A stretch of DNA of 64,000 bases from a virus, in the IMG/VR virus record IMGVR_UViG_3300009130_000028, positions 1 through 64,000 of that record; one strand, given 5' to 3'. This document shows positions 1 through 64,000 of the stretch, in pieces. Made by a program: the position numbers and the translations under genes. Under the pieces are notes generated by a model. It saw only the letters and a program-made list of their open reading frames with translations, was not told where the DNA came from and made no database searches. Within the stretch, counting starts at the first letter, position 1. Every line of letters starts with the position of its first letter.

Positions 1-149
1 TTATTGTTGCTCATCTTATCTCTTATAATGTATATTATACTCCATAAGAATCCTATAGTAATAGCTACCGTAGGAAAAGTTATGATTAATGATAGTGAAC
101 ATATTATTAACACTGTCCAAGCTATAAACTTACCTTGTTCGTCTTTCAT
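1..149 (-). CDS. Small membrane protein, 3' end cut by window edge
   Basis: An ATG at 149-147 opens a frame that runs off the left edge after 49 codons. The product has a short charged N-terminus (MKDEQGKF) followed by two hydrophobic stretches, about residues 9-24 and 26-43, so it is probably a small membrane protein. Its start overlaps the stop of the upstream gene as ATGA, which suggests translational coupling. No family was recognised. Confidence 0.6.
   Translation of the reverse strand, partial: MKDEQGKFIAWTVLIICSLSLIITFPTVAITIGFLWSIIYIIRDKMSNN
87..102. repeat. 16-bp dispersed repeat, second copy
   Basis: TAATGATAGTGAACAT, identical to 54710-54725. Here it lies inside the first minus-strand gene. 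Confidence 0.6.
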
Positions 150-301
150 AGTTCTATTATTCTAATTAACTTGTTGCCTATGTATTCGTTGATAGTATTA
201 TCTGTTGAGCGTAGTAATGCTACACGATAGTTGGGTGTGAAGCATTTTATTCCGTTGCTTATGTATTCGTAGTGGAATACTGGTTCATCGTTATTCTTCA
301 T
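146..301 (-). CDS. Hypothetical protein, 51 aa
   Basis: A complete frame from ATG (301-299) to TGA. The TGA overlaps the ATG of the next gene, the spacing seen throughout this early cluster. The product is polar with scattered aromatic residues and ends LIRIIEL. No domain was recognised. It is supported by its fit between neighbours rather than by similarity. Confidence 0.6.
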   Translation of the reverse strand: MKNNDEPVFHYEYISNGIKCFTPNYRVALLRSTDNTINEYIGNKLIRIIEL

Positions 302-356
302 CTTTTGTTATACAGTTTTCTTTGCATAGTGGGCATCTATCGTAGTCTTTATACAT
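291..356 (-). CDS. Possible 21-aa Cys-containing microprotein
   Basis: A short frame, MYKDYDR then CPLCKENC, that overlaps the next start by 11 nt. The frame stays open upstream of the ATG and includes another Cys-Cys pair there, so the true start may be a non-ATG codon giving a four- or five-Cys zinc knuckle. It is too short to be sure it is translated. Confidence 0.35.
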   Translation of the reverse strand: MYKDYDRCPLCKENCITKDEE

Positions 357-381
357 TGTTACCCCACAGCAGTTGCTATAG

Positions 382-636
382 TTATTTGTTGTCTGAATTG
401 TTTGAATGCAGTTCTTTGTACACATCTACTATTTCATTATATGTTTCTATTGCTTCTGTTAAGTCGTTTGTGTCTGTACCTATTATGATTTCGTTGTCTT
501 TCCACACATAATATGTTTGCTCTAGCCTCTTTTTATTTTTATCCCATACTGGACAGTGGCTTTCTTTAAGTTTTATTGTACAGAGTTCTCTATTGTATGT
601 ATCTGTGATGATATATGTTTTTATTCCTTTACTCAT
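382..636 (-). CDS. Hypothetical early protein, 84 aa
   Basis: The frame runs from ATG at 636 to TAA at 382. It is a charged, soluble-looking protein with a beta-rich N-terminal half (GIKTYIITDTYN) and a helical C-terminal half (DLTEAIETYNEIVDVYKELH). Two Cys residues do not form a CxxC. Its first bases overlap the end of the 44-aa gene upstream, consistent with one leftward operon. Function unknown. Confidence 0.7.
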   Translation of the reverse strand: MSKGIKTYIITDTYNRELCTIKLKESHCPVWDKNKKRLEQTYYVWKDNEIIIGTDTNDLTEAIETYNEIVDVYKELHSNNSDNK

Positions 637-763
637 CTTTTTGTATTGTTATGGTTACTTTCATTCCTGTTGCTTCTTCAAATGCATATTCAAGTTCTTC
701 TGCTATGCATTCAAGGTCATATACTTTGTTATTGTTTTCATCATCATAATGGTATAATCCCAT
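629..763 (-). CDS. Hypothetical early protein, 44 aa
   Basis: Read directly from the minus strand: ATG at 763-761, TAA at 631-629. The product starts MGLYHYDDENN, has an acidic helix (CIAEELEYAFEEATG) and ends in a beta-like strand (MKVTITIQKDE). It overlaps the next gene by 8 nt (ATGAGTAA). It is a small soluble protein of unknown role. Confidence 0.6.
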   Translation of the reverse strand: MGLYHYDDENNNKVYDLECIAEELEYAFEEATGMKVTITIQKDE

Positions 764-782
764 AGAGATGTGAAGAATTTGA

Positions 783-1106
783 TTAATGTATGCACTCATA
801 ATTCAAGTACTCTATTTGTAGGTTTTTCTTTCTTGCTAAATGATACACACTACTGTATTCGCTGTTGTATCCTAATTCAAATTGATTTTCAATTAGATGA
901 TACTTATTTAAGTAGTTTTGTAATAGCTTTCGTAAAACCAGTTGCTTGTAGAATGGTAGTCTTGGTGCTAGTAAGCAGCATTTCTTTATAAAGTTATTGT
1001 GCTTACCTTTAATGCAGCTACCTTCTTTTAATTGTATTTCATCGAAGTGATGATTCCATCCAGGTATTAGATGGATAATGTATATTGGGTGCTTTTCTTC
1101 TTTCAT
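783..1106 (-). CDS. Hypothetical early protein, 107 aa
   Basis: The frame runs from ATG at 1106 and starts only 3 nt after the upstream stop. It begins MKEEKHPIYIIHLIPGWNHHFDE and has a Lys-rich middle with a CC pair and many Tyr and Leu residues. There is no transmembrane segment and no recognised family. Confidence 0.7.
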   Translation of the reverse strand: MKEEKHPIYIIHLIPGWNHHFDEIQLKEGSCIKGKHNNFIKKCCLLAPRLPFYKQLVLRKLLQNYLNKYHLIENQFELGYNSEYSSVYHLARKKNLQIEYLNYECIH

Positions 1107-1109
1107 AAT

Positions 1110-1607
1110 TTATTTATTAGCATCGTCAGAGTTTATGACTACAGCAGGTATTTTGCCTTCATCTTTGTTCTCATCTATTTGCTTTTTTAATGTACCAAAT
1201 ACACCATCCCAATATTTTTCTTCTTTTTTGGTTAGTTTCTTTGGCTTGTGTTTAGACCAATCTTTGAAATAGATAGTTACGTATTGAGGATATATAAGTA
1301 CGTAGTTATATTTCTCTACTCCTTTGCATCCATTCTCTTTGTTATGTTCGGCTGCGCCTATCCAAGCATAGCCTTCTTGAGATGTTTCTGTTTCTATTCC
1401 AATGACTCTGCCTTTCCATTTTTCATATCGACCTTCCTTGAAATCTTTTTCTTCGTATAGTTCTATAGATTTTCTTGGAAACGAATGACATCTGGATAAG
1501 AATTGGTTGATATAATTGTTTTCATACTCATTGTATTCTGAAAGTCTGCAATGACCGCAATTACAATCCTTATCGTGACCTTCAGGTTTTTCATTTAACT
1601 TTTTCAT
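1110..1607 (-). CDS. Hypothetical protein with N-terminal Cys/His cluster, 165 aa
   Basis: Residues 11-20 (HDKDCNCGHC) form a compact Cys/His cluster that could bind zinc or another metal. The rest is a charged globular region (WKGRVIGIETETSQEGYAW, then IYFKDWSKHKPKKL) with a helical C-terminus. Its start overlaps the preceding gene's stop by 4 nt (ATGA). Function is unknown; host-targeting early protein is only a guess from position. Confidence 0.7.
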   Translation of the reverse strand: MKKLNEKPEGHDKDCNCGHCRLSEYNEYENNYINQFLSRCHSFPRKSIELYEEKDFKEGRYEKWKGRVIGIETETSQEGYAWIGAAEHNKENGCKGVEKYNYVLIYPQYVTIYFKDWSKHKPKKLTKKEEKYWDGVFGTLKKQIDENKDEGKIPAVVINSDDANK

Positions 1608-1915
1608 ATTTCTCTAAGATTTTTTTGAATTGCTAGGTATAGCTTTTCGGATATATCTTCTGACATAACTCTATATCCTTTTTCTTTGGTAAATTTTTCG
1701 GCTTCTTCATATGTATGAAACCCAACAAAGATTCTTTCTTTTGTATACTTATTGCTATTGTGATATGGTTTAATTGTATATACATTCCATTCAAAACTTT
1801 CTATTAGTGGTGCTTTAGAGTAACTTGAATTGATTTCACAATTTAATAAGTTAATAGATGCAGGAGGATTATATCGTAATTCTATCCATGCTTCGGGTTT
1901 ATTAAATTTCTCCAT
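1604..1915 (-). CDS. Hypothetical early protein, 103 aa
   Basis: Starts MEKFNKPEAW. The middle contains a stretch typical of small alpha/beta folds (IFVGFHTYEEAEKFTKEKGY), in which a strand is followed by a helix, similar in style to many phage DUF-type proteins. It is preceded by the AT-rich junction element shared with the next three upstream genes. No family was recognised. Confidence 0.7.
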   Translation of the reverse strand: MEKFNKPEAWIELRYNPPASINLLNCEINSSYSKAPLIESFEWNVYTIKPYHNSNKYTKERIFVGFHTYEEAEKFTKEKGYRVMSEDISEKLYLAIQKNLREI

Positions 1916-1928
1916 AATTTATATTATT
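1916..1928 (-). repeat. Early-gene junction element copy 1
   Basis: Minus-strand AATAATATAAATT directly before an early ATG. It is one of four near-identical AACAATATAAATTAT sequences at consecutive early gene junctions (others at 2270, 2665 and 3108). Possibly a translation-enhancing AT-rich leader. Confidence 0.55.
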
Positions 1929-2269
1929 GAGTTTGCTATTCTTTTATATCCTTCTTCCTTAAGCATTTTTGTAAAGCTGTCTATATCTGAATATTCTGTA
2001 AAATACTTACATCCTCCTACCACATCACACGCTACATTATGACAGCAGCTTATGTCAAGTATTCTTCCTTCGTATTCAGGAGGAATAGATGAGAACTGTG
2101 AGTAAGGTTCAAAGACTCCTATACAAAAAGTTTTAATTTCAAAATATACACTTAATGACATGCTTGTATCATCATTATAATAAAATACTTGTTGCTCTAA
2201 TGGAATATTATTTTCTATACAATACTCATGTATTCTTAATCTATCTTCTACTGTTTGTAGTTGCTCCAT
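1919..2269 (-). CDS. Hypothetical early protein, 116 aa
   Basis: Starts MEQLQTVEDRLRIHEYCIENNIPLEQQ. It contains five Cys residues, one cluster being DISCCHNVACDVVGGC, and a C-terminal helix (IDSFTKMLKEEGYKRIA). The Cys cluster could bind metal but matches no known motif spacing. The conserved AACAATATAAATTAT junction lies immediately before its ATG. Confidence 0.7.
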   Translation of the reverse strand: MEQLQTVEDRLRIHEYCIENNIPLEQQVFYYNDDTSMSLSVYFEIKTFCIGVFEPYSQFSSIPPEYEGRILDISCCHNVACDVVGGCKYFTEYSDIDSFTKMLKEEGYKRIANSII

Positions 2270-2282
2270 AATTTATATTGTT
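2270..2282 (-). repeat. Early-gene junction element copy 2
   Basis: Minus-strand AACAATATAAATT, then ATGGAG. It lies outside the coding frames here, so its conservation is not explained by protein sequence. Confidence 0.55.
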
Positions 2283-2664
2283 AAGATTGCATTGGTTCTT
2301 CTAGGGAAATTATCCAGTCTTCTGTTTTTAGTGTGTCACTAATATGTTTAAAGGCATCCTTTATGGTTTTAAATCTATTGCCACAGTACCAGAATAGATA
2401 ATCATCTTTTTTAGATAGGTCAAAGCCTCCTTCAAATCCATAGTAACTTCCGTTCCATAGACGAATAACATATCTAGTAGGTAGTTTATGAATGTAAGGA
2501 TGTAATTTCTCTCTATATTCCTCATAATCTTCTACTTCCTTGTTGCCAATAAATAGTTTACCTTCTTTTGTTATCTCTACATCAGGAAACTTTTCATTAG
2601 TTACCTGAATACAATATGAATGTACTATAGTATCTTCATATATTAATATGTCTTTTGTTTCCAT
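2281..2664 (-). CDS. Hypothetical early protein, 127 aa
   Basis: Starts METKDILIYEDTIVHSYCI. It is rich in Tyr, Trp and Phe (VIRLWNGSYYGFEGGFDLS, then YLFWYCGNRF), followed by a helix ending in ISLEEPMQS. The start overlaps the stop of the upstream gene as TAATG. There is no membrane segment and no recognised domain. Confidence 0.7.
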   Translation of the reverse strand: METKDILIYEDTIVHSYCIQVTNEKFPDVEITKEGKLFIGNKEVEDYEEYREKLHPYIHKLPTRYVIRLWNGSYYGFEGGFDLSKKDDYLFWYCGNRFKTIKDAFKHISDTLKTEDWIISLEEPMQS

Positions 2665-3107
2665 TATAATTTTATATTGTTTTTGTATTGCTCTAAATTT
2701 CCATATCTTATGTAGTTTTCTTTTGGGTTTTTGAAATCTTTTAATACATCTTCAATAACCTCTTTGTCATCTTTATAGCAAATTATTCCTCCGTTTGTTG
2801 ATGCCCAATGTACATTGTCATTTAATAATTTGCCTTGAATTACAATGCATTCCTTGGGTGGAGTTCCTTGTTTGATATATAGATTAACTTCATAAAGATA
2901 ATTATCGTGTTGCAGTGAATGAAGATTATCTCCTAGTGTATTTATGTTTGCTAGAACTACATCATATCCAGCATCTTTTTCTGCTTTTCCATGTAAGAAA
3001 TAGCTTCCAAATATGTGAACAGTTTCTGGCATTACTGTGTCATCGTTGTCGTCATCACCACTCCAATAGTTAGCATATATGTTCGCTTCATTTTTATCTA
3101 TTTCCAT
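2664..3107 (-). CDS. Hypothetical early protein, 147 aa
   Basis: Starts MEIDKNEANIYANYWSGDDDNDD, an acidic N-terminus. A mixed alpha/beta body follows (VHIFGSYFLHGKAEKDAGYD, then YLYEVNLYIKQG and ECIVIQGKLL), and the protein ends NNIKL. The stop and the next start are fused as TAATG. No family was recognised; the acidic face could suit a protein- or DNA-mimic role but this is untested. Confidence 0.7.
   Translation of the reverse strand: MEIDKNEANIYANYWSGDDDNDDTVMPETVHIFGSYFLHGKAEKDAGYDVVLANINTLGDNLHSLQHDNYLYEVNLYIKQGTPPKECIVIQGKLLNDNVHWASTNGGIICYKDDKEVIEDVLKDFKNPKENYIRYGNLEQYKNNIKL
2665..2682 (-). repeat. Early-gene junction element copy 3
   Basis: Minus-strand AACAATATAAAATTATA, then ATGGAA. 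Here the element also codes the last residues of the upstream gene (NNIKL, stop). Confidence 0.55.
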
Positions 3108-3499
3108 TATAATTTATATTGTTCTATTTGCTCTATGGGCATAAAGATTTGTTTCTCAAAGCCCTCTTGTTTAAAGTATAAGAATTTACCAACTGCAAGT
3201 ATAACTGATACTGGTACTTTGTATGTTCCATATTCATCAGTTAGTAATACATATTCAAACTTCTTGCCTGTTGATAGTATGTGATAGTTGAAGCCATAGC
3301 TATTGTTCTTTCGAAATAGATGTTTCTTTCGTTTCTTTTCTATTTCAAGACATTTAGTCTCTGGGTTAACTTCTCCTATCTTTAGAGGTCGCTTACTCTT
3401 AGACCCTTTGAGGTCCAAGCTTATTACTATTTGATTTGGTGTGAGGGATTCAGCTATAATTACATTGCCTTGTCCATCATCCTTTTTAACTTTATACAA
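3107..3499 (-). CDS. Hypothetical early protein, 130 aa
   Basis: A basic, beta-rich protein (VIIAESLTPNQIVISLDLKG, then KFEYVLLTDEYGTYKVPVSV) with a very basic patch in the middle (EKKRKKHLFRKN). It ends EQYKL with the stop overlapping the next ATG (TAATG). The basic patch suggests nucleic-acid or ribosome contact but no domain was recognised. Confidence 0.7.
   Translation of the reverse strand: MYKVKKDDGQGNVIIAESLTPNQIVISLDLKGSKSKRPLKIGEVNPETKCLEIEKKRKKHLFRKNNSYGFNYHILSTGKKFEYVLLTDEYGTYKVPVSVILAVGKFLYFKQEGFEKQIFMPIEQIEQYKL
3108..3124 (-). repeat. Early-gene junction element copy 4
   Basis: Minus-strand AACAATATAAATTATA, then ATGGAA. It codes the end of the upstream gene (EQYKL, stop). It differs from copy 3 by one base in the A-run. 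Confidence 0.55.
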
Positions 3500-3701
3500 T
3501 TGTAAAATGTGTTATTACAAATATAATCAATATTCTGGAGATAACATTCTCATAGTAGAAAGGACTTACATCTGATTTATCCTTTTCTTCTTGTTCCTTG
3601 ATTATTGATTCAATTTGTTTGTTTTTTTGCTTTCGTTTTCTTATCTTTCTGATTAGTTTGTCAGCATTGATGCTGACCTTTTGGATTATGTTCTTTGACA
3701 T
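3492..3701 (-). CDS. Small basic protein with C-terminal hydrophobic segment, 69 aa
   Basis: The N-terminal two thirds are a Lys/Arg/Glu-rich helix (IRKIRKRKQKNKQIESIIKE). The last 15 residues are hydrophobic (ISRILIIFVITHFTIV), which suggests a tail-anchored inner-membrane peptide. It overlaps the next gene by 8 nt. Function unknown. Confidence 0.55.
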   Translation of the reverse strand: MSKNIIQKVSINADKLIRKIRKRKQKNKQIESIIKEQEEKDKSDVSPFYYENVISRILIIFVITHFTIV

Positions 3702-3705
3702 CTTG

Positions 3706-3861
3706 TTAGAAAGTATAACAGTCGTTGCTTTTAGTTGTTTTCTTTACCTGAAAGGATTTAAAGTAGCAGTCTTCGTGACATACTGGTGTACCCTTTCTTT
3801 GATAGGTGGATGTTGAACATCCTATAAATATAAATATGAATGGTATTATATATTTTTTCAT
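3706..3861 (-). CDS. Small predicted lipoprotein, 51 aa
   Basis: The frame runs from ATG at 3861-3859 to TAA at 3708-3706. The N-terminus is a lipoprotein signal: MKKY, a hydrophobic run (IIPFIFIFIG) and Cys15 in the lipobox position, so processing would leave a 37-residue exported peptide. The mature part has three more Cys residues (28, 32 and 48). A strong terminator hairpin lies directly upstream of the start, so expression may depend on readthrough or a separate promoter. A role in superinfection exclusion is possible but only by analogy. Confidence 0.6.
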   Translation of the reverse strand: MKKYIIPFIFIFIGCSTSTYQRKGTPVCHEDCYFKSFQVKKTTKSNDCYTF

Positions 3862-3866
3862 TTGTT

Positions 3867-3902
3867 TAAAAATAAAGGGGGATACAGTTTCCCATACCCC
3901 CC
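3867..3902 (-). terminator. Rho-independent terminator (minus strand)
   Basis: On the minus strand a GGGGGGTAT arm (3902-3894) pairs with GTATCCCCC (3885-3877) around a loop of about 8 nt. The stem has five G-C pairs plus G-U and A-U pairs. A T-rich run (TTTATTTTT) follows. This would end transcripts of the 53-aa gene and everything upstream of it. Confidence 0.75.
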
Positions 3903-3908
3903 TGGTTG

Positions 3909-4070
3909 TTATGACAAGGACTTGGTTAAGTGTTGAGCCTTATCATCTAGATTAATTGTTAATAAATCATCATCATCGCACATTTGTACGGATTGATGTA
4001 TGATTGTAATTTCACGATTACTAGCTTTCAAACTAATAGAAGTGATAGTGAACGATGAATGTAGTCTCAT
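3909..4070 (-). CDS. Hypothetical early protein, 53 aa
   Basis: Read directly: ATG at 4070-4068, TAA at 3911-3909. The first half is Ser/Thr-rich and beta-like (SSFTITSISLKAS). A DDDD cluster sits near residue 34 and the C-terminus is soluble. It starts just after the stop of the 150-aa gene, and the terminator follows 7 nt after its stop. Function unknown. Confidence 0.6.
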   Translation of the reverse strand: MRLHSSFTITSISLKASNREITIIHQSVQMCDDDDLLTINLDDKAQHLTKSLS

Positions 4071-4071
4071 T

Positions 4072-4524
4072 TTATTTACTGTTTACGTTGTTATTTAATT
4101 CGATTAGATTCAGGTTCAATGTCTTTTTGGCTAAAGACGGTAGTTCATCTTTGACCTTGACAATCACTTCCTTGAATTTCAACGCTTTGCGATTACTCTT
4201 CATATCATATACACAGATATGGTTCTTCCTTCTGGGAAGTTCCTGTATTCTGTTGTTGTATTGAAATGGCAAGTTAAGCAGGTTGCAAAACTCTAGTGCA
4301 AATCTCTTTGCTTTGTCGAGTAGTCTCCCTTGTTTGTCGAAACGTCTTGCGTTGTTTTCTACAGTGTACACGACATTATGGTCGTTCGGTTGTATCAATA
4401 ATATTTGATACCCAAGCACATCACTTGTCTTGTTTGAATTAGCAAGAAAGTGGATAGGCTTTACTGTAATGAATGCTCCCTTATGTATTATTTTAAGGTA
4501 GTCTTTACGATTAATCTTTCTCAT
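4072..4524 (-). CDS. Hypothetical early protein, 150 aa
   Basis: A basic protein beginning MRKINRKDYLKIIHKGAFI. It has a beta-rich middle (YQILLIQPNDHNVVYTVENN), a helical segment (RLLDKAKRFALEFCNLLNLPF) and a basic C-terminal half. No family was recognised. It is the first larger gene left of the small-membrane-peptide pair. Confidence 0.7.
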   Translation of the reverse strand: MRKINRKDYLKIIHKGAFITVKPIHFLANSNKTSDVLGYQILLIQPNDHNVVYTVENNARRFDKQGRLLDKAKRFALEFCNLLNLPFQYNNRIQELPRRKNHICVYDMKSNRKALKFKEVIVKVKDELPSLAKKTLNLNLIELNNNVNSK

Positions 4525-4596
4525 TTTAGTTTAAGATTATGGACCGTAGTCCGTTAGTAATTAATTTAGAAAAAAAGCCAAAAGAAAAAAAGAACG

Positions 4597-4686
4597 CTAT
4601 ATGTTGGCTATCCATATTAGCACTGACACCATAGCATAATACCATAGTGTCCAGACAATGATTCGTTTTACATTTTCACTCATCAT
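4597..4686 (-). CDS. Single-pass membrane peptide, 29 aa
   Basis: The frame runs from ATG at 4686 (a second ATG follows at 4683) to TAG at 4599-4597. After MMSENVKR the rest is hydrophobic and Trp-rich (IIVWTLWYYAMVSVLIWIANI), one full transmembrane span. It lies between two other early genes on the same strand. Very short, so moderate confidence; a toxin or envelope-modifying peptide is conceivable. Confidence 0.5.
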   Translation of the reverse strand: MMSENVKRIIVWTLWYYAMVSVLIWIANI

Positions 4687-4712
4687 TATAGTTTTAAAGG
4701 TTAAACATTCAG

Positions 4713-4823
4713 TTAATTACCAGTTACTCCCCATACTATGAATAGGGTGAGTAGTGTTATCATTACTAGGATAAGAGACCATACTAATCCCCATAATTTA
4801 CGGATAAAGTCATCATTGTTCAT
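4713..4823 (-). CDS. Single-pass membrane peptide, 36 aa
   Basis: The frame runs from ATG at 4823-4821 to TAA at 4715-4713. The N-terminus MNNDDFIRKLWG is followed by one long hydrophobic span (LVWSLILVMITLLTLFIVWG). It overlaps the end of the upstream gene (4820) by 4 nt, so it fits the operon. With the 29-aa peptide next to it, this makes two adjacent single-span peptides. Confidence 0.55.
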   Translation of the reverse strand: MNNDDFIRKLWGLVWSLILVMITLLTLFIVWGVTGN

Positions 4824-5002
4824 AGCCTTACCCTCCTTGTAATAGTAACATTGTGGTCTTTGAGATTGTACTCTTCACCTTGTGGGTGACTTTCCATCTC
4901 TTTAATAAACGCACTAATGGTGGGTGCTTCGGATTGCTTAACAATCTTATCACCTCCAGGTATCTTAATGATATACTCCTGCATTTCACTAAAACAACTC
5001 AT
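4820..5002 (-). CDS. Hypothetical early protein, 60 aa
   Basis: The frame is open from a GTG at 5041, but the extra N-terminal residues are unlike the rest. The ATG at 5002 (MSCFSEMQEYIIKIPGGDK) or at 4984 (MQEYIIK) is more likely; 5002 is given here. The body is a small charged alpha/beta protein (AFIKEMESHPQGEEYNLKDH, then VTITRRVRL). No family was recognised. Confidence 0.55.
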   Translation of the reverse strand: MSCFSEMQEYIIKIPGGDKIVKQSEAPTISAFIKEMESHPQGEEYNLKDHNVTITRRVRL

Positions 5003-5125
5003 AGTTAATAACTGCCATAATACCGTTAGGTACACCTTCACAGCCTCAGGTTAGTTAGGGCAACAGATAAGATTAATCTCCTATCCACTTGCCATTATAA
5101 TCATAGGTGGCACAACGACTATTGC

Positions 5126-5323
5126 TTATGGATTGTATAGTTTGTGCATACAGTTAACATACGTTTCAGCTTGATTCTCAATCTCCCTAGATTTATCATA
5201 GAAGTCAACTGATATCTCTTTTAATATAAGCTTGTGTTCTTTACGCTTTTTCTTGCCATAATCATTAAGGGCATCTTTAAGCATTTCAAGCTCAGCCTCA
5301 TTTAATTTAATTGTTTGCTCCAT
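5126..5323 (-). CDS. Hypothetical helical protein, 65 aa
   Basis: Starts MEQTIKLNEAELEMLKDALNDYGKK and is almost entirely helical and charged, with heptad-like spacing (EIENQAETYVNCMHKLYNP at the end). It is probably a small helical-bundle protein. The 84 bp between it and the next gene downstream hold no convincing frame. The sequence just before its ATG (TAGGCATTTAT...TATGGA) is shared with the neighbouring upstream gene. Confidence 0.65.
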   Translation of the reverse strand: MEQTIKLNEAELEMLKDALNDYGKKKRKEHKLILKEISVDFYDKSREIENQAETYVNCMHKLYNP

Positions 5324-5340
5324 AATATAAATGCCTATCT

Positions 5341-5673
5341 CTAGGACTTATTAGTTAGATTCTTTTCTTTAACCTTATCCCAACAAAGTGCACAGAGAGT
5401 ATAGGTATTTCCCCAATCATCCAATTTTTCGTGTGATGTAGCAAGTGGCTTTCTTTGCTTACACCAATCACACCATACATACTTACCACGCTTTGTAGCT
5501 ATTTTATGATTAATTGAATGAGCTAACTCAAGCATCTCATCAATCTCATCATCGGTATACCACTTATTCTCTGAATCATCAGACCTACCTCTCATAAACT
5601 GTAAGTCAAGACCATTACTGTTAACAAGAGAAAGTATGTGGTTAACCTCCTTATCATTTAACACTACTTCCAT
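5341..5673 (-). CDS. Zinc-ribbon protein, first gene of the early operon, 110 aa
   Basis: The N-terminal half is helical and charged. Residues from about 69 carry two Cys pairs, CDWC and CALC, separated by 22 residues, the layout of a treble-clef or zinc-ribbon fold found in many phage DNA- or RNA-binding and host-interaction proteins. It is the promoter-proximal gene of the leftward cluster, with the repeat-rich non-coding region immediately upstream. The specific target is unknown. Confidence 0.7.
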   Translation of the reverse strand: MEVVLNDKEVNHILSLVNSNGLDLQFMRGRSDDSENKWYTDDEIDEMLELAHSINHKIATKRGKYVWCDWCKQRKPLATSHEKLDDWGNTYTLCALCWDKVKEKNLTNKS

Positions 5674-5724
5674 ACTAATAAATGCCTACTACTTTACTCA
5701 TAGGACTTTGTTTAATTAATAAAT

Positions 5725-5738
5725 TGGCTTCTAAGCCA
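5725..5738. repeat. Short palindrome/hairpin TGGCTT..AAGCCA
   Basis: A perfect 6-bp inverted repeat with a 2-nt centre (TGGCTTCTAAGCCA), about 50 bp upstream of the first early gene. It could be an operator, a hairpin promoter element of the kind used by phage virion polymerases, or chance. No adjacent T-run is strong enough for a terminator. Confidence 0.4.
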
Positions 5739-5957
5739 TTGAACTATCGTTTGTAGGGTAACTATCCAAATTATGAATTAAAGCCTTAAGATAGCTTTAA
5801 AATAAGTGTAAGGCTATAATTACCACTGCTATACATAACACCATTACCCAAGGAATGGGAGTATAAGCTTGTAGGCTTTACACACAAAAGACACAAGCCA
5901 AAGGAACAGAAAGCATTACTTATGATAGTGAATTTCTTTCTTTGGTGCTTATATAGT

Positions 5958-6063
5958 ACCTAGTGTATATAGTTATATATATATATATTACTTATATATA
6001 GTTATATAGTATATATAGTTATATAACCTAGGTATTTAAAACCTAGGTAGTGTAAACCTAGGT
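5958..6063. other. Candidate replication origin or control region: iterons plus AT-rich repeats
   Basis: Three exact copies of the palindrome ACCTAGGT occur at 6026-6033, 6041-6048 and 6056-6063, spaced exactly 15 bp. A degenerate fourth (ACCTAGTG) lies at 5958. Between them are three copies of TATATAGTTATATA at 5966-5979, 5995-6008 and 6012-6025 in an almost pure AT tract. Protein-binding iterons next to easily melted DNA are the usual layout of phage and plasmid origins. Multiple repressor operators would look similar. Neither use is proven. Confidence 0.45.
6026..6063. repeat. Three 15-bp-spaced ACCTAGGT palindromes
   Basis: The 15-bp units all begin ACCTAGGT and differ in the following 7 bp (atttaaa, agtgtaa, gggaaat). 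Each core is a perfect palindrome suited to a dimeric DNA-binding protein. They lie between the early operon and the 322-aa gene. The Cro-like protein encoded at 55,791-56,012 is one candidate binder. Confidence 0.7.
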
Positions 6064-6077
6064 GGGAAATTATTTAA

Positions 6078-6096
6078 GGCAATACTCTTGATTGCC
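6078..6096. repeat. Hairpin GGCAA...TTGCC
   Basis: A 5-bp stem with a 9-nt loop directly downstream (minus-strand sense) of the stronger hairpin at 6103-6131. Together they form a double-hairpin 3' end after the 322-aa gene. Confidence 0.4.
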
Positions 6097-6102
6097 ATAG
6101 CT

Positions 6103-6131
6103 CTCAGGGAGGATATCGCTTCCCCCCTGAG
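6103..6131 (-). terminator. Hairpin downstream of the 322-aa gene, possible terminator
   Basis: CTCAGGG pairs with CCCTGAG, and after one mismatch two more G-C pairs extend the stem; the loop is about 9 nt. It lies 17 bp past the stop of the minus-strand 322-aa gene. It lacks a T-run, so it may be an mRNA-stabilising 3' hairpin or a factor-dependent terminator rather than an intrinsic one. Confidence 0.5.
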
Positions 6132-6148
6132 ATGGTTGCTAGCCTAGT

Positions 6149-7117
6149 CTAGAATGTAGCAAGTGCAAAGTCTGAGTTGTCAACCATCACAGCCTTTTCT
6201 TTCAGCTGTTCTTGTTGCTTAACCCATTCTTTCTTGCTTGCGCTACTGTATGAAAACAGTGTTGCAACTCCAGACTTACTGATGGTCACTGGCAAGGATG
6301 TATCTCTTGGTCCAGCAACTCTCAGTGCCTGCCCTAAAGCTGGGCTGTCAGGTGCACAGTGTTGTTCATTAATCAAATCAGCAACTAGGTTGGCAATTCG
6401 ATTGGAATCACAACAGTATGCATCAGCAACAGCCATCACAGCTTTCTTGATGAATGCATTCTCCTTGATTTTACCATCACTATAACTAGTGATAATCTTT
6501 TCAAGGGAATCCCTTTCACTTGAAGAACAGCCTTTTTGAATAAGCATATCAACTGTTTTTTCAAACAATTGTTCTGCATTTTCAAATGACATACCCTTGA
6601 AGTGAGCATTCTGGTCTTGAAAGCTTAGCTTTACAGCTTGATAGGCAATGACATTGTCACCTTTCTGTGAAAGGGCAGATGCAAAGATAGCTGGACTATC
6701 GGCTTTCAAGCCCAAGGTCTCAGCATCTTTGGTCGTTGACTTCCACAATCCAGAATCATCAAGCATAGCTTTCGCTTTCTTGACATCAAACTGACCTTTG
6801 ACCTTAATGGTCGATAGCACTTTAACAAATGCAGACAATCTGCCTTTGTTGATAGCACTCAGGTCGCTTGTGGAGCTGTAAGTTCCAGTGTCAAGGTTGG
6901 TAAGGAAAAATGAATACATCATACTCCCTACAACCGAGGTGTCAAGATAAATACAGTTGGTCGCTTTCAAATCAGTATTGACAAGCGTCTCTGACCTTCC
7001 GGACAGAACTGCATTTCTTGCTGGTACAAAACGCTCCAGTACTCTGGTGTTTTGGTCAACAGACTCACCTAGCCTAGCAATTTGGCTAGCAATAAAAGAA
7101 TTTTGGACTTTCTCCAT
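6149..7117 (-). CDS. Unrecognised 322-aa protein in a GC-richer island
   Basis: The frame runs from ATG at 7117 (MEKVQNSFIASQIARLGESV) to TAG at 6149. It is a soluble-looking mixed protein with many Ser, Ala, Val and Asp residues. Segments include YLDTSVVGSMMYSFFLTNLD, a central helical part (AEQLFEKTVDMLIQKGC, then AFIKKAVMAVADAYCC) and a C-terminal basic helix. No catalytic motif or family was recognised. Spot counts give 42-43% GC here against about 28-35% in nearby phage genes, so it looks acquired from elsewhere. It is the only gene between the candidate origin and the structured region, and its transcript would start inside or beyond that region. Confidence 0.8.
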   Translation of the reverse strand: MEKVQNSFIASQIARLGESVDQNTRVLERFVPARNAVLSGRSETLVNTDLKATNCIYLDTSVVGSMMYSFFLTNLDTGTYSSTSDLSAINKGRLSAFVKVLSTIKVKGQFDVKKAKAMLDDSGLWKSTTKDAETLGLKADSPAIFASALSQKGDNVIAYQAVKLSFQDQNAHFKGMSFENAEQLFEKTVDMLIQKGCSSSERDSLEKIITSYSDGKIKENAFIKKAVMAVADAYCCDSNRIANLVADLINEQHCAPDSPALGQALRVAGPRDTSLPVTISKSGVATLFSYSSASKKEWVKQQEQLKEKAVMVDNSDFALATF

Positions 7118-7154
7118 AATTCCATTTTCGAGGTGGCTTACTACCCCATTATTA

Positions 7155-7395
7155 AGCTGGTTTTCGGATAGCTACTGCATACTTGCAGGCTATTACCTAC
7201 TCTGTAAAACCCAGCGACGACTATAAGTCGCCAGCCCTGTAATGCGAATCGCACATTACAACGACTTGTGTTTTATAGCTTTCCAAGCTGTCGCGTCTAA
7301 TCACATAGACTGATGAAGGGTTGGCTGACTTAATACAGCTCATAACCCTGAAGGTCGACAGACCTTGGGTGGCTAATGGTACACAAATACCATTA
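7155..7395. ncRNA. Candidate structured RNA, at least nine helices in about 240 bp
   Basis: Helices read by eye: a long-range stem 7156-7164 with 7206-7215, enclosing 7168-7193 (CTGCA/TGCAG extended by ATAGC/GCTAT); 7218-7230 (CGACT/AGTCG); 7238-7260 (TGTAATG/CATTACA); 7277-7289; 7295-7310 (GTCTA/TAGAC); 7317-7349 (AGGGTT/AACCCT with inner GCTG/CAGC); 7351-7366 (AAGGTC/GACCTT); and 7375-7394 (AATGGTA/TACCATT). An alternative pairing (7318-7325 with 7231-7237 plus a flanking base) uses a G-U pair only allowed on the plus strand. It could be a plus-strand ncRNA, the leader of the 322-aa gene on the minus strand, or a DNA-level structure. No known RNA family was matched. Confidence 0.5.
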
Positions 7396-7618
7396 CTGAA
7401 AGAACAAAAATTAAAAAGGAAATAAATGGTTCCATATTCTCAAATTATGATACAGGTAATTAATACCCCCTACTTTCTTTTTTTTATTTTTCTTTTTTTA
7501 TATAATATAGTCCTCTCGCTCGGAGCTTATGTTCAAAAAAATAGTATTTATTATTGGAGTGTTTTAAATAATAATTGTTATTATTGTAACAATATGGGGG
7601 TTATTTCCCGTTAATACT
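7396..7618. other. AT-rich intergenic region before the late operon
   Basis: It holds a T-rich run (7471-7504), a TATAATATAG sequence at about 7502-7511 that could be a -10-like element for rightward late transcription, and a 7-bp hairpin ATTGTTA/TAACAAT at 7574-7593, 31 nt before the first late gene. No convincing gene was found. The 62-codon open frame at 7426 is low-complexity Phe/Leu/Tyr from the T-run and is not called. Confidence 0.4.
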
Positions 7619-7624
7619 GTGTAT

Positions 7625-7876
7625 ATGGAGCGTGTTAGTGATGGCATGTATGTGCAGAGGTACTACTCCACTGATTTTTTTACTTTGGATGAGGTAAGGG
7701 ATTATGAGATGGATAGGTTATGGGGTTTAGGTGTGGAGGTATTGGATTATGAGTTTAAGATTGGGGTTAAGCATGGGGAGTTAATTTTTTATTTACTTTT
7801 GTTATTTCAAAGTCTTGATGGCGAGGAATTGTCATCGGACACATTGTTTAATCATAAAAACTTAAATCATGAGTAG
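7625..7876 (+). CDS. Hypothetical protein, first gene of the late block, 83 aa
   Basis: The ATG at 7625 was chosen over a GTG two codons upstream. The product (MERVSDGMYVQRYYSTDFF, then DEVRDYEMDRLWGLGVEVLD) is soluble apart from a short hydrophobic run (LIFYLLLLF). Its stop overlaps the start of the next gene. Unrecognised; marginal in composition but codon use and coupling look real. Confidence 0.55.
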   Translation: MERVSDGMYVQRYYSTDFFTLDEVRDYEMDRLWGLGVEVLDYEFKIGVKHGELIFYLLLLFQSLDGEELSSDTLFNHKNLNHE

Positions 7877-8015
7877 CTATAAATTACCACAGGGTTATGG
7901 CAAGGGGGGTAGAAAGAATGGTACTACCATTCATCCATCTTCGCAGAAGCCAGGTAGCGGTTCGGGGAACTTGTACAAGCAGCAGTCTAAGGTTCCACCT
8001 ATTATAAAGAAGTAG
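7869..8015 (+). CDS. Small Gly/Lys/Ser-rich protein, 48 aa
   Basis: Read directly: ATG at 7869 and TAG at 8013-8015. The product (MSSYKLPQGYGKGGRKNGTT...VPPIIKK) is basic, disordered-looking and rich in Gly, Ser, Gln and Pro. It overlaps the previous gene by 8 nt. Small basic disordered proteins ahead of the terminase are common in crAss-like late operons and may be virion or DNA-binding components. Confidence 0.55.
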   Translation: MSSYKLPQGYGKGGRKNGTTIHPSSQKPGSGSGNLYKQQSKVPPIIKK

Positions 8016-8016
8016 T

Positions 8017-8535
8017 TTGAAGCGTTTGTTTGACATAGACGATACTGGCAAGGTAGAGTTAGATGATAACACCTACATGCTTATTCCAGAGTTGTCTGAT
8101 GTTTACAAGCATAAGAAGTTAGGCTGGAAAGCCATCACATATATTGTTTGTGTGTGTGACTACCATAGTCCTTACAGGCAGCTACTGTTAGCCGACAGGA
8201 TTGATGCTGTTTGTGAGGATATCTATGGTACAAAGAATTATCCTCCATTGGCTTTGGACATTGTTGATAGGGCTATGGAGAAGTACAAGAGGTTGCAGTA
8301 TGACCCCATCTATGAGCAGTATAATATATACACAGAGAAGTTAGCTGAGTATAATGATTATGTAAGGAAGATGCCCATAGAGAGTGACAATGCTAAGATG
8401 TTACAGGAAGTTATGTTAGGTCAGGAGAAGCTTGTTGCAGCGAGAGAAAATTTAAAAGACATCATTCTTAAGGCGGAAGATGAGAAGCTCCAGGGGGGAG
8501 GGGGCATATCTTTCCTAGAGGAATACAATTCATAA
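8017..8535 (+). CDS. Hypothetical late protein, 172 aa, TTG start
   Basis: The frame starts at TTG 8017, 1 nt after the upstream stop; the next in-frame Met is 20 residues in and would remove a conserved-looking start (KRLFDIDDTGKVELDDNTYM). The protein is helical and charged, with a long C-terminal helix (MLQEVMLGQEKLVAARENLK) and a Gly tract near the end. It has the style of phage structural-module proteins of unknown function upstream of TerL. Confidence 0.65.
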   Translation: MKRLFDIDDTGKVELDDNTYMLIPELSDVYKHKKLGWKAITYIVCVCDYHSPYRQLLLADRIDAVCEDIYGTKNYPPLALDIVDRAMEKYKRLQYDPIYEQYNIYTEKLAEYNDYVRKMPIESDNAKMLQEVMLGQEKLVAARENLKDIILKAEDEKLQGGGGISFLEEYNS

Positions 8536-8539
8536 AGTA

Positions 8540-8812
8540 ATGTCATATAAAGACGAAAAAGAAACGAAAGCTGGAAGCAAGGCTAGTAAAAGAGCAAAAA
8601 ATAAGGGCTATACAAGCGAAGGCACTACAAAGACAAGGAAAACCAAACAAGGTAAGCCTACAGGACCAAGAAAGTTTTTTGGTAAGCTAGCAAATCTGTT
8701 TAGGAAAAAAAGCAAGAAGAAGAAGTATAAAATAACAGGCACTAAAAGGACTGAGAAGCTTGGAAAAAACAAAAAGAAACCAAGCGCTAAATATTCAAAA
8801 CCAATGTTTTAG
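8540..8812 (+). CDS. Very basic late protein, 90 aa
   Basis: About a third of the residues are Lys or Arg, including KKSKKKKYK, with no hydrophobic core beyond FFGKLANLF. It is probably a disordered nucleic-acid-binding protein. It is one of several very basic small genes in this stretch. Its role, possibly DNA packaging or internal virion protein, is inferred from composition only. Confidence 0.65.
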   Translation: MSYKDEKETKAGSKASKRAKNKGYTSEGTTKTRKTKQGKPTGPRKFFGKLANLFRKKSKKKKYKITGTKRTEKLGKNKKKPSAKYSKPMF

Positions 8813-8983
8813 ATGGAAGATAACAATGAATTTGGTGGCAAAAGAAAAATATACAACTCCAAGGGTGAGTTGGTAGACCAGTCATGGGGGAGGGTACAGA
8901 CACCAGACCTTAAGATGTCCTCGGCTGATAAATTGGATTACTATTTTGAAAAGAAGAAAAAAAATAAACTTAAGAAATCATGA
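8813..8983 (+). CDS. Small charged late protein, 56 aa
   Basis: The frame runs from ATG at 8813, immediately after the upstream TAG, to TGA at 8981-8983. The product (MEDNNEFGGKRKIYNSKG...) has a C-terminal Lys tract (FEKKKKNKLKKS). It overlaps the next gene as ATGA. No family was recognised. Confidence 0.6.
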   Translation: MEDNNEFGGKRKIYNSKGELVDQSWGRVQTPDLKMSSADKLDYYFEKKKKNKLKKS

Positions 8984-9111
8984 AAAAACCTATTACAATA
9001 CCTTTAGTAAAAAAGATGACAGGTGGTTATGGCGGCTATAAAGGAAGCATGAAGCGTCAGGTCACTGGATGGAACAAAGTAAAGGGAAGCGCAAAGGGGA
9101 GTGGCAAATAA
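8980..9111 (+). CDS. Small basic Gly-rich late protein, 43 aa
   Basis: Read directly from ATG 8980 to TAA 9109-9111. The product (MKKPITIPLVKKMTGGYGGYKG...) is basic and Gly-rich, and similar in style to the 48-aa protein at 7869. It overlaps genes on both sides. Function unknown. Confidence 0.6.
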   Translation: MKKPITIPLVKKMTGGYGGYKGSMKRQVTGWNKVKGSAKGSGK

Positions 9112-9262
9112 GTGGATTCAGAAGGTTAGTAAATCTATTAAGCGTAGAGGCACTAAAGGGAAGTGCACACCTATCACTAAGAAGGGCTGCAAGGGGAAAG
9201 CTAGAACGCTAGCACTTACGTTTAAAGAGATAGCCAGGAGAAGGAAAAGGAGAAGAAAATGA
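9101..9262 (+). CDS. Small basic phage protein with KWIQK start, 53 aa, GTG start
   Basis: The GTG at 9101 opens MANKWIQKVSKSIKRRGTKG, and the frame ends with a TGA that overlaps the next ATG. The N-terminal KWIQK...KRRGT pattern occurs in a widespread family of tiny phage late-operon proteins of unknown function. Two Cys residues lie in the middle, and the C-terminus is almost pure Arg/Lys (RRRKRRRK). Recognition rests on the pattern alone. Confidence 0.65.
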   Translation: MANKWIQKVSKSIKRRGTKGKCTPITKKGCKGKARTLALTFKEIARRRKRRRK

Positions 9263-9477
9263 ATCTACCTGTATCATTTAACGAATTTAAAAAGAACCCT
9301 ATCGCAGCCATAGCATTTCTACTTGTGCTTGTAGTTTGTTATCTCTATATGGACCTCAGTAGGTCTTGGGAGCAAAGACATGCAGAGTTAAAGGTAGAGT
9401 TGTCTACTTTAAAGAATGACTATGAGGACTTACAGGACAAGTATCTGGAGTTGATAGAAAAACTAAAGGATGAATGA
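9259..9477 (+). CDS. Membrane protein with periplasmic coiled coil, possible inner-membrane spanin, 72 aa
   Basis: One transmembrane span at about residues 14-31 (IAAIAFLLVLVVCYLYM) is followed by a coiled coil (ELKVELSTLKNDYEDLQDKY). This N-in, C-out layout with a coiled coil is that of Rz-type i-spanins. The next gene, overlapping by 4 nt, encodes a lipoprotein, which fits an i-spanin/o-spanin pair. The position upstream of the terminase, away from the endolysin, is unusual, so a structural role remains possible. Confidence 0.55.
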   Translation: MNLPVSFNEFKKNPIAAIAFLLVLVVCYLYMDLSRSWEQRHAELKVELSTLKNDYEDLQDKYLELIEKLKDE

Positions 9478-9917
9478 AAAGGTGGTTTGTTGTTGTCAAG
9501 TTATTATTTATATGGGGCTGTGGTCAGCCTGACCATTACCATGTAGAGCAAGAGCCATATCCTTCCAAAGATAGCATACTACAGCTTGCCGATGAGGTGA
9601 TGGAGTATGTGATACAAAAAGAAAACATAAAGCAATCTGCTTTAGATTCATTGTCTAGTAGCTTGTTAAATACTAAGAAGCTTAGCTCTGAGCAGATAAT
9701 AGAGATGTCTAGAGAGCTTAGAAGAAGCAAAAGAGAGAACCTTAGTTATGAAAAGGAGCTAGATGATTATAAGACCAAAAGGGTTGTAACTGTAGATTCT
9801 GTTATTTATGACATAGATACTATTAAAAAGAATCATTATATCACAGACACATTATATGACACTGTTACCATCTATTATGTCGATACTATAAAAAGAAAGA
9901 AAAGGAAAAGAAGATAA
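9474..9917 (+). CDS. Predicted lipoprotein with coiled coil, possible outer-membrane spanin, 147 aa
   Basis: The signal peptide MKRWFVVVKLLFIWGC has Cys16 in the lipobox position. The mature part is a long helix (residues about 30-95, e.g. SRELRRSKRENLSYEKELDD), then a Thr/Tyr/Asp-rich region and a KRKKRKRR tail. An outer-membrane lipoprotein encoded right after a single-span coiled-coil protein suggests a two-component spanin. It ends overlapping the terminase start (TAATG). Confidence 0.55.
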   Translation: MKRWFVVVKLLFIWGCGQPDHYHVEQEPYPSKDSILQLADEVMEYVIQKENIKQSALDSLSSSLLNTKKLSSEQIIEMSRELRRSKRENLSYEKELDDYKTKRVVTVDSVIYDIDTIKKNHYITDTLYDTVTIYYVDTIKRKKRKRR

Positions 9918-11770
9918 TGCTTAAATATTCTCCAGTGGTAAAAGAGGGCATCCCTGCATACAAGAAGTATAGCAAGGACTGGAAGAAGTATTGGGCATTA
10001 CAAAAGGATAGGTGCTTAAATGGCTATAAGCCTAGTGGTGGTGTAAGGATTAATGGTGCTTACTACTTCTATCTAAACTTCTGTAAGATTAGCGCAAGGG
10101 ATGAGAAGACTAACAGGAAGAGGCTACAGAATCCTTGGTATAGGGATTTAGACCACGAATACTTTGATTTGATATATGATGCCAAGAAGAATGGTCATGG
10201 GGTCATTGTCTTAAAGGCAAGGGATAAGGGGTTCTCATTTATGAACTCTGCATTGCTATTATACGAATGGAGCTTCTATCCGTATAATGAGATAGGCATA
10301 GGGGCGGCATCGCCTGTCTATGTAACGTCTGTAAGGAACAAGGTACTTAATGCCTGGAATAAGCTACCACCAGAGTTTCAGCACAGAAAAGACTTGGCTG
10401 ATAATGAGTATAGGATGATTGCTGGTCAGAAGGTAAAGCGTGACGGGGTATGGATGGAAGAGGGCTTTAAGTCAATCATACATTTCAGGTGTATGGATAA
10501 TCCTGATGCCTTTAGGGGGGAGAGGCTCTCTATGATGATATTCGAAGAGGCAGGGGAGTTCAAAGACCTACAAAGAGCATATATGTCTAGTGAGGCTTGC
10601 TTTAAAGATGGTGCTGTACAGTATGGAGTACCTATTATTGGTGGAACATCCAATGTAATGAATAAGTCACAAGACTATATGGAGATGTGGTATAATGCAG
10701 AGAAGTACAATCTAAAGCAGTTCTTCATACCAGCTTCTAAGGCACTATTTGGATTCTTTAATAAGAGAAAAGGAGAAAGCGACATTGAGGGGGCGAAGCA
10801 ATTCTTTAAGGAAAAAAGAGAAGTTCTATTTAACTCTCCCGACAAAACAGCCTACTACCTACACATACAAGAGCATCCCCTCTCTCCCGAAGATGCTTTT
10901 GTACAGGCTTCTAACACACCATTTGACCTGGAGAAACTAAACACCCAGATATCTAGGATACTAAACGATACAAAGCTAAAAGGTACTATTACTAGGGGAA
11001 CACTAGAATGGAAGAATAGGGCAAAGCTAGAAGTGAAGTGGATACCACAGGTGGATGGTAAGTTCCAAATACTATACCATCCAAACAAAGAGATGATAAA
11101 CCTAGACATAGGCGCTGTGGATAGCTACTACCAGACAGAAGCACCTAACTCACCATCGAAAGGATGTGCTATGATATTCAGAAGATGGAACGAAGGTTCT
11201 AAAGCATCTAACCTTCCTATAGCCATGTATCTAGACAGACCATATACTAAAGATGAATGGTATGATAACAATTTGAAATTATTTGCGTATTACAATGCTA
11301 AGGCGCTGGTAGAATACACAGACGAACAATTTTTTGACTATTTTGTAAAACAAAAGGCAACTAAATTTCTTAAAGAAAGACCTAGAAGTGCAGACTCTCC
11401 TTGGTCAAAAGTGAGTAATAAATATGGTGTTCATATGAAGGTTTACCAGAAGAATTTGATAATAGATATGATTGATGACTATGTCAAGAAGTTCTCCGAA
11501 GATATTTATTTTTTAGATTTGTTGGAGGATTTAGCTAATTTTGGGGTTAAGAATACTGATGCTGCCATGGCTTTTGGTATAGCGCTCTTGCATGATTCTG
11601 ATAATAGTAACGTAAGAGTGATGCATATAGATGACGAAAAGAAGAAGGAAGAATACTTCTTACCTAGATTCTCTATGCGAGGGGATGGAAGCGTGGCAGT
11701 TATTAATAGTAAGAACTTTGGTATGGCTAAAAAAAGTAACGACCCATTGGGATTATTTAACAGCTTATGA
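9917..11770 (+). CDS. terL: Terminase large subunit
   Basis: 617 aa, the packaging motor ATPase and nuclease. A variant Walker A, LKARDKGFS, is at residues 99-107, and Walker B with catalytic acids (LSMMIFEEAGEF) is at 204-215. A coupling region with GGTSN lies at 242-246. The C-terminal nuclease domain starts around LDIGAVDSYY (Asp397 and Asp402), with Glu466 and a later Asp near residue 557. The KAR-x-KG-S/F type Walker A is like crAss-like terminases. Length is normal. It overlaps the portal gene by 4 nt. No small terminase subunit was recognised next to it. Confidence 0.93.
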   Translation: MLKYSPVVKEGIPAYKKYSKDWKKYWALQKDRCLNGYKPSGGVRINGAYYFYLNFCKISARDEKTNRKRLQNPWYRDLDHEYFDLIYDAKKNGHGVIVLKARDKGFSFMNSALLLYEWSFYPYNEIGIGAASPVYVTSVRNKVLNAWNKLPPEFQHRKDLADNEYRMIAGQKVKRDGVWMEEGFKSIIHFRCMDNPDAFRGERLSMMIFEEAGEFKDLQRAYMSSEACFKDGAVQYGVPIIGGTSNVMNKSQDYMEMWYNAEKYNLKQFFIPASKALFGFFNKRKGESDIEGAKQFFKEKREVLFNSPDKTAYYLHIQEHPLSPEDAFVQASNTPFDLEKLNTQISRILNDTKLKGTITRGTLEWKNRAKLEVKWIPQVDGKFQILYHPNKEMINLDIGAVDSYYQTEAPNSPSKGCAMIFRRWNEGSKASNLPIAMYLDRPYTKDEWYDNNLKLFAYYNAKALVEYTDEQFFDYFVKQKATKFLKERPRSADSPWSKVSNKYGVHMKVYQKNLIIDMIDDYVKKFSEDIYFLDLLEDLANFGVKNTDAAMAFGIALLHDSDNSNVRVMHIDDEKKKEEYFLPRFSMRGDGSVAVINSKNFGMAKKSNDPLGLFNSL

Positions 11771-14040
11771 GTATAACGATATTTCCAAAGCAGAATATAC
11801 CTGACTCACAAAAGAATAAAAAATGGGTTAAGGACAACATCAGTGCGATGATGAGCTATCAGGATTATACCCTCAAATATAATCGTGAAAGGAAAAAAGA
11901 TTATGAAAACTATCAAATGTATAATGGGGTAATAGACGTTAAGTCATTTGAATATGTGACTAATGTTTACGGTATAACCTCTCCTGCCAGGTTGGTGAAC
12001 CACCCCATTATTGCTCCTAAAATAGATTTGCTGGTAGGAGAGTTTATGAGCCAGCCATTACAGTTTAGTGTAGAGTCTATTGACAAAGACTCTATTACCA
12101 AGAAGCTAGAAAAGAAAGCTGGTCTTGTCCTAGAGAAAGTCCTTAAGCCTATAAGGATGGAGATAGAGAAGGAGCTAGGCATCACAATAGCAGAAGATGA
12201 TTATGGCTTTGAGATACCTGACGATGTAGATGCTTTTATGCAGATGAACTTTAGAGAGCAGACAGAAGAGATTGTAGAGAACGGTCTTAACTATCTAATC
12301 CAAAGGTATAGCCTAAAGCATCTCTTTAAGACAGGGATGTATGACCTGTCTATTACAGGAAAAGAGTTCTATCATGTGTCTATCAAGCAGGGAGACCCAT
12401 ATGTTAGAAGGGTGGACCCCAGGTCATTGATATATGACGTAGACAGCGAAACAGAGAACCTACAAGACTGCAACTGGGTTGCTGAAGAAAGATATCTTAC
12501 CGTAAATGAGATACTTGACGAATACGGACCTTGGCTAAATGTAGAGGATGTAAATCTTCTTGAAGAGCTAAGGATGGCAGGGTTTGATGATTTGAATAGA
12601 TATAACAAGCCCTATCAATGGTATTTCAAAGGAACGCAAGCTTCTCCATTAAGGATTCGTGTTGTTAGCGCAGAGTGGAAATCGCTAAAGACGATGAACT
12701 TTAAAATATCAGAAAACAAGTATGACCCTGAAGTGCCTTTCAGAAAGCTTCTTCCTGACGGGTATAAAAAGAAAAAGGGAGATAACATACAAAGAAAGAC
12801 AGTTACCGATATATGGCTAGGAACACAAATAGGTCATGATATATTGGTTAATTACAGGCGAAAGCCAAATCAAATAAGAAAAGAAAGTAGTTATTCTAAC
12901 GCACCACTAAGCTATGTGGGAGTGATACAAAACAATATAGATGGTATCACTCTATCTGTTGTTGATGCATTAAAGAACATACAGATACTTTATAACATTG
13001 TTATGTACCATATAGAGTTGTCATTAGCTAGAAGTGGTGGTAAAGCTGTAGTATATGATACATCACAAAAACCAGACGGACTCTCATTGGATGATGTCTT
13101 CTACCATGCCAAAAATAGCGGTGTCATACCAATTAATTCCAAGCAAGAAGGAAACCAAATCTCAACATTCAATCAGTTTCAACAAATCGACTTTACATTA
13201 TCCAACTCAGTCCAGCAGCTATTGAATCTAAAGATGATGCTAGAGCAGACAGCGGAGTCTGTTACTGGTATCACTAGGGCAAGAGAAGGGTTTACAAAAA
13301 CTGATGCTGTCGGTGTTAATGAAAGAAATGTTCTTCAATCAAGCTTAGTAACACAGCCATTGATTGCTCTTCATAGCAAAGTTATGGAGTATGTGTTTCA
13401 GCAATTAGCTGATTTGATGAAGATAGCCTGGAATGATGGAAGGAAAATATCTTATGTCCTTGGCGACTATAGGGCTAAGTTCTTTGAGGTGACCTCAGAC
13501 ATACGAAATAGGGATATGGGTATATTTGTTACTAACACTGGTAAGAACAAGCAAGATAAAGAAGCATTCCTTCAGTTTGCTCAATCTGCATTACAGGCAG
13601 GAGGCGTTGACTTCCTTGATGTAATAAAGGTTTATAACTCAGATACTGCAAGGGAGGCAGAGGCTGTCCTTGAAAGTGGTCTTAATGCTATGAAGCAGCA
13701 ACAGTCACAGATGCAAGAGCAACAGATGGAGATGCAACAACAGGCACAACAGGCAGAGGCACAGGCTAAGCAGGCTGAACAGCAAAGCGACGAGGCTGAT
13801 AGACAAACCAAGCTTGAAGTTGCTAAGATTAATGCAGATACCATGCTCAAGACCACTCAGATGAAGATTGATGGCGGTCAGGAAACGCAAGACTTTAGGC
13901 AGAAGCATGATATGGATATGTCTATGCTTAATGCTTCTAATGACATGGGTAAAAAAGAATTTGACAAAGAGCTAGAAGCTAAAGATAAGTCCACTGAGCA
14001 AGTTCTTAGTGATGCTGATAAGAAAGTAAAAGATAAATAA
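11767..14040 (+). CDS. Portal protein
   Basis: 757 aa, directly after TerL with an ATGA overlap. The size, position and features fit a podovirus-type portal: a helical N-terminal half, wing-like alpha/beta segments (e.g. KEFYHVSIKQGDPYVRRVDP and SLIYDVDSET), the stem-region helix around SVTGITRAREGFTKTDAVGV, and a long Gln/Glu-rich coiled C-terminus (about 640-700). The portal would form the dodecameric DNA channel at one capsid vertex. The Gln-rich barrel tail is longer than in many portals, as in crAss-like and P22-like portals. Confidence 0.85.
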   Translation: MSITIFPKQNIPDSQKNKKWVKDNISAMMSYQDYTLKYNRERKKDYENYQMYNGVIDVKSFEYVTNVYGITSPARLVNHPIIAPKIDLLVGEFMSQPLQFSVESIDKDSITKKLEKKAGLVLEKVLKPIRMEIEKELGITIAEDDYGFEIPDDVDAFMQMNFREQTEEIVENGLNYLIQRYSLKHLFKTGMYDLSITGKEFYHVSIKQGDPYVRRVDPRSLIYDVDSETENLQDCNWVAEERYLTVNEILDEYGPWLNVEDVNLLEELRMAGFDDLNRYNKPYQWYFKGTQASPLRIRVVSAEWKSLKTMNFKISENKYDPEVPFRKLLPDGYKKKKGDNIQRKTVTDIWLGTQIGHDILVNYRRKPNQIRKESSYSNAPLSYVGVIQNNIDGITLSVVDALKNIQILYNIVMYHIELSLARSGGKAVVYDTSQKPDGLSLDDVFYHAKNSGVIPINSKQEGNQISTFNQFQQIDFTLSNSVQQLLNLKMMLEQTAESVTGITRAREGFTKTDAVGVNERNVLQSSLVTQPLIALHSKVMEYVFQQLADLMKIAWNDGRKISYVLGDYRAKFFEVTSDIRNRDMGIFVTNTGKNKQDKEAFLQFAQSALQAGGVDFLDVIKVYNSDTAREAEAVLESGLNAMKQQQSQMQEQQMEMQQQAQQAEAQAKQAEQQSDEADRQTKLEVAKINADTMLKTTQMKIDGGQETQDFRQKHDMDMSMLNASNDMGKKEFDKELEAKDKSTEQVLSDADKKVKDK

Positions 14041-14041
14041 T

Positions 14042-14049
14042 TATATTTG
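14042..14049 (+). promoter_or_regulatory. TAnnTTTG promoter-like box before the scaffold/capsid genes
   Basis: TATATTTG matches the Bacteroidota -7 box TAnnTTTG and lies 22 bp before the scaffold ATG. The same octamer precedes the fibre genes at 44,991. No clear -33 TTTG was found, so this is suggestive only. Confidence 0.35.
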
Positions 14050-14070
14050 TATAACTCAAAAATTAATGTT

Positions 14071-15090
14071 ATGATTGAAGATAAAGAAAAGTCTGCTATT
14101 GCAGAAGAAGTTACAGACAGTCCTACTGAGGACACACAATTTGAAGCCGATAGGTTTATTGGCGACAATGAAGAACCTGAAAAGGAAGAGAAAGAAGAAG
14201 AGCCACAAGAAGAGATAGAGGACAAGCAAGAAGAAGAGACGGAGGAAGAAGTAAAAGAAGAGTCGTCTTTTACTTGGGAAGAGGAAGAGAAGGAAGAAGA
14301 ACAGGAGGAACCAGAAGAGAAAGAAGAGAAGGAAGAGAAGGAAGAGAAGGAAGAGCAGGAAGAGGAAGAAGAGCAGGAAGAGGAAGAAGGCGAAGGATGG
14401 GAGTCTTTGGCTGAAGAGCTAGAGATAGATGCTGAGTCCTATGAAGAATTTAAAGATACGCTTTTGCAGCAGAAAGAATTGGCTTCTGCAGGAGCTACAA
14501 ATAAAACCATAGAGTCTCTCAAAGGCTTCACCCAAATGGAGGATGAAGAACTTATGAGGACAGAACTCAAAGCTCAAGAATATTCCGATGAGGATATTGA
14601 TGATGAGATTGATATTATGGTCGAGAACGGTACTCTGAGGCAAAATGCCAGGAGGGTACGCAAAGATATTGAAAAGGCTATCAAGATTGAATCCGAAAAA
14701 GTCTTGTCAGGGGAAGAAACACTTGATGCAAAGCAACAAGAGGAAGCTGACGAGATAAGAGCCGAACTGAAGGAACATTTGTCGAAGACAGAGAAGATTT
14801 TTGGAGGTAAGGTTTCGGAAAAGCAGAGGAATGAGCATTTTGATTATATTGATTCGGGGGATTTCTTCGATGATATATCTAAAGATGCTTCGTCTATTTC
14901 GGATGCAGCTTGGTTGTGGAAGAACAAGGATAGAATATTGAAAGGCTACAAAACAAAAGGTTTTGAGCAAGGGAAAGCTTCCGTAATTAACAGCTTGGAA
15001 AATCCTGAGACCAGTAGGTCTACTAGGATTCCTGAGCCAGATACTGGGGATTTTAACCCTAGTAGATTTATTGATAACGAAACGATGTAA
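14071..15090 (+). CDS. Head scaffolding protein candidate, Glu-rich, 339 aa
   Basis: The ATG at 14071 (MIEDKEKSAIAEEV) is preferred to an upstream TTG at 14047. Residues about 30-115 are an extreme Glu/Lys tract; the rest is helical (LEIDAESYEEFKDTLLQQKE, then a charged C-terminal half). Location between portal and major capsid protein, acidic helical composition and size all fit a scaffolding protein that directs capsid assembly and is then lost or cleaved. No protease motif was seen. Confidence 0.7.
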   Translation: MIEDKEKSAIAEEVTDSPTEDTQFEADRFIGDNEEPEKEEKEEEPQEEIEDKQEEETEEEVKEESSFTWEEEEKEEEQEEPEEKEEKEEKEEKEEQEEEEEQEEEEGEGWESLAEELEIDAESYEEFKDTLLQQKELASAGATNKTIESLKGFTQMEDEELMRTELKAQEYSDEDIDDEIDIMVENGTLRQNARRVRKDIEKAIKIESEKVLSGEETLDAKQQEEADEIRAELKEHLSKTEKIFGGKVSEKQRNEHFDYIDSGDFFDDISKDASSISDAAWLWKNKDRILKGYKTKGFEQGKASVINSLENPETSRSTRIPEPDTGDFNPSRFIDNETM

Positions 15091-15112
15091 TAACTTTTAA
15101 TTTTAAAACAAA

Positions 15113-16483
15113 ATGAGATTTCATACAGGGTCTTACGGAAAGGAGACTATTGAGAACAATTCGTTAGTAACGAACCTCTTAAAGTATCCTGAAATTAGTA
15201 AAGCACTTATCCGTCAATTTCCTCAGTACTCCTTGACATATTTCTTGGAAGGAACAGGTCGCTTTGCTAAAGAAGAATTAATTGGCGACAATGCCTTTAA
15301 ATGGGCAATCTTAGGAAGGTTGAATCGACCATCTACTTGTACTGGTACAACTGCTGGAACAGGTGTTGGTAATACAACTTTTACAGTTGAGTTTGTTGAA
15401 AACTTTTTAAATGCTAACGACGTTGTTAGATTTAAAGACGGAACACAAGCTATCGTAATCGGAGACTTGGTTGTTTCTGGTGGTGGATTTACTGCTACTT
15501 TGAAACTGCAAACCAACTCTAATACTGCTACTTTCGTTGCTGCTAACGCTGCTGCTGGAGAAACAGTTAATACGATTGGCTCTAACTTTCCTGAAGGTTC
15601 AGACAAAGGATATGAGAATCATGTATATCCTGACTGGTATGTAAACTATCTAACTACTGCTCGTAAAGCTAAGTCTATTACAGGCTCTGCTCTTACTGAC
15701 GTTACTTGGATAGAAAACAATGGTCAGCGATTGTGGTTCTTTACAGACCAAAATATCGTTATGGAAGAATACCTATATCAGCTTGAGTTAAGCCGATGGT
15801 ATGGTAGAAGCACGATGGATATCAACGGTAATGGTCTTGTAACCGATGCTGATGGAAAAACTTTAGTTGCTGGTGATGGGTTATTATCACAAATTGATGC
15901 AGCTAACGTAGACACTTATACTGGAGGTCTTTCTGAAGATATCATCTTAGATTTTATTGCTAACCTTTCTCTTAATACAGGAAAGAAGAATAGCTCTTGG
16001 ATGGTTTTCACAGGAACTGCTGGTAGAGTGGCATTCCACAGAGCAATGCGTGATTTGATATTCCAAGGCGATGCAATGATTTATGACATTGACGCTGGAA
16101 GGGATATTCAAATTGGTGTGAACTATAATGTATACTATGCTTTAGGGCATAAAATCACATTGGTTCATAACCCATTGTTTGATGACCAAAACCTTCACAC
16201 TGACATTGACCCAACTTCAGGATATCCAAAAGAGTCCTTTAGAATGGTGTTTATGGACATGGGGGTAACTAATGGTGTATCTAACGTAGAAGTCAAGGTT
16301 AAAGGTGCTGGTGGTGTTGACCGAGGAATGATTGTAAAATACATTCCAGGTATGGTTAATCCATTCGACCAAAAATCTATGGTTTCTTCCAATGCTAAGG
16401 ATGGCTTCACTTGTGAAGTTCTTTCCGAGTCAGGATTGGTAGTTAGAAATCCATTGTCTTGTGGTCAGTTGTTAAAGGCGTAA
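15113..16483 (+). CDS. Major capsid protein
   Basis: 456 aa, following the scaffold. The N-terminus (MRFHTGSYGKETIENNSL) leads to an HK97-like E-loop and spine region. Residues about 77-165 are a Gly/Thr-rich beta insertion (e.g. TCTGTTAGTGVGNTTFTVEF) like the inserted domains of crAss-like capsid proteins. The C-terminal half has typical coat-protein segments (SWMVFTGTAGRVAFHRAMRD; VYYALGHKITLVHNPLFDD). The assignment rests on position, size and composition, not a structural match. Confidence 0.85.
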   Translation: MRFHTGSYGKETIENNSLVTNLLKYPEISKALIRQFPQYSLTYFLEGTGRFAKEELIGDNAFKWAILGRLNRPSTCTGTTAGTGVGNTTFTVEFVENFLNANDVVRFKDGTQAIVIGDLVVSGGGFTATLKLQTNSNTATFVAANAAAGETVNTIGSNFPEGSDKGYENHVYPDWYVNYLTTARKAKSITGSALTDVTWIENNGQRLWFFTDQNIVMEEYLYQLELSRWYGRSTMDINGNGLVTDADGKTLVAGDGLLSQIDAANVDTYTGGLSEDIILDFIANLSLNTGKKNSSWMVFTGTAGRVAFHRAMRDLIFQGDAMIYDIDAGRDIQIGVNYNVYYALGHKITLVHNPLFDDQNLHTDIDPTSGYPKESFRMVFMDMGVTNGVSNVEVKVKGAGGVDRGMIVKYIPGMVNPFDQKSMVSSNAKDGFTCEVLSESGLVVRNPLSCGQLLKA

Positions 16484-16507
16484 TTAACTAATAAAGCTTA
16501 AGAAAAT

Positions 16508-17224
16508 ATGGAAAGTAATGTTACAGGCTACTATGCTAAAGTGATTGATAATAAACTTATTGACAAATATAAGGGTGCAACTGTCGAAGTTAGGATGGTT
16601 AATCCTAAAAGAACGGGTACAGTGTTTTTAAGAGAGTATAATGATTCTGCCACTGGAGAGCTAAGGGATTTCGTAGATTCCTTTGGCAAGACCAGGGTGA
16701 AGAAATATACTAAGGCACTCACTGTTTTAAATCTTGATAATGTAGATGACTTAATTGAATATCTTCATATTAAAGACCACCCTATATATGTCAAGAGTGC
16801 TCATCCCATAATGAAGGTTATTGATATAACTGAAGAGGCAGAAAGTAGTATTGACAAAAGAGAATCCGCATTAGATGCGATGCTTATAGCCAAAGATTTG
16901 CGTGGCGAAAAGCTTGCTGACTTTGCAAGAGTTCTTGGTATCAATACCACTGGTGTCTTGGAATCTGTTATTAAGTCTCAGGTTTATGACAATGCTGAGA
17001 GAACTCCGAAAGAGTTTCTACAGTCTTGGAATGACCCCGACAGGACTTTCAAGCAGATATTGTTTAAAGGGAAAAATACGAAAGTATTCACCCATATCAA
17101 TAGTGTGTGGAAGTATAGAGATGTCACTATGGGAGTCAAAATAGAAGAGGCAATATCGTGGCTAAAGGAGAATGAGGACTTAACCCCTTCCATTAGGAAG
17201 GAAATTAATAGTCATAAAGTATGA
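16508..17224 (+). CDS. Virion protein of unknown role after the capsid gene, 238 aa
   Basis: The first half is beta-rich and SH3-like (KYKGATVEVRMVNPKRTGTV; RDFVDSFGKTRVKKYTKALT); the second half is helical (LRGEKLADFARVLGIN; a lysine-rich C-terminus). It overlaps the next connector gene by 4 nt. The location in crAss-like order suggests an auxiliary capsid or head-completion protein. No direct family recognition. Confidence 0.65.
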   Translation: MESNVTGYYAKVIDNKLIDKYKGATVEVRMVNPKRTGTVFLREYNDSATGELRDFVDSFGKTRVKKYTKALTVLNLDNVDDLIEYLHIKDHPIYVKSAHPIMKVIDITEEAESSIDKRESALDAMLIAKDLRGEKLADFARVLGINTTGVLESVIKSQVYDNAERTPKEFLQSWNDPDRTFKQILFKGKNTKVFTHINSVWKYRDVTMGVKIEEAISWLKENEDLTPSIRKEINSHKV

Positions 17225-17841
17225 CGTTTGCTGAGATGCAAGAGAGATTAGATGTTCTGCTTGATAAAAGCGACCTATCGTGGTTCGTTTCTCAAGAGAA
17301 GGATATCTTTTTGAACTTCGCTGTAAATGAATTCGTCAAAAAAAGGTACTCAGAGTTTGAGACAAATGAAAAAAGAAGGGAGGACATTAGAACGCTAATA
17401 ACATCCCTCACAGATGGTACAGGCACTTCTGTTGTCACCCTCCCTTCGGATTTCATGTTTGCTTTGAGTTTAAAGGGTGTTTTTCCAGTCACTGAATGCG
17501 GAACGGTTGAAAATAAAGAAAACTTTATACGACCAATTCAGCATGATGATATCAATAAGATATTGGAAGACCCCTTTAACAAGCCTTTGAATTCAAATCC
17601 AGTGTACATCTCAACATCGTCTACCTTTGCGATACAGAGTGAAACTGCTCCAATTTCTTGGGAATTAGTTTATATAAAAACGCCAGTAGTTGTGGATGCT
17701 ACTAACTTTCCTAATAACACATTAGACCTTCCTTCTTACACGCATGAAGAGATAGTAAATCTTGCTGTAAGGAAGATGCTATATGATATAGGAAGTCCAC
17801 AATATCAAGTTCAATTAAATGAAATTCAAAATCAAGAATAA
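17221..17841 (+). CDS. Head-tail ring (adaptor) protein candidate, 206 aa
   Basis: The N-terminus is helical (MTFAEMQERLDVLLDKSDLS), followed by LNFAVNEFVKKRYSEFE and a TLPSDF turn, then a beta region (SWELVYIKTPVVV) and a final helix (EEIVNLAVRKMLYDIG). This helix-TLPxD-beta-helix layout is typical of P22 gp4/T7 gp11-like adaptor and crAss-like ring proteins that sit under the portal. Gene order supports it. Confidence 0.65.
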   Translation: MTFAEMQERLDVLLDKSDLSWFVSQEKDIFLNFAVNEFVKKRYSEFETNEKRREDIRTLITSLTDGTGTSVVTLPSDFMFALSLKGVFPVTECGTVENKENFIRPIQHDDINKILEDPFNKPLNSNPVYISTSSTFAIQSETAPISWELVYIKTPVVVDATNFPNNTLDLPSYTHEEIVNLAVRKMLYDIGSPQYQVQLNEIQNQE

Positions 17842-17843
17842 TT

Positions 17844-18044
17844 ATGAATTATAGTGATATGTTAAAGTCGGAGCTTATTGAAGAATGCAAACGCAGAGGT
17901 TTGTCCTATAAAGGTACAAAAGCTGTAATTATTAAGGTGTTAGAGTCTGATGATAAGTCTGCAAAGAAAGATGCTCCTAAAGAGAAAAAGCCTGCTCCAG
18001 TGAGGGTTTTTAACCCAATGCTGCATAGGTACGAATATAAATAA
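17844..18044 (+). CDS. SAP-like DNA-binding protein, 66 aa
   Basis: Residues 3-33 (SDMLKSELIEECKRRGLSY, then KGTKAVIIKVLE) match the SAP motif: helix, conserved L-x-EEL/CKxRGL, Gly/Lys turn, helix ending LxxxL. A disordered Lys/Pro/Ala-rich C-terminus follows. SAP domains bind DNA in many phage proteins. Being inside the head-to-tail gene block, it may be a minor virion DNA-binding component. Confidence 0.65.
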   Translation: MNYSDMLKSELIEECKRRGLSYKGTKAVIIKVLESDDKSAKKDAPKEKKPAPVRVFNPMLHRYEYK

Positions 18045-18071
18045 ATGTTAAATTGTTAAAAATCAAATAAA

Positions 18072-18824
18072 ATGAAAATTTCTAAATATAAAGTTTATGA
18101 CTCTGGAACAGGAATTGGTGCTATAGGAGCACAATTTGCTGGTGGAGAGTTTGTTGGAGGTGGTACTGCTGATGCTTCTGTTAACTGGTCAGGTGTTCCT
18201 GTTCCAAGTATCGTAGAAGTAAGCAAGGCTGCTGCTGTAACTGCTGATGTAGCATGGACAGAAACATATACTCCTGCTGTTTTTGCAGCTGGCAATGAAT
18301 GGATTCTTACTCTTGAATATGCTGATTCCCGTCAAAAAGGAAGAAAAGTATTCAAGGAGTCTTATGTTGCTGGAGATACTGCTACAACAGTATGTGACAG
18401 ATTCAGAGCGCAAGTGGCTGCTTCTAGCCTTCCCTTAACAGGAAGCGGAACAACTACCTTGATTCTTACTGCTGTTGCTGGAGCTGGTGTAAACTATGTT
18501 TCAACAGTAGGTGCAGTAGGAACTGCAACATTTGCTGCTAGTGCATTAACACTGGATGCTCAAGCTGATACGTCTGCTAGACTATCTGCTAAGTATGATG
18601 GTGTAAGCGCTTCTGACTTTGGTTCTACAACAGACCAGTATGATACTTACATTGTTAAGTATTTAGACCATGTAGCCTCTTCTGATGGACAGATTGGCTC
18701 TTTGGCTTCTGCTGCTTTGTTTATTGACCAGGCAACAGCTACTACTGCTCTTGATGATGCTATTAATGGCAACTACACTGCTGTTACTGAGCAAGATGGA
18801 GCTATTGCAGTTGGTTCTGTGTAA
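18072..18824 (+). CDS. Virion surface or decoration protein candidate, 250 aa
   Basis: The composition is very rich in Ala, Thr, Gly, Val and Ser with few charges, typical of beta-sandwich structural proteins. Examples are QFAGGEFVGGGTADASVNWS and TLILTAVAGAGVNYVSTVGA. It is followed by a strong terminator that ends the capsid transcription unit, so it may be made in high amounts like the capsid protein. Decoration or head-fibre protein is the best guess. Confidence 0.6.
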   Translation: MKISKYKVYDSGTGIGAIGAQFAGGEFVGGGTADASVNWSGVPVPSIVEVSKAAAVTADVAWTETYTPAVFAAGNEWILTLEYADSRQKGRKVFKESYVAGDTATTVCDRFRAQVAASSLPLTGSGTTTLILTAVAGAGVNYVSTVGAVGTATFAASALTLDAQADTSARLSAKYDGVSASDFGSTTDQYDTYIVKYLDHVASSDGQIGSLASAALFIDQATATTALDDAINGNYTAVTEQDGAIAVGSV

Positions 18825-18832
18825 TTATAATT

Positions 18833-18859
18833 AAAGGGGAGGGGGAACTCTCCCCTTTT
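18833..18859 (+). terminator. Rho-independent terminator after capsid genes
   Basis: A perfect 9-bp stem AAAGGGGAG/CTCCCCTTT with an 8-nt loop (GGGGAACT) and a run of T at the 3' end. It lies 9 bp after the 250-aa virion gene and 14 bp before the next gene, so it would reduce expression of the connector and tail genes relative to the capsid genes. Confidence 0.85.
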
Positions 18860-18872
18860 ATAAAACTTATTG

Positions 18873-19565
18873 ATGGCTACTTTAAATGAACTTGCATATA
18901 ATGTTCTGAATATCGCTAGGGGTGGGTTGTCTAGTGATGATGATAGGCTTAATGTTCGCCAAATTAAATTTTGGATAGGATACTATAGAGCCAAATTAAC
19001 TTTCGAATATTTCAATGCTGGCAAGGGTATAGACCCACAGCTTATGCAAGACATGGGAGTGTTAAAGCTAAAAGAAGTAGATTCTGCAGATTCTCAATTA
19101 GCATATTGGGGATGTCCTATTAAATATGCTACCATACCTAAGTTGATAGACCTACCAAACCAGGCTGGTCTTGTCTTCGTTGGTCTTGTAGATAAGAGGA
19201 CACCAATAGTCATATCACCGCCTAATGTTGTTCAGTATAGAAGCCATGCAAGGTTTACTGGAGATATGAGAAAGGCATATATGGTTGGTAATAGGCTATA
19301 TGTGACAGACCCCTTTAATGAGGATTTGTGTTATATTAATGTTAGGGGGATATTTGATGACCCCACTGCAGTAGAATGGGTGGATGAGAATGGTGTCACC
19401 CATTGTATTAAAGATGATGAAGAGTATCCAATGCCAGAACATTATGTGTCAGACATTGTTGCTAGAATCATGCAGTTTGAATTAAATATGCTTATAAGAA
19501 CGTCTAATGATGAGGTAAATGACAGCGTTGAAACAGAGCAAGTTCCTGTCGCCCAACAACAGTAA
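18873..19565 (+). CDS. Head-tail connector / ring protein candidate, 230 aa
   Basis: The ATG at 18873 (MATLNELAYNVLNIARGGL) is preferred to the overlapping TTG at 18870. An N-terminal helix with DRLNVRQIKFWIGYYRAKL precedes a beta domain (AGLVFVGLVDKRTPIVISPP) and a helical end (EEYPMPEHYVSDIVARIMQF). Proteins of this layout are connector-ring subunits in crAss-like phages. The DDRLN and EYPMPE elements recur in that group as I remember it. Synteny supports it. Confidence 0.65.
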   Translation: MATLNELAYNVLNIARGGLSSDDDRLNVRQIKFWIGYYRAKLTFEYFNAGKGIDPQLMQDMGVLKLKEVDSADSQLAYWGCPIKYATIPKLIDLPNQAGLVFVGLVDKRTPIVISPPNVVQYRSHARFTGDMRKAYMVGNRLYVTDPFNEDLCYINVRGIFDDPTAVEWVDENGVTHCIKDDEEYPMPEHYVSDIVARIMQFELNMLIRTSNDEVNDSVETEQVPVAQQQ

Positions 19566-20028
19566 GAAGTATGTTACTTTATATGGGATATATTTACACG
19601 CTCTTCCTTTTATGGAAAGAGAATCAGAAAGACTTGGCATAAGAGTTCCCAAATACAATAAGTTTTCGTTTATAGTAAGGAAGTACTTGGATGAGGTATT
19701 CAAGTTAGCTATCTTTAAGCACAAGGCAATACAATTGCCTCAAAAGCTTGGAAAGATATTTTGTTCTAAGGTGCTTTGCACAAGATATACCCCTCACTAT
19801 AAATATTTTACGGGAGGGGAAGATAGTAAGGCTCTTGACAGAAGATTTGATGTAGATAGGTTTGATGGGTACTTTTTTGTTCTTTACCTAGCGTTGTGTA
19901 AAAAGTTTAGTAGGAGGTATAAGTTTGATGCTGCAAAAAGATGGAAAAGAGCATTGTTTGGAAATGTTCTTGATGGGAGTGATTACCCAGTAATAGGCTC
20001 TATGCTTCCATCACAGGAAACGTCATGA
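19519..20028 (+). CDS. Hypothetical late protein, 169 aa, long overlap with previous gene
   Basis: The ATG at 19519 gives a 47-nt overlap with the ring-protein gene. A later start at MERESERLGIRV (19612) would remove the overlap and is possible. The protein is basic and helical, rich in Lys, Tyr and Phe (FIVRKYLDEVFKLAIFKHKA; YLALCKKFSRRYKFDAAKRW). Function is unknown; it sits among connector genes. Confidence 0.6.
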   Translation: MTALKQSKFLSPNNSKKYVTLYGIYLHALPFMERESERLGIRVPKYNKFSFIVRKYLDEVFKLAIFKHKAIQLPQKLGKIFCSKVLCTRYTPHYKYFTGGEDSKALDRRFDVDRFDGYFFVLYLALCKKFSRRYKFDAAKRWKRALFGNVLDGSDYPVIGSMLPSQETS

Positions 20029-20192
20029 GCTTATTTATATCGGAAGAGAAGAGAGAAAAGAGATTGGAAGTTTGTAGAAGATGTGTCGAATATAATGCCA
20101 CTCTTTATCAATGCAGGGAATGTGGATGCTTTTTAAAGATTAAGTCATTATTAAAAAACCAGAAATGTCCTAAAGGTAAATGGAATGAGTAA
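20025..20192 (+). CDS. Zinc-ribbon phage protein (DUF6171-like), 55 aa
   Basis: Read directly: ATG at 20025 overlapping the upstream TGA, and TAA at 20190-20192. The pattern is CRRC, then CRECGC, then a helical LKIKSLL and KCPKGKW. It matches the tiny zinc-ribbon proteins found in virion-morphogenesis blocks of many phages, which I associate with DUF6171. Role unknown. It overlaps the next gene by 8 nt. Confidence 0.7.
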   Translation: MSLFISEEKREKRLEVCRRCVEYNATLYQCRECGCFLKIKSLLKNQKCPKGKWNE

Positions 20193-20916
20193 AAATAAAA
20201 ACGGCAGACTTTCAGTAAAAACTATTATTGCTAATGTAATAAGAGATTTACAGCTAAGAGATGCAGCACAGATTTATGATTATATGATTGAATGGGCATA
20301 TGAAGCTGAGATATTAATTGGCTCATATGACACATTTATTAGAAAAGAATGTGAGATATCATTTAAGAACAACCGTTCTCCGTTACCAAAAGACTTCTAT
20401 AAGTTCATATCATTAAAGGTTGGTGGTAGCTTTCCAGAAATAACAAACAGAGATTTTAGATTATTTTCTAGCGATAGCCCTAATTTGGCTGTCAAAGGAA
20501 ACTATAACGTACCTAATGAAGTGGGTAGCCCAGGCTTTCCTTTTGACCAGGGAGAAGAAAATAGGCTTGTTACTAAGTTTAACATAGATAATGGGTATGT
20601 TAATATCTCTAGTGTAAGTGATGGGTTAAAAGGCGGTCTTGCTTATTTAGCATTTGATTTAGACGAAGAGGGGTTTCCTTTAATTAAAGATGGTCATCAA
20701 ATGGCTGTAACTGCATATATTATGTGGAAGTATAAGAATGCAGAGTATGTGCAAGGGAAGGTTACGCACCATGTTTATAAAGAACTTGAGAACAGATGGT
20801 ACTGGCTTTGTGGAAAGGCAAGGGGAGATGATGAGATGCCTGACCCAAAACAATTAGAATATATTGCTGCTATGTATTATCAGCTATTGCCAACACCAAG
20901 CAAAAACTATTTTTAG
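20185..20916 (+). CDS. Tail connector / ring protein candidate, 243 aa
   Basis: N-terminal helices (KTIIANVIRDLQLRDAAQIY; DYMIEWAYEAEILIG) are followed by SPLPKDFYKFISL, then a beta region and a C-terminal helical segment (MAVTAYIMWKYKNAEYVQGK). The PLPxDF turn and AxTAYIMWK helix resemble other adaptor-type proteins. It lies immediately before the nozzle gene, as ring proteins do in crAss-like phages. Confidence 0.65.
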   Translation: MSKNKNGRLSVKTIIANVIRDLQLRDAAQIYDYMIEWAYEAEILIGSYDTFIRKECEISFKNNRSPLPKDFYKFISLKVGGSFPEITNRDFRLFSSDSPNLAVKGNYNVPNEVGSPGFPFDQGEENRLVTKFNIDNGYVNISSVSDGLKGGLAYLAFDLDEEGFPLIKDGHQMAVTAYIMWKYKNAEYVQGKVTHHVYKELENRWYWLCGKARGDDEMPDPKQLEYIAAMYYQLLPTPSKNYF

Positions 20917-20919
20917 TAG

Positions 20920-23900
20920 ATGTCAGAAAGGATTACAAATAGCTTCAATGGAGGCATGAACAGAGACCTTGACAAGAAGTTAAGGAAGAATGATACCTAC
21001 TCTAGAAGCGTAAATGGAAGATTAGTATTTAACGAAGAAGGAACATATTCTTGGGAAAATGCTGTTGGAAACATCAACTCTATATCTAGTCTTCCTGTAA
21101 ACTCTACTATTATAGGAAATGCTCAGTTTACAAATCTTCTTGTAGTATTTCTAATAGTAAGCACTTCTAGTGGAGATGAATATCAAATAGGTATAATAAA
21201 AACTGATATAGATGGATTTGGCGAGTATTATCCATTAATAGATAGCCTAGGCACTCCAGATGCTCCACTACTAAACTTTAATACCAAGTATCCATTACAA
21301 TGTAGCTCATTCCACGAAAGCGATAGTTTGCTAAGAGTGTACTTTACGGATGACTATAATGAGCCAAGAGCATTTACGTTTAAGGTTGATGATGGTGCTT
21401 CTTCGGGATATTCTGCTGTAACATCTTCTGTAAAGCAGATGGGAATAACGGTTAATTGGGAGATGTCTCCATTAATCGTAACAGAACAAGCTCTTGATAA
21501 CGGAACACTATTGTCTGGAATGTATCAATATACTTACAGGCTTACAAATGAGGATGGTTACGAGACACCCTGGTTTCCTCTTTCCAGACATATAGTTGTC
21601 TTTGCAGGAACAGATGACGAAGGATATGATTGTAATCTAGACTATTTAAATACAGCGACATCAAAAGCAAACAAAATTGTAATAAACAATATAGATGTTG
21701 ACTATAAGACTATTGAGGTAGCTTATGTCTTTTCTGTCACTTCTAGCGCACCTTTGGAGGCTGCTATATTTTATTCAGAAGAAATAGATAAGGGAAATCC
21801 CAATCTTGAAGTTGTTCATTATTCTAATGAAGGTCAAGCGATAACCTTAGAATCCATTGTTGATAAGGTTCAGTTTATAAGAAAAGCAAAGACTATAGCC
21901 GTTAAAGACAACAGACTGTGGTTAGGAAATATAGAGTCAACAGAACTTATTGATATCCCAGATGCTGTATTTGACGACCTTAATATAGAGTTAAATGTCA
22001 AAGCAATCCTAGACGACCATTCAGATGGTGGTGTTCATAAAGACTTAGGAGGCGATGCGTTTTATGATGGTGGTAGCTATTCAAAGGTAAGAAGGTCGGG
22101 AGTGTTAAACCAGCAAGTAAAGACAAATAAATATAATACTACAGGAGGAACAACAGAGTATGTATCCAGAAAGGCTCGTTGGTCGGACTATACTGACCCT
22201 ATTATAGAGCATGCACATACAGGATACTTCAGGGGCGAGACATATCGGTTTGGTTGCACCTTTTTCGATAAAAAGGGTAATGATATGTTTACCGTTCATT
22301 TGGCAGATATTTCTATGCCAAGGCAAAAGTCAAGCACTACTTCTGCTCCAGACGATACATCTGTTTTAAGCTGGACAAGAATAAAGTCAGATGGGGTTTT
22401 ACAAAATGGAAGCAATACATATGATTGCCAACATCTTAGCTCTACCTGTGGGATGCTTTCATCTATGATAAACAAGCAGGCTGGTTATGGGGCAGTTTCA
22501 GATATCACAGCAGGAGATATGGGGGAAAATGATAATTATAAATATACTGACTTTCAAAGAATAGAGACCTTAAATAGTAACCCTAATGACTTAGATGAGG
22601 ATAAAATATATAATACTGGCGATGGATTGAATCTAGATACAGACTCTTGTCTTCATTCGTGGATAAAAATATTAGGATTAAGATTTAGTGGAATTAATTT
22701 AGATGTTCCTGTAAATGGCACTCCTTTGCATGAGCTTGTTGGCGGATTCAAGATTGTAAGAGTAGCAAAGCAGGATAAGGATAGAAGAATAATAAGACAG
22801 GGATTATGGTTCCAGGCTATCACTGACAGTTATAATGACCCTACAACAAGACCAAATCCACATCCTGCTAATTGGAGCCCTACCTCTAATGTTTTAACTA
22901 ATGTAGAATCATGGAACCAAAGATACAATAATGGTAACGGAACTGGCACTTCTGCTATATATGAAAAGTTTGTAGGAGAGTTTTTTAGCCCAGATATTGC
23001 CTTTGAAGCCACCACTCCTATTAAATATGAGAATGAAAAGCTGATGACAGTAAGCTCTGTGTGGACTACATCTTTAAATGAAAGCAAGTCCACAGCAGGG
23101 ATTAGCGGATGTTGGTGGGGTAGCTTTATAGGGTCAGGTACTCCTTTTGCAAGTAATGGGGCAAATGGTGTTATAGATAAAATAGCAAATGATTATACAG
23201 GAGCACTTGGCGGATATGATGAACAGCATTCTATCAAGGGAATACCTTTTGGTGGAAACAGAAATGATAATAATGATTATAGTAATGACAGAAGGCATCA
23301 TCATTATTTGCATAAACTGTATAATTCAAGAAGTAGTAGAGATTTTAATTCAGACCAGAGATATGTTTCAGCAGGCAAAGAGCTTGGATGGCGAGGCGAC
23401 TTTACTGTATTTGGCATAACTAATGGCTCTAGCCTTCCTAGTGGAGAAATAACAATGCCAGATGGAAAGATTTTTTCTCCTGCTGCATTTATGTCATATT
23501 ATGGTTCATTTAAAGAACAAACAGTTGGCACAGGCTCTAGTAGTAACTGGATAGATGATAAGTTTAAGGGAGACAAAGAAGATGAATGGCTTAGGGCATC
23601 TTTGAACACTAAAAGCATTATACTTCAGGTGCAGCCAGAGGTACAACTTGGATTCTATGGCGGCAATGGTGGGTTTGCATATAATGGCACACCTGTTTGT
23701 TATTGGGTGCTAAACTGGGAAAGAGATATTGAGGATGAAGGAATGTATGGTGGTCAAACAGAGAATGCGTTACAACAAAACATATTTGAGACAACAGGTC
23801 ATTTTCAAGAAGTTAATGATTCAGTTATTAGCAGTAATGGAGGTGTTTTTGACAATATAGATGTATGGGGAGGCGATTGTTATTTGCAATACTTTTCGTG

Positions 23901-25467
23901 GGGAAGGCTTTATCCAAAAATAACATTGGATGATGGCGAGATACAAAATCAAGATAGTTTTTGGAAGAATAGGTTTAATGATTATAGCCAAGGATTTGTA
24001 TTTCCTGTAGAGTCAAAATACAATTTTAAACTACGTAGGTCTAGGCTTGACTATACTAATTCAACCTATGACCAAGTAGGATTTACACGACAAGGATGGC
24101 TTTCTGGAGAGGGGCAGCCAACATCAACTGTTGCAACAAATGTTAAGAATGGACTATTTGTTTCAGGAACATCTTCAACACAAAAAATAGAGAAGTTTAC
24201 TATTAACGAGCTGGTGTTGGATAATGAAGGATTGAGATTCTATTTCCCTAAGCCAGCAGATTTTGTGGATAGGTATGATTATCCTACTAGGTGGACATGG
24301 AGTGAAGAGAAGAAGCCTTATTCAGAGAACGTAGATAGATTCAGGAGGTTTGGAGAGATTAGCAACTTCGACCTTAATGCTACTCTTGGAGAGGTAATAG
24401 GAAACGGTGTCTTGTTTGATAATATATATTCTGTTCAAGAAAAAGGATTTGGAAGGCTGAGGATAGCCGATAGAGCAATGCTACAATCCACACAAGGAGC
24501 AGATATTGTTCTTGGTGAAGGAAGCACTATGGCTGGTATAGACTACATATCAAAAACATTTGGCACTCAACACAGAGATAGCGTTTATAGTTCTGATAAG
24601 AATATCTATTGGATAGATGCTAGGATGGCTAAGATAATGAGGTTTGGTCAAGACGGCATGACGGCTATAAGCGATACAAGCGGATTAAATCAGTATATGA
24701 AATCCTATCTTAAAGGTATGGAGACCATAGACGATAGATATAATATTGGTGGAATACATACAGGGTATGATTATGAGAACAACGATGTTTTGTTCTCTGT
24801 TGTTCATAATGCCTGTAAGAACAAGGATGAATTCTTACAAGAGAACGAAACATATCCAAGCCCAGGCAGTGAAAGCCAAAGAAGGTCAGGGGAGGCGTTT
24901 TCTTATGATAAATTTGATAAAAATTGCTTAACTATTTCGTATAATGAAAATATAGGTTCTTTTGTAAGCGAGTATTCCTATCATCCAAAAATGTATATGA
25001 ATATAGGAAAGTTTATGTATACACACAAAACACCAGGAAAAATACACCTTCATAATAAGGGAAAGATTGGAGAATTTTATTCAAATACTTATTATTCATA
25101 CTTAGAGTTTTCAGTAAACAAGTATCCAAGTGTTAGCAAACAGTTTGATAATATGGTTTTGAACATAAATGAAGATGGTGTAAAAAGATTATTTACCGCA
25201 GATTTTCTTTCAGACATAGATATCTCTGCTAATGTAAATATTAGAAGTGAAAATATTCTTGTAAATGGATATGGTGTAAATAGAAGAGCTAGATATAGAG
25301 GCGGTCTTTTGCGATTTCCTATGAGAGATTTAGACAAATTATTGCCTAGTGGGAAAAGACTTACAGGAAAATCTGTTGATGTTAAATTAAAATTTGAGAA
25401 CTTTGAAGAAGAAAGGGCTACTATTACTAGCGCTGATGTTCTTGCAAGGGTTAATCATAGAGTATAA
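20920..25467 (+). CDS. Tail nozzle (muzzle/tail-tube B-like) protein, 1515 aa
   Basis: The start MSERITNSFNGGMNRDLDKK has the FNGGMNRDL...NDTY signature seen at the N-terminus of large podovirus tail-tube proteins, including the crAss-like nozzle. The body is a long beta-propeller-like Tyr/Asn/Gly/Asp-rich protein with YxYTYRLTNEDGYETPW-type elements (near residue 205). The protein would form the distal tail tube through which DNA and cargo exit. The gene has no gap to either neighbour (3-nt and 2-nt spacers). Exact family from motif and position. Confidence 0.75.
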   Translation: MSERITNSFNGGMNRDLDKKLRKNDTYSRSVNGRLVFNEEGTYSWENAVGNINSISSLPVNSTIIGNAQFTNLLVVFLIVSTSSGDEYQIGIIKTDIDGFGEYYPLIDSLGTPDAPLLNFNTKYPLQCSSFHESDSLLRVYFTDDYNEPRAFTFKVDDGASSGYSAVTSSVKQMGITVNWEMSPLIVTEQALDNGTLLSGMYQYTYRLTNEDGYETPWFPLSRHIVVFAGTDDEGYDCNLDYLNTATSKANKIVINNIDVDYKTIEVAYVFSVTSSAPLEAAIFYSEEIDKGNPNLEVVHYSNEGQAITLESIVDKVQFIRKAKTIAVKDNRLWLGNIESTELIDIPDAVFDDLNIELNVKAILDDHSDGGVHKDLGGDAFYDGGSYSKVRRSGVLNQQVKTNKYNTTGGTTEYVSRKARWSDYTDPIIEHAHTGYFRGETYRFGCTFFDKKGNDMFTVHLADISMPRQKSSTTSAPDDTSVLSWTRIKSDGVLQNGSNTYDCQHLSSTCGMLSSMINKQAGYGAVSDITAGDMGENDNYKYTDFQRIETLNSNPNDLDEDKIYNTGDGLNLDTDSCLHSWIKILGLRFSGINLDVPVNGTPLHELVGGFKIVRVAKQDKDRRIIRQGLWFQAITDSYNDPTTRPNPHPANWSPTSNVLTNVESWNQRYNNGNGTGTSAIYEKFVGEFFSPDIAFEATTPIKYENEKLMTVSSVWTTSLNESKSTAGISGCWWGSFIGSGTPFASNGANGVIDKIANDYTGALGGYDEQHSIKGIPFGGNRNDNNDYSNDRRHHHYLHKLYNSRSSRDFNSDQRYVSAGKELGWRGDFTVFGITNGSSLPSGEITMPDGKIFSPAAFMSYYGSFKEQTVGTGSSSNWIDDKFKGDKEDEWLRASLNTKSIILQVQPEVQLGFYGGNGGFAYNGTPVCYWVLNWERDIEDEGMYGGQTENALQQNIFETTGHFQEVNDSVISSNGGVFDNIDVWGGDCYLQYFSWGRLYPKITLDDGEIQNQDSFWKNRFNDYSQGFVFPVESKYNFKLRRSRLDYTNSTYDQVGFTRQGWLSGEGQPTSTVATNVKNGLFVSGTSSTQKIEKFTINELVLDNEGLRFYFPKPADFVDRYDYPTRWTWSEEKKPYSENVDRFRRFGEISNFDLNATLGEVIGNGVLFDNIYSVQEKGFGRLRIADRAMLQSTQGADIVLGEGSTMAGIDYISKTFGTQHRDSVYSSDKNIYWIDARMAKIMRFGQDGMTAISDTSGLNQYMKSYLKGMETIDDRYNIGGIHTGYDYENNDVLFSVVHNACKNKDEFLQENETYPSPGSESQRRSGEAFSYDKFDKNCLTISYNENIGSFVSEYSYHPKMYMNIGKFMYTHKTPGKIHLHNKGKIGEFYSNTYYSYLEFSVNKYPSVSKQFDNMVLNINEDGVKRLFTADFLSDIDISANVNIRSENILVNGYGVNRRARYRGGLLRFPMRDLDKLLPSGKRLTGKSVDVKLKFENFEEERATITSADVLARVNHRV

Positions 25468-25469
25468 TT

Positions 25470-26597
25470 ATGGCAGTAACTAGATTTGGACAGCAGGAAA
25501 GTATGTATGACTATGTTGGAAGTCATTATAGTCATAAAAGAAATGTAAAGAAAGCTACAGGCTTTAAGACAAGGTTTGGTCTTATGCTTTCTGGAAGAAA
25601 CAGATATGGTCAAAAGACTGTTGGTGCTCAAATTGGCAAAACATTATTATGGACTGGTGTTGGTATAGGCGCTGGTGTTGCTGGTGCAGCTACTGGTGGT
25701 GTTGCTGGTGCAGCAATAGTCGGTGGTGCAATTGCTCTTTCTTCTGGTACAACGGTAGCTGCTGAAAGGCAGACAGAAAGAACATTTAGAGGCACTGATG
25801 TCCATAAGGAGATTGCTGAGACTAATGTAGGTATGAAGGCTGCTGGGGCTGGTCTTACCACCGCTTTGGCTGCTGCTGGAGGATGGGCAGCTCAAGCAGG
25901 AAAGGGAGCATCTGCAGCAGGAACTACAGCTGAAGGTGTAAAGACAGCAGATGCTACAGGAAAAATTGCATTAAATGCTAATAAATTTCAGAATGTAGAA
26001 TTGGCAAGAACACCAATGAATATATCGGGAACTACACCTATGCAGTTTGGGGATAAGGTAGCGCCATTAAGTAATATTAAAACTGGTGCAAGTATTCCAT
26101 CATCACTAACTACTGCGCAATCTACACCATATTCTCATATGGCATATGAATCAGCTAAGACAGCACCAAAAGGATTGTCTAAGGCTATTTCTACAACTAA
26201 AGAATTTGCAGATAAGCCAGTTTCTACTATATTAGATAAAATAAAAGCAGGAGAGAAAGTTCCTAAAGAAATGGTCAAACAATTAGATAAGTTTGGTAAG
26301 CAAGTGATAAAAAAGGGATATACAAAAGTTGGTCAAAAAGCAGTTGATGCTATTACTTCAGATAATAAGAAATCTATGAAAGAGGCAGAGACCAAAGCAA
26401 AGGAAATAGATAATACTATTGCAGAAGGTGGATACGATATAAAAAGACAGGAGATTTCGGATAATCTTTCTGAAAAACCAACAGGTGTTAGAAATGCTAG
26501 TTATTATGCTAATTTGCAAAGACAGCAATTAAGTATGAGTGTAGCCGACAGAGAAGATTGGCGAAGAAATTTTTTAAATTCAATAGAAACAGTTTAA
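25470..26597 (+). CDS. Ejection (cargo) protein candidate with glycine-zipper membrane segment, 375 aa
   Basis: A basic N-terminus (residues 1-55) is followed by a long Gly/Ala/Val segment at about 57-95 (GVGIGAGVAGAATGGVAGAA) and a second at 120-150, both like membrane-inserting glycine zippers. The C-terminal half is Lys-rich and helical. Position after the nozzle gene fits an internal protein ejected into the cell envelope, comparable in role to T7 gp14. Inference from composition and order. Confidence 0.6.
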   Translation: MAVTRFGQQESMYDYVGSHYSHKRNVKKATGFKTRFGLMLSGRNRYGQKTVGAQIGKTLLWTGVGIGAGVAGAATGGVAGAAIVGGAIALSSGTTVAAERQTERTFRGTDVHKEIAETNVGMKAAGAGLTTALAAAGGWAAQAGKGASAAGTTAEGVKTADATGKIALNANKFQNVELARTPMNISGTTPMQFGDKVAPLSNIKTGASIPSSLTTAQSTPYSHMAYESAKTAPKGLSKAISTTKEFADKPVSTILDKIKAGEKVPKEMVKQLDKFGKQVIKKGYTKVGQKAVDAITSDNKKSMKEAETKAKEIDNTIAEGGYDIKRQEISDNLSEKPTGVRNASYYANLQRQQLSMSVADREDWRRNFLNSIETV

Positions 26598-26606
26598 TAT
26601 AATATT

Positions 26607-29600
26607 ATGGCAGCAAATCCAATAGATTCTGAGCTTTTAGAAGAAGAACTTATAGAGGTAATGAAGGAGGAAGTTACTAATGGTGATTGGGATGCAAATA
26701 TGTTTAAAAAATACGCTCCCTATCTTGCTGATAAAAAGGTAATGACGTTTATGAAGGCTTTAGCAGAAGCCGAGTCAGGTACATTCGAACTAGACCAAAA
26801 ACAAATACCATACTGTCAAGGAGACAGAAGCCTAGACAAGGATAGAGATGCATGTGTCTTAAAGTTTGGAGAGGGTGGTGATAATGGATGGGTCGAATCT
26901 TCTGCTCAAGGATTGTTTCAATTTATAGATGGTACTGCTAAAAATGTACAAAAGAAAACAGGATTTGACCCACGCTCTACGGGCAAAAAATATAGTGCAT
27001 TAGAACAGACATTAGCCGCAATATATTTGATTGATACTAAAACAGGGGCATTAGAAGCAGTATCTTCTGGTAATTATGATTTAGCATCTCGTAAATTAAG
27101 AGGAATATGGGAAGCCCTTCCTAGCAACTACGGTGGAAAAATAGTTGGAAGAAAGGCTATGGGATTACCTAATGAAAAATGGCAAGAACTATTTAAAAAA
27201 CATGGAGGTACAGTAATTAAATATCAAAAGCTTACTGACGAAGAGATGGAGGGTGCTCTTCACGAATATATAAAGAAAAATGACCCTGAAAAATTAGCAG
27301 AATACGAAAGATATCAAGAATTTAAAAACAACATTAACCCTAAAATACAAAAATTTAAAGCAAGTGTAGATAGTATTATATCTGGAGATAACTATACTGT
27401 ATGGTGGGAGAAGAATAAACATAATGGGAAGAGTCTAAAGCAGTGGCAGGATAATGTAAATTATTCAGATTCTCAATTAAAAGAATTAGAAAGATGGAAA
27501 AATGGAAGGGATTTGTATGATAAAGGAGATAGAAGCGCTAATGCTATTCCTCCTTCTGTTGGATTTTCTCTTTATAACAAATCTTTTGGAGAAGGTGGAG
27601 AAAGCACTGATTATGAAGAGGTTAAAAGTCGTGCTGAAAAATTAAAGAGAGAATCACAGGATATATTAATCAAAAACTTTGAGTCTAGAAAAAACTTTTT
27701 GAAGGGGGAGACTATGATAATGTCGGATGAGATACGAAATTATGTATTAGGCGATGATGTTTCTGAACTTCTGGGTTCTGAAGGTGTAACTAAAATTCTT
27801 AACACTACAAGGGATATTCAAAATAATATAAATAGCCTTGGAGACAATATAGGTGATTATGATTCTTGGTATGAAAGAAATAGTGAGATTATTTCCAAGT
27901 TAGAAGCTCAGAAAAAAAAGATAGATGCCCGACCAGAAGATTATGTACCCCCTAAATCGCATACTAGCGTTAAGGGAGGAACAAGTAGTTTGGGCATAGG
28001 AAGCAGTACAACTAAAGATTATACTGCAGCAGAAATTGCTGCTCAAGACTCTAAAATGATAGGAGACTTGATAGGAAGATTAAAGGAGGGTCCAGGTAGC
28101 CTAGAGGATATGGAAATGTCTTTTTCTCTTTTGGAAAAGACAGGTGAAACAGGATGGGGTGGTTTAGAGAGGGGCGAGGTAGATAAAGAAATACTAAAAA
28201 AATACAATATAGATGAGAGCTTATTAGGTTCTGAGATAGATAAGGTATTTACTGATTATTTTAATGACTACAAAGGAGATAAAGAGGAAGCAATAAAAAA
28301 CCTTAAAAATTTAGACCCCACGATACTAGGACTTCCCGAAGGATACAAAACAGTAGAGGCATATGATTTATACTTAAAAGGTATAAGGGAGCAAATAGAC
28401 AAAGAAAATAAAGAGTTATTTGACGAGGAATATGGAGAAAGTTCCTCTGGTAGTAGCGTCTTTGGAGAAAGCAGCAATATAGCAGACGCAGCTAATACGC
28501 CTCCCACTATGACGGAGGATGAGTTTAAGGAATATCTGGAGAAAGTTTCGGGTCAAAGAGAAGAAGCTGGTATTAGCAAGATATATAAGCACATAGGAGA
28601 TGGAAGCCTTGATACTGCTCTGCAATTTGCTGGTATGTTAGGCGCTTATAAGTCTGCCACTGCTCCGCTTCCAAAGCAACAGAAAAGCGAAGATTGGAAA
28701 AACCATATGAGAGAGTTAAGTGATAGACGGCATTTGGGATTAGATGCTGCTACACTTACTTATTATCAAAGAAATGCAGAAAGGGTATATTCTCACGATG
28801 TAGACAATATAGCAAGATTTGGTACTTCAGGTCAGGCTGTGTTAGCATCGTTAGGTAGAGCAGCTAGAGATAAGTACGATGCTCAGCTGAAGATAGCAGC
28901 TTTAGATGAAGAGGCTAAGCAAAAACATTTTACTGCATACGGACAAGGGTTGGCTCAAGATGAGGCTATGACCCAATCATATTGGAAAACAAATGTTTAT
29001 GACCAGGCAGATAGAAAGAGAGAATTGAAGGCTGCAATTATAGGTCAGCTAACTAACAATTTAAGGGAAGACCAGTTATATGCTAGGCAATACGGAGAAG
29101 GTTCATATTATGCAAACCTAATGGATGCTAGATATAAAGATACTAGAGAAAGCACTATTACTAAAAGAGCCAGTGAGCTAAAGCTTAGGGGAGGCACTCT
29201 TCCTGATGGAACTGAGGTAAGCTATACTGATGCTCAGGCATTAAAGATTGCAGAATCAGAAAACCCATATACTCCAGCAAAGCATCCCAAAAGCCTAACG
29301 CAGCAAGTTGGTAGTGCTGTTTTGGGTGGTGCTAAAGGAGTGTCTGCTCTTATAGATAGTGCGGATAGGTATGGCTCAACTCTTGCTAGTGGAATATCTC
29401 AGGGTGTTGCAAATCTTATGGAAAAGATAAATGCCCCAGTTGACAAGGATGATTACTCTTCTTATGACGAAAGCGTAAATAAGTTTAGAAAGAAGCGAAA
29501 AATAAAAGGCTCTGGAGTTGCTTATGATGGTGGAGAAGATGTTGCGTCAATGGGCGGAGATAGAGCTTGGAGCAGCCTTACTTGGAAAGAAAAAAGAGCA

Positions 29601-29624
29601 AGGAAAAGAGAACATAAAATTTAG
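26607..29624 (+). CDS. Ejection protein with N-terminal lytic transglycosylase-like domain, 1005 aa
   Basis: Residues about 40-200 look like a lysozyme-fold transglycosylase: KALAEAESGTF with the likely catalytic Glu56 in E-S-G, then SSAQGLFQFI at 98-107, TLAAIYLID, and GNYDLASRKLRGIWEALPS. The rest is helical and charged, with a Gly-rich linker. Such virion muramidases (T7 gp16-like) open peptidoglycan during DNA entry. It is one of the three cargo-type genes between nozzle and giant protein. A substrate cleft was not checked. Confidence 0.72.
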   Translation: MAANPIDSELLEEELIEVMKEEVTNGDWDANMFKKYAPYLADKKVMTFMKALAEAESGTFELDQKQIPYCQGDRSLDKDRDACVLKFGEGGDNGWVESSAQGLFQFIDGTAKNVQKKTGFDPRSTGKKYSALEQTLAAIYLIDTKTGALEAVSSGNYDLASRKLRGIWEALPSNYGGKIVGRKAMGLPNEKWQELFKKHGGTVIKYQKLTDEEMEGALHEYIKKNDPEKLAEYERYQEFKNNINPKIQKFKASVDSIISGDNYTVWWEKNKHNGKSLKQWQDNVNYSDSQLKELERWKNGRDLYDKGDRSANAIPPSVGFSLYNKSFGEGGESTDYEEVKSRAEKLKRESQDILIKNFESRKNFLKGETMIMSDEIRNYVLGDDVSELLGSEGVTKILNTTRDIQNNINSLGDNIGDYDSWYERNSEIISKLEAQKKKIDARPEDYVPPKSHTSVKGGTSSLGIGSSTTKDYTAAEIAAQDSKMIGDLIGRLKEGPGSLEDMEMSFSLLEKTGETGWGGLERGEVDKEILKKYNIDESLLGSEIDKVFTDYFNDYKGDKEEAIKNLKNLDPTILGLPEGYKTVEAYDLYLKGIREQIDKENKELFDEEYGESSSGSSVFGESSNIADAANTPPTMTEDEFKEYLEKVSGQREEAGISKIYKHIGDGSLDTALQFAGMLGAYKSATAPLPKQQKSEDWKNHMRELSDRRHLGLDAATLTYYQRNAERVYSHDVDNIARFGTSGQAVLASLGRAARDKYDAQLKIAALDEEAKQKHFTAYGQGLAQDEAMTQSYWKTNVYDQADRKRELKAAIIGQLTNNLREDQLYARQYGEGSYYANLMDARYKDTRESTITKRASELKLRGGTLPDGTEVSYTDAQALKIAESENPYTPAKHPKSLTQQVGSAVLGGAKGVSALIDSADRYGSTLASGISQGVANLMEKINAPVDKDDYSSYDESVNKFRKKRKIKGSGVAYDGGEDVASMGGDRAWSSLTWKEKRARKREHKI

Positions 29625-29641
29625 ATAATAAAAGCATAGTT

Positions 29642-31534
29642 ATGCCATTAGATTATACACTTTGGAATGTAATAAAGCAGGGAAGCCTTTATGACAAGAA
29701 AGCACAGGCTGCTAAAGACAACATGCTTTATCAGGAGAGGTTGTTTGAGCGTGCTGCAAAGCAAGAGGCTGACCAACTTAAGATGCAAGAAGCATCAGAA
29801 CTCTTTATGGATGAGGTTCAAAAAGGAATTGGTCAATTTCTTCCTCAAGATGTTGATAGGGTTAAAGGGATAGAAAAGAATGCGAGAATGAGTGTTTATG
29901 ATGCTGTAAAAGAATCTGGTGGTGATTTCAAGAGATTTTTTATGATGGGTGGTCATAGGGTATTAAGAGAATATAAAAACTCCATATTACAATCTAAAGA
30001 GGTTTCTAGTGCCGTTAAGAATAAGGGAGTGTATGACCAAATGACAAAGGATATGTCAGAAGGGAAATACTTAAAAAAAGTTGTTGTTGGTAGCGGAAAG
30101 TCAAGACAAGCGATGGATGCAGAAGAGATGCTTCAATTATTTAATGCTGGTAAGATAAAAAACTTATCATATAATGGCTCTGAGAAGCCCGTAGAAATAG
30201 ACTTTACAAAGTTTCAGAAGAACTATAAAGGAAGTAGCCCTTATCAGTCTACCCCTGTTACATATCAAGACCTTGTTTATGCTATGCAGCTTATGGGTCA
30301 ATCACCAGAGGTTGCTCAGAAGGTAGCAAAGAATTATGTTATAGGACAAAATGAAAATGGTGAGCCTATTACCACTGGATGGTGGGGTATTAAAGATATG
30401 GATTATGGAAATCTATCTAAATTATGGGGATTAAAGAATGGGTATTACAATGGCAAAGGAGGTTCAGGCAAGTTTATCAAGACAGCACAGGCTGTAGCTC
30501 CTATATTGCAATCAATCCCTGGCTTGATAAAAGACCAGCAGGAGTGGATGAAGAGTGCAGACTGGGTTAGAGCAGATGGAACTATTGAAAATAAAGCTAT
30601 TGCTAATTATGATGGAGATGCCCAAACATTTGGAGCCATACTAAATGGGATGGGAATAGCTGTTGATGCAGATGGAAGAATAAATTCAGATAAATTTGAA
30701 TGGGAAAATTTTGTGAATTTAGCAAATGGTCATCAGTTTAGTCTCAAGCCTCATATGTATGATTTTTCTAGTATTACCCCAGGAAGATTGCAGGTTGTTG
30801 TAGACAAAAAAGACCCAAGCAAGACAAACATGTATCTTGAGGCATATGTTAATGTCGAAGAAGAAATATTGGAAGACGTTCTTGACTGGGAAGATTTATG
30901 GTTTAACGCAGTAGGAAAGGCAGAGACCAAGGGTCAGGAAGGGCAGAGTATGTATACTAATGAAAATTGGAAGAGGAAGGGAAGCAATTATAAAGACCTT
31001 TCTTGGGAAGAAGAAGAAAGGCTGGGATATAGTTCGGATATGAGGCAACTTCGCATAGGAATACCATTGCCCACCGATGAGCTATCTATAGCTAGGATTA
31101 ATGAAGCAATAGGATATACCCAAGGTAATGTTATGGGTGGTCCTAGATGGGAAGATTGGGTAAGTCAGCAGATGCAAAGACCTACTGGTACTACCGCTCC
31201 AGAAAACATACAGGGTAATGTGGGTTATGGTAATGTTCCTCAAGGGGTGTTTGCACAAACAGCATGGAATCAAAGACAAGGTGGTGGCGGTGCAGATTTT
31301 AGTGGATTTATGAATATGCCACCTAGTGAACAGCAAAAAATAGCTGAAGATTTGATGTCAGTAAAGGTTAATCAGCCAAATCAAGAGCAGTCATTAGGTC
31401 AGGCTGCTACTACGAGCATGATGTCAGGAGGTCCAAACTTACCAGCTATCTTTCAGCAAGCAAACAATGCTGGATTGACTCCTGAGCAATATATTAAAAT
31501 ATTAAATATGATGGCTGCAGGACAGGCTAAATAA
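29642..31534 (+). CDS. Ejection (cargo) protein candidate, 630 aa
   Basis: The N-terminal 150 residues are helical and charged (YDKKAQAAKDNMLYQERLFE), as in internal virion proteins. A mixed middle with Trp-rich segments follows (GWWGIKDMDYGNLSKLWGLK), then a Gln/Gly/Pro-rich C-terminus (TTAPENIQGNVGYGNVPQGV). No enzyme motif was seen. Position between the transglycosylase-bearing protein and the giant protein suggests it is packaged and ejected. Confidence 0.6.
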   Translation: MPLDYTLWNVIKQGSLYDKKAQAAKDNMLYQERLFERAAKQEADQLKMQEASELFMDEVQKGIGQFLPQDVDRVKGIEKNARMSVYDAVKESGGDFKRFFMMGGHRVLREYKNSILQSKEVSSAVKNKGVYDQMTKDMSEGKYLKKVVVGSGKSRQAMDAEEMLQLFNAGKIKNLSYNGSEKPVEIDFTKFQKNYKGSSPYQSTPVTYQDLVYAMQLMGQSPEVAQKVAKNYVIGQNENGEPITTGWWGIKDMDYGNLSKLWGLKNGYYNGKGGSGKFIKTAQAVAPILQSIPGLIKDQQEWMKSADWVRADGTIENKAIANYDGDAQTFGAILNGMGIAVDADGRINSDKFEWENFVNLANGHQFSLKPHMYDFSSITPGRLQVVVDKKDPSKTNMYLEAYVNVEEEILEDVLDWEDLWFNAVGKAETKGQEGQSMYTNENWKRKGSNYKDLSWEEEERLGYSSDMRQLRIGIPLPTDELSIARINEAIGYTQGNVMGGPRWEDWVSQQMQRPTGTTAPENIQGNVGYGNVPQGVFAQTAWNQRQGGGGADFSGFMNMPPSEQQKIAEDLMSVKVNQPNQEQSLGQAATTSMMSGGPNLPAIFQQANNAGLTPEQYIKILNMMAAGQAK

Positions 31535-31539
31535 ATGTT

Positions 31540-34500
31540 ATGGCAGAAGAGGATGTTAAAAACATAAGGTCTATTTATGACGAGAACGTCGGAAGCTCTC
31601 CTAGTATTGCATCTGAAGGCTCTGGTGTAACTCCCGACCTTGTGTCTGGTGGAGACACTGAGTTTAGCCAAGCCGATATAGATGCTGCAAAAAAAATATT
31701 AGCAGATAACAATACATCAGCAGAGTCAGTTCTAAATACTATGGGTCAACAATCTTTTAGGATTGGAGAGGCTCCATTAGGTGTTACTATGGCTATAGAA
31801 CAGCCAGAGCTTACTAGACCATACTTTTCATATAAGGGTAGCGTTGGAGAGGATTTGGCTGCTTCTATTTGGAATGGAGGCGTGGTAAGGACTACTGCTG
31901 GGATTAAAATGTTTGTTCCTTCTGTGGCAAAAGCCTTTGGCGCTGGAGAGTGGGCTGATGACTGGATAAATGAGGCGGTAGAATGGAATAGGCATAGCCA
32001 GGCATCAATATCTGATGCTGGTAAGGAAGATTTCTTTGATACGTTTACTGCTAATGCTTTTGCAGCAGGATTTGGTCAGGGGCTAGGTTCTGTCTTGCCT
32101 ATTTTTGCAGCAGCAGGGCTTACAGCAGCTACAGGTGGTGTTGCAGGGGTTGTTGGGGGTTTTGGTTATAGTTCAGCAGCAGCAGCAACAGGAGCAACGG
32201 CATGGGGAATGGGTTCTGCGGCAGCAACAGCAGCGGCAGGAACTACAGCTACAGTTACAGCAGCCTCTTTAAATATGCTTCCAGGTCTTATGGAAGAAGG
32301 ATTGCAAAATGGCTTAACACATCAAGAAGCGTCTAGGGTGGCTTTAACTATAGCTCCTATTGTTGGGGCTATGGAAAAAGTAGGTCTTGATTATGTTGTG
32401 AAGGCAGGAACAAAATCTCTTAGTGGCTCTATAGCTAGAGAAGCATACAAGAAATCATTAAACAAGATTGGTAAAGAAGGTCTTACTGGAAATCAGTTTG
32501 GAAGATTTGCTACTAATATGTTTCAAGAGATAAGTGAAGCATATGCCAAAAAAGGAGGTGGCTTTAAGGCTGCATCCCAAGTGATGAAGGAAGAACTTAA
32601 GATGTATGGTAAAGCTGTAGGCTTTTCTGCATTAGAAGGTTCTGGAATAGAATTCTTACAGGAAACATCTCAGTCTTTGGTAGAGACTGTAGGCAAGCAG
32701 ATGTATGATATGGCTTTTGCTGATGCAGAGGCTACTAAAGGAAAAGGAAAGTTTGGTGCTGATATTAAATCAAAGGAAACTTGGACTAGAGCATTAAAAG
32801 AAGGATTTTATGGCGGTCTTGTTGGTGCATCTATTGCTGGTGCAGGAAGAGCAGGAACGGGATGGCAAAGACAAACTATACTAGATGCTTTAGATAGCGC
32901 AAAGAGAGAAGGTAGAGGGAGCTTTGATAGAGTTCTTAAAAACATACATAGGTCTGTTGCTGAGTCAGATAATGATACTGCTGTCAAGAATAGTCTTAAT
33001 GACATGGTTGATGAGATGGCAGAGATGGTTGGTAATGCTGAATTACAAACTGTTACTGACAATAAAGCCAGAATGCAGATACTTCAATTTGGATTATTGT
33101 CTAAAAACCTTTCAGAAAAGATAGATGATATAGCCATAAAGAATGTTGTTCCTGAAGCCATATCTGATATTAATAAGCTAAAAGTCACCCGACTTGCTGA
33201 AAGGCAAGAAGGAATCAAAAAGGCAGTAGCAGAAACATATGAGACAGGGATACCATATGATGAAAAGCAAGATAAGTATAATATTTTTGGAGACCAAGAA
33301 GCTAGGGATGTGGCAGCGGCAGAAAAAATTATTGCCGATTCCGATTTAACGGAAGATGAAGATAAAAGAATACTAGAGTTCCAAGAGAGAACGGGTATTA
33401 CTCCAGAATACCTGGATGAATATATTGATGTTCCAAAGCCTGTAGAGACAACTATCGCTAGAGTTGAGAATGGTATTCCTACAGATATTAATGCAGTGCA
33501 AAATGCATCTAATTATTTATATGGTGCAGTTAAAAGAATTCAGGCTGCAAGGAAGAGTGATACTAGAACCTTGACAACTGAGCAATTAGACTCAATGGAA
33601 GAACAGTTGGGTGAACAAATAACTAAACTTGAAAATTATGTCACAGAATTCAAAACAGGAGAACAAAAGGTATCTAAGCCTAAGGAACAGGCTGAGATTA
33701 GCAAGCCTCCCCAAAAAGGAAAGGGAAGAGCTGACCAACGAACTGCAACAGAACTGGGCGAACAAGACCAAGCCCCAAACTGGAAATCTTTAATTGAGGA
33801 ATCAGTATCAGAGAAAGAGCTTAATGCGGTACAAGACCAAATAGCAAAAGCAAGAGAGCAGGGAGACATTTCTCTTGATGATGATATAGAGTATACGGAT
33901 GCCATTGCTATTAAAAGAAAATCTTTTCCTCCTTCTCCAGAAGCTCAACCAGAAGCCGAACCAGAGATAGAGCAAGAAGAAGTATTAGATAAGGGAATTA
34001 GAAAAGCTTTTAAGGATGTTGGCAAGGATGCAGATGAAAGCTTAATTGGCAAAATAAAGAACTTTATTAAGGGTAAGCTTGTTGGAAAAAAAGCCAAGAT
34101 AAACACAGATAAGGATGGTGAAGCAGAAATAGTAAAAGATAAAGGAGATAAGGTATTGTTAGCTGATGGTAGAACGGTTAACAAAACTAGCTTAGAACCA
34201 GCAGGAAGAAAGAAAGGTAGACCTTATGAGCCTACTAAAGAAGATGTGGAGGAAATAGATAAACCAAAACAACCAACAGCTCCTGCAAAGGAAGTTACTG
34301 ATACTGACTTAGATGAATTTTTTGCTGAAAAGGCTAAAGATTACAAAGATGCTACTTCTATATTAAGAGACGTAAAAGAGCATTTCAAGAAAGAAGAAAT
34401 TACTGATGCTGACCTAGATAAGTTCTTTAAAGAAAAAGCTAAAGACTATAAAGATGCTACTTCTGTATTAAAGAATGTAAAAGAACATTTGAAAAAAGAA

Positions 34501-37500
34501 AAAGAAGTTACTGATGCTGATTTAGATAAGTTCTTTGATGAGAAAGCCAAGGATTACAAAGATGCTTCCTCTATACTAAAAGATGTAAAAGAACACTTCA
34601 GGAAAGAAAAAGAGATTACTGATGCTGATTTAGATGAATTTTTTGCGGAGAAAGCCAAGGATTATAAAGATGCTACTTCTGCAATAAAAGATGTAAAAGA
34701 GCATTTTAGGAAAGAAAAAGAAAAACAGGAAGAGAAAGGAACTGTATCTGAAACTCAAGATATATTTGATGAATTATCTAAAGAATATGACAAAACTATA
34801 GATGAGGTTAACAAAAGGTCAGATAAAAATGGAGATGGTCAATTAGAGATAAAATTTGATTCAAGAACTGGATATTCAGAATCAATATCCTCTAATCCTG
34901 AGTTTTATCATAAGATGGTATCACACCTAAATAAGCTATTTCCAAAGCTTACAATTAGTCATTTTTCTAAAATTATAGGTGAGAGAGGGGTAGAAATACT
35001 AGGCGATATCAAAGGCTTTGATGTTAGGATAAGTGAAAATAAAGCCACACAAGACACAGTAGTTCATGAGATAGGACATAAATATGTTCCATTCATAGCT
35101 GGTGAAAAACTATATCACGAAGGTCTTAACTTAATAAAAGATACGGATTACTATAAGGATGCACAAGAGTTATATCCAGATAAGACATCTGCAGAGCAAG
35201 CGGAAGAGGCTCTTATGAATATGGTTGCTACTACAACTGTAGAGGAATTAAAAGTTAAACTTGGAGAAGGCAAGGTTAATCTTTTGCGAAAGGCTCTTCA
35301 ATGGTTAAAAAGATATTGGAATAAGATTAGAAATACTTTTTCTAAAACCAGGAATATAGATACAATTGTTAAGGAAATATCTTTAGATATTGCTCTTAGA
35401 GACACTCCTGTTGATGTCGATGGAGTTTTAATAAAAAACAATAGAGAATCTAGGCTTAAAGGTGTAGAAGAAGAAGCAGGAAAAAAGCTTGGTGCTTTAA
35501 GGTCGGGATACATGAATGCTGCAATTTCTTTAATTGGGTCAAATAAGAAACTTACAAGAGAGCAGATTAAAAGAGAACTTATACTAAACATGCTGTCTTC
35601 TTGGGTTAATGGTTATCGAGCTAATGTTAAATCCAAAACTCAAGAGCAGAAGTTTACGGAAGCCAAAAATTTTATTACAAAGAACAATTCGATTTTAGAA
35701 AAATATACTGATAATCTGTATTCAAAAATAGGAATGAATATATCTCCAGATGATTTGATTGCCCATTTAAGAGATATGGATACTGCTTCTCAGAATAGTT
35801 CACTAGATTATGACAATACTCTTGAGGACACTCAGTACTTTTTAAGTGAAAGCTCAGAGATAGACCCTAAGCTGGCTTCTGTTTTAAGTCTGTTTACGGA
35901 TAAGGATGGAAATACAATACCTCCCCATAGAACATATAATATTGCCATATATAATAATATGAAGTCTAAGTCTCCTTCTGATTGGATGAGTAATCTTAGA
36001 AAGTTCATAAAGAAAGAAGGTTCTTTTGACAAGGGGAGTGACCATGCCTATGCTACAAACATATTCTCCATATTAAACTCTATGAGCAATACAAGGAGAA
36101 CGGAGATTATAAGGGGTCTTTTTTCATTAAGGTCTAACCCATCAATTTGGATTGAACAGTCATTCAATCCATCTGAGGGCAGTATTGCTTTGCATGATAG
36201 AAGTACAAGAAATCCTGTAAATAAGACAAGGATAAAAAAAGCTATAGTTAGGCGCTCTAGACAAAAGGTAAGAGATGCAATAATATCCGCCATGTCAACC
36301 ACATCGAAGACGTCAAGTGATATTATCAAGGAAAGAATAAAAAAGATATCAGAGATAGAATCATTGTCAAGGGAACTTAAGGCAAAAAATCTTTCTAGTG
36401 TAAAAAGATTTGAGATGCTAAATAAGCTGCAATCTTTAACAAAAATACTTTCTGGATATAATATAAGATATGAGTGGTTTAGCGGTTCAATAGATTCCGC
36501 TACTGCTGCACTTCTTGAGAAGCCCCTTTACTTAAAAGGCAATAAAAAATATTTGAATTTTGTTGATGCTCTTGCTAATCAGGAAAGGACATTTTGGAGA
36601 CTATATGATGCAAAACAAAAAAATGAAGTCATAGATTTAAACAAGATATTAGATAATTATGCTTCAGATACAGACAGACTTTCACAAGCTCTTTTTGGTC
36701 CTAACCCTAGCCAATCTGAAATAAAATTATATAGTGATATCGATAAGGCTTCTAAAAGATTAGACGCTTCGATACATGAAGCATCTGGAAATATAGCATC
36801 TTCCTCTTCTTCCAGTACAACAGGACCAGATGCAATGGGAAGACAAAATCCAAACCATAGAGTAGGTGGGTTCCTTCATGATATAGCAAGGAAAGTAAAT
36901 ATATCTACGAAATATAATTCTGGACTTAAAAATAATCCAGTATTTAATTTGGATACAAATATCCTTAAGGAAAATGCTGTAAAAGCAGGAAATAAATTAT
37001 TAAGTCAAGATTCGCCAGCAAGAGCACTTAATAAAACTTTTTCTTCCATAAGGGAAGACATTGTTTCGCTATGGAAAAGCAATGAAGGGCTTGTAAATAC
37101 CGTTGCTATAGACAATGCTTTTGTGTCAAGACAAGGAACCAAAGATTATTCTATTCAAGAGCAAAAAGATTATGATAGCTTTACTACTGCATTATCAGGG
37201 TTCTATCAGTTTATAAGCAATCCTTCAAGTAAAAATTATTATCAGTCTGCAGGAATTCTGTCCTCTAGAGAGCATAACTTCTTAATTAAGATGCCAAAAA
37301 TAGAGAATAAGGATTATAGAACAGAAGCAGGGAAAAAGTTTACAAGGCATCAAGTTATTTTAGCTGGTATAGAACTAAGCTTAACTCCAGAGCAGAGGAA
37401 AAATCTTAATGAAGTTGTTCCAACTATAAAGAAAGCTGAAAGCGATATTAGGTGGTTTATGAACAAGTATTATAAATATACAAAAGACAACAACATTAAA

Positions 37501-40500
37501 AGTATTAAAGGGATAAAGGATGCCGATATTGAAAATAGTATTAGGGAATATGTTTATAATGATGCTATTAACAGATGGGTTATTTCTAATCTTATTGTCG
37601 GAGACCTAACTAAGTTTTCAGAATCTGGAAAAGGTGTTGCGGAAATACTTAAAAGACAAGGAGGAACCGTCTCTCCTAGAGAAGAGGTAGGTCTTGGAAA
37701 ACCTCTTAATGTTGTTGTTCTTGAAGACTTCTACTTAACTAAGGATGGAGAGATATATCAGGGAGAACAAAGGTCTAAAGATGATACAAATGTATCTGAT
37801 TCTCAGACATATGAAAATGATTACATTTCTTCAAAAATAAGAGAGACAGCACTAAAAGATATGGGATACACCCATAAGGTTATCTACAATAATGTTACTG
37901 GGGAGGGAGAGTTTACTTATATCAAACAATCATCCAGGTCTTTTGAAAATCTAGATTCTGATGCTGTGAGAAATATAAATGATTCTGTTTCTGCAAAGAT
38001 TGCTAAGTTTCTTAAAAAGAAAAATAAATTTGGCGAACCTATATTTGGAAATAAGCCAGTACAAGTTGTTTTTAAAAGCGCCTTAAAATCTCCGCTAAAA
38101 AAAGGATTGAAAACCTATATGGTAGATGAGCTTTCTGAGAAAAGCGATATATCAGAGGGAGACTTGGTTCTTGAGGATTCTGGATTTGGGGTTCAGCTTA
38201 ACTTAAGTAAGGATGCTACTTCCCCAGACGCTACAATAGCATTATCAACACAAATGTCTAAAGGGCTTACTGCTTATCATCCCGAATCTAAAGAGATGAA
38301 CAGAAAATGGGAGTCTCTGGTAGCTAAGAGGATGAAGGAGCAAATGAAGGATAGCTTATCCAAGGGAGACCGTATTGCTAATCCAAAAGATGCTCTTAAT
38401 AAAATTCAAGATTCCACTGGGGCTAATTTTGGAACATTAGGTTCTAGAATAGCATCGTATCTGAAAGAAAAGTTTAACAATGGACTGTTTACTAATGAAT
38501 CAAGGCTAGGTCATTATGATTTATCTGAAAAGATGGAGAATTTTATGGCTTCACTTTATAATAATAATGTTCTTAAGATAAGAGTTAGGGGTGCAGAACT
38601 TGTTCAGGAAGCTGATTTGTCAGGAGAGCTAAAAGACCAGTTTGACGAGGTATCTGTTGAAGAGATTAATAAGTTTGGTTTAAAGAAAGAGCATTATTAT
38701 GAGGATAATGGAAAGAATATCTTAAAGGTATCGTTAGCAAGAGTTCCCCAGGGATTTGCCAGAAAAGGAGATAGGCTTGTTGGATGGAGGATTCCTGATT
38801 CTGGACCTGTCACAGAAAGTGCAGCTATAGTTGTTGGGTATACACCTAAAGATAGCAGTTCTGTTCAGTTAGGTGCAAAATGGATAAGAAGGTCTGATTC
38901 AGATTTTGATGGAGACCAGTTTTTTGCATGGAAGGATACTAAGCAGAAGAAAAGGGCAACAGAGTCAGAGATGTTTAATTTTGCTTTTGACATGTTCTCC
39001 CATCCAAATAGAAGGGGCGCTGTCGAGAAAGATTTAGATGTAGCGAGTATAGGCAAAAAGGGAGGAACATTAGACGGTATCTACAAAAAGCTAGGTAAAA
39101 AAAGAGAAGGCATTGGAGATGTGTCTACCTTAAAGGGGTTTAGTGAAATGAAGTCTAGGATAAAGGATGCTACACATATGATTGACTATTTTGCTGTAAC
39201 TACTAAAATGCTTAATGTATTTGAGTTAAATGATATGTCTTTAGCTAAGCCTATCTCTATTTTTGGGAAAAATAAGTCTAAACTTACTAATGAAAATCTT
39301 AATGATGCAGCAAGGGCTTTGCAGTTAATGATAGATAATCCAAATCATCTTATTGCCCATGAGACAGGGATAACAAGCAAGAATGCAAATGTGGCTTCTG
39401 TTTTCTTGATGTCTGGATTCACTTTAGACGAGATGATGCATTTTATGCTAACTGACCCCGTAATAGAACTGACTAAGAGGTTAGGTGATGTGAATTATTC
39501 CGATAAATCTTCTAGCACAATAATTGCCGAGATGAAAGAAGAGTTTAAAGACGAGATGACAAAGGTAAATATTATGGATGGAACACAGAAATCGTGGGAA
39601 TCTATATTAAACGAATATAGCAATGCTTTAAATGTTTCTTACAATCTTAAGAATGCAAGGACTATTGTTCAGATGGACAAGAATATGCCCAAAAACAGAA
39701 CTGAAGTAGATAATATGGTGAAATCTTTTGAGGGTATTAAAAATGATAGAATTGTCAAACATGGTAATCTTCAGGATAGTCCTCTTGTTAAGGAGTATAA
39801 AACCCTATTAGGTATGTATATGAACGACCTTAATAGCACTTTTTCCTCCCTATCTGAACCAAAAGTTATGGTAGCTGATGGTCCTTCTAGGTTAAGTCTG
39901 GACTCTAGCTTAAAGGCAGGAACAGATAAGATATCAAAAAAGGCAGACATATCTAAGATTATAGATAGAAACAAAACTATTGCATTGGCTAGAAAAATAT
40001 TTTTGAATAAAAAATATGAATCTGCAGAAGATGTTAAAAATGATTTAAAGAATGCTGTTGAACAAATTTCATTAGCGAAAAGCGTGAATTCTGATAATAG
40101 GATATATAACTATCTTGATATAGACACTGATAGCATGACAATATCTCCATCTGTTAATCAAAGCATTAAAGATATTGATATGGACCAAGAAGAGACTCTT
40201 GATGCTTCTAAGATAGACGAGCTATTTTCTGAGCTTAGTACACAAGAGCAAGAGAATTTAATTAAATATTCTGTTTTAAAAGAAGGATTTGTTAGTCGTA
40301 GAAATGGGATTACTTCATTTTTAGGTGATTCTGTATTTGATAAATACTTTTCTAAGTTAGCAGACAAGGATTATTTAAGTTCAGAAGCAGATGGTGTTTA
40401 TGATGATATTGCTGTTATGATGAATTCCAATCTATATGAGCTTCCTTCAGATACAAGGGGATTATATGGAAGAGATAAAGAAGGCATTGTTGTTGGAGAT

Positions 40501-43500
40501 ATTCTAAAGATAGATATAGCTAGCGAGTCTGATACCCCTCCTATGAAGTATTTTAAAATGAGGGCAAACAATGGAGATGTTTATGTTTACAAAGCAGTTG
40601 AGGGAAGAGTAAAGTCTTTTAAGGGAAAGAAGAACATTCCATCATATACACTATATCCTATAGCCAATATATCAAATCAGAGCATAAATATTATGCCTGG
40701 AACTAGTCTAGATTATTACTCAGCAAATATATCAGATGCTAAAAATATAGGAATTACTGTTCCAGAATTATCTGTAAAAGAATCTATAGATGAGCTAATA
40801 CCTGAAAGTGTTGCGGTTAGTGAAAATATGAATGAGAAAAGAAAGATATTATATCTTCTTAACAATGTAAGCAAAAAAGACACTACAAGCAAGGACAAGC
40901 CAGAAGAGGGAGGAACTCCTATAGATGCTAGTTCAGGTTTTGAATTTCAAAAAACCGACGAATCGTCTACTGTATCTCATAGAAAGATACGCTCAACTAT
41001 GCATAGGTTAGCTTCTAAGCATGGCATTCAATATGAAATAATTAACGACCCTTCTCTTAAGGGGGTTGCAGGATTTTATAATAGAGCAACAGGAACTGCA
41101 ACAATTAATCTTGCCTACGTAAAAGAAGATACTCCATTTCACGAAATATCTCATCCATTTATTAGTGCTATAAAAGAAAGCAATCCTAAGCTATACAAGT
41201 CACTAGCAAGTGAAATTAAGAACACTCCCACTGGAAAAGCCACTTTAGACAGAGTCCTTAAAAATAATCCCGAATTAAGCAAGGATGAAGACAGAGCCAC
41301 CGAAGAAGCTATTGTAGAGCTTCTAGGGAGGCTTTCTACAATTTCCGACACTGGACTACTAAATCAGCTTAGAAGGCTCTTAAAATCAATCGCAAGGGCT
41401 ATCAAGGCATTATTCACTGGAAAGATGTCAGCCAAACTTCCTGGGGAGATTAATCCAAATATGACTATAGCAGCTTTATCGGAAGCTATTGTTGATGGAG
41501 ATATAACTCTTGATAAGGAGATGGATGTCAAATCTAAAAACTTCATAAGAAAAAGAATTGATGCAGTAAACAGGATACTTACTAATAATTATCAGATGTA
41601 TCAGATAACACAAATACTGAATCCTGTTCAGAAAGAAGTGAGAAAGAATATAAGCGATATTGGGTTTATGACCAATGAAGAGTTTGCTGTTGTTTCAGAA
41701 AATCATTTAATGGATGGGTCTTATATCAATAAGTTTAGGATTCCAAAAGAGATGGAAGATAAATGGTTGGATAAGGTAAAAGAAAAATATCCTAATGCAG
41801 AAGTGTCTCAAAAAGAGATATCTGAATATCCAGGCTATAAGAAGTATCTTGTAGAACTTAATAATGGAGAGTTTATATCTGTTTATAAGCTTTCTAATGA
41901 CTCTGCAATAAATGAAGATATAACGAATACATCTAATTTGTATTTTTCTAAAGATGGTGGAACGCCTACTGGTCCAGAAATGATAATAGATGAAAATGTT
42001 TTTGCTGGAGTTCCTCTTGATAAAAATTCAGTAACAACAAAAGATAGGGCTACTCTAAAGCCAGCAATTCCTATTCTTCAGGAATTTTTTAATGCAATTA
42101 AAGATGCTCCGTTTTTGAATGAGATAAGAAATCAAAACCTATCTCTTGAAGCTAAGTCTACTGCCTTTTTAAATAAGATTGTTGGAACTAAGCAGGGAGA
42201 GAAGGAGGGGAAAAACGCATTTGATATGTTTGTTAAGAACTTAACTGATAGATATCAAAAAGCAACAAAATCTAATCTTCCAGATGAGATTAATGTAATC
42301 TCTGTTGGAAAGTATTCGCAAATACATGGAATACCTGATGTGCATAAGAGGATTATAATGGAACTTATGTTAACCAAAGGTGAATTAGATGGAGTTAGCG
42401 TGAGAGACAAGAGAGACATGTTTGTTAGTATGTTTAAAGGTAAGATTCCAAACTTAACTACGGAACAGGCTAATGAGGCAATTGATATTTACGAATCACT
42501 GTATGATGCCGCTATTGTTTTGGAATATCTTAATAATACCTCTGTTAGAGAAGATGTTAATGCTGATGGAGTGCCTGGCATTAAGCAAGGGTATTTTATA
42601 TCTAGCGATGAGGGAAAACCTTCATATTATAGGGTAGACAACATATTGAGGGAGGACACATCTAATAAGATTGGAAAAACGAAAAGAACTAGGGATGCAT
42701 ATCTTTCTAAAAGTAAATGGATGAGGTTCTTTAAGACCCTTATAGATATCCCTTCTAAGACATTTGATATCCATGGCAAAAAAGTATCTCTTAACTATAA
42801 GTACAATATGCTTACTCCGCAAACATTTGCTAAGGTTATATTTGGATTAGACAAAGGCATATTCAATTCGGTTCTCTATGATTCTCCAAATAAAGCAGAA
42901 GAGAATACCATTTTGTTTAATGAGGGGATGGTTAGGGCTATGAAAAAGTCTTTATCTGATGATGTCAAGATACAGGAAAAAAAGTATAGCGAACTTGATA
43001 AGTTCTTTTCTGAAGACTCAGATAAAAAGGATGCAGACAAAAAAAGATATAATTTAAAAGATATAGGTATTACGGGAGACATAGGAGAAAGCTCTTTGAC
43101 TATTAACCAAATTCTTACAATATATAAGTATTTTAAGCAGCCAGATGTTATGGAGAGGGCTTTTTATGGAGACAGAAATACTCAAAAAATATATTTTGGA
43201 GACACTGATTCTTCTGCAGATGTAAGAGGCGGTAAAGTGATAAACAAAAAAACAGGCAAGATTATCTCTAGGTCTCAGTTTGATATAACTCAGCAACAAG
43301 CTATTGACTTGGTGGAAAGCATAGATAACTATCAAAATCTTACAACTCTTAAAAAGGAGCTTCAAAACGTATATGAAATGTCAGATGCTATGGATGCAGC
43401 GTATAGTCATGCTCATCCTATGCTTAGCAAAACACACGAAAGAAGATTTGGAATTCCTTTGAAAAAATTAGATTACTATTTTCCATTAAGTTTTGGTAGC

Positions 43501-44979
43501 AATGACCAGATATCAGGTATTATGGCAGATAATAAATCTTCTTTTGTAACTGACTTTAGGTCTTCTAAAAATAGGTCGGTTAGCGCAATGGTAGCTGGTC
43601 TTCGTCTTGATGATGCGTCTACTATATTCCAGAGGTCTAAAAACCAATCTGCAGCATATTATGCATATGCAAACGATATAGACAATTTAGAAAAGCTTAT
43701 GACTCTTTTGAAGGTTACGGATATCGAAGGATATAACAAAGAAGAAAAAGCTAATATAATTGGATATATTAAAGAGTATAAAGACTATTTGAATAACTAT
43801 AGGGCTACAGAGGGTCTTACTGGAGACTTTACGAATAGAGCGGTTCAGGCTGGTCTTAATAACTTTCAGTTAGCTGTTTTGGGTGCAAACCCATTTGTTG
43901 CATTAAAACAAATTTCTTCATCTTTAGTTACTGCACATAAATTTGGAATGGGAAATGCAACTCTTTATGCTCAGGGAGGAAAATATCCTAGAGCTGCTAT
44001 GGGTATATTGACATCCAGTTATGGTAAAGCAAAGTTTAATTGGAATGACCCAAAGCTTGGAGAATTAAACATGGAGCATCCTATTGTAAAAGAAGCAATG
44101 GATTTGTCTCCTATGATTAGACAAAGGCTTGAAGGATACATAAACAGAGACCTTGGAGAATATATTTCCTCTAAAAAGAAGGGGCTTGGGTTAAAACCAA
44201 AGAAAACAGATTTAGGACCATTTGGGAAATGGGATTTTACAAAATCTATGGAGTGGATTAAAATAAACGACACCTTTACTGTCATGTCTATTTTCTTGCA
44301 AGTAAAAGACGAGGTTGCTGAATCCCATCCAAATCTTACTGGAGCAGAAAGAAATGCTGTTATAAAGAAAAGGTTTGAAGAGGTGGTTAATGATACACAA
44401 CCTACATTTGGTCAGGTAAATAGAACTAATTTCGGAAGAACTCAAAATCCCTGGATACGTATATTTACAATGTTTACCTCTCAAAGAGCCAAAAATGCAA
44501 ATATGATGGTTGATACTATGAACGAGATGGCATTAGACCCAAATAGCGATTCTAAGGCTAAGTTAATGGCTACCCTTGTTTCTGTTGGTTTGATGAATGC
44601 ATTGGCTATAACAAGCATAGATGTTTTAAGAAATGTTCTTTACGGCAACTATGGAGAAGATGATGAAGATGCGGTAATGAAAGATATACTTGGTCTTTCA
44701 CTTAGCTCTTTTGTTACTAATTTTTATTTTGGAAGCTTAACGACTCCTACGTTTAATTATCTTATGGAAAAGCCTTATGGTCAAGAACTTACTCATCCTT
44801 TATTTCAAACAGGCAGTCAGGCACTTAGGGGGCTTGGTCAGGTTGCAGGCGGAAAGCCAGCTGATGGTTTATATAATATGACCTCCGCTGCATCTAAATT
44901 TATTGGCGCTCCACAAACACCATTAACTATTTTAAATAAAATGCGTAAGGGGGTAGTAGCCAAAATGGAGGAAGATTAA
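31540..44979 (+). CDS. Giant polyvalent virion protein with RNA polymerase DFDGD motif and two HExxH domains, 4479 aa
   Basis: Domains in order: a Gly/Ala-rich hydrophobic region at about 172-250; four 35-36-residue repeats at 918-1060; an HExxH metallopeptidase-like domain (H1176, E1177, H1180); a polymerase-like core with STQMSKG (2236-2242), WRIP (2416-2419) and the triad D2455-F-D2457-G-D2459; a second HExxH (H3201, E3202, H3205); and a C-terminal part (about 4108-4400) of the kind seen in large polyvalent proteins. DxDGD is the Mg-binding signature of double-psi-barrel RNA polymerases and of crAss-like virion polymerases. It probably acts after injection to transcribe early genes. Processing into fragments is likely but unseen. 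Confidence 0.75.
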   Translation: MAEEDVKNIRSIYDENVGSSPSIASEGSGVTPDLVSGGDTEFSQADIDAAKKILADNNTSAESVLNTMGQQSFRIGEAPLGVTMAIEQPELTRPYFSYKGSVGEDLAASIWNGGVVRTTAGIKMFVPSVAKAFGAGEWADDWINEAVEWNRHSQASISDAGKEDFFDTFTANAFAAGFGQGLGSVLPIFAAAGLTAATGGVAGVVGGFGYSSAAAATGATAWGMGSAAATAAAGTTATVTAASLNMLPGLMEEGLQNGLTHQEASRVALTIAPIVGAMEKVGLDYVVKAGTKSLSGSIAREAYKKSLNKIGKEGLTGNQFGRFATNMFQEISEAYAKKGGGFKAASQVMKEELKMYGKAVGFSALEGSGIEFLQETSQSLVETVGKQMYDMAFADAEATKGKGKFGADIKSKETWTRALKEGFYGGLVGASIAGAGRAGTGWQRQTILDALDSAKREGRGSFDRVLKNIHRSVAESDNDTAVKNSLNDMVDEMAEMVGNAELQTVTDNKARMQILQFGLLSKNLSEKIDDIAIKNVVPEAISDINKLKVTRLAERQEGIKKAVAETYETGIPYDEKQDKYNIFGDQEARDVAAAEKIIADSDLTEDEDKRILEFQERTGITPEYLDEYIDVPKPVETTIARVENGIPTDINAVQNASNYLYGAVKRIQAARKSDTRTLTTEQLDSMEEQLGEQITKLENYVTEFKTGEQKVSKPKEQAEISKPPQKGKGRADQRTATELGEQDQAPNWKSLIEESVSEKELNAVQDQIAKAREQGDISLDDDIEYTDAIAIKRKSFPPSPEAQPEAEPEIEQEEVLDKGIRKAFKDVGKDADESLIGKIKNFIKGKLVGKKAKINTDKDGEAEIVKDKGDKVLLADGRTVNKTSLEPAGRKKGRPYEPTKEDVEEIDKPKQPTAPAKEVTDTDLDEFFAEKAKDYKDATSILRDVKEHFKKEEITDADLDKFFKEKAKDYKDATSVLKNVKEHLKKEKEVTDADLDKFFDEKAKDYKDASSILKDVKEHFRKEKEITDADLDEFFAEKAKDYKDATSAIKDVKEHFRKEKEKQEEKGTVSETQDIFDELSKEYDKTIDEVNKRSDKNGDGQLEIKFDSRTGYSESISSNPEFYHKMVSHLNKLFPKLTISHFSKIIGERGVEILGDIKGFDVRISENKATQDTVVHEIGHKYVPFIAGEKLYHEGLNLIKDTDYYKDAQELYPDKTSAEQAEEALMNMVATTTVEELKVKLGEGKVNLLRKALQWLKRYWNKIRNTFSKTRNIDTIVKEISLDIALRDTPVDVDGVLIKNNRESRLKGVEEEAGKKLGALRSGYMNAAISLIGSNKKLTREQIKRELILNMLSSWVNGYRANVKSKTQEQKFTEAKNFITKNNSILEKYTDNLYSKIGMNISPDDLIAHLRDMDTASQNSSLDYDNTLEDTQYFLSESSEIDPKLASVLSLFTDKDGNTIPPHRTYNIAIYNNMKSKSPSDWMSNLRKFIKKEGSFDKGSDHAYATNIFSILNSMSNTRRTEIIRGLFSLRSNPSIWIEQSFNPSEGSIALHDRSTRNPVNKTRIKKAIVRRSRQKVRDAIISAMSTTSKTSSDIIKERIKKISEIESLSRELKAKNLSSVKRFEMLNKLQSLTKILSGYNIRYEWFSGSIDSATAALLEKPLYLKGNKKYLNFVDALANQERTFWRLYDAKQKNEVIDLNKILDNYASDTDRLSQALFGPNPSQSEIKLYSDIDKASKRLDASIHEASGNIASSSSSSTTGPDAMGRQNPNHRVGGFLHDIARKVNISTKYNSGLKNNPVFNLDTNILKENAVKAGNKLLSQDSPARALNKTFSSIREDIVSLWKSNEGLVNTVAIDNAFVSRQGTKDYSIQEQKDYDSFTTALSGFYQFISNPSSKNYYQSAGILSSREHNFLIKMPKIENKDYRTEAGKKFTRHQVILAGIELSLTPEQRKNLNEVVPTIKKAESDIRWFMNKYYKYTKDNNIKSIKGIKDADIENSIREYVYNDAINRWVISNLIVGDLTKFSESGKGVAEILKRQGGTVSPREEVGLGKPLNVVVLEDFYLTKDGEIYQGEQRSKDDTNVSDSQTYENDYISSKIRETALKDMGYTHKVIYNNVTGEGEFTYIKQSSRSFENLDSDAVRNINDSVSAKIAKFLKKKNKFGEPIFGNKPVQVVFKSALKSPLKKGLKTYMVDELSEKSDISEGDLVLEDSGFGVQLNLSKDATSPDATIALSTQMSKGLTAYHPESKEMNRKWESLVAKRMKEQMKDSLSKGDRIANPKDALNKIQDSTGANFGTLGSRIASYLKEKFNNGLFTNESRLGHYDLSEKMENFMASLYNNNVLKIRVRGAELVQEADLSGELKDQFDEVSVEEINKFGLKKEHYYEDNGKNILKVSLARVPQGFARKGDRLVGWRIPDSGPVTESAAIVVGYTPKDSSSVQLGAKWIRRSDSDFDGDQFFAWKDTKQKKRATESEMFNFAFDMFSHPNRRGAVEKDLDVASIGKKGGTLDGIYKKLGKKREGIGDVSTLKGFSEMKSRIKDATHMIDYFAVTTKMLNVFELNDMSLAKPISIFGKNKSKLTNENLNDAARALQLMIDNPNHLIAHETGITSKNANVASVFLMSGFTLDEMMHFMLTDPVIELTKRLGDVNYSDKSSSTIIAEMKEEFKDEMTKVNIMDGTQKSWESILNEYSNALNVSYNLKNARTIVQMDKNMPKNRTEVDNMVKSFEGIKNDRIVKHGNLQDSPLVKEYKTLLGMYMNDLNSTFSSLSEPKVMVADGPSRLSLDSSLKAGTDKISKKADISKIIDRNKTIALARKIFLNKKYESAEDVKNDLKNAVEQISLAKSVNSDNRIYNYLDIDTDSMTISPSVNQSIKDIDMDQEETLDASKIDELFSELSTQEQENLIKYSVLKEGFVSRRNGITSFLGDSVFDKYFSKLADKDYLSSEADGVYDDIAVMMNSNLYELPSDTRGLYGRDKEGIVVGDILKIDIASESDTPPMKYFKMRANNGDVYVYKAVEGRVKSFKGKKNIPSYTLYPIANISNQSINIMPGTSLDYYSANISDAKNIGITVPELSVKESIDELIPESVAVSENMNEKRKILYLLNNVSKKDTTSKDKPEEGGTPIDASSGFEFQKTDESSTVSHRKIRSTMHRLASKHGIQYEIINDPSLKGVAGFYNRATGTATINLAYVKEDTPFHEISHPFISAIKESNPKLYKSLASEIKNTPTGKATLDRVLKNNPELSKDEDRATEEAIVELLGRLSTISDTGLLNQLRRLLKSIARAIKALFTGKMSAKLPGEINPNMTIAALSEAIVDGDITLDKEMDVKSKNFIRKRIDAVNRILTNNYQMYQITQILNPVQKEVRKNISDIGFMTNEEFAVVSENHLMDGSYINKFRIPKEMEDKWLDKVKEKYPNAEVSQKEISEYPGYKKYLVELNNGEFISVYKLSNDSAINEDITNTSNLYFSKDGGTPTGPEMIIDENVFAGVPLDKNSVTTKDRATLKPAIPILQEFFNAIKDAPFLNEIRNQNLSLEAKSTAFLNKIVGTKQGEKEGKNAFDMFVKNLTDRYQKATKSNLPDEINVISVGKYSQIHGIPDVHKRIIMELMLTKGELDGVSVRDKRDMFVSMFKGKIPNLTTEQANEAIDIYESLYDAAIVLEYLNNTSVREDVNADGVPGIKQGYFISSDEGKPSYYRVDNILREDTSNKIGKTKRTRDAYLSKSKWMRFFKTLIDIPSKTFDIHGKKVSLNYKYNMLTPQTFAKVIFGLDKGIFNSVLYDSPNKAEENTILFNEGMVRAMKKSLSDDVKIQEKKYSELDKFFSEDSDKKDADKKRYNLKDIGITGDIGESSLTINQILTIYKYFKQPDVMERAFYGDRNTQKIYFGDTDSSADVRGGKVINKKTGKIISRSQFDITQQQAIDLVESIDNYQNLTTLKKELQNVYEMSDAMDAAYSHAHPMLSKTHERRFGIPLKKLDYYFPLSFGSNDQISGIMADNKSSFVTDFRSSKNRSVSAMVAGLRLDDASTIFQRSKNQSAAYYAYANDIDNLEKLMTLLKVTDIEGYNKEEKANIIGYIKEYKDYLNNYRATEGLTGDFTNRAVQAGLNNFQLAVLGANPFVALKQISSSLVTAHKFGMGNATLYAQGGKYPRAAMGILTSSYGKAKFNWNDPKLGELNMEHPIVKEAMDLSPMIRQRLEGYINRDLGEYISSKKKGLGLKPKKTDLGPFGKWDFTKSMEWIKINDTFTVMSIFLQVKDEVAESHPNLTGAERNAVIKKRFEEVVNDTQPTFGQVNRTNFGRTQNPWIRIFTMFTSQRAKNANMMVDTMNEMALDPNSDSKAKLMATLVSVGLMNALAITSIDVLRNVLYGNYGEDDEDAVMKDILGLSLSSFVTNFYFGSLTTPTFNYLMEKPYGQELTHPLFQTGSQALRGLGQVAGGKPADGLYNMTSAASKFIGAPQTPLTILNKMRKGVVAKMEED
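34291..34719 (+). repeat. Four tandem coding repeats of 105-108 bp in the giant gene
   Basis: Units start at 34291, 34396, 34504 and 34612. Each encodes about 36 residues with the pattern TDxDLDxFFxEKAKDYKDA, then TSxLKDVKEHF and a Lys-rich linker. The copies differ mostly by synonymous or conservative changes, so they are old enough to have drifted at the DNA level but kept the protein sequence. Confidence 0.9.
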
Positions 44980-44990
44980 CAAAGAAAAAC

Positions 44991-44998
44991 TATATTTG
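44991..44998 (+). promoter_or_regulatory. TAnnTTTG promoter-like box before fibre genes
   Basis: TATATTTG, identical to the box at 14,042, lies in the 40-bp gap after the giant gene and 22 bp before the next start. It could let the receptor-binding and lysis genes be transcribed apart from the very long upstream gene. No clear -33 element. Confidence 0.35.
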
Positions 44999-45019
44999 TA
45001 ATAATGAAAAAACAAGAAA

Positions 45020-45733
45020 ATGGCTTTAACATTAGATTTTAGTATTACTCAAAGTACAGATTGCGGTACTCTTACATTTACTGAGACAACAGGCGATGGC
45101 ACAGGAGGATATGGAGATGGAGGAAATCCTGTTTATACAGATGTAAAGAATACGATTCTTCGAATTGAGTTACCCGATACAACAGTTCTTAATGTCCATA
45201 AAGATTATTTGCCTACACAAGCTGCTAATCCAAATGGAACTCAAGATTATCTTCCTGCTGATGTAGGATATAATAAATTTCCTAATGGGGTATGGGATAC
45301 AACCTTTAAGGTTTATACTACAGACACTGCATCTGGTGCAATTGTTAATGGAACTGAATATATTGTTACTGGAGCAGGAGGCTCTATAACTTATGATGGA
45401 ACCACATATACTCAAAACCAGACATTTACGGGAACGTCAGAAACCACATATACAGAGAATGTTGCATGTGAAGTTAATGTTTTTGAAGCTTCTAAGCAGT
45501 GTAATTTCTTGATATATTGTGGATTAAGAGATTGTTTAAAAACTTTATTATTGAGTAGGTGCAAGAAGCCTTGTGACTGCAGAGATGATTTTCATGCTGC
45601 AATGAATGAGCTTGTGATAGATTTTAACGCTGCACAACTTGCTTTTACTGCTCAGAATTATAAATGTGCAAATGATACTATATTGAGATTAGAAAAGCAG
45701 TGTAGTGGAATTTGTGATGATTGCGATTGCTAA
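45020..45733 (+). CDS. Virion protein with beta N-terminus and Cys-rich helical C-terminus, 237 aa
   Basis: Residues 1-150 are Thr/Gly/Asn-rich and beta-like (TLTFTETTGDGTGGYGDGGN). From about 152 the protein becomes helical and has twelve Cys residues, including CGLRDCLKTLLLSRCKKPCD and the end CSGICDDCDC. Cys-rich helical tails of this kind occur in tail-fibre attachment proteins of flavobacterial phages, where they may bind metal or form disulphides. No enzyme motif. Confidence 0.65.
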   Translation: MALTLDFSITQSTDCGTLTFTETTGDGTGGYGDGGNPVYTDVKNTILRIELPDTTVLNVHKDYLPTQAANPNGTQDYLPADVGYNKFPNGVWDTTFKVYTTDTASGAIVNGTEYIVTGAGGSITYDGTTYTQNQTFTGTSETTYTENVACEVNVFEASKQCNFLIYCGLRDCLKTLLLSRCKKPCDCRDDFHAAMNELVIDFNAAQLAFTAQNYKCANDTILRLEKQCSGICDDCDC

Positions 45734-46356
45734 TGGGGTCAATAACAGGAACAGCTTTACAACAACTTATCGAGGATAGCATGGCATCTGAGATATGTGA
45801 GAAGAACTCTAATTTGTGCTTAGGGAAAAAGACAGAAAAGATATCATATAATCTTATGGTTCTTTACAATTATTGGGTATTGTGTGATATGTGTGATTTG
45901 ACAAGTGAAGAAATAAACTGCATTGTAAATGATATCAATAAAACTTGTACCTTTACAAAACCTGTTAAGTTAAGTAAAGTTTACGTAGATAATGCAGAGG
46001 AACTAGCAGAGCAATCAAATACTGCTTTGTCTTGCTACGTTGAACAGACAAGCCATATATGTTCTGCAAGAACCCCTTCTGGTCAAGCATCTCATAAGGT
46101 AACTGCTACAGGTGGAACTTCTCCTTACACCTATTTGTGGACCTGTCAAGCAGCTACTGGATATCCTTCTACCAGAATAGGGGATTGTTCTGCAATAACA
46201 TTGTTAAATACAACAACATCTGTTATGACGGCTACATCAATACCTTATTCTAAAGTTTTTACATTTAAGGTTGTTGTTACAGATGCATTAGGGAATACTT
46301 GCACTAAAGTAATTAATTATGATGACCTCTTGTGTCAGACAGGAGCATACGGATAA
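45733..46356 (+). CDS. Cys-rich virion protein with PKD-like C-terminal domain, 207 aa
   Basis: The ATG at 45733 overlaps the upstream TAA; the open frame continues upstream but only through the previous gene's end. The N-terminal 70 residues contain Cys-rich helices (NYWVLCDMCDLTSEEINCIV). The C-terminal part (about 113-200) has a PKD-like beta sandwich with TATGGTSPYTYLWT and FKVVVTDALGNTC. PKD folds act as stalks or spacers in surface proteins. Pairs with the preceding Cys-rich gene. Confidence 0.65.
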   Translation: MGSITGTALQQLIEDSMASEICEKNSNLCLGKKTEKISYNLMVLYNYWVLCDMCDLTSEEINCIVNDINKTCTFTKPVKLSKVYVDNAEELAEQSNTALSCYVEQTSHICSARTPSGQASHKVTATGGTSPYTYLWTCQAATGYPSTRIGDCSAITLLNTTTSVMTATSIPYSKVFTFKVVVTDALGNTCTKVINYDDLLCQTGAYG

Positions 46357-46366
46357 AAAATAGAAC

Positions 46367-48892
46367 ATGAGTGATTTTATAGTAAACCCCCCAGCCACTA
46401 GTTGCCCAGCGCCAACACCTAATGCTGGTGCTTCTAATACTAGCCAGGTAACTTACGATGGTGCTACATTAGCCTGTTTTGGAAGTATTCCATCAGGAAC
46501 CAATTTAAATACGCTTCTTACCTCTTTAAATTCATGGGCTTGTAATGTAAATACTTCAATAGAGTTTTGGGAGGGTCAGATTCAGGGTATGCAAACAAGC
46601 ATATCTAACTTGCAGTCTTCTCTTGGCAACATAACCTCTGGAGAAATACAAGATGAGCATCTTACTGGTGCAGTTACTGCATATGCCTATCTTAATACTC
46701 CCACATTCCCAATAACGGGAACTACTACTACAGATACACTTACGGGTATTGATGGTGCTATAGGAACTATATGGACAGCCGTTACTGGAATAACTGGCGG
46801 TGGAACATTGGTTGGAGAAACAGAATGGCAAAATAGTATTGGAAATATAGGTATATCCAAATCAATATATAAGTCTAATGTTGCTCAGGGTGGAACAAGA
46901 TTTGGAAAAGTTTCAGATGTAGGCTTGGTTGTAACCTTAGAGGATGGAACTGCCCAGGTATATGGAAGTGTTGCCAGTAGACAACAAGACTCTAAAACCC
47001 TTGATGCTACATCTGATAACTATCTTTATATTGATGTTTCTGATAAATCTCTTACAGGTGGGTATGTGCTAAAGTCTGTTGCTGTAGGCGCTCCAGCCCC
47101 TACCACTGGAGACGAAGAGGTTCCATTGTGGAAGTTTACTACAGATGCTACATCTGTTACTGCTGAGTCAGATATAAGGGAGCTAAAGCAACTAGATGCT
47201 TCAGATATCACTGGAACGCTAGATGTAGCAACGCTTATTGGTGCAGGAACTATTACTCCTGCTATGCTAAACTTGAATGCTAAGATAGATTATGTCGCAG
47301 ACTATTCGGGTAGTTATACCAATAGGTCTTTGGTAGACAAGCAATATGTAGATACCGCTGTATCTGGAGCTAGTGGATATTGGACACAATCGGGGTCTAA
47401 TTTAGAATATACTTCAGGAAGAATACAGATAGGTGCAGGAGTTATAGATGCTACGGCTGTTTTAACCCTAAATGGGCAGATAAGAATTATTGATGGAACA
47501 GAGGGTGCTGGAAAGACTTTGGTTTCTGATGCTAATGGAATAGGCACATGGACATCCTATCAGCCTTTTGTAACCATAAATGATGAAGGCTCTTTGGTTG
47601 AGGCATCTACTGCATCAATAGATTTTGTTGGTAGTGGAGTTACAGCAACCACTGATGGCTCTGGAAATGTGACTGTAACTATTACTGGGGCTGTTGCTGC
47701 ATTGAATGATTTATCAGATGTGTCTGCTGCTGCTCCTTCGGATGGGGATATGCTTTCATATGACTCTGGAAGCACATCATGGATATCTAGTAGCACAATA
47801 TATAGCTCTGGTGGTAATGTTAGAATAGGTGATGTTCCTGCTGGACCTCCTACTGAAAAACTGTTAATATACGATTCTGCTGGTGACGACTTACTCTCCT
47901 TAACTGGAACGGGAGGAACATATCTAAGCGTTGATACTGCTGGGCTAACCACTCAATCCACTCAATATAAGTATACGTTTACTGATGGCGGTGCTTCTCC
48001 ATTAGGTGCTGGGAAGGTATTAACTAGCGATGCTAGTGGAAATGCTACATGGGAAAGTGTTACAAGCAATACCTTTTTATCCTTAACAGACACTCCAGCA
48101 AACTATACTGGAGATGCCTTAAAGGTTGTTAGAGTAAATGCTGGTGAGACAGCATTAGAATTTGCATCAATATCTGCTTCACCTGGAGGGTCTTCTGGCG
48201 ATATTCAATGGAATAATGCTGGTGCATTTGCAGGAGGAAGCCCTATAGTCACTGATGGTACAACTATAGGAATTGGAAATGTACAACAAGGAGTACATTT
48301 AGTAAGAATAGATGGAGATTCTGGTTCTGCTTCCAGAATGTTACATATAGAACATGATGAAACTACTACAGCTTCATACGCTATAGAAACTAATCTTAGC
48401 GGTGTTTCTGTAGCAGAAAAGTATTTTGCTAATGTAAGAGTTGATGGAGGTACAGAAAATCAAGGTTTGATAATTGCTTTAGAAGCAGGAGGTTATAATT
48501 CAACAATACCAGACCCCGCTGATATAGGATTAGGAATAGAATTAAAACATACCACAAGAGCTAACTATGGTGTGTATGTAGATGCAACTTCTTCTAATTC
48601 GCAAACTAATTATGGTTTATATGCCAAGGTTTCTAATGCTGGAGCAGGAGCAGGATATGGACTTGTTGTAGAGAGTGGAGCTTCTATAATAGGAGGCACA
48701 GCACCAGATGCATCTGCTATGTTACAGGTAGATTCTACAACACAAGGGTTTTTACCTCCACGAATGACTACAGTACAAAGGGCAGCTATAGCTCTACCTG
48801 CAACGGGATTAATAGTTTATAATACAACAACAAACCAATGGGAAGGCAATAGCGGTACTCCTGCCTCTCCATCTTGGGTAATACTTGGATAA
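46367..48892 (+). CDS. Tail fibre / adhesin, 841 aa
   Basis: A repetitive Gly/Ser/Thr/Asn-rich beta protein. Residues about 60-90 include a helical trimer-like segment (IQGMQTSISNLQSSLGNI). Later parts carry NDLSDVSAAAPSDGDMLSYD, a collar element common in phage fibres. The C-terminus (MLQVDSTTQGFLPPRMTTVQ, then ATGLIVYNTTTNQWE) is the conserved end of many Bacteroidota phage and prophage fibres. It likely binds the host surface. Confidence 0.82.
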   Translation: MSDFIVNPPATSCPAPTPNAGASNTSQVTYDGATLACFGSIPSGTNLNTLLTSLNSWACNVNTSIEFWEGQIQGMQTSISNLQSSLGNITSGEIQDEHLTGAVTAYAYLNTPTFPITGTTTTDTLTGIDGAIGTIWTAVTGITGGGTLVGETEWQNSIGNIGISKSIYKSNVAQGGTRFGKVSDVGLVVTLEDGTAQVYGSVASRQQDSKTLDATSDNYLYIDVSDKSLTGGYVLKSVAVGAPAPTTGDEEVPLWKFTTDATSVTAESDIRELKQLDASDITGTLDVATLIGAGTITPAMLNLNAKIDYVADYSGSYTNRSLVDKQYVDTAVSGASGYWTQSGSNLEYTSGRIQIGAGVIDATAVLTLNGQIRIIDGTEGAGKTLVSDANGIGTWTSYQPFVTINDEGSLVEASTASIDFVGSGVTATTDGSGNVTVTITGAVAALNDLSDVSAAAPSDGDMLSYDSGSTSWISSSTIYSSGGNVRIGDVPAGPPTEKLLIYDSAGDDLLSLTGTGGTYLSVDTAGLTTQSTQYKYTFTDGGASPLGAGKVLTSDASGNATWESVTSNTFLSLTDTPANYTGDALKVVRVNAGETALEFASISASPGGSSGDIQWNNAGAFAGGSPIVTDGTTIGIGNVQQGVHLVRIDGDSGSASRMLHIEHDETTTASYAIETNLSGVSVAEKYFANVRVDGGTENQGLIIALEAGGYNSTIPDPADIGLGIELKHTTRANYGVYVDATSSNSQTNYGLYAKVSNAGAGAGYGLVVESGASIIGGTAPDASAMLQVDSTTQGFLPPRMTTVQRAAIALPATGLIVYNTTTNQWEGNSGTPASPSWVILG

Positions 48893-48894
48893 TT

Positions 48895-49338
48895 ATGGGA
48901 ACATTATATGAAGTCGATGCAGCTACAGGTGCACTTACGATAGAAAGCGATAAGACAGGAGCAAGTTATTTTAAGGCAGAGGTACTAATAACAAGTGGTA
49001 GTGTTAGTGGAAGTGCAAGTGATGTAGCAGTTCCAAGTTTGACATATACTATACCCGCAGGAAAAGGTGGGGATTATATTGTTTACGCAATGATAAGTGT
49101 AGATATTGATAATTCTGATATGAAGCCAATGAGCTTAATGGTATTTAAGAATGGTGTAAAAGAGGACTATTCAGAAACTATGGATTATGCCAAGAAAAAT
49201 GAAAACCAGAGTTTGCAGTTAACTTATGCAATGGATGGATTAGTAGCCACCGATGTTATTGCTATTTATGTAAATAACGACAGTACCGATATTACAACTA
49301 TACTTCATGGTAGGTTATTAATGCAGTCATGGGCATAG
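48895..49338 (+). CDS. Small beta-rich tail protein, C1q/jelly-roll-like, 147 aa
   Basis: The ATG at 48895 is preferred to an upstream TTG inside the fibre gene. The pattern of about ten beta strands (FKAEVLITSGSVSG, LTYTIPAGKGGDYIVYAMIS, SLMVFKNGVKEDY, ATDVIAIYVNN, TTILHGRLLMQSWA) is like TNF/C1q jelly-roll tips that cap trimeric fibres. It follows the fibre gene directly, so it may be a fibre tip or chaperone. Fold assigned by pattern only. Confidence 0.6.
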   Translation: MGTLYEVDAATGALTIESDKTGASYFKAEVLITSGSVSGSASDVAVPSLTYTIPAGKGGDYIVYAMISVDIDNSDMKPMSLMVFKNGVKEDYSETMDYAKKNENQSLQLTYAMDGLVATDVIAIYVNNDSTDITTILHGRLLMQSWA

Positions 49339-49676
49339 ATTGTTTGAAGTGTATAAATAGTGCCTGTTGTAAAGAGCCAATAGCACAGGTTGACAGAAAA
49401 GAATATGAAAGATTGGTAGATTTGGGATATGAAAGCAATATGGAAACTTATACAGATAGATTTATTGAGAGAAATCCAAGATATAAAGATAAAAAGGATA
49501 TTTTTGATAATATGCACAAAGACATATTCGCATATTTAAAAAAAGGAGATGATGGATATTGTGAATTATTGGACAGAGAAACAATGCTTTGTACTATCTA
49601 TAAGGACAGACCAAAAGTATGCGTAGAGTACAAAACGGAAAAGTGTAGTAAAATTAGAAAATTAATTAATGTTTAA
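49329..49676 (+). CDS. YkgJ/UPF0153-like Cys-cluster protein, 115 aa
   Basis: Cys residues lie at CLKCINSACCK (5-15), then C78, C88, C98 and C105. The segment LLDRETMLCTIYKDRPKVCV is the hallmark of the YkgJ family (putative zinc- or iron-chelating, also called CxxCxxCC proteins). Members bind metal and are sometimes found beside phage genes. It overlaps the upstream jelly-roll gene by 10 nt. Its role in a phage tail block is unclear. Confidence 0.75.
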   Translation: MGIDCLKCINSACCKEPIAQVDRKEYERLVDLGYESNMETYTDRFIERNPRYKDKKDIFDNMHKDIFAYLKKGDDGYCELLDRETMLCTIYKDRPKVCVEYKTEKCSKIRKLINV

Positions 49677-49687
49677 AGTTTAAGAAA

Positions 49688-50080
49688 ATGAAAATTACAA
49701 ATTTACAGTTATTGCAAATAAATGATGCTTTGACATATTTGTCAGACTCAAATACAGAAGCTTGGTATCAGATTGGAAAGAATCTCAGGAAGATTAAAAC
49801 TCCTATAGTGGAGTTTAGGGCTTCTCACCAAGATATTGTAGACAACTATGCTAAGAAAGACAAAGACGGCAATATAGAGTTTATTGATGAGCATAAGACT
49901 CAAATTAATTTTGGTAAAAATGGAGAAAAGGCAACAGAGCTTTGGAATAATTTAATGAATGAGGAAGTGGATATTGATTTTCACAAGATTAATTACAAAA
50001 AGGTTGGTAGTGCTTCTTTAGATGCTCTTAGGATAGAGCCTCTTTTAGATATAATAATAACAGAAAATGGGGAGAAATAG
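49688..50080 (+). CDS. DUF1617-like phage protein, 130 aa
   Basis: A helical N-terminus (LQINDALTYLSDSNTEAWYQ), then IGKNLRKIKTPIVEFRASHQ and DNYAKKDKDGN. The layout, in which residues around 25-75 form a helical hairpin followed by a YAKKDxxGN turn, resembles the small phage tail-module family DUF1617. It overlaps the next gene by 14 nt. Function unknown. Confidence 0.6.
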   Translation: MKITNLQLLQINDALTYLSDSNTEAWYQIGKNLRKIKTPIVEFRASHQDIVDNYAKKDKDGNIEFIDEHKTQINFGKNGEKATELWNNLMNEEVDIDFHKINYKKVGSASLDALRIEPLLDIIITENGEK

Positions 50081-50342
50081 CCTTGCTGGAACTAAAAAGG
50101 GTAAGAGTAGGACTGCTAGATTTTATCAGAAGAATAAAAAGGCTAGGGATAAGAAGAAGAGGTATGACAAGAAATATCATAGCACAGCTTTTAGAAGAGC
50201 ATATAGGGCTATGTTGAATTTATGGAATAGGAAGAATAAATCTAAGAAGGGTGATGGGAAGGATGCATCACATAAGAAAAACGGAAGGATAGCTAAAGAA
50301 GGTCAAAGTAAAAATAGAGCTAGAAATAGAGGTAAAAAATAA
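50067..50342 (+). CDS. Very basic late protein, 91 aa
   Basis: The sequence is dominated by Lys, Arg, Asn and Gly, starting MGRNSLAGTKKGKSRTARFY and including FRRAYRAMLNLWNRKNKS. Similar short basic proteins with an ARFYQKNKKAR-like start occur in Bacteroidota phages, often next to tail genes. It may bind DNA or an acidic partner. Function unknown. Confidence 0.65.
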   Translation: MGRNSLAGTKKGKSRTARFYQKNKKARDKKKRYDKKYHSTAFRRAYRAMLNLWNRKNKSKKGDGKDASHKKNGRIAKEGQSKNRARNRGKK

Positions 50343-50359
50343 CTTTTAATACAAGAAAC

Positions 50360-50890
50360 ATGAACATAAATGATTTATATAGGGAATTTGTTAATACTTT
50401 TCGAAGAGGTGCGGCTACTGTCGGAAAAACAAAGGTAGTTAAGCTGTCAGGCGCAGACATAGGTGCTGGAGCATCTGCTTATGCTGCTGGGGATGCCATA
50501 GGCTCTGTAATAACTTTGTCAGATGTATTTTTAAATGCATCAGGTCAGTCAACATTAATGAGTGTAGCAATAGGGGATGGTAATAGCCAGGCACAAGACT
50601 TAGAGATTCTTGTTTTTGATTCCAATCCCACTGGAAGCACAATTACAGATAATGCGGCAGTAAGCATTTCTTCTGATGAGCTTAGCTTATCTTGTGGCTC
50701 TGTTCTTGTGTCGTCAGCGGATTATAAGGCATATGCGACCAATTCTGTTGCCACTGTTAGAAATATAGGAATGCCAGTGTGGAATAATAATGGAACTGCT
50801 AATCTATATTTGGTTGTTGTTTCAAGAGGAACTCCAACTTATAATGCAAATGGACTATCTATGTCTTTAACATTTTATCAGGATGCCTAA
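50360..50890 (+). CDS. Virion beta-sandwich protein, 176 aa
   Basis: After a short helical start (MNINDLYREFVNTFRRG) the protein is Ala/Ser/Thr/Val-rich and beta-like (VITLSDVFLNASGQSTLMSV; DLEILVFDSNPTGSTI). It ends SLTFYQDA, overlapping the LamG adhesin gene by 8 nt. This composition and position suit a tail-fibre or baseplate component. No motif was recognised. Confidence 0.6.
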   Translation: MNINDLYREFVNTFRRGAATVGKTKVVKLSGADIGAGASAYAAGDAIGSVITLSDVFLNASGQSTLMSVAIGDGNSQAQDLEILVFDSNPTGSTITDNAAVSISSDELSLSCGSVLVSSADYKAYATNSVATVRNIGMPVWNNNGTANLYLVVVSRGTPTYNANGLSMSLTFYQDA

Positions 50891-52973
50891 TCATAAGCAA
50901 ATATGGTCATTGTTGCTTGGTGGCGATATGGGGGTAATTCCTTCTCCCCCTGCCTTCCCCAACACCTACTCTCTGGATTTTGATGGAGTGGATGAAAGTT
51001 TGAACTGTGGGAATAAGTTTTCATTTACAGATAAAATTACTGTATCTGCTTGGATTAAAGTGGGTACTTGGATTAATTATGAAACTTTTGTCAGTCAGAT
51101 TAATACTGCTGGTAGTTTTTTATTGAATCAGAATACCTCAACTACTTTAGGCTCACTGTATTTTGCTATATATCAAAGCGATGGAACGTTTAAACAAACA
51201 ATAGGTACAGGCGTGGCACCCACATCAGATTGGTTTCATTATGTTGGAGTGGCTGATGGTAGCTTTGTGAGGATGTATGTGGATGGGAGCCCTGTTGGCA
51301 CTCCTACGGCTTATGATGGTACTATTAGAACCAGCACAGATGATTTAGTTATAGGTGGCAGGGCAAATGGTAGCTATATGTCTGATTGCCTAATTGATGA
51401 AGTAGCTATTTGGAACGGAACAGGACTATCAGCATCACAAGTAAGTGACCTATATAATAATGGTTTGCCTACTAATTTGAATAGCTTTGAAGTTACCCCT
51501 GAAGTGTGGTATCGTGATGGGGATAGCACCAAAGCACTCTTTTTCAACTCAATATGGCAGATTCCTAATGAGATGAAGGTGGATAACTTTAGTCGGTATT
51601 CAATGTATTTTGATGGAGTAGGAGATAGTGTTGGGTTAGGTTCATCTGTTGATTTGGGAACTACATCAACTATATCTTTTTGGTGCAAAACAACTTCAGT
51701 GCCAGATGGAAAAACTATAATAGGAGAAGATTCTTACTCTTATGATTATGTAATTCAATTCAAACCATCTACAACCACGACTTTTGTGAGAATAGGTAGT
51801 GTTGTTAAGCCATTCACTACTACAGAACTAAATGATGGTAATTGGAATCATTGGTGTATAGTTAGAAACGGAGATAGTGTAGAACTGTTTATTAATGCTG
51901 TATCAAAGGGAACACAGACAGGTTACGGTACGGGAACAAATACTTTGTTTGATACTATTGGCTCTGAAAGTGGAGCAAGTGGAACTATTACAGGGAGTAT
52001 TGCAGATGTATCTGCTTTTAATCAGGTTGTATCAGCAAGTACATTATACAATTCAGGCACTCCCACAGACCTATCAGAAGAGAGTGGATTAGTGGGCTAT
52101 TGGAGAATGGGGGAGGGTGCTAATTGGAATAATACTAATTGGCAACTGCCTGATTATTCTAAGAAAGCATTATTTTCTCAAAAGAGTTTTGAGCTTGATG
52201 GAGTGGATGATTATGTAGATTTAGGTACTTCAAGTGATTTAAAACCATCCAATGTTTCTTTTTCAGCTTGGTACTATCCAGAAGCAGTAGGAACAAAGGG
52301 AGCTATTATATCAAGTGGGAATAAAACAGGAGGGTGGAGTCCTTATTCTATAAATCATTGGACTACGGATAAGCTATGTCTACTTATGAGTACAGACACA
52401 AATAATCAAGTATTTTCAACAGCAACATTATCATATAACCAATGGTATCATATAGCTGTGACTTATGATGGCTCAAGTGCTAAAATTTACATAGATGGTT
52501 CTTTAGACTCAACGCATTCATTTTCTGGAAATATAGATTACAGTTCAATGGCAGATGATGAATTTTTTATTGGTAGAAGACCCGGATATTCTCAGTATCT
52601 ATCTGGTAAAATTGACGATGTATCCATTTTTAATATCGGACTATCAGCAGTACAGATAGCAGCCATATACAATTCAGGAGTACCCAAAGATGAAAGCACA
52701 AATGAAAATCTGATAGGTTATTGGACATTTGATGATGCTACTTATGGAGCAGCAGGATGGAATGTGCCCGATAATTCAAGTAACTCAAATAATGGAACCT
52801 CATCAGGAATGATAGAAACAGATTTATTATTAGAATCTCCGACCAATTCCAGTAGTGGAACATCATCCTCAATGGCAATAGATGACCGGGTAACAGATGC
52901 CCCTGATAATGAAAATCAAGCTAATTCAGTAAATATGGAGGAAGGGGATAGAAGCACCGATGTACCAACTTAA
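50883..52973 (+). CDS. Adhesin with three LamG/concanavalin-like domains, 696 aa
   Basis: Three related domains of about 200 residues begin near residues 20, 240 and 437, each starting with F-DGVxDxV/LNxG and containing W, HxxV and YVDG/YIDG motifs (e.g. SLDFDGVDESLNCGNKFS; FELDGVDDYVDLGTSSDL). Each ends with IDEVxIWNxGLS and YNxG. These are Laminin_G_3-like jelly rolls that bind glycans or proteins in surface adhesins. The C-terminal 60 residues are Asn/Ser/Asp-rich. Likely a host-receptor binder on the virion. Confidence 0.8.
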   Translation: MPNHKQIWSLLLGGDMGVIPSPPAFPNTYSLDFDGVDESLNCGNKFSFTDKITVSAWIKVGTWINYETFVSQINTAGSFLLNQNTSTTLGSLYFAIYQSDGTFKQTIGTGVAPTSDWFHYVGVADGSFVRMYVDGSPVGTPTAYDGTIRTSTDDLVIGGRANGSYMSDCLIDEVAIWNGTGLSASQVSDLYNNGLPTNLNSFEVTPEVWYRDGDSTKALFFNSIWQIPNEMKVDNFSRYSMYFDGVGDSVGLGSSVDLGTTSTISFWCKTTSVPDGKTIIGEDSYSYDYVIQFKPSTTTTFVRIGSVVKPFTTTELNDGNWNHWCIVRNGDSVELFINAVSKGTQTGYGTGTNTLFDTIGSESGASGTITGSIADVSAFNQVVSASTLYNSGTPTDLSEESGLVGYWRMGEGANWNNTNWQLPDYSKKALFSQKSFELDGVDDYVDLGTSSDLKPSNVSFSAWYYPEAVGTKGAIISSGNKTGGWSPYSINHWTTDKLCLLMSTDTNNQVFSTATLSYNQWYHIAVTYDGSSAKIYIDGSLDSTHSFSGNIDYSSMADDEFFIGRRPGYSQYLSGKIDDVSIFNIGLSAVQIAAIYNSGVPKDESTNENLIGYWTFDDATYGAAGWNVPDNSSNSNNGTSSGMIETDLLLESPTNSSSGTSSSMAIDDRVTDAPDNENQANSVNMEEGDRSTDVPT

Positions 52974-52984
52974 AACTAAAACAA

Positions 52985-53248
52985 ATGAATGAGAAATTAT
53001 ACATAACAATAGCCACCTCACAGAAGGACAACGTAAACTGGGGAGCAGAGAATATCATAGAAAGAAAAAACCGATTAACGTATTCTCTGGATGGAACAGA
53101 GTTTATCATAAAATGGTCAGCAGGGGTAAACACCCCTCCATCTGTGGAGCAGATTCCTTCAGATGATAAGAGCAATGTAATGACACACGCAGAAGCACTT
53201 GCTCTAATGCAAACTCCTGAATGGACAGACCCTAATCCTCCTGCATAA
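52985..53248 (+). CDS. Small late protein, 87 aa
   Basis: A beta-rich N-terminus (LYITIATSQKDNVNWGAENI) and a Pro-rich C-terminus (LALMQTPEWTDPNPPA). The TAATG junction links it to the holin candidate. No family was recognised. It may be a tail or lysis-module accessory. Confidence 0.6.
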   Translation: MNEKLYITIATSQKDNVNWGAENIIERKNRLTYSLDGTEFIIKWSAGVNTPPSVEQIPSDDKSNVMTHAEALALMQTPEWTDPNPPA

Positions 53249-53508
53249 TGGAAAAGAACAACAAGATGGAGAATAAAATAGACCAGTTATATACTATGGT
53301 ACAAAACCTTAGCACTGATATGAAGGATGTAAAAAGGGTTTTAAGGGGTGATGACTATGGTGGGAAAGGATTAGTAGAAAGCCATAAGGCTTTGAAAAAA
53401 GAATGTCTTGAGGTCAAAGAGGATATTAAAAAAGCTAAGACGGCTGGAACAGTTATAGCTGCTATACTTACATTCTTTGGAGGGATTATAGCTTTATTTA
53501 AGGATTAA
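53248..53508 (+). CDS. Holin-like protein, 86 aa
   Basis: Residues 1-55 form a coiled coil (MENKIDQLYTMVQNLSTDMK, then KKECLEVKEDIKKAK). Residues 64-83 are one transmembrane span (TAGTVIAAILTFFGGIIALF). The N-terminal coil plus C-terminal single-span layout is found in XhlA-type and other small phage holins. It sits two genes before the endolysin with overlapping starts, supporting a lysis role. Confidence 0.6.
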   Translation: MEKNNKMENKIDQLYTMVQNLSTDMKDVKRVLRGDDYGGKGLVESHKALKKECLEVKEDIKKAKTAGTVIAAILTFFGGIIALFKD

Positions 53509-53711
53509 TGAGGATATTAGTATTATTATTACTTACTTATTCGTGTGCTTCTAATAAGTATGAAGTAATACAGGAGATTCATCCAGGCATGTATCATACT
53601 GAGGGGATTAAGAAAAAAGACATTATCCTTTATAAAACGGATGTAGAACATAATTTAGGGGATATTATAATTATACCTAACAAAATAAAGAAGAAAAATG
53701 CTAACAACTAA
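53508..53711 (+). CDS. Small lipoprotein in the lysis cassette, 67 aa
   Basis: The signal MRILVLLLLTYSC has Cys13 at a lipobox-like site, and the mature part is a 54-residue polar peptide ending in a Lys/Asn tail. It overlaps the endolysin gene by 14 nt. It could be an outer-membrane spanin or another lysis lipoprotein. The -3 position is Thr rather than Leu, so lipidation is likely but not certain. Confidence 0.55.
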   Translation: MRILVLLLLTYSCASNKYEVIQEIHPGMYHTEGIKKKDIILYKTDVEHNLGDIIIIPNKIKKKNANN

Positions 53712-54123
53712 TTTTAGGTTAGAAGAGTTTATAGACCCAGATACTTTTAAAAAATATGGAGAGCAAAGTATTTGGTTTATTGACCCAAGAATAGTGAATT
53801 TGGCTCAATTCATTAGAGAACGTCTTGGGAAGCCCTGTACGATAAATAATTGGTATTCTGGGGGTCAGTATCAATATAGTGGTTTTAGACCGCCTGCGTG
53901 TACTATAGGGGCATCTTTGTCGCAACATAGGTTTGGAAGAGCTATTGATTTGAAAGTTAGTGGAATGTCTGCAGACGAGGTAAGAGATGATATCATAAAT
54001 AATTATGATGTCTACAGAAAGGTAGGATTAACTACCATTGAGGATGGAGCGTATGCTCCTACTTGGTGTCATATAGATATTAGAGACACTAAATTAGACA
54101 CTTTAAAAATTGTAAAACCTTGA
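53698..54123 (+). CDS. Endolysin, M15-type (D-Ala-D-Ala peptidase fold)
   Basis: 141 aa. The zinc ligands and catalytic residues of the LAS/M15 superfamily are visible: SQHRFGRAIDLKV with His77 and Asp84, then Glu115 in TIEDGAY, and WCHIDIR with His125. The residue spacing and length match phage peptidase M15 (VanY/DacB-like) endolysins that cut peptide cross-links in peptidoglycan. It has no signal peptide, so it needs the holin to reach the periplasm. Confidence 0.85.
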   Translation: MLTTNFRLEEFIDPDTFKKYGEQSIWFIDPRIVNLAQFIRERLGKPCTINNWYSGGQYQYSGFRPPACTIGASLSQHRFGRAIDLKVSGMSADEVRDDIINNYDVYRKVGLTTIEDGAYAPTWCHIDIRDTKLDTLKIVKP

Positions 54124-54206
54124 CAGAGAATAACAAACAGCACTTTTATGTTCTTATGGTAGCAATGGTTATTATGGGAATATGCGTATATTGTGCAATA
54201 TATTAA
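54120..54206 (+). CDS. Single-span membrane peptide in the lysis cassette, 28 aa, TTG start
   Basis: TTG at 54120 overlaps the endolysin TGA; TAA ends the frame at 54204-54206. MTENNKQHFYV is followed by a hydrophobic run (LMVAMVIMGICVYCAIY). Small, but the overlap and the following ATG 3 nt later fit a coupled cassette. Possible second holin or membrane regulator. Confidence 0.5.
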   Translation: MTENNKQHFYVLMVAMVIMGICVYCAIY

Positions 54207-54209
54207 CCA

Positions 54210-54476
54210 ATGAATCCATTAATTATGAAAGCGTTTGCTAAATTAGTCTTAGGTAAGAATCTAAAAAAAGCAGGAAGCATTGCATTGAAAGTATTAGATA
54301 ACGCAGCTTTAGGAGGTGCTGTTACTAAGACAATGCAAGAAACAGGAGAAAGCGCAAAGGGTAATATTCCTTATCTTGAGGTAATATCTTCCCTGGTTCC
54401 TGTTGTTCTTTTAATATCTGTTCTGGCTGGTTGGATTGATGTTGCCCAGCTTAAAGAACTTTTAAAATTGTTTTGA
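54210..54476 (+). CDS. Hypothetical late protein with one membrane span, 88 aa
   Basis: Mixed N-terminal half (KLVLGKNLKKAGSIALKVLD; GGAVTKTMQETGE) and one hydrophobic span (ISSLVPVVLLISVLAGWI) near residues 59-76, followed by a short helical tail. It could be a holin or internal membrane protein. Linked by a TGATG junction to the next gene. Confidence 0.55.
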   Translation: MNPLIMKAFAKLVLGKNLKKAGSIALKVLDNAALGGAVTKTMQETGESAKGNIPYLEVISSLVPVVLLISVLAGWIDVAQLKELLKLF

Positions 54477-54712
54477 TGTATTTTGTGGAAGTACCCGTTG
54501 CCCAAAGGGAAGGAAAGTCTGAGTCTTATACCATTAATGTTTCTAACATAAATTATATTAGAAAGTGGGTGGGGCATAAAGGAGAGTTACAATCGGTGAT
54601 ATACTTCCAAGGTAATGATGCTAAATACATAGTAGTAGCAAAGCCATTAAATGAGCTTTTAAGTTTACTAGGTATTAATAGCATCAATACAGAGAAAGTA
54701 GTTGCAGAGTAA
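54476..54712 (+). CDS. Hypothetical protein, last gene of the late block, 78 aa
   Basis: The ATG at 54476 (MYFVEVPVAQREGKSESYTI) is preferred to the overlapping TTG at 54473. A beta-rich core (SYTINVSNINYIRKWVGHKG; VIYFQGNDAKYIVVAK) is followed by a final helix. It ends only 12 bp from the convergent minus-strand gene, with a 16-bp repeat in between. Function unknown. Confidence 0.6.
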   Translation: MYFVEVPVAQREGKSESYTINVSNINYIRKWVGHKGELQSVIYFQGNDAKYIVVAKPLNELLSLLGINSINTEKVVAE

Positions 54713-54725
54713 TGATAGTGAACAT
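54710..54725. repeat. 16-bp dispersed repeat TAATGATAGTGAACAT
   Basis: An exact copy lies at 87-102. Shorter matches, TGATAGTGAAC at 4043-4053 and TGATAGTGAA at 5933-5942, also occur. It spans the whole gap between the convergent late and replication blocks. On the plus strand it holds stop codons in series (TAA TGA TAG TGA). Confidence 0.6.
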
Positions 54726-54892
54726 CACTTATTCGCTATTTGTGTTAAACGAGCTTTTAGGACTATAGTAAAGTTACAGTTATCACAGCATCTACCGTCG
54801 TTTATTGGTTGAGCGTTGTGACCTCTATCCCATATTATTTCGTCTTGCCACATTTGTTTTTCTATTTCGCCTTGGCATATTGAACATTTCAT
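54725..54892 (-). CDS. Zinc-ribbon protein, 55 aa
   Basis: Read directly: ATG at 54892-54890, TGA at 54727-54725. It begins MKCSICQGEIEKQ, then GHNAQPINDGRCCDNCN. The CxxC...CCxxC spacing, with GHNAxP between, recalls tiny phage proteins of unknown role found near replication genes in marine phages. Its start overlaps the HNH stop (ATGA). Confidence 0.65.
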   Translation of the reverse strand: MKCSICQGEIEKQMWQDEIIWDRGHNAQPINDGRCCDNCNFTIVLKARLTQIANK

Positions 54893-55140
54893 TTCTTAAT
54901 TAGAATTAAATGTTTTGCTTTTACTTGTTTGTTAAACTCTTTTGATTTCTCTGCCTTGTTATGACAGTTCCTACATAGTCCTACTAGGTTTTCTATGTAG
55001 TCCTTTGTTTTGCTTCCTCCCATACCTCTTGGTTCTATATGATGCACATCTACAGCAGGAGAGCCACACATCTCACAAAGTGGTGTGTCTTGCTCTCCTA
55101 TGCCGAAGAATTGTGTATATATTTTGGTATGCTTTTTCAA
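54889..55140 (-). CDS. HNH endonuclease
   Basis: 83 aa. CEMC at residues 22-25, DVHHIEP with His33-His34, GLCRNCH with Cys56 and Cys59-His60: a complete HNH/zinc-ribbon nuclease core of minimal size. It could be a homing-type nuclease, a packaging accessory or a recombination nuclease. It is the next-to-last gene of the minus-strand replication block. The surrounding zinc-ribbon gene could be its partner. Confidence 0.82.
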   Translation of the reverse strand: MKKHTKIYTQFFGIGEQDTPLCEMCGSPAVDVHHIEPRGMGGSKTKDYIENLVGLCRNCHNKAEKSKEFNKQVKAKHLILIKK

Positions 55141-55439
55141 TCAAATGGAGTTGTGATTTTGGTATATGCCTCTATTCCAAAATTCCAGGTCTCACCTATT
55201 TCAGATACTATCGCACCGTCTTCTCCCACTGCTAGTAGGCATCTATCCTTCTCATCATTGTATATGAATTTTTCAAATTCAACAACGTCATCATAACTGT
55301 GATACCATTTCCAATGATGTGCTTGCATATAAAAATATCCATTTAGCTCTGTGGTATCATCCCAGTCATCTATTATTTTTAATGCTTTTTCTTTATCTTT
55401 AATTGGTACTGCTGCTATTACTTCGCTTCTATATCCCAT
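55137..55439 (-). CDS. Conserved small phage protein (GYRSEV family), 100 aa
   Basis: The N-terminus MGYRSEVIAAVPIKDKEKAL matches a frequently seen small phage protein family of unknown function. Aromatic-rich middle (YFYMQAHHWKWYHSYDDVVE) and beta end. It overlaps the neighbours by 3-4 nt. Family name recalled by pattern only. Confidence 0.65.
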   Translation of the reverse strand: MGYRSEVIAAVPIKDKEKALKIIDDWDDTTELNGYFYMQAHHWKWYHSYDDVVEFEKFIYNDEKDRCLLAVGEDGAIVSEIGETWNFGIEAYTKITTPFD

Positions 55440-55591
55440 TATCGTTTAGTTAATTTAGCTATAGCTTTTATTATTTCAGCTTCTAGCTTTAGTTGCTCAA
55501 TATCTTTATTGGTTACTATTCTATAAAAATATTCGGTTGAATCTAGTTCAGTTTGTTTTTCTATTAACTCTACTAGTACTTTAATTGCCAT
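55439..55591 (-). CDS. Hypothetical helical protein, 50 aa
   Basis: Read directly: ATG at 55591-55589, TAA at 55441-55439 fused to the next ATG (TAATG). The product (MAIKVLVELIEKQTELDSTE...) is a single helical-hairpin-like peptide ending KAIAKLTKR. Function unknown. Confidence 0.6.
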   Translation of the reverse strand: MAIKVLVELIEKQTELDSTEYFYRIVTNKDIEQLKLEAEIIKAIAKLTKR

Positions 55592-55791
55592 TATGGATTT
55601 ATTGTTTTGTAGAAGGCAGAGTCTAATGCCTCTATTTGCTTATGGTAGTAATGTATCTTTTTCTTGTATTTGTTATGGTCTTCTTTTGTTGAGTCTGTAC
55701 CTATTGCTGCTGTGGCGGCTGCCATTAGTTTTAAGTACCTGTCTATCTTCTTTCTAATGACCATGTCTTTTTCGTATTTGGTTTCGCACAT
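55591..55791 (-). CDS. Hypothetical helical protein, 66 aa
   Basis: Charged helices (KKIDRYLKLMAAATAAIGTD; YKKKIHYYHKQIEALDSAFY). The product ends KTINP. Coupled to both neighbours by one-base overlaps. It lies directly after the Cro-like regulator. No family was recognised. Confidence 0.6.
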   Translation of the reverse strand: MCETKYEKDMVIRKKIDRYLKLMAAATAAIGTDSTKEDHNKYKKKIHYYHKQIEALDSAFYKTINP

Positions 55792-56012
55792 TATATTATT
55801 GTTTTAATGTAGTTGCTTTCCAGTTCCTTTACGACTTGGTGTGGCTTTAATTTCATCTCTCTTGCTATTATAGACAGATAAGAAATCGGCAAATCCCCTT
55901 TCTTTATATGGTGATTGAAGAGTTGCCTACTTATACCTATCTTGTTGGCATAGTGAGATTTGTTTAATCCTCTGTCTTTAAAGTATTTATCCAGGTCATA
56001 TTTTAGTATCAT
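55791..56012 (-). CDS. Cro/XRE-like helix-turn-helix regulator
   Basis: 73 aa. Residues about 8-45 carry a helix-turn-helix of the Cro/C1 type: RGLNKSHYANKIGISRQLFN is helix 2-turn-helix 3, with HIKKGDLPISYLSIIAREMK following. Such proteins bind short palindromes as dimers. The ACCTAGGT triplet near 6.03-6.06 kb is one candidate target. It may control the recombination block or the early/late switch. Confidence 0.75.
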   Translation of the reverse strand: MILKYDLDKYFKDRGLNKSHYANKIGISRQLFNHHIKKGDLPISYLSIIAREMKLKPHQVVKELESNYIKTII

Positions 56013-56845
56013 AATGTTCCAGTCATTACATGGTTATTTGCTTTGTCTTCAAATGGGTCGTCAGTGAAGTACTCTTTGTATAAATTGATTAGAAGCTTCA
56101 CTTCTTTCCATCCTTGGTTTAGTTTCTCTTTAGACACTTCGTATACACCAACATGGTATGGTCTTGTTTTTTGTACAACAATAAACTTAAACTTCTTCTT
56201 ACCAAACATATGACAATACATAGCTGCTTGTCTATAGTATCCATATTTTTCACAGCTTTCCTTAAAGGCTTCGATTTCTGAATCCTTTGTTGTCTTTAGG
56301 TCTTTCACATAGTCACTGCTTCTGCATACAACATCTCCTTTGCTTTTACAGGGAACCCCGTTTATCTTTCTTAGAGCCATAAGCTCATAGTCAGAATCTG
56401 CGAATTCTAAATATGCATCAGGTTTGTTGTATATGCTGTCAATCATTTCACAAGCTGTTTGGTATGCACCTTCACTTAGTAAAAGCTTTCCTTCGTTTGC
56501 GTGTTTAAACTTATTAAACCAGTCTCTGTTTTCCTTTGTACGAATTGTTTTGTCTGGCTTTGGGAAATCCCTTTCGCTCCAAACAACTATTTGCTTGAAC
56601 TTGTCAGGCTCTAATATCCCCCTATGAACTGCTTCTCCTAAAGAGAAGGCATCTGATTCTTGCTTCTTCCCCATTAGATACTCCTTTAGATGCATAGGGC
56701 TTTTGTTTAGAAGGCTAAGCATACTATTGGTAATGTAACTATTGTCATCATAATAGGATGGCTCTGATATTACAGGGCATTCCTCCAGGCTAACCTCCGT
56801 ATCGAGATTTGTTATTATCCAGTTTTTTTGATACTTGTATATCAT
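56009..56845 (-). CDS. PD-(D/E)XK exonuclease, RecE/ExoVIII-like
   Basis: 278 aa. Motifs in order: FSLGEAVHRGILEP (Glu71, His74), CKSKGDVV (Asp171), YVKDLKTT (Asp182, Lys184), and YYRQAAMYCHMF (Gln206). This is the catalytic set of RecE-like/YqaJ-type viral recombination exonucleases (PDDEXK_12 type), which make 3' ssDNA tails. Together with an annealing-type and an SSB-like gene nearby, it forms a phage recombination module. Confidence 0.82.
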   Translation of the reverse strand: MIYKYQKNWIITNLDTEVSLEECPVISEPSYYDDNSYITNSMLSLLNKSPMHLKEYLMGKKQESDAFSLGEAVHRGILEPDKFKQIVVWSERDFPKPDKTIRTKENRDWFNKFKHANEGKLLLSEGAYQTACEMIDSIYNKPDAYLEFADSDYELMALRKINGVPCKSKGDVVCRSSDYVKDLKTTKDSEIEAFKESCEKYGYYRQAAMYCHMFGKKKFKFIVVQKTRPYHVGVYEVSKEKLNQGWKEVKLLINLYKEYFTDDPFEDKANNHVMTGTL

Positions 56846-57204
56846 TAAATTGTTTTTATAGAGTCGCTTGGTATTCGGATTAAACTACCGCTTACCTTTC
56901 CTTTTTTGTCTTTCTTTTTAACTATGTCGCCACCAAACTTCTTGCACTTTATAACACCTATTGTACCGCATTTCCAGCTGCATATGCATATTGTTTCTGA
57001 CAATACGCTTATATTGTACATATCAATATATAAGCTAGTATCAAAATAGGTGTATTCAGTTTCATCTTTTTTGGAGTCGAACTCTTTAATTGTTGCTACA
57101 CATTGTCCTTTGTCATCCTTGAAAAGTATATACCAGCCCTTCATGTTTGGAAGCTCTTGGTATTTCCAGTCAAACTTTTCTGAGAATTCTTTAATAACCT
57201 TCAT
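56845..57204 (-). CDS. Hypothetical protein in recombination module, 119 aa
   Basis: Starts MKVIKEFSEKFDWKYQELPN. It is beta-rich, with a Cys-containing stretch (VLSETICICSWKCGTIGVIK) and a Lys-rich C-terminus. It overlaps RusA by 14 nt and the RecE-like gene by 1 nt. No family was recognised. Confidence 0.6.
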   Translation of the reverse strand: MKVIKEFSEKFDWKYQELPNMKGWYILFKDDKGQCVATIKEFDSKKDETEYTYFDTSLYIDMYNISVLSETICICSWKCGTIGVIKCKKFGGDIVKKKDKKGKVSGSLIRIPSDSIKTI

Positions 57205-57592
57205 TCTTAATCATTATTAATACGCCTGGATGTTCCTTGTCGTATTCATATTGAGCAAAGGAAGGTATTAGATACTCAGCGTTATCGTCTTCTATCCATC
57301 CATATTTAACCATTAGGTCTTGGACAGTTTGTGCTGGGTTAATATAATCGAACTTCCTTTTACTACTTCTATAGAATGTGAATTCAACTTTTAATGGAAA
57401 GGGAATGTTTTTTGTTTCCTCCTTAAATATCTTAGCATACATTTCATAATATCCTTTTGAATCCTTGATATATGTTCTTGTTGTTTTGCTATGTACTATA
57501 AGGGGTTTTCTTTTTCCATTCACCTCTCTCCAGACTATTTGCTTACTATTCTTTGAAGATGGAACATTATGTGGTATAAAGAAATGTATCAT
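57191..57592 (-). CDS. rusA: RusA-type Holliday junction resolvase
   Basis: 133 aa, normal for the family. The N-terminal strand (MIHFFIPHNVPSSKNSKQIV) and the acidic catalytic region FDYINPAQTVQDLMVKYGWI followed by EDDN (Asp82, Asp92, Asp102, Asp103) match RusA. RusA dimers resolve four-way DNA junctions. It sits inside the recombination block, coupled by 4-nt overlap to the NinB-like gene. Confidence 0.82.
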   Translation of the reverse strand: MIHFFIPHNVPSSKNSKQIVWREVNGKRKPLIVHSKTTRTYIKDSKGYYEMYAKIFKEETKNIPFPLKVEFTFYRSSKRKFDYINPAQTVQDLMVKYGWIEDDNAEYLIPSFAQYEYDKEHPGVLIMIKNEGY

Positions 57593-58029
57593 AAGAAATC
57601 AGTTTGATTAGGGTCTGGCACAACACATCCTTTCTCTGCCCAGTATCTTTGTACTTCATCCTTGAATGTGTTGAACTCAGTGGTATTCATTTCACTTGGT
57701 CTTTTTTGCACATACCCTACAGTTTGCTTTCCCATTACAACCACTAATTCTACTTTGGGTTTTATTACATGGTTCAGGTGATATAGATGTACTTCCGTCT
57801 TACTTAAATCCTCACCCCACATCTCTTTTAAGAATGTGATAATAACAGGTATACATACACCCCAGTACCAGTTGTTCTGCTTTAGGGTTCTTTTGGGCTT
57901 CTGTTTACTTATTGTTATTATAGAGTTCTCTTCATTCCAGTCTTTTGTTCTGTACTTAACATAGTCTGGGTCATTGAAGATAACCTTTCCTTCTTTTACC
58001 TTGCCGTAGAATGTTAGTTCGTTTTCCAT
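57589..58029 (-). CDS. NinB/Orf-like recombination protein
   Basis: The frame is open from ATG at 58092, but MENELTFYGKVKEGKV (start at 58029) is a better N-terminus and avoids a 26-nt overlap with the SSB-like gene, giving 146 aa. Key parts: RTLKQNNWYWGVCIPVIITF, HLYHLNHVIKPK, and YWAEKGCVVPDPNQTDFL at the end. This K(Q/N)xxYYWG...H...WAxxxxG-V-PDPNE layout is like phage NinB/lambda Orf recombination mediators and related proteins. Assignment moderate. Confidence 0.65.
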   Translation of the reverse strand: MENELTFYGKVKEGKVIFNDPDYVKYRTKDWNEENSIITISKQKPKRTLKQNNWYWGVCIPVIITFLKEMWGEDLSKTEVHLYHLNHVIKPKVELVVVMGKQTVGYVQKRPSEMNTTEFNTFKDEVQRYWAEKGCVVPDPNQTDFL

Positions 58030-58066
58030 AGGAATAACTTTTGGGAGAGCTAGTGTCTCCCTGTTA

Positions 58067-58645
58067 TTAGAATGGCAATCCGTCGTCGTCATCCTTGTTG
58101 GTGCTTGCCTTGCTTTCCTTTATTGGAGCCACATAATCTATGTCTTCCTTTTCTGGAGCATTGTTTTCTTCCTTCCACTTCTTTAGTTCTTCTTCGTATT
58201 TGTTCCTTTCCCAATCAGTTAGTTCTGCGTGGAGCTTAGAATGATTTGGTTCTGTCATCTTCTCTGTTGGGTTGCTATAGTAGTATTCCAGGTTTTTAAC
58301 TATGATAGGCTTTCCGTCTTTCTTTCCATATATCATTTTGTCTTTTTCCCTGAATACAACCTTTGCTTCCCTTCCTACTGCATCGTCAAGGAGTTCTAGT
58401 CCTTTTAAATCCATGTCGCACTTTAGGTTAGTGAGAAAATCTCTTAGTATTTTCTTCTTTACTTCAGTTGCTTTGTCGCTGTCTTTCTCTCTTGGCATCC
58501 AAAACATACAGTGTGCTATTCCTTTTGTATTGGTGTCTTCTACATAGAATAATACATAGGTTATTTTCCCATCGTTTTCGCCATGCTTGTATTTGTTTAC
58601 TTTAATTTGGTAGGCTCCTGCCTTTCTTAAATAATCTTTACTCAT
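58067..58645 (-). CDS. Single-stranded DNA-binding-like protein
   Basis: 192 aa. The body is a beta-rich domain (YQIKVNKYKHGENDGKITYV; LDDAVGREAKVVFREKDKMI), and the C-terminus is a disordered acidic tail ending DDDDGLPF. That ending is the classic SSB C-terminal tip (D-D-x-P-F) that recruits replication proteins. The OB fold was not verified. It lies between the annealing-like and NinB-like genes. Confidence 0.7.
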   Translation of the reverse strand: MSKDYLRKAGAYQIKVNKYKHGENDGKITYVLFYVEDTNTKGIAHCMFWMPREKDSDKATEVKKKILRDFLTNLKCDMDLKGLELLDDAVGREAKVVFREKDKMIYGKKDGKPIIVKNLEYYYSNPTEKMTEPNHSKLHAELTDWERNKYEEELKKWKEENNAPEKEDIDYVAPIKESKASTNKDDDDGLPF

Positions 58646-58907
58646 TTGTTTGTGTTTTTAAGTGTCCGAAATATAATAATTGCTTGTAGTTATTTAATTC
58701 CTCTGTCGGGAATTCTTTCATTGTACATTCTAGACACATTACATTGCTGTTTATCATCACTACCTCTTCAACCAGGCAAAGAAAACATGTGTCTTTTGAA
58801 ATTAACTCTATTAGAGAATTGTCAGGAAGCTTAATGTGTTCACAGGTAATTGTTAGCTTCCCGTCGCTTCTCTTATAGATGTTATGTATTGCGTATTTAT
58901 TTGGCAT
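58638..58907 (-). CDS. Zinc-finger protein, 89 aa
   Basis: Cys pairs CFLC (about residues 41-44) and CLEC (58-61), with a beta N-terminus (KYAIHNIYKRSDGKLTITCE). CxxC-x13-CxxC is a zinc-ribbon spacing. It overlaps the SSB-like gene by 8 nt and the annealing-like gene by 1 nt. DNA-binding accessory role is likely by context only. Confidence 0.6.
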   Translation of the reverse strand: MPNKYAIHNIYKRSDGKLTITCEHIKLPDNSLIELISKDTCFLCLVEEVVMINSNVMCLECTMKEFPTEELNNYKQLLYFGHLKTQTNE

Positions 58908-59305
58908 TAATTGTTGCTTTTCTTAAAGTCGTCTGCTTCATCTTCCCCAAACACACCGAAGCTATATGCCTTGGTTAGCTTTAATACTATTCTAGATAAT
59001 GCTCTCTTCTCAGCCATCTCTAGATAATAGTTATTATGGGAATTCTCTGCACTGGCAGAGCCAAATGTCTCTTGCCTTTCGATTGTGCTTTCGTCTTTAT
59101 TCATTGTTCCAGTTGCTTTTACAGCAGCAAAGGATGAATTACAGTCTATAACTTCAAAGTTTACTATGATTCCTTTTGCGTACTGTATTTTTTCTATGCC
59201 ACTTCTTGTTATAATAACATAGTGTTTGTGTTTGTGTACATCTTCTTTTGATAGATTGCACTCAGTGTAGAGCCGCCTTAGCAGTTCAGTTTTTGTTTCA
59301 CTCAT
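58907..59305 (-). CDS. Putative single-strand annealing/recombination protein
   Basis: 132 aa, short for the type. Elements: VIITRSGIEKIQYAKGIIVN, VKATGTMNK, and EMAEKRALSRIVLKLTKAYS then GEDEADDF. The last piece, MAExRALxRxxLKL...EEADDF, is common to phage annealing proteins of the ERF/Rad52-like supergroup and related DUFs. Context with exonuclease, SSB-like and RusA supports it. Family not certain. Confidence 0.6.
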   Translation of the reverse strand: MSETKTELLRRLYTECNLSKEDVHKHKHYVIITRSGIEKIQYAKGIIVNFEVIDCNSSFAAVKATGTMNKDESTIERQETFGSASAENSHNNYYLEMAEKRALSRIVLKLTKAYSFGVFGEDEADDFKKSNN

Positions 59306-59332
59306 TTTTAATTGTTTGATTATTGCTAGAGT

Positions 59333-59530
59333 TTAGTTAAGGTTGCAGTTGAATATAAATCCCTGTGGATTTAGTACAACATAACCTGTTTTAACTCTTT
59401 TAGTGTGTAGATTTATTACACTGTTATGTGGATACCCGTCTATTTTTTCTAGTATCCATATGGTTGCTTGTGTTACCGAAGCAGTTTCGCTTTCGTTTAC
59501 GGCTAATGTTTCTATAGCTATCTTCTCCAT
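59333..59530 (-). CDS. Hypothetical protein, 65 aa
   Basis: A helix-beta layout (ETASVTQATIWILEKIDGYP; SVINLHTKRVKTGYVVLNPQ). It follows 22 bp after the 77-aa gene. No family was recognised. Confidence 0.6.
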   Translation of the reverse strand: MEKIAIETLAVNESETASVTQATIWILEKIDGYPHNSVINLHTKRVKTGYVVLNPQGFIFNCNLN

Positions 59531-59552
59531 TATACAAATGTATAAAATGGTT

Positions 59553-59786
59553 TTACTCCTTACTAGTTTTCTTTTTGTTTTTTATTAACATCTTCTTGTA
59601 CCAGTAAGGCTTTAATCTTAACCTGAAATACCCATGTATCCATATCCAGCTATTCTTCTTCATAAAGTATGACAAGGATGTAAAGAATGCTCTTATAACC
59701 ATCCATACCTGGGCTTTGTTTTGGTAAGGAAGCTTAGATATCTTGTCTATGATATCCCTGCTATTCTTACTTTCTTCAGGATTCAA
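59553..59786 (-). CDS. Hypothetical basic protein, 77 aa
   Basis: The N-terminus is helical and charged. The middle and end are very basic and Trp/Tyr-rich (NSWIWIHGYFRLRLKPYWYK, then KMLIKNKKK). It overlaps the DnaB gene by 11 nt. Possibly nucleic-acid-binding or a helicase partner. Function unknown. Confidence 0.6.
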   Translation of the reverse strand: MNPEESKNSRDIIDKISKLPYQNKAQVWMVIRAFFTSLSYFMKKNSWIWIHGYFRLRLKPYWYKKMLIKNKKKTSKE

Positions 59787-61104
59787 TTAATTCGGGGTCT
59801 ACAGTGTCAGGAATATCTCCTTCGCTTATGTACTTGGTTAGCTCTGGCTTGAACTTTATTTTAGCCACTCCTGTTCCTACGTTCCTACCTTTTGCTACTA
59901 TAAGCTCTGCCTCTTGTGTGTCGGTGTTGCTTACGTTTAGGTAGTACTCTTCTCTGTAGCAGAATATAACAGTGTCGGCTGCTTGTTCAATCTCTCCTGA
60001 TTCTCTTAGGTCGCTTAGCGTTGGTCTTTTATCTTCTCTCATTGCCAATGCTCTGTTTAGTTGTGATAACGCTACTATGGTTATCCCTAGCTTCTTAGCT
60101 GTGTTCTTTAGTGTTCTTGCTATAGTTGCTACCTCTTGCTCTCTATTGCCCTTTATAGAGCATTGTACTAGCTGTAAGTAATCTATTATAGCTACATCTA
60201 ATCCATCTCTTATCTTCCACTTACGCAGCTTATTTACTATTTGCGTGAGACTTGAGGTCGTGCTGTCCATAAAGAACTTTGTTTTACCCAGCTTGTTTAA
60301 TGTTCCTTTTATTTTAACCTTTTCTATTTCGTCATACTCCTTATATCTAATTCTCCTAAATGGAACATCAGTCTCATTGCTTATTATCCTAGCCATTAGT
60401 TGGTTGTCATTCATCTCCATATTAATCATTCCTACAGTCTTCTTATTGTTAAGGAAGTTTATGGCTAGCTTTATAGCTAATGATGTCTTACCCATAGAGG
60501 CTGCTCCTGCTACTATTATTAAGTCAGAAGGTTCAAATCCACCTATTATCTTATCTAGTTCAGATATCTTGGTTTTGATTACTACCTCTTCTATGCTTTT
60601 CTTTTGGTCTTCTTCAAAGAGCTTTATGCACTTAACTATATCTAGTTCTCCTTCTTCTTTGTCTCCTAGGGATACTAGTTGTTCTGTTAAGTTCTCTATT
60701 ATTTTGCTGCTCTCTATCTCTCCGTCTCCTTCCATCTTTTCTTTTATCTCATAGATGACTCTATATATCTTTCTTTTTCTATAGAGTTCGTCTAGTATAG
60801 AGATGTAATCTTCTAACGCATAGTTTGAATTAGCTTTTCCTGCTACCTCTGTTAGATAGTCAGTGATGCTACACTCCTTGTACAATGGTGGTATGGAGTT
60901 TATATTATCCAAACATGTCTGGGTTACGGTGACAATATCTATTGCCTTATCTCTTGCTGTCTTTTGTATTTGTTCAAATACCCATTGATTTAAATTATCA
61001 AAGAATAGTTCTTTATGTAAATCTTCTGAGTATTTATAATAGGAGTCCTTGTAAGACAGTAATACTCCTATTGTGTGTTCCTCTACATTCGTATTATTTA
61101 GCAT
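59776..61104 (-). CDS. dnaB: Replicative DNA helicase (DnaB)
   Basis: 442 aa, typical. An N-terminal helical domain (1-115), linker, then the RecA-like ATPase: Walker A AGAASMGKTS (199-208), Walker B AIIDYLQL (305-312), and the sensor/arginine-finger region ALSQLNR (345-351) with PTLSDLRESGEIEQAAD (361-377). It unwinds the phage replication fork and would recruit a primase. No primase or DNA polymerase is in this window, so they are probably further right. Confidence 0.93.
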   Translation of the reverse strand: MLNNTNVEEHTIGVLLSYKDSYYKYSEDLHKELFFDNLNQWVFEQIQKTARDKAIDIVTVTQTCLDNINSIPPLYKECSITDYLTEVAGKANSNYALEDYISILDELYRKRKIYRVIYEIKEKMEGDGEIESSKIIENLTEQLVSLGDKEEGELDIVKCIKLFEEDQKKSIEEVVIKTKISELDKIIGGFEPSDLIIVAGAASMGKTSLAIKLAINFLNNKKTVGMINMEMNDNQLMARIISNETDVPFRRIRYKEYDEIEKVKIKGTLNKLGKTKFFMDSTTSSLTQIVNKLRKWKIRDGLDVAIIDYLQLVQCSIKGNREQEVATIARTLKNTAKKLGITIVALSQLNRALAMREDKRPTLSDLRESGEIEQAADTVIFCYREEYYLNVSNTDTQEAELIVAKGRNVGTGVAKIKFKPELTKYISEGDIPDTVDPELIES

Positions 61105-61106
61105 AA

Positions 61107-62027
61107 TTAATCATATTGATAGTATTCTTTTAGTTCGTTTATTGATGACTCTCCTAGTTTAAACTCTTCGCATACCTTTCTGTTCTCCCAGTCATTCTCA
61201 TTAGTCCATGGCAGCTTTATCATATCTGATGCCATTTCTTCTCTGCACCCTAAACATACATAGCAACACCATGATTCTATGTATTCTGGTTGTTCATCTA
61301 GCCAACCAGGGTCGCCACAGTAGTCACAGCACTTGCTTTCTTCTACAAGTTTAAGTTGGTTGCTGTCTGCGTCTATGTCGTTATGCTCTCTTTCTTCACT
61401 CCAAACATTCCTGTTGAAGTATGAGCCAAATCCAATTGAGCTTTGTGTTCTTTTTGGATAAAGTGTTTTCGACATAGTATAGCCTCTTGATTCTACCCAA
61501 TTTCCTAGTGTTAATAAACCTAGTCTGTGGTGTAGTAATACTAGCCTGCTGTCATCTACGAATTTAAGAATTAATTTCTGTAATATCTTGTTTTCATAGA
61601 TTTCTTTTTGGGATAATTTAGATAAATACCAGGTAGCAAATCGTTGGGTATCACTTACGTCTTTCCTGTCGTTTAAATCACTTATAACTCCATTGTGCAT
61701 TAACAAGGTTTTCTTTGTGTTTAACCCTTCTATTCTCTTCCTTATCCTTTTATTCTTTGTTATCTCAAAAGGATGTGTGGTAAATGAATCTTTCTTTCCT
61801 GATGTTGCCCATCTGAAATGCATTATCACTGTATCCTTTTTTCCAAACCTATGATTATTTATGCGGTCAATAAACTTATCTTTTTCCATAAACCCTTTTT
61901 CATAGTTTACTGTTTTGTTTCTTATCCACATAAATCCTGCACCATGGGGGTTGTCATCCCATGCATCGTCTATTATTTCTCTTGAAGGCATAGACTCACC
62001 TTCTTTCTTTATTATAATTATACACAT
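61107..62027 (-). CDS. Class II glutamine amidotransferase with C-terminal zinc ribbon
   Basis: 306 aa. The N-terminal nucleophile is Cys2 (MCIIIIKKEGE), followed by HGAGFMW, FRWATSG, THPFEI and LMHNGVISDL, the Ntn-hydrolase glutaminase pattern that releases ammonia from glutamine. At about residues 233-262 is a zinc ribbon (CDYCGDP ... CYVCLGCREE). It starts 1 nt after the amidoligase gene ends, so the two are surely co-expressed. Ammonia from this enzyme would feed an amide- or peptide-bond-forming partner. Confidence 0.8.
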   Translation of the reverse strand: MCIIIIKKEGESMPSREIIDDAWDDNPHGAGFMWIRNKTVNYEKGFMEKDKFIDRINNHRFGKKDTVIMHFRWATSGKKDSFTTHPFEITKNKRIRKRIEGLNTKKTLLMHNGVISDLNDRKDVSDTQRFATWYLSKLSQKEIYENKILQKLILKFVDDSRLVLLHHRLGLLTLGNWVESRGYTMSKTLYPKRTQSSIGFGSYFNRNVWSEEREHNDIDADSNQLKLVEESKCCDYCGDPGWLDEQPEYIESWCCYVCLGCREEMASDMIKLPWTNENDWENRKVCEEFKLGESSINELKEYYQYD

Positions 62028-62028
62028 A

Positions 62029-63321
62029 TTAGTATGTTAATTTTGGCTTATTTGTTATTAAGCCTTTGCTTTTTAGAAAATCTAGCAGTGTCTTATGATA
62101 TCCAGTTCTTATGACATATGTTACGTATGTGTTCCATAGTGTCATTTCAGTAGAAGATTTTACGAATTTATATGATACCTTTTCCATAAAATGTACTAAT
62201 GAATTTACAAACTCTACGCTTGCCCAGAATCTATCGAATCCTAATGTGCCTCTGAATATTCTAAACTCTATAGTGCTGCTTCTTCTGCAGTTTATTGCTG
62301 CATATCTTTCCATGTTATACGGACCTCCGCTTGACCAGTCTTGTCCTTTTAACACTATAGCAGAGTCATTCCAATGTCGATACTCTTCTGGTTGAAATAT
62401 CTTACACCATCTACTCATTTCTGTACCAGTTCTTTGTGATATTTTAATAACTTGAGATTGACATTTTGCAAAGAACATTATCATCTTCCAAACATTAAAT
62501 GCATTGATTTCATTCTTTGAAACATGTATATGAAGTCCACAATTGCCAGCAGAATATGCTTTAGCTCCAAGATTAGAAAGAGTTTCTAGTTTACTTCTAA
62601 AGTTTTCCTTTTTTAATTTCTCAAATGTCATTGGATGTGTTACAATCTCAAATCCATTTATTGAGCCATCTTCTTTGAAGTAGTATTTATCTGGGTCTAA
62701 AGTATCTTCTATGTTGTCAAGAACATAATCAGTATCACAGTCTAGCTCTATTTCCAGCCCAAAGAATAATTCTCTTTCTTTGTTAAGGGTGTAATAGTTG
62801 AAATCTGGAACATAATTATATGCTCTTAATCTTCTGCAATTGGTTGATTCACATGATTCACAATACCATTCATCTTCAGAGTCTACAAAGTTCATATTAT
62901 CTATATGACCTGTCCAATCACATGCGTAACATGTTCTGTAATTATCGCTATTACAGTCTGGGCATACTCTGTGGTCTTGAGAATCTATGTAGTATGAATC
63001 ATCAACATCTGCTGTTTCTCCGCAATCACTGCATGGAAAATATGCTTCATCATAACAGCTTAGGCAATAAGATTCGCCATCTAATCCAACATTTCTTTCG
63101 TTTACTAGAATACATTCATCGCAACCAACGCATTCTACCGTATGTTCATCCTTTTGTCCTATTGTTACGTATCCACCTAATACATCGCAGCTTATTCTTT
63201 CCTGCCTGGGATACCATTTTAGGTCATAGTCTGATTGGAAATAATGGAAATCTCTACATTCTAGGCATACTTCAATCTCTAGGTTAACATCACTAGTTGT
63301 TTGACATATATTGCATTTCAT
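62029..63321 (-). CDS. Amidoligase with N-terminal zinc-ribbon array
   Basis: 430 aa. Residues 1-162 hold at least nine CxxC-type pairs (e.g. C3-C6, C19-C22, C67-C70, C86-C89, C97-C100, C120-C123, C131-C134, C154-C157). The C-terminal part is an amidoligase of the glutamine-synthetase-like fold: GLEIELD (188-194), KEDGS (216-220), CGLHIHVS with His264 and His266, and STIEFRIFRGT (349-359). Amidoligases use ATP to join amines to carboxylates. Pairing with a glutaminase is a known association. The target here is unknown. Confidence 0.78.
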   Translation of the reverse strand: MKCNICQTTSDVNLEIEVCLECRDFHYFQSDYDLKWYPRQERISCDVLGGYVTIGQKDEHTVECVGCDECILVNERNVGLDGESYCLSCYDEAYFPCSDCGETADVDDSYYIDSQDHRVCPDCNSDNYRTCYACDWTGHIDNMNFVDSEDEWYCESCESTNCRRLRAYNYVPDFNYYTLNKERELFFGLEIELDCDTDYVLDNIEDTLDPDKYYFKEDGSINGFEIVTHPMTFEKLKKENFRSKLETLSNLGAKAYSAGNCGLHIHVSKNEINAFNVWKMIMFFAKCQSQVIKISQRTGTEMSRWCKIFQPEEYRHWNDSAIVLKGQDWSSGGPYNMERYAAINCRRSSTIEFRIFRGTLGFDRFWASVEFVNSLVHFMEKVSYKFVKSSTEMTLWNTYVTYVIRTGYHKTLLDFLKSKGLITNKPKLTY

Positions 63322-64000
63322 TTACGCTATAGATAACTTTTGCATCATTTGCTCTCCAAACTTCTCTAGTGTTTCGTGTATTATAACCATATCAGTGTTG
63401 TCTGGTTTTATGTTTTGTGTTCCTGCTTGAAACATATCCCATCCTGTTAGGTCGTCAGAGCCATCCTTTTCTTCTCTTTTAGTCATTACTTCCCTGGTCA
63501 TAGCTACACTTTGTGTTATGTTCAGTATTGTTGCTTTTCTGTTATTGTTGTTTTTGATTGAATGTTCTAGAAAATCAGAGCATAGTAGCTTCTGTTCTGA
63601 TTTGGCTAATGAAAACTCAGAAAGTTTTTGAATTAGTTTAATATCTTCTTCAAACTTTTCTTTTGTTTTAAGAATCTTTTCTTTAACCAGGTCTTTAAGG
63701 TTTTCAAAAGACATCTTCCTTGGTCCATATGTGGAATATGAAGTTCCACCTAGTACACACATATTAGAACATACAAATACATTAGTTCCTATGGCTATTG
63801 ATATACCTTTGTCATTATAAGATATACCAATTGTAGGTTCTATTTTTGTTTTGTCTATTCTACCATTAATCCATTCGCCAAGCTCTAGCTCCTTTTCCAT
63901 CTTTGGTGCTGACAGCTGTACGACTGCTCTTTCAACAAGTATGTTAGATACAGGACATGCATCCTTTGCTGTGCCTTTAAAGTTGATTCTCTTTGCATGT
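63322..64000 (-). CDS. DUF932-like protein, 5' end beyond window
   Basis: The frame is open to the right edge, with at least 33 more codons upstream of the internal ATG at 63900 (residues read HAKRINFKGTAKDACPVS...). The visible 225 residues include TIGISYNDKGISIAIGTNVF, VCSNMCVLGG and then a long helical C-terminus. The GxxYxDKSxxxxxGTxVFVCxN pattern recalls the DUF932 family of phage/plasmid proteins of unknown function. It ends next to the amidoligase start. Confidence 0.6.
   Translation of the reverse strand, partial: HAKRINFKGTAKDACPVSNILVERAVVQLSAPKMEKELELGEWINGRIDKTKIEPTIGISYNDKGISIAIGTNVFVCSNMCVLGGTSYSTYGPRKMSFENLKDLVKEKILKTKEKFEEDIKLIQKLSEFSLAKSEQKLLCSDFLEHSIKNNNNRKATILNITQSVAMTREVMTKREEKDGSDDLTGWDMFQAGTQNIKPDNTDMVIIHETLEKFGEQMMQKLSIA

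Follow-up and report, generated by a model that had tools for sequence, protein, structure and literature searches.

Crassviruses must pass polymerase amounting to megadaltons through a tail less than 50 Å across, and their RNA polymerase (RNAP) block also carries zincins. How the first is done and what the second do are questions that the locus described here poses within one gene: what is a single chain that carries a polymerase motif together with two metallopeptidase motifs? In the window, the 64,000-nucleotide stretch that was analysed (positions 1 to 64,000 of IMG/VR record IMGVR_UViG_3300009130_000028), 4,479 codons free of internal stops run on the plus strand from 31540 to 44979. The translation holds HEIGH at residue 1176, RIP at 2417, DFDGD at 2455-2459 and HEISH at 3201, exactly as an earlier note, made from the sequence alone, had read them in one frame, and the composition of the protein leads one to expect 0.04 HExxH and 0.11 DxDGD by chance over its 4,479 aa. 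Searches of the whole giant protein and its relatives against Pfam, PHROGs and PDB sequences returned nothing significant; cytochrome b5, CPSase and poly-A polymerase matches were weak and were set aside as noise.

Contig scans with the polymerase core recovered two relatives, G006 and L001, and no others. G006 (IMGVR_UViG_3300008261_000191, positions 4154-16075, L033) encodes 3,973 aa colinear with the giant protein, with 32% identity over residues 74-765 and 28% over 1868-4473, and carries HEFSH, DNDGD and HEFAH at the corresponding positions. The second relative, L001 (3,878 aa), keeps RIP and DFDGD and has no HExxH and no homology to either zincin; a degenerate zincin retained in L001 was considered and rejected (hhalign at most 2.6%). 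The motifs are thus backed by homology, since G006 keeps both HExxH motifs and DNDGD in alignment and L001 keeps DFDGD. It is extremely improbable that the long frame is an assembly artefact fusing separate genes: near-identical contigs do stop short of the giant gene and no further contig of this phage spans it, but G006, which comes from a different sample, shows this order in one open frame at 28-32% identity and L001 is likewise long, so that a chimeric assembly is excluded by an independent contig encoding a full-length colinear relative.

The giant gene occupies the position of the crassvirus virion RNAP (vRNAP) block. Upstream of it lie a muzzle/stabilization protein of 1,515 aa (20920-25467, plus strand; phrog_28748; BLASTP to crAss001 gp44, 4e-11, and to phi14:2 gp082, 1e-13) and then, up to the giant gene, three predicted cargo/ejection proteins of 375, 1005 and 630 aa (25470-31534, plus strand), placed as are crAss001 gp45-46. 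The 1005- and 630-aa proteins are conserved next to the giant gene of both relatives, and the order muzzle, cargo, giant gene parallels that of crAss001 (muzzle, gp45-46, gp47), phi14:2 and cr55_1.

Polymerase core, zincin-like domains and flanking modules

By profile homology, residues ~1990-2900 (37507-40239, plus strand) are a predicted Crassvirales-type vRNAP core. A profile built from the three clade members (window protein, G006 and L001) was compared with one of ten crassvirus-type RNAPs, nine from Crassvirales and one from Flavobacterium phage Fpv2 (outside the order per NCBI), and the two matched over 626 columns, covering residues ~2000-2900, with an hhalign probability of 99.1% (E 1e-18). 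Because each hhalign E-value covers one comparison, we relied on probabilities and controls: the motif block alone gave 97% and the ~500 residues downstream of it alone gave 96%, compared with less than 1% for swapped-block controls and 0.1-0.7% for polymerase-profile controls. Pairwise BLASTP also matched the RNAPs of cr85_1 (6e-6), cr11_1, crAss001, crAss002 and p-crAss, always across DFDGD, and tblastn against phage records gave the 'putative RNA polymerase' of cr85_1 as its only match. The polymerase that the earlier note had proposed from its motifs is therefore backed by profile homology to crAss-like vRNAPs.

Within the core, DFDGD (38902-38916, plus strand), the predicted Mg-binding catalytic triad, aligned with DFDVD or DFDID of five RNAPs (DFDVD in crAss001 and cr85_1, DFDID in phi14:2 gp66), and its counterparts in the relatives are DFDGD (L001) and DNDGD (G006). 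The earlier note had named phi14:2 gp66, with YonO, for comparison; this Cellulophaga phage protein (GenBank gp077, PDB 6vr4) is one of the ten RNAPs in the core profile, with DFDID lying on DFDGD. Crassvirus-type vRNAPs carry an R-I/V-P element about 36-40 residues ahead of DxDxD, and both relatives, like most of the crassvirus RNAPs examined, have RIP or RVP at a spacing similar to that of RIP 2417. A putative first double-psi-barrel region with Lys2183 (FKSALKSP...GFGVQ; 38047-38214, plus strand) was aligned in the full-core profile alignment; on its own, the upstream block holding this supposed barrel gave 48%. AlphaFold2 modelling of residues 1860-2960 from the three-sequence alignment reached a pLDDT of 34, too poor to search, and the profile of the three cores found no RNAP among PDB sequences.

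On either side of the core, both HExxH sites belong to predicted zincin-like domains of the gluzincin type. Zincin-like domain 1 (34867-35409, plus strand), with HEIGH at 35065-35079 and a conserved EE downstream, matched the zincins of crAss001 gp47, cr85_1, cr108_1, cr10_1, cr7_1 and cr55_1, which sit upstream of RNAP in those crassviruses, with hhalign probabilities of 95.7-96.2%, compared with 0.6-0.8% for control HExxH proteins. Zincin-like domain 2 (40957-41469, plus strand), with HEISH at 41140-41154, matched domain 1 at 96.4%, crassvirus zincins upstream of RNAP at 58-66% and the downstream zincins of other crassviruses at 9%; its closest matches by sequence were in Tenacibaculum phage Gundel_1 gp074 and cyanophage Lbo-JY46. 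Two unrelated HExxH control stretches gave 4% or less against either zincin. Of the two metallopeptidase-like domains in the earlier note, then, both stand as related to one another, and kinship with crassvirus zincins is clear for the first and less so for the second. HExxH and an E..EE/EA element are invariant in both zincins over four sequences, the glutamate ligand being assigned from its position. The model of zincin 2 had a mean pLDDT of 52, with 74-91 for the helices around HExxH, and its top PDB matches, none significant (E > 0.2), included the minigluzincins selecase, abylysin and jannalysin; a SprT-like match of G006 stood at 0.11. Among viral proteins the zincin 2 model matched giant phage proteins with E down to 9e-7, including entries named 'large polyvalent protein associated domain'.

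The N-terminal module (aa 60-800; 31717-33939, plus strand) is supported by identity to G006 and by the homology of residues 173-429 to the N-terminal end of gp070 in Suoliviridae phage cr55_1 (E 6e-11; hhalign 94.5-97%). The hydrophobic Gly/Ala segment noted earlier near the N-terminus is real and spans residues 184-206 (KD 1.64). At the opposite end, the C-terminal module (aa 3330-4479; 41527-44976, plus strand) contains a second hydrophobic stretch at 4340-4363 and is 29% identical to G006. The C-terminus matched an unannotated gut phage ORF (MT837155, tblastn 2e-4) and Gundel_1 gp074 (hhalign 32%), both weakly, which lends weak support to its description in the earlier note as a polyvalent-protein C-terminus; a scan of viral contigs with this region found no relative. 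Neither residues 1340-1990 nor 3330-4479 were homologous to the crassvirus vRNAP-block proteins tested. In the linker (aa 920-1062; 34287-34723, plus strand), TRF detected four tandem charged repeats of 108 bp (36 aa; TDADLDKFF.EKAKDYKDATS...), which lie just ahead of zincin 1 in a stretch mostly gapped in the G006 alignment.

Comparison with known phage proteins

Size alone does not set the giant protein apart. Known crAss-like virion polymerases had been put at around 2,200 aa in the earlier note, a view refuted by annotated Crassvirales RNAP chains of 4,070-5,443 aa, and crassvirus RNAP chains of up to ~6,000 aa are on record (PMC10136315, review). Nor is the joining of RNAP to one zincin in a single chain without precedent, as cr10_1, cr55_1 and cr7_1, all Suoliviridae, have it: cr10_1 gp32 holds both in one chain of 4,460 aa, cr7_1 gp32 in 5,443 aa with an HExxH in the next protein, gp33, and cr55_1 gp070 in 4,551 aa with an HExxH at residue 517 of the next protein, gp071. 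The cr7_1 frame holds in-frame stops, as expected with stop reassignment, a known trait of the crassvirus group (PMC7886860). These Suoliviridae giants resemble the window protein in the zincin upstream of RNAP, the RIP...DFDxD core, the size and the place behind muzzle and cargo genes, and cr55_1 additionally in its homologous N-terminal module. They differ in the placement of the second HExxH, which is in the following gene (cr55_1 gp071, cr7_1 gp33) and not in the same chain, in having no counterpart of the C-terminal module and in a middle region that could not be aligned.

In other crassviruses the same functions are distributed over neighbouring proteins. Phage phi14:2 has three separate proteins, gp078, gp077 and gp076, of 1,797, 2,180 and 1,421 aa, which are annotated as structural from MS/MS, and gp076, encoded just after the RNAP gp077, has an HExxH at residue 245. 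Phage crAss001 has the same functions and gene block, and its gp47 zincin (HExxH at 2157) is homologous to zincin 1, but it places this single zincin (gp47) and RNAP (gp50, with gp49) on separate proteins. Similarly, p-crAssphage has an 'RNAP associated protein/zincin protease fusion' and an 'RNAP catalytic subunit/RNAP subunit fusion', again separate proteins with a single zincin.

Giant zincin-bearing chains also occur without a detected polymerase. Gundel_1 gp074 (Pachyviridae, 2,482 aa, annotated structural) matched the zincin with hhalign probabilities of 95-97% and the C-terminal region weakly, but has no DxDxD of the searched pattern and no match to the polymerase core. A 2,748-aa protein of cyanophage Lbo-JY46 (L046, 5665-13911) has two HExxH motifs, of which the one at 1177 matched zincin 2 at 95-96%; a polymerase was not detectable in this protein. 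Further away lies gp96 of Thermus phage P23-45, a tape measure protein of 5,002 aa (PMC10770324). By description its giant chain resembles the window protein in joining a DFDGD polymerase to a metallopeptidase and to transmembrane segments, and differs in belonging to a long-tailed phage and in having the polymerase at its N-terminus. Combinations of this kind therefore arise outside crassviruses as well (PMC10770324).

Taken against these proteins, the length, the linear order and the fusion of RNAP with a zincin were already known, from cr10_1, cr7_1, cr55_1, phi14:2 and crAss001. As judged from the alignments, three features are new: the polymerase and both predicted zincins stand in one chain; zincin 2 resembles zincin 1 more than it does those that other crassviruses encode downstream of RNAP; and the C-terminal module is absent from the crassviruses tested and weakly like other giant phage proteins. 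The giant protein is an unusual all-in-one form of a set that its relatives spread, nearly complete, over two or three neighbouring proteins.

Proposed function and possible roles of the zincins

The giant protein is very likely a vRNAP delivered by injection and set within an ejection protein of polyvalent type. Its predicted modules are, in order, an N-terminal ejection module, zincin 1, the RNA polymerase core with two barrels, zincin 2 and a C-terminal module of polyvalent type. On the side of sequence this is supported by coding integrity, homology of the core, of zincin 1 and more weakly of zincin 2, homology of the N-terminal module to Suoliviridae, and position in the virion block. In crAss001, gp47, gp49 and gp50 were found in the virion by mass spectrometry and are thought to exit partly unfolded (PMC10172136), and the phi14:2 vRNAP transcribes early genes (summarised in PMC10136315 and PMC7886860). 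By analogy with crAss001 and phi14:2, the giant protein would be packed in the capsid as cargo, pass the tail partly unfolded and refold inside the host, where the polymerase would transcribe early genes independently of the host polymerase. With less confidence, the zincins may work during infection or assembly, by releasing the polymerase from its flanks or by trimming envelope or host proteins, and the hydrophobic stretches 184-206 and 4340-4363 might, more tentatively still, contact the envelope.

What the zincins would act on can be read in several ways. A role against host or envelope proteins at entry, as in other giant ejection or polyvalent proteins, with the polymerase merely sharing the chain, is plausible, if short of an even chance. 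Gundel_1 gp074 and, beside a second HExxH, the Lbo-JY46 protein have this type of zincin and no detectable polymerase, and the viral proteins matched by the zincin 2 model are giant phage proteins, among them 'large polyvalent protein associated domain' entries; set against this, no substrate is known, and such a role is compatible with self-processing, the two not being exclusive.

Self-processing itself, in which cuts at the module borders would give an N-terminal module, an RNAP and a C-terminal module matching the separate genes of phi14:2, appears rather doubtful. Both zincins flank the polymerase module at points that correspond to gene boundaries in other crassviruses, and G006 keeps both HExxH motifs and the downstream Glu-rich helix, but L001 has a polymerase without zincin homology, crassviruses whose proteins are already split still have a zincin, and no cleavage site or product is known. 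With its polymerase and no zincin, L001 shows that a polymerase of this clade need not be accompanied by zincins. The fullest form of the idea, a self-processing polyprotein whose two active zincins release the RNA polymerase from the N- and C-terminal ejection modules during entry, is improbable; if true, it would mean that what is a three-gene vRNAP block in other crassviruses is here delivered as one unit with fixed stoichiometry.

A purely structural or binding role, with the zincin domains lacking catalysis, is likewise unlikely. In its favour, L001 has lost them and no crassvirus zincin has a known activity; against it, G006 retains HExxH and the downstream glutamate at 29-43% identity, suggesting that the metal site is under selection.

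Joining nearly all parts in one natural chain fixes their order and stoichiometry, suggests joint action, and makes zincin function testable, as the chain is either cut at two predictable borders or not. It also ties crassvirus polymerases to a broader group of giant phage proteins with zincins, such as those of Gundel_1 and Lbo-JY46. Most elements are already on record, but the architecture offers a clean natural test case.

Lineage and other genes of the phage

Genes for TerL, portal, a scaffold-like protein and the major capsid protein occupy 9917-16483 (plus strand), and TerL, portal and capsid matched crass-type families (phrog_6681, 1e-83; phrog_6547, 1e-102; phrog_11589, 1e-47). TerL is ~27% identical to Crassvirales, its best matches being Crassvirales and mostly Suoliviridae. 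A TerL tree groups the window with two related contigs in a 100/100 clade, on a branch of 2.25, apart from Steigviridae and Suoliviridae and within no existing Crassvirales family, the exact placement being unsure on so long a branch. On this phylogeny the phage apparently represents a deep, new family-level crAss-like lineage. Its host, judged by analogy to crassviruses, is probably a Bacteroidota. Crassvirales genomes are expected at ~83-105 kb; the source record is 65,440 bp long, with no terminal repeat detected, and is possibly a fragment of the genome. Contigs from two other metagenomes (L006, L004 and L012) carry a TerL 100% identical to that of the window, one of them also the muzzle protein, and the phage or a very close relative therefore recurs between samples.

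Several further genes were noted in the window. A very acidic low-complexity protein (14047-15090) lies between portal and capsid protein, a likely scaffold position. The 1005-aa cargo protein (26607-29624) has a lysozyme-type match (phrog_17230) and, at residues 367-500, a caspase-like match below threshold (2.3e-3). A 696-aa protein (50883-52973) with three laminin-G/concanavalin-type domains (3e-65) is probably a virion decoration or adhesion protein. On the minus strand, a putative amidoligase (Amidoligase_2, 1.9e-11) and its neighbour, which begins MCIIIIKK and looks by eye like a class II glutamine amidotransferase, form a pair (62029-63321 and 61107-62027) that could modify a peptide or cell-wall target.
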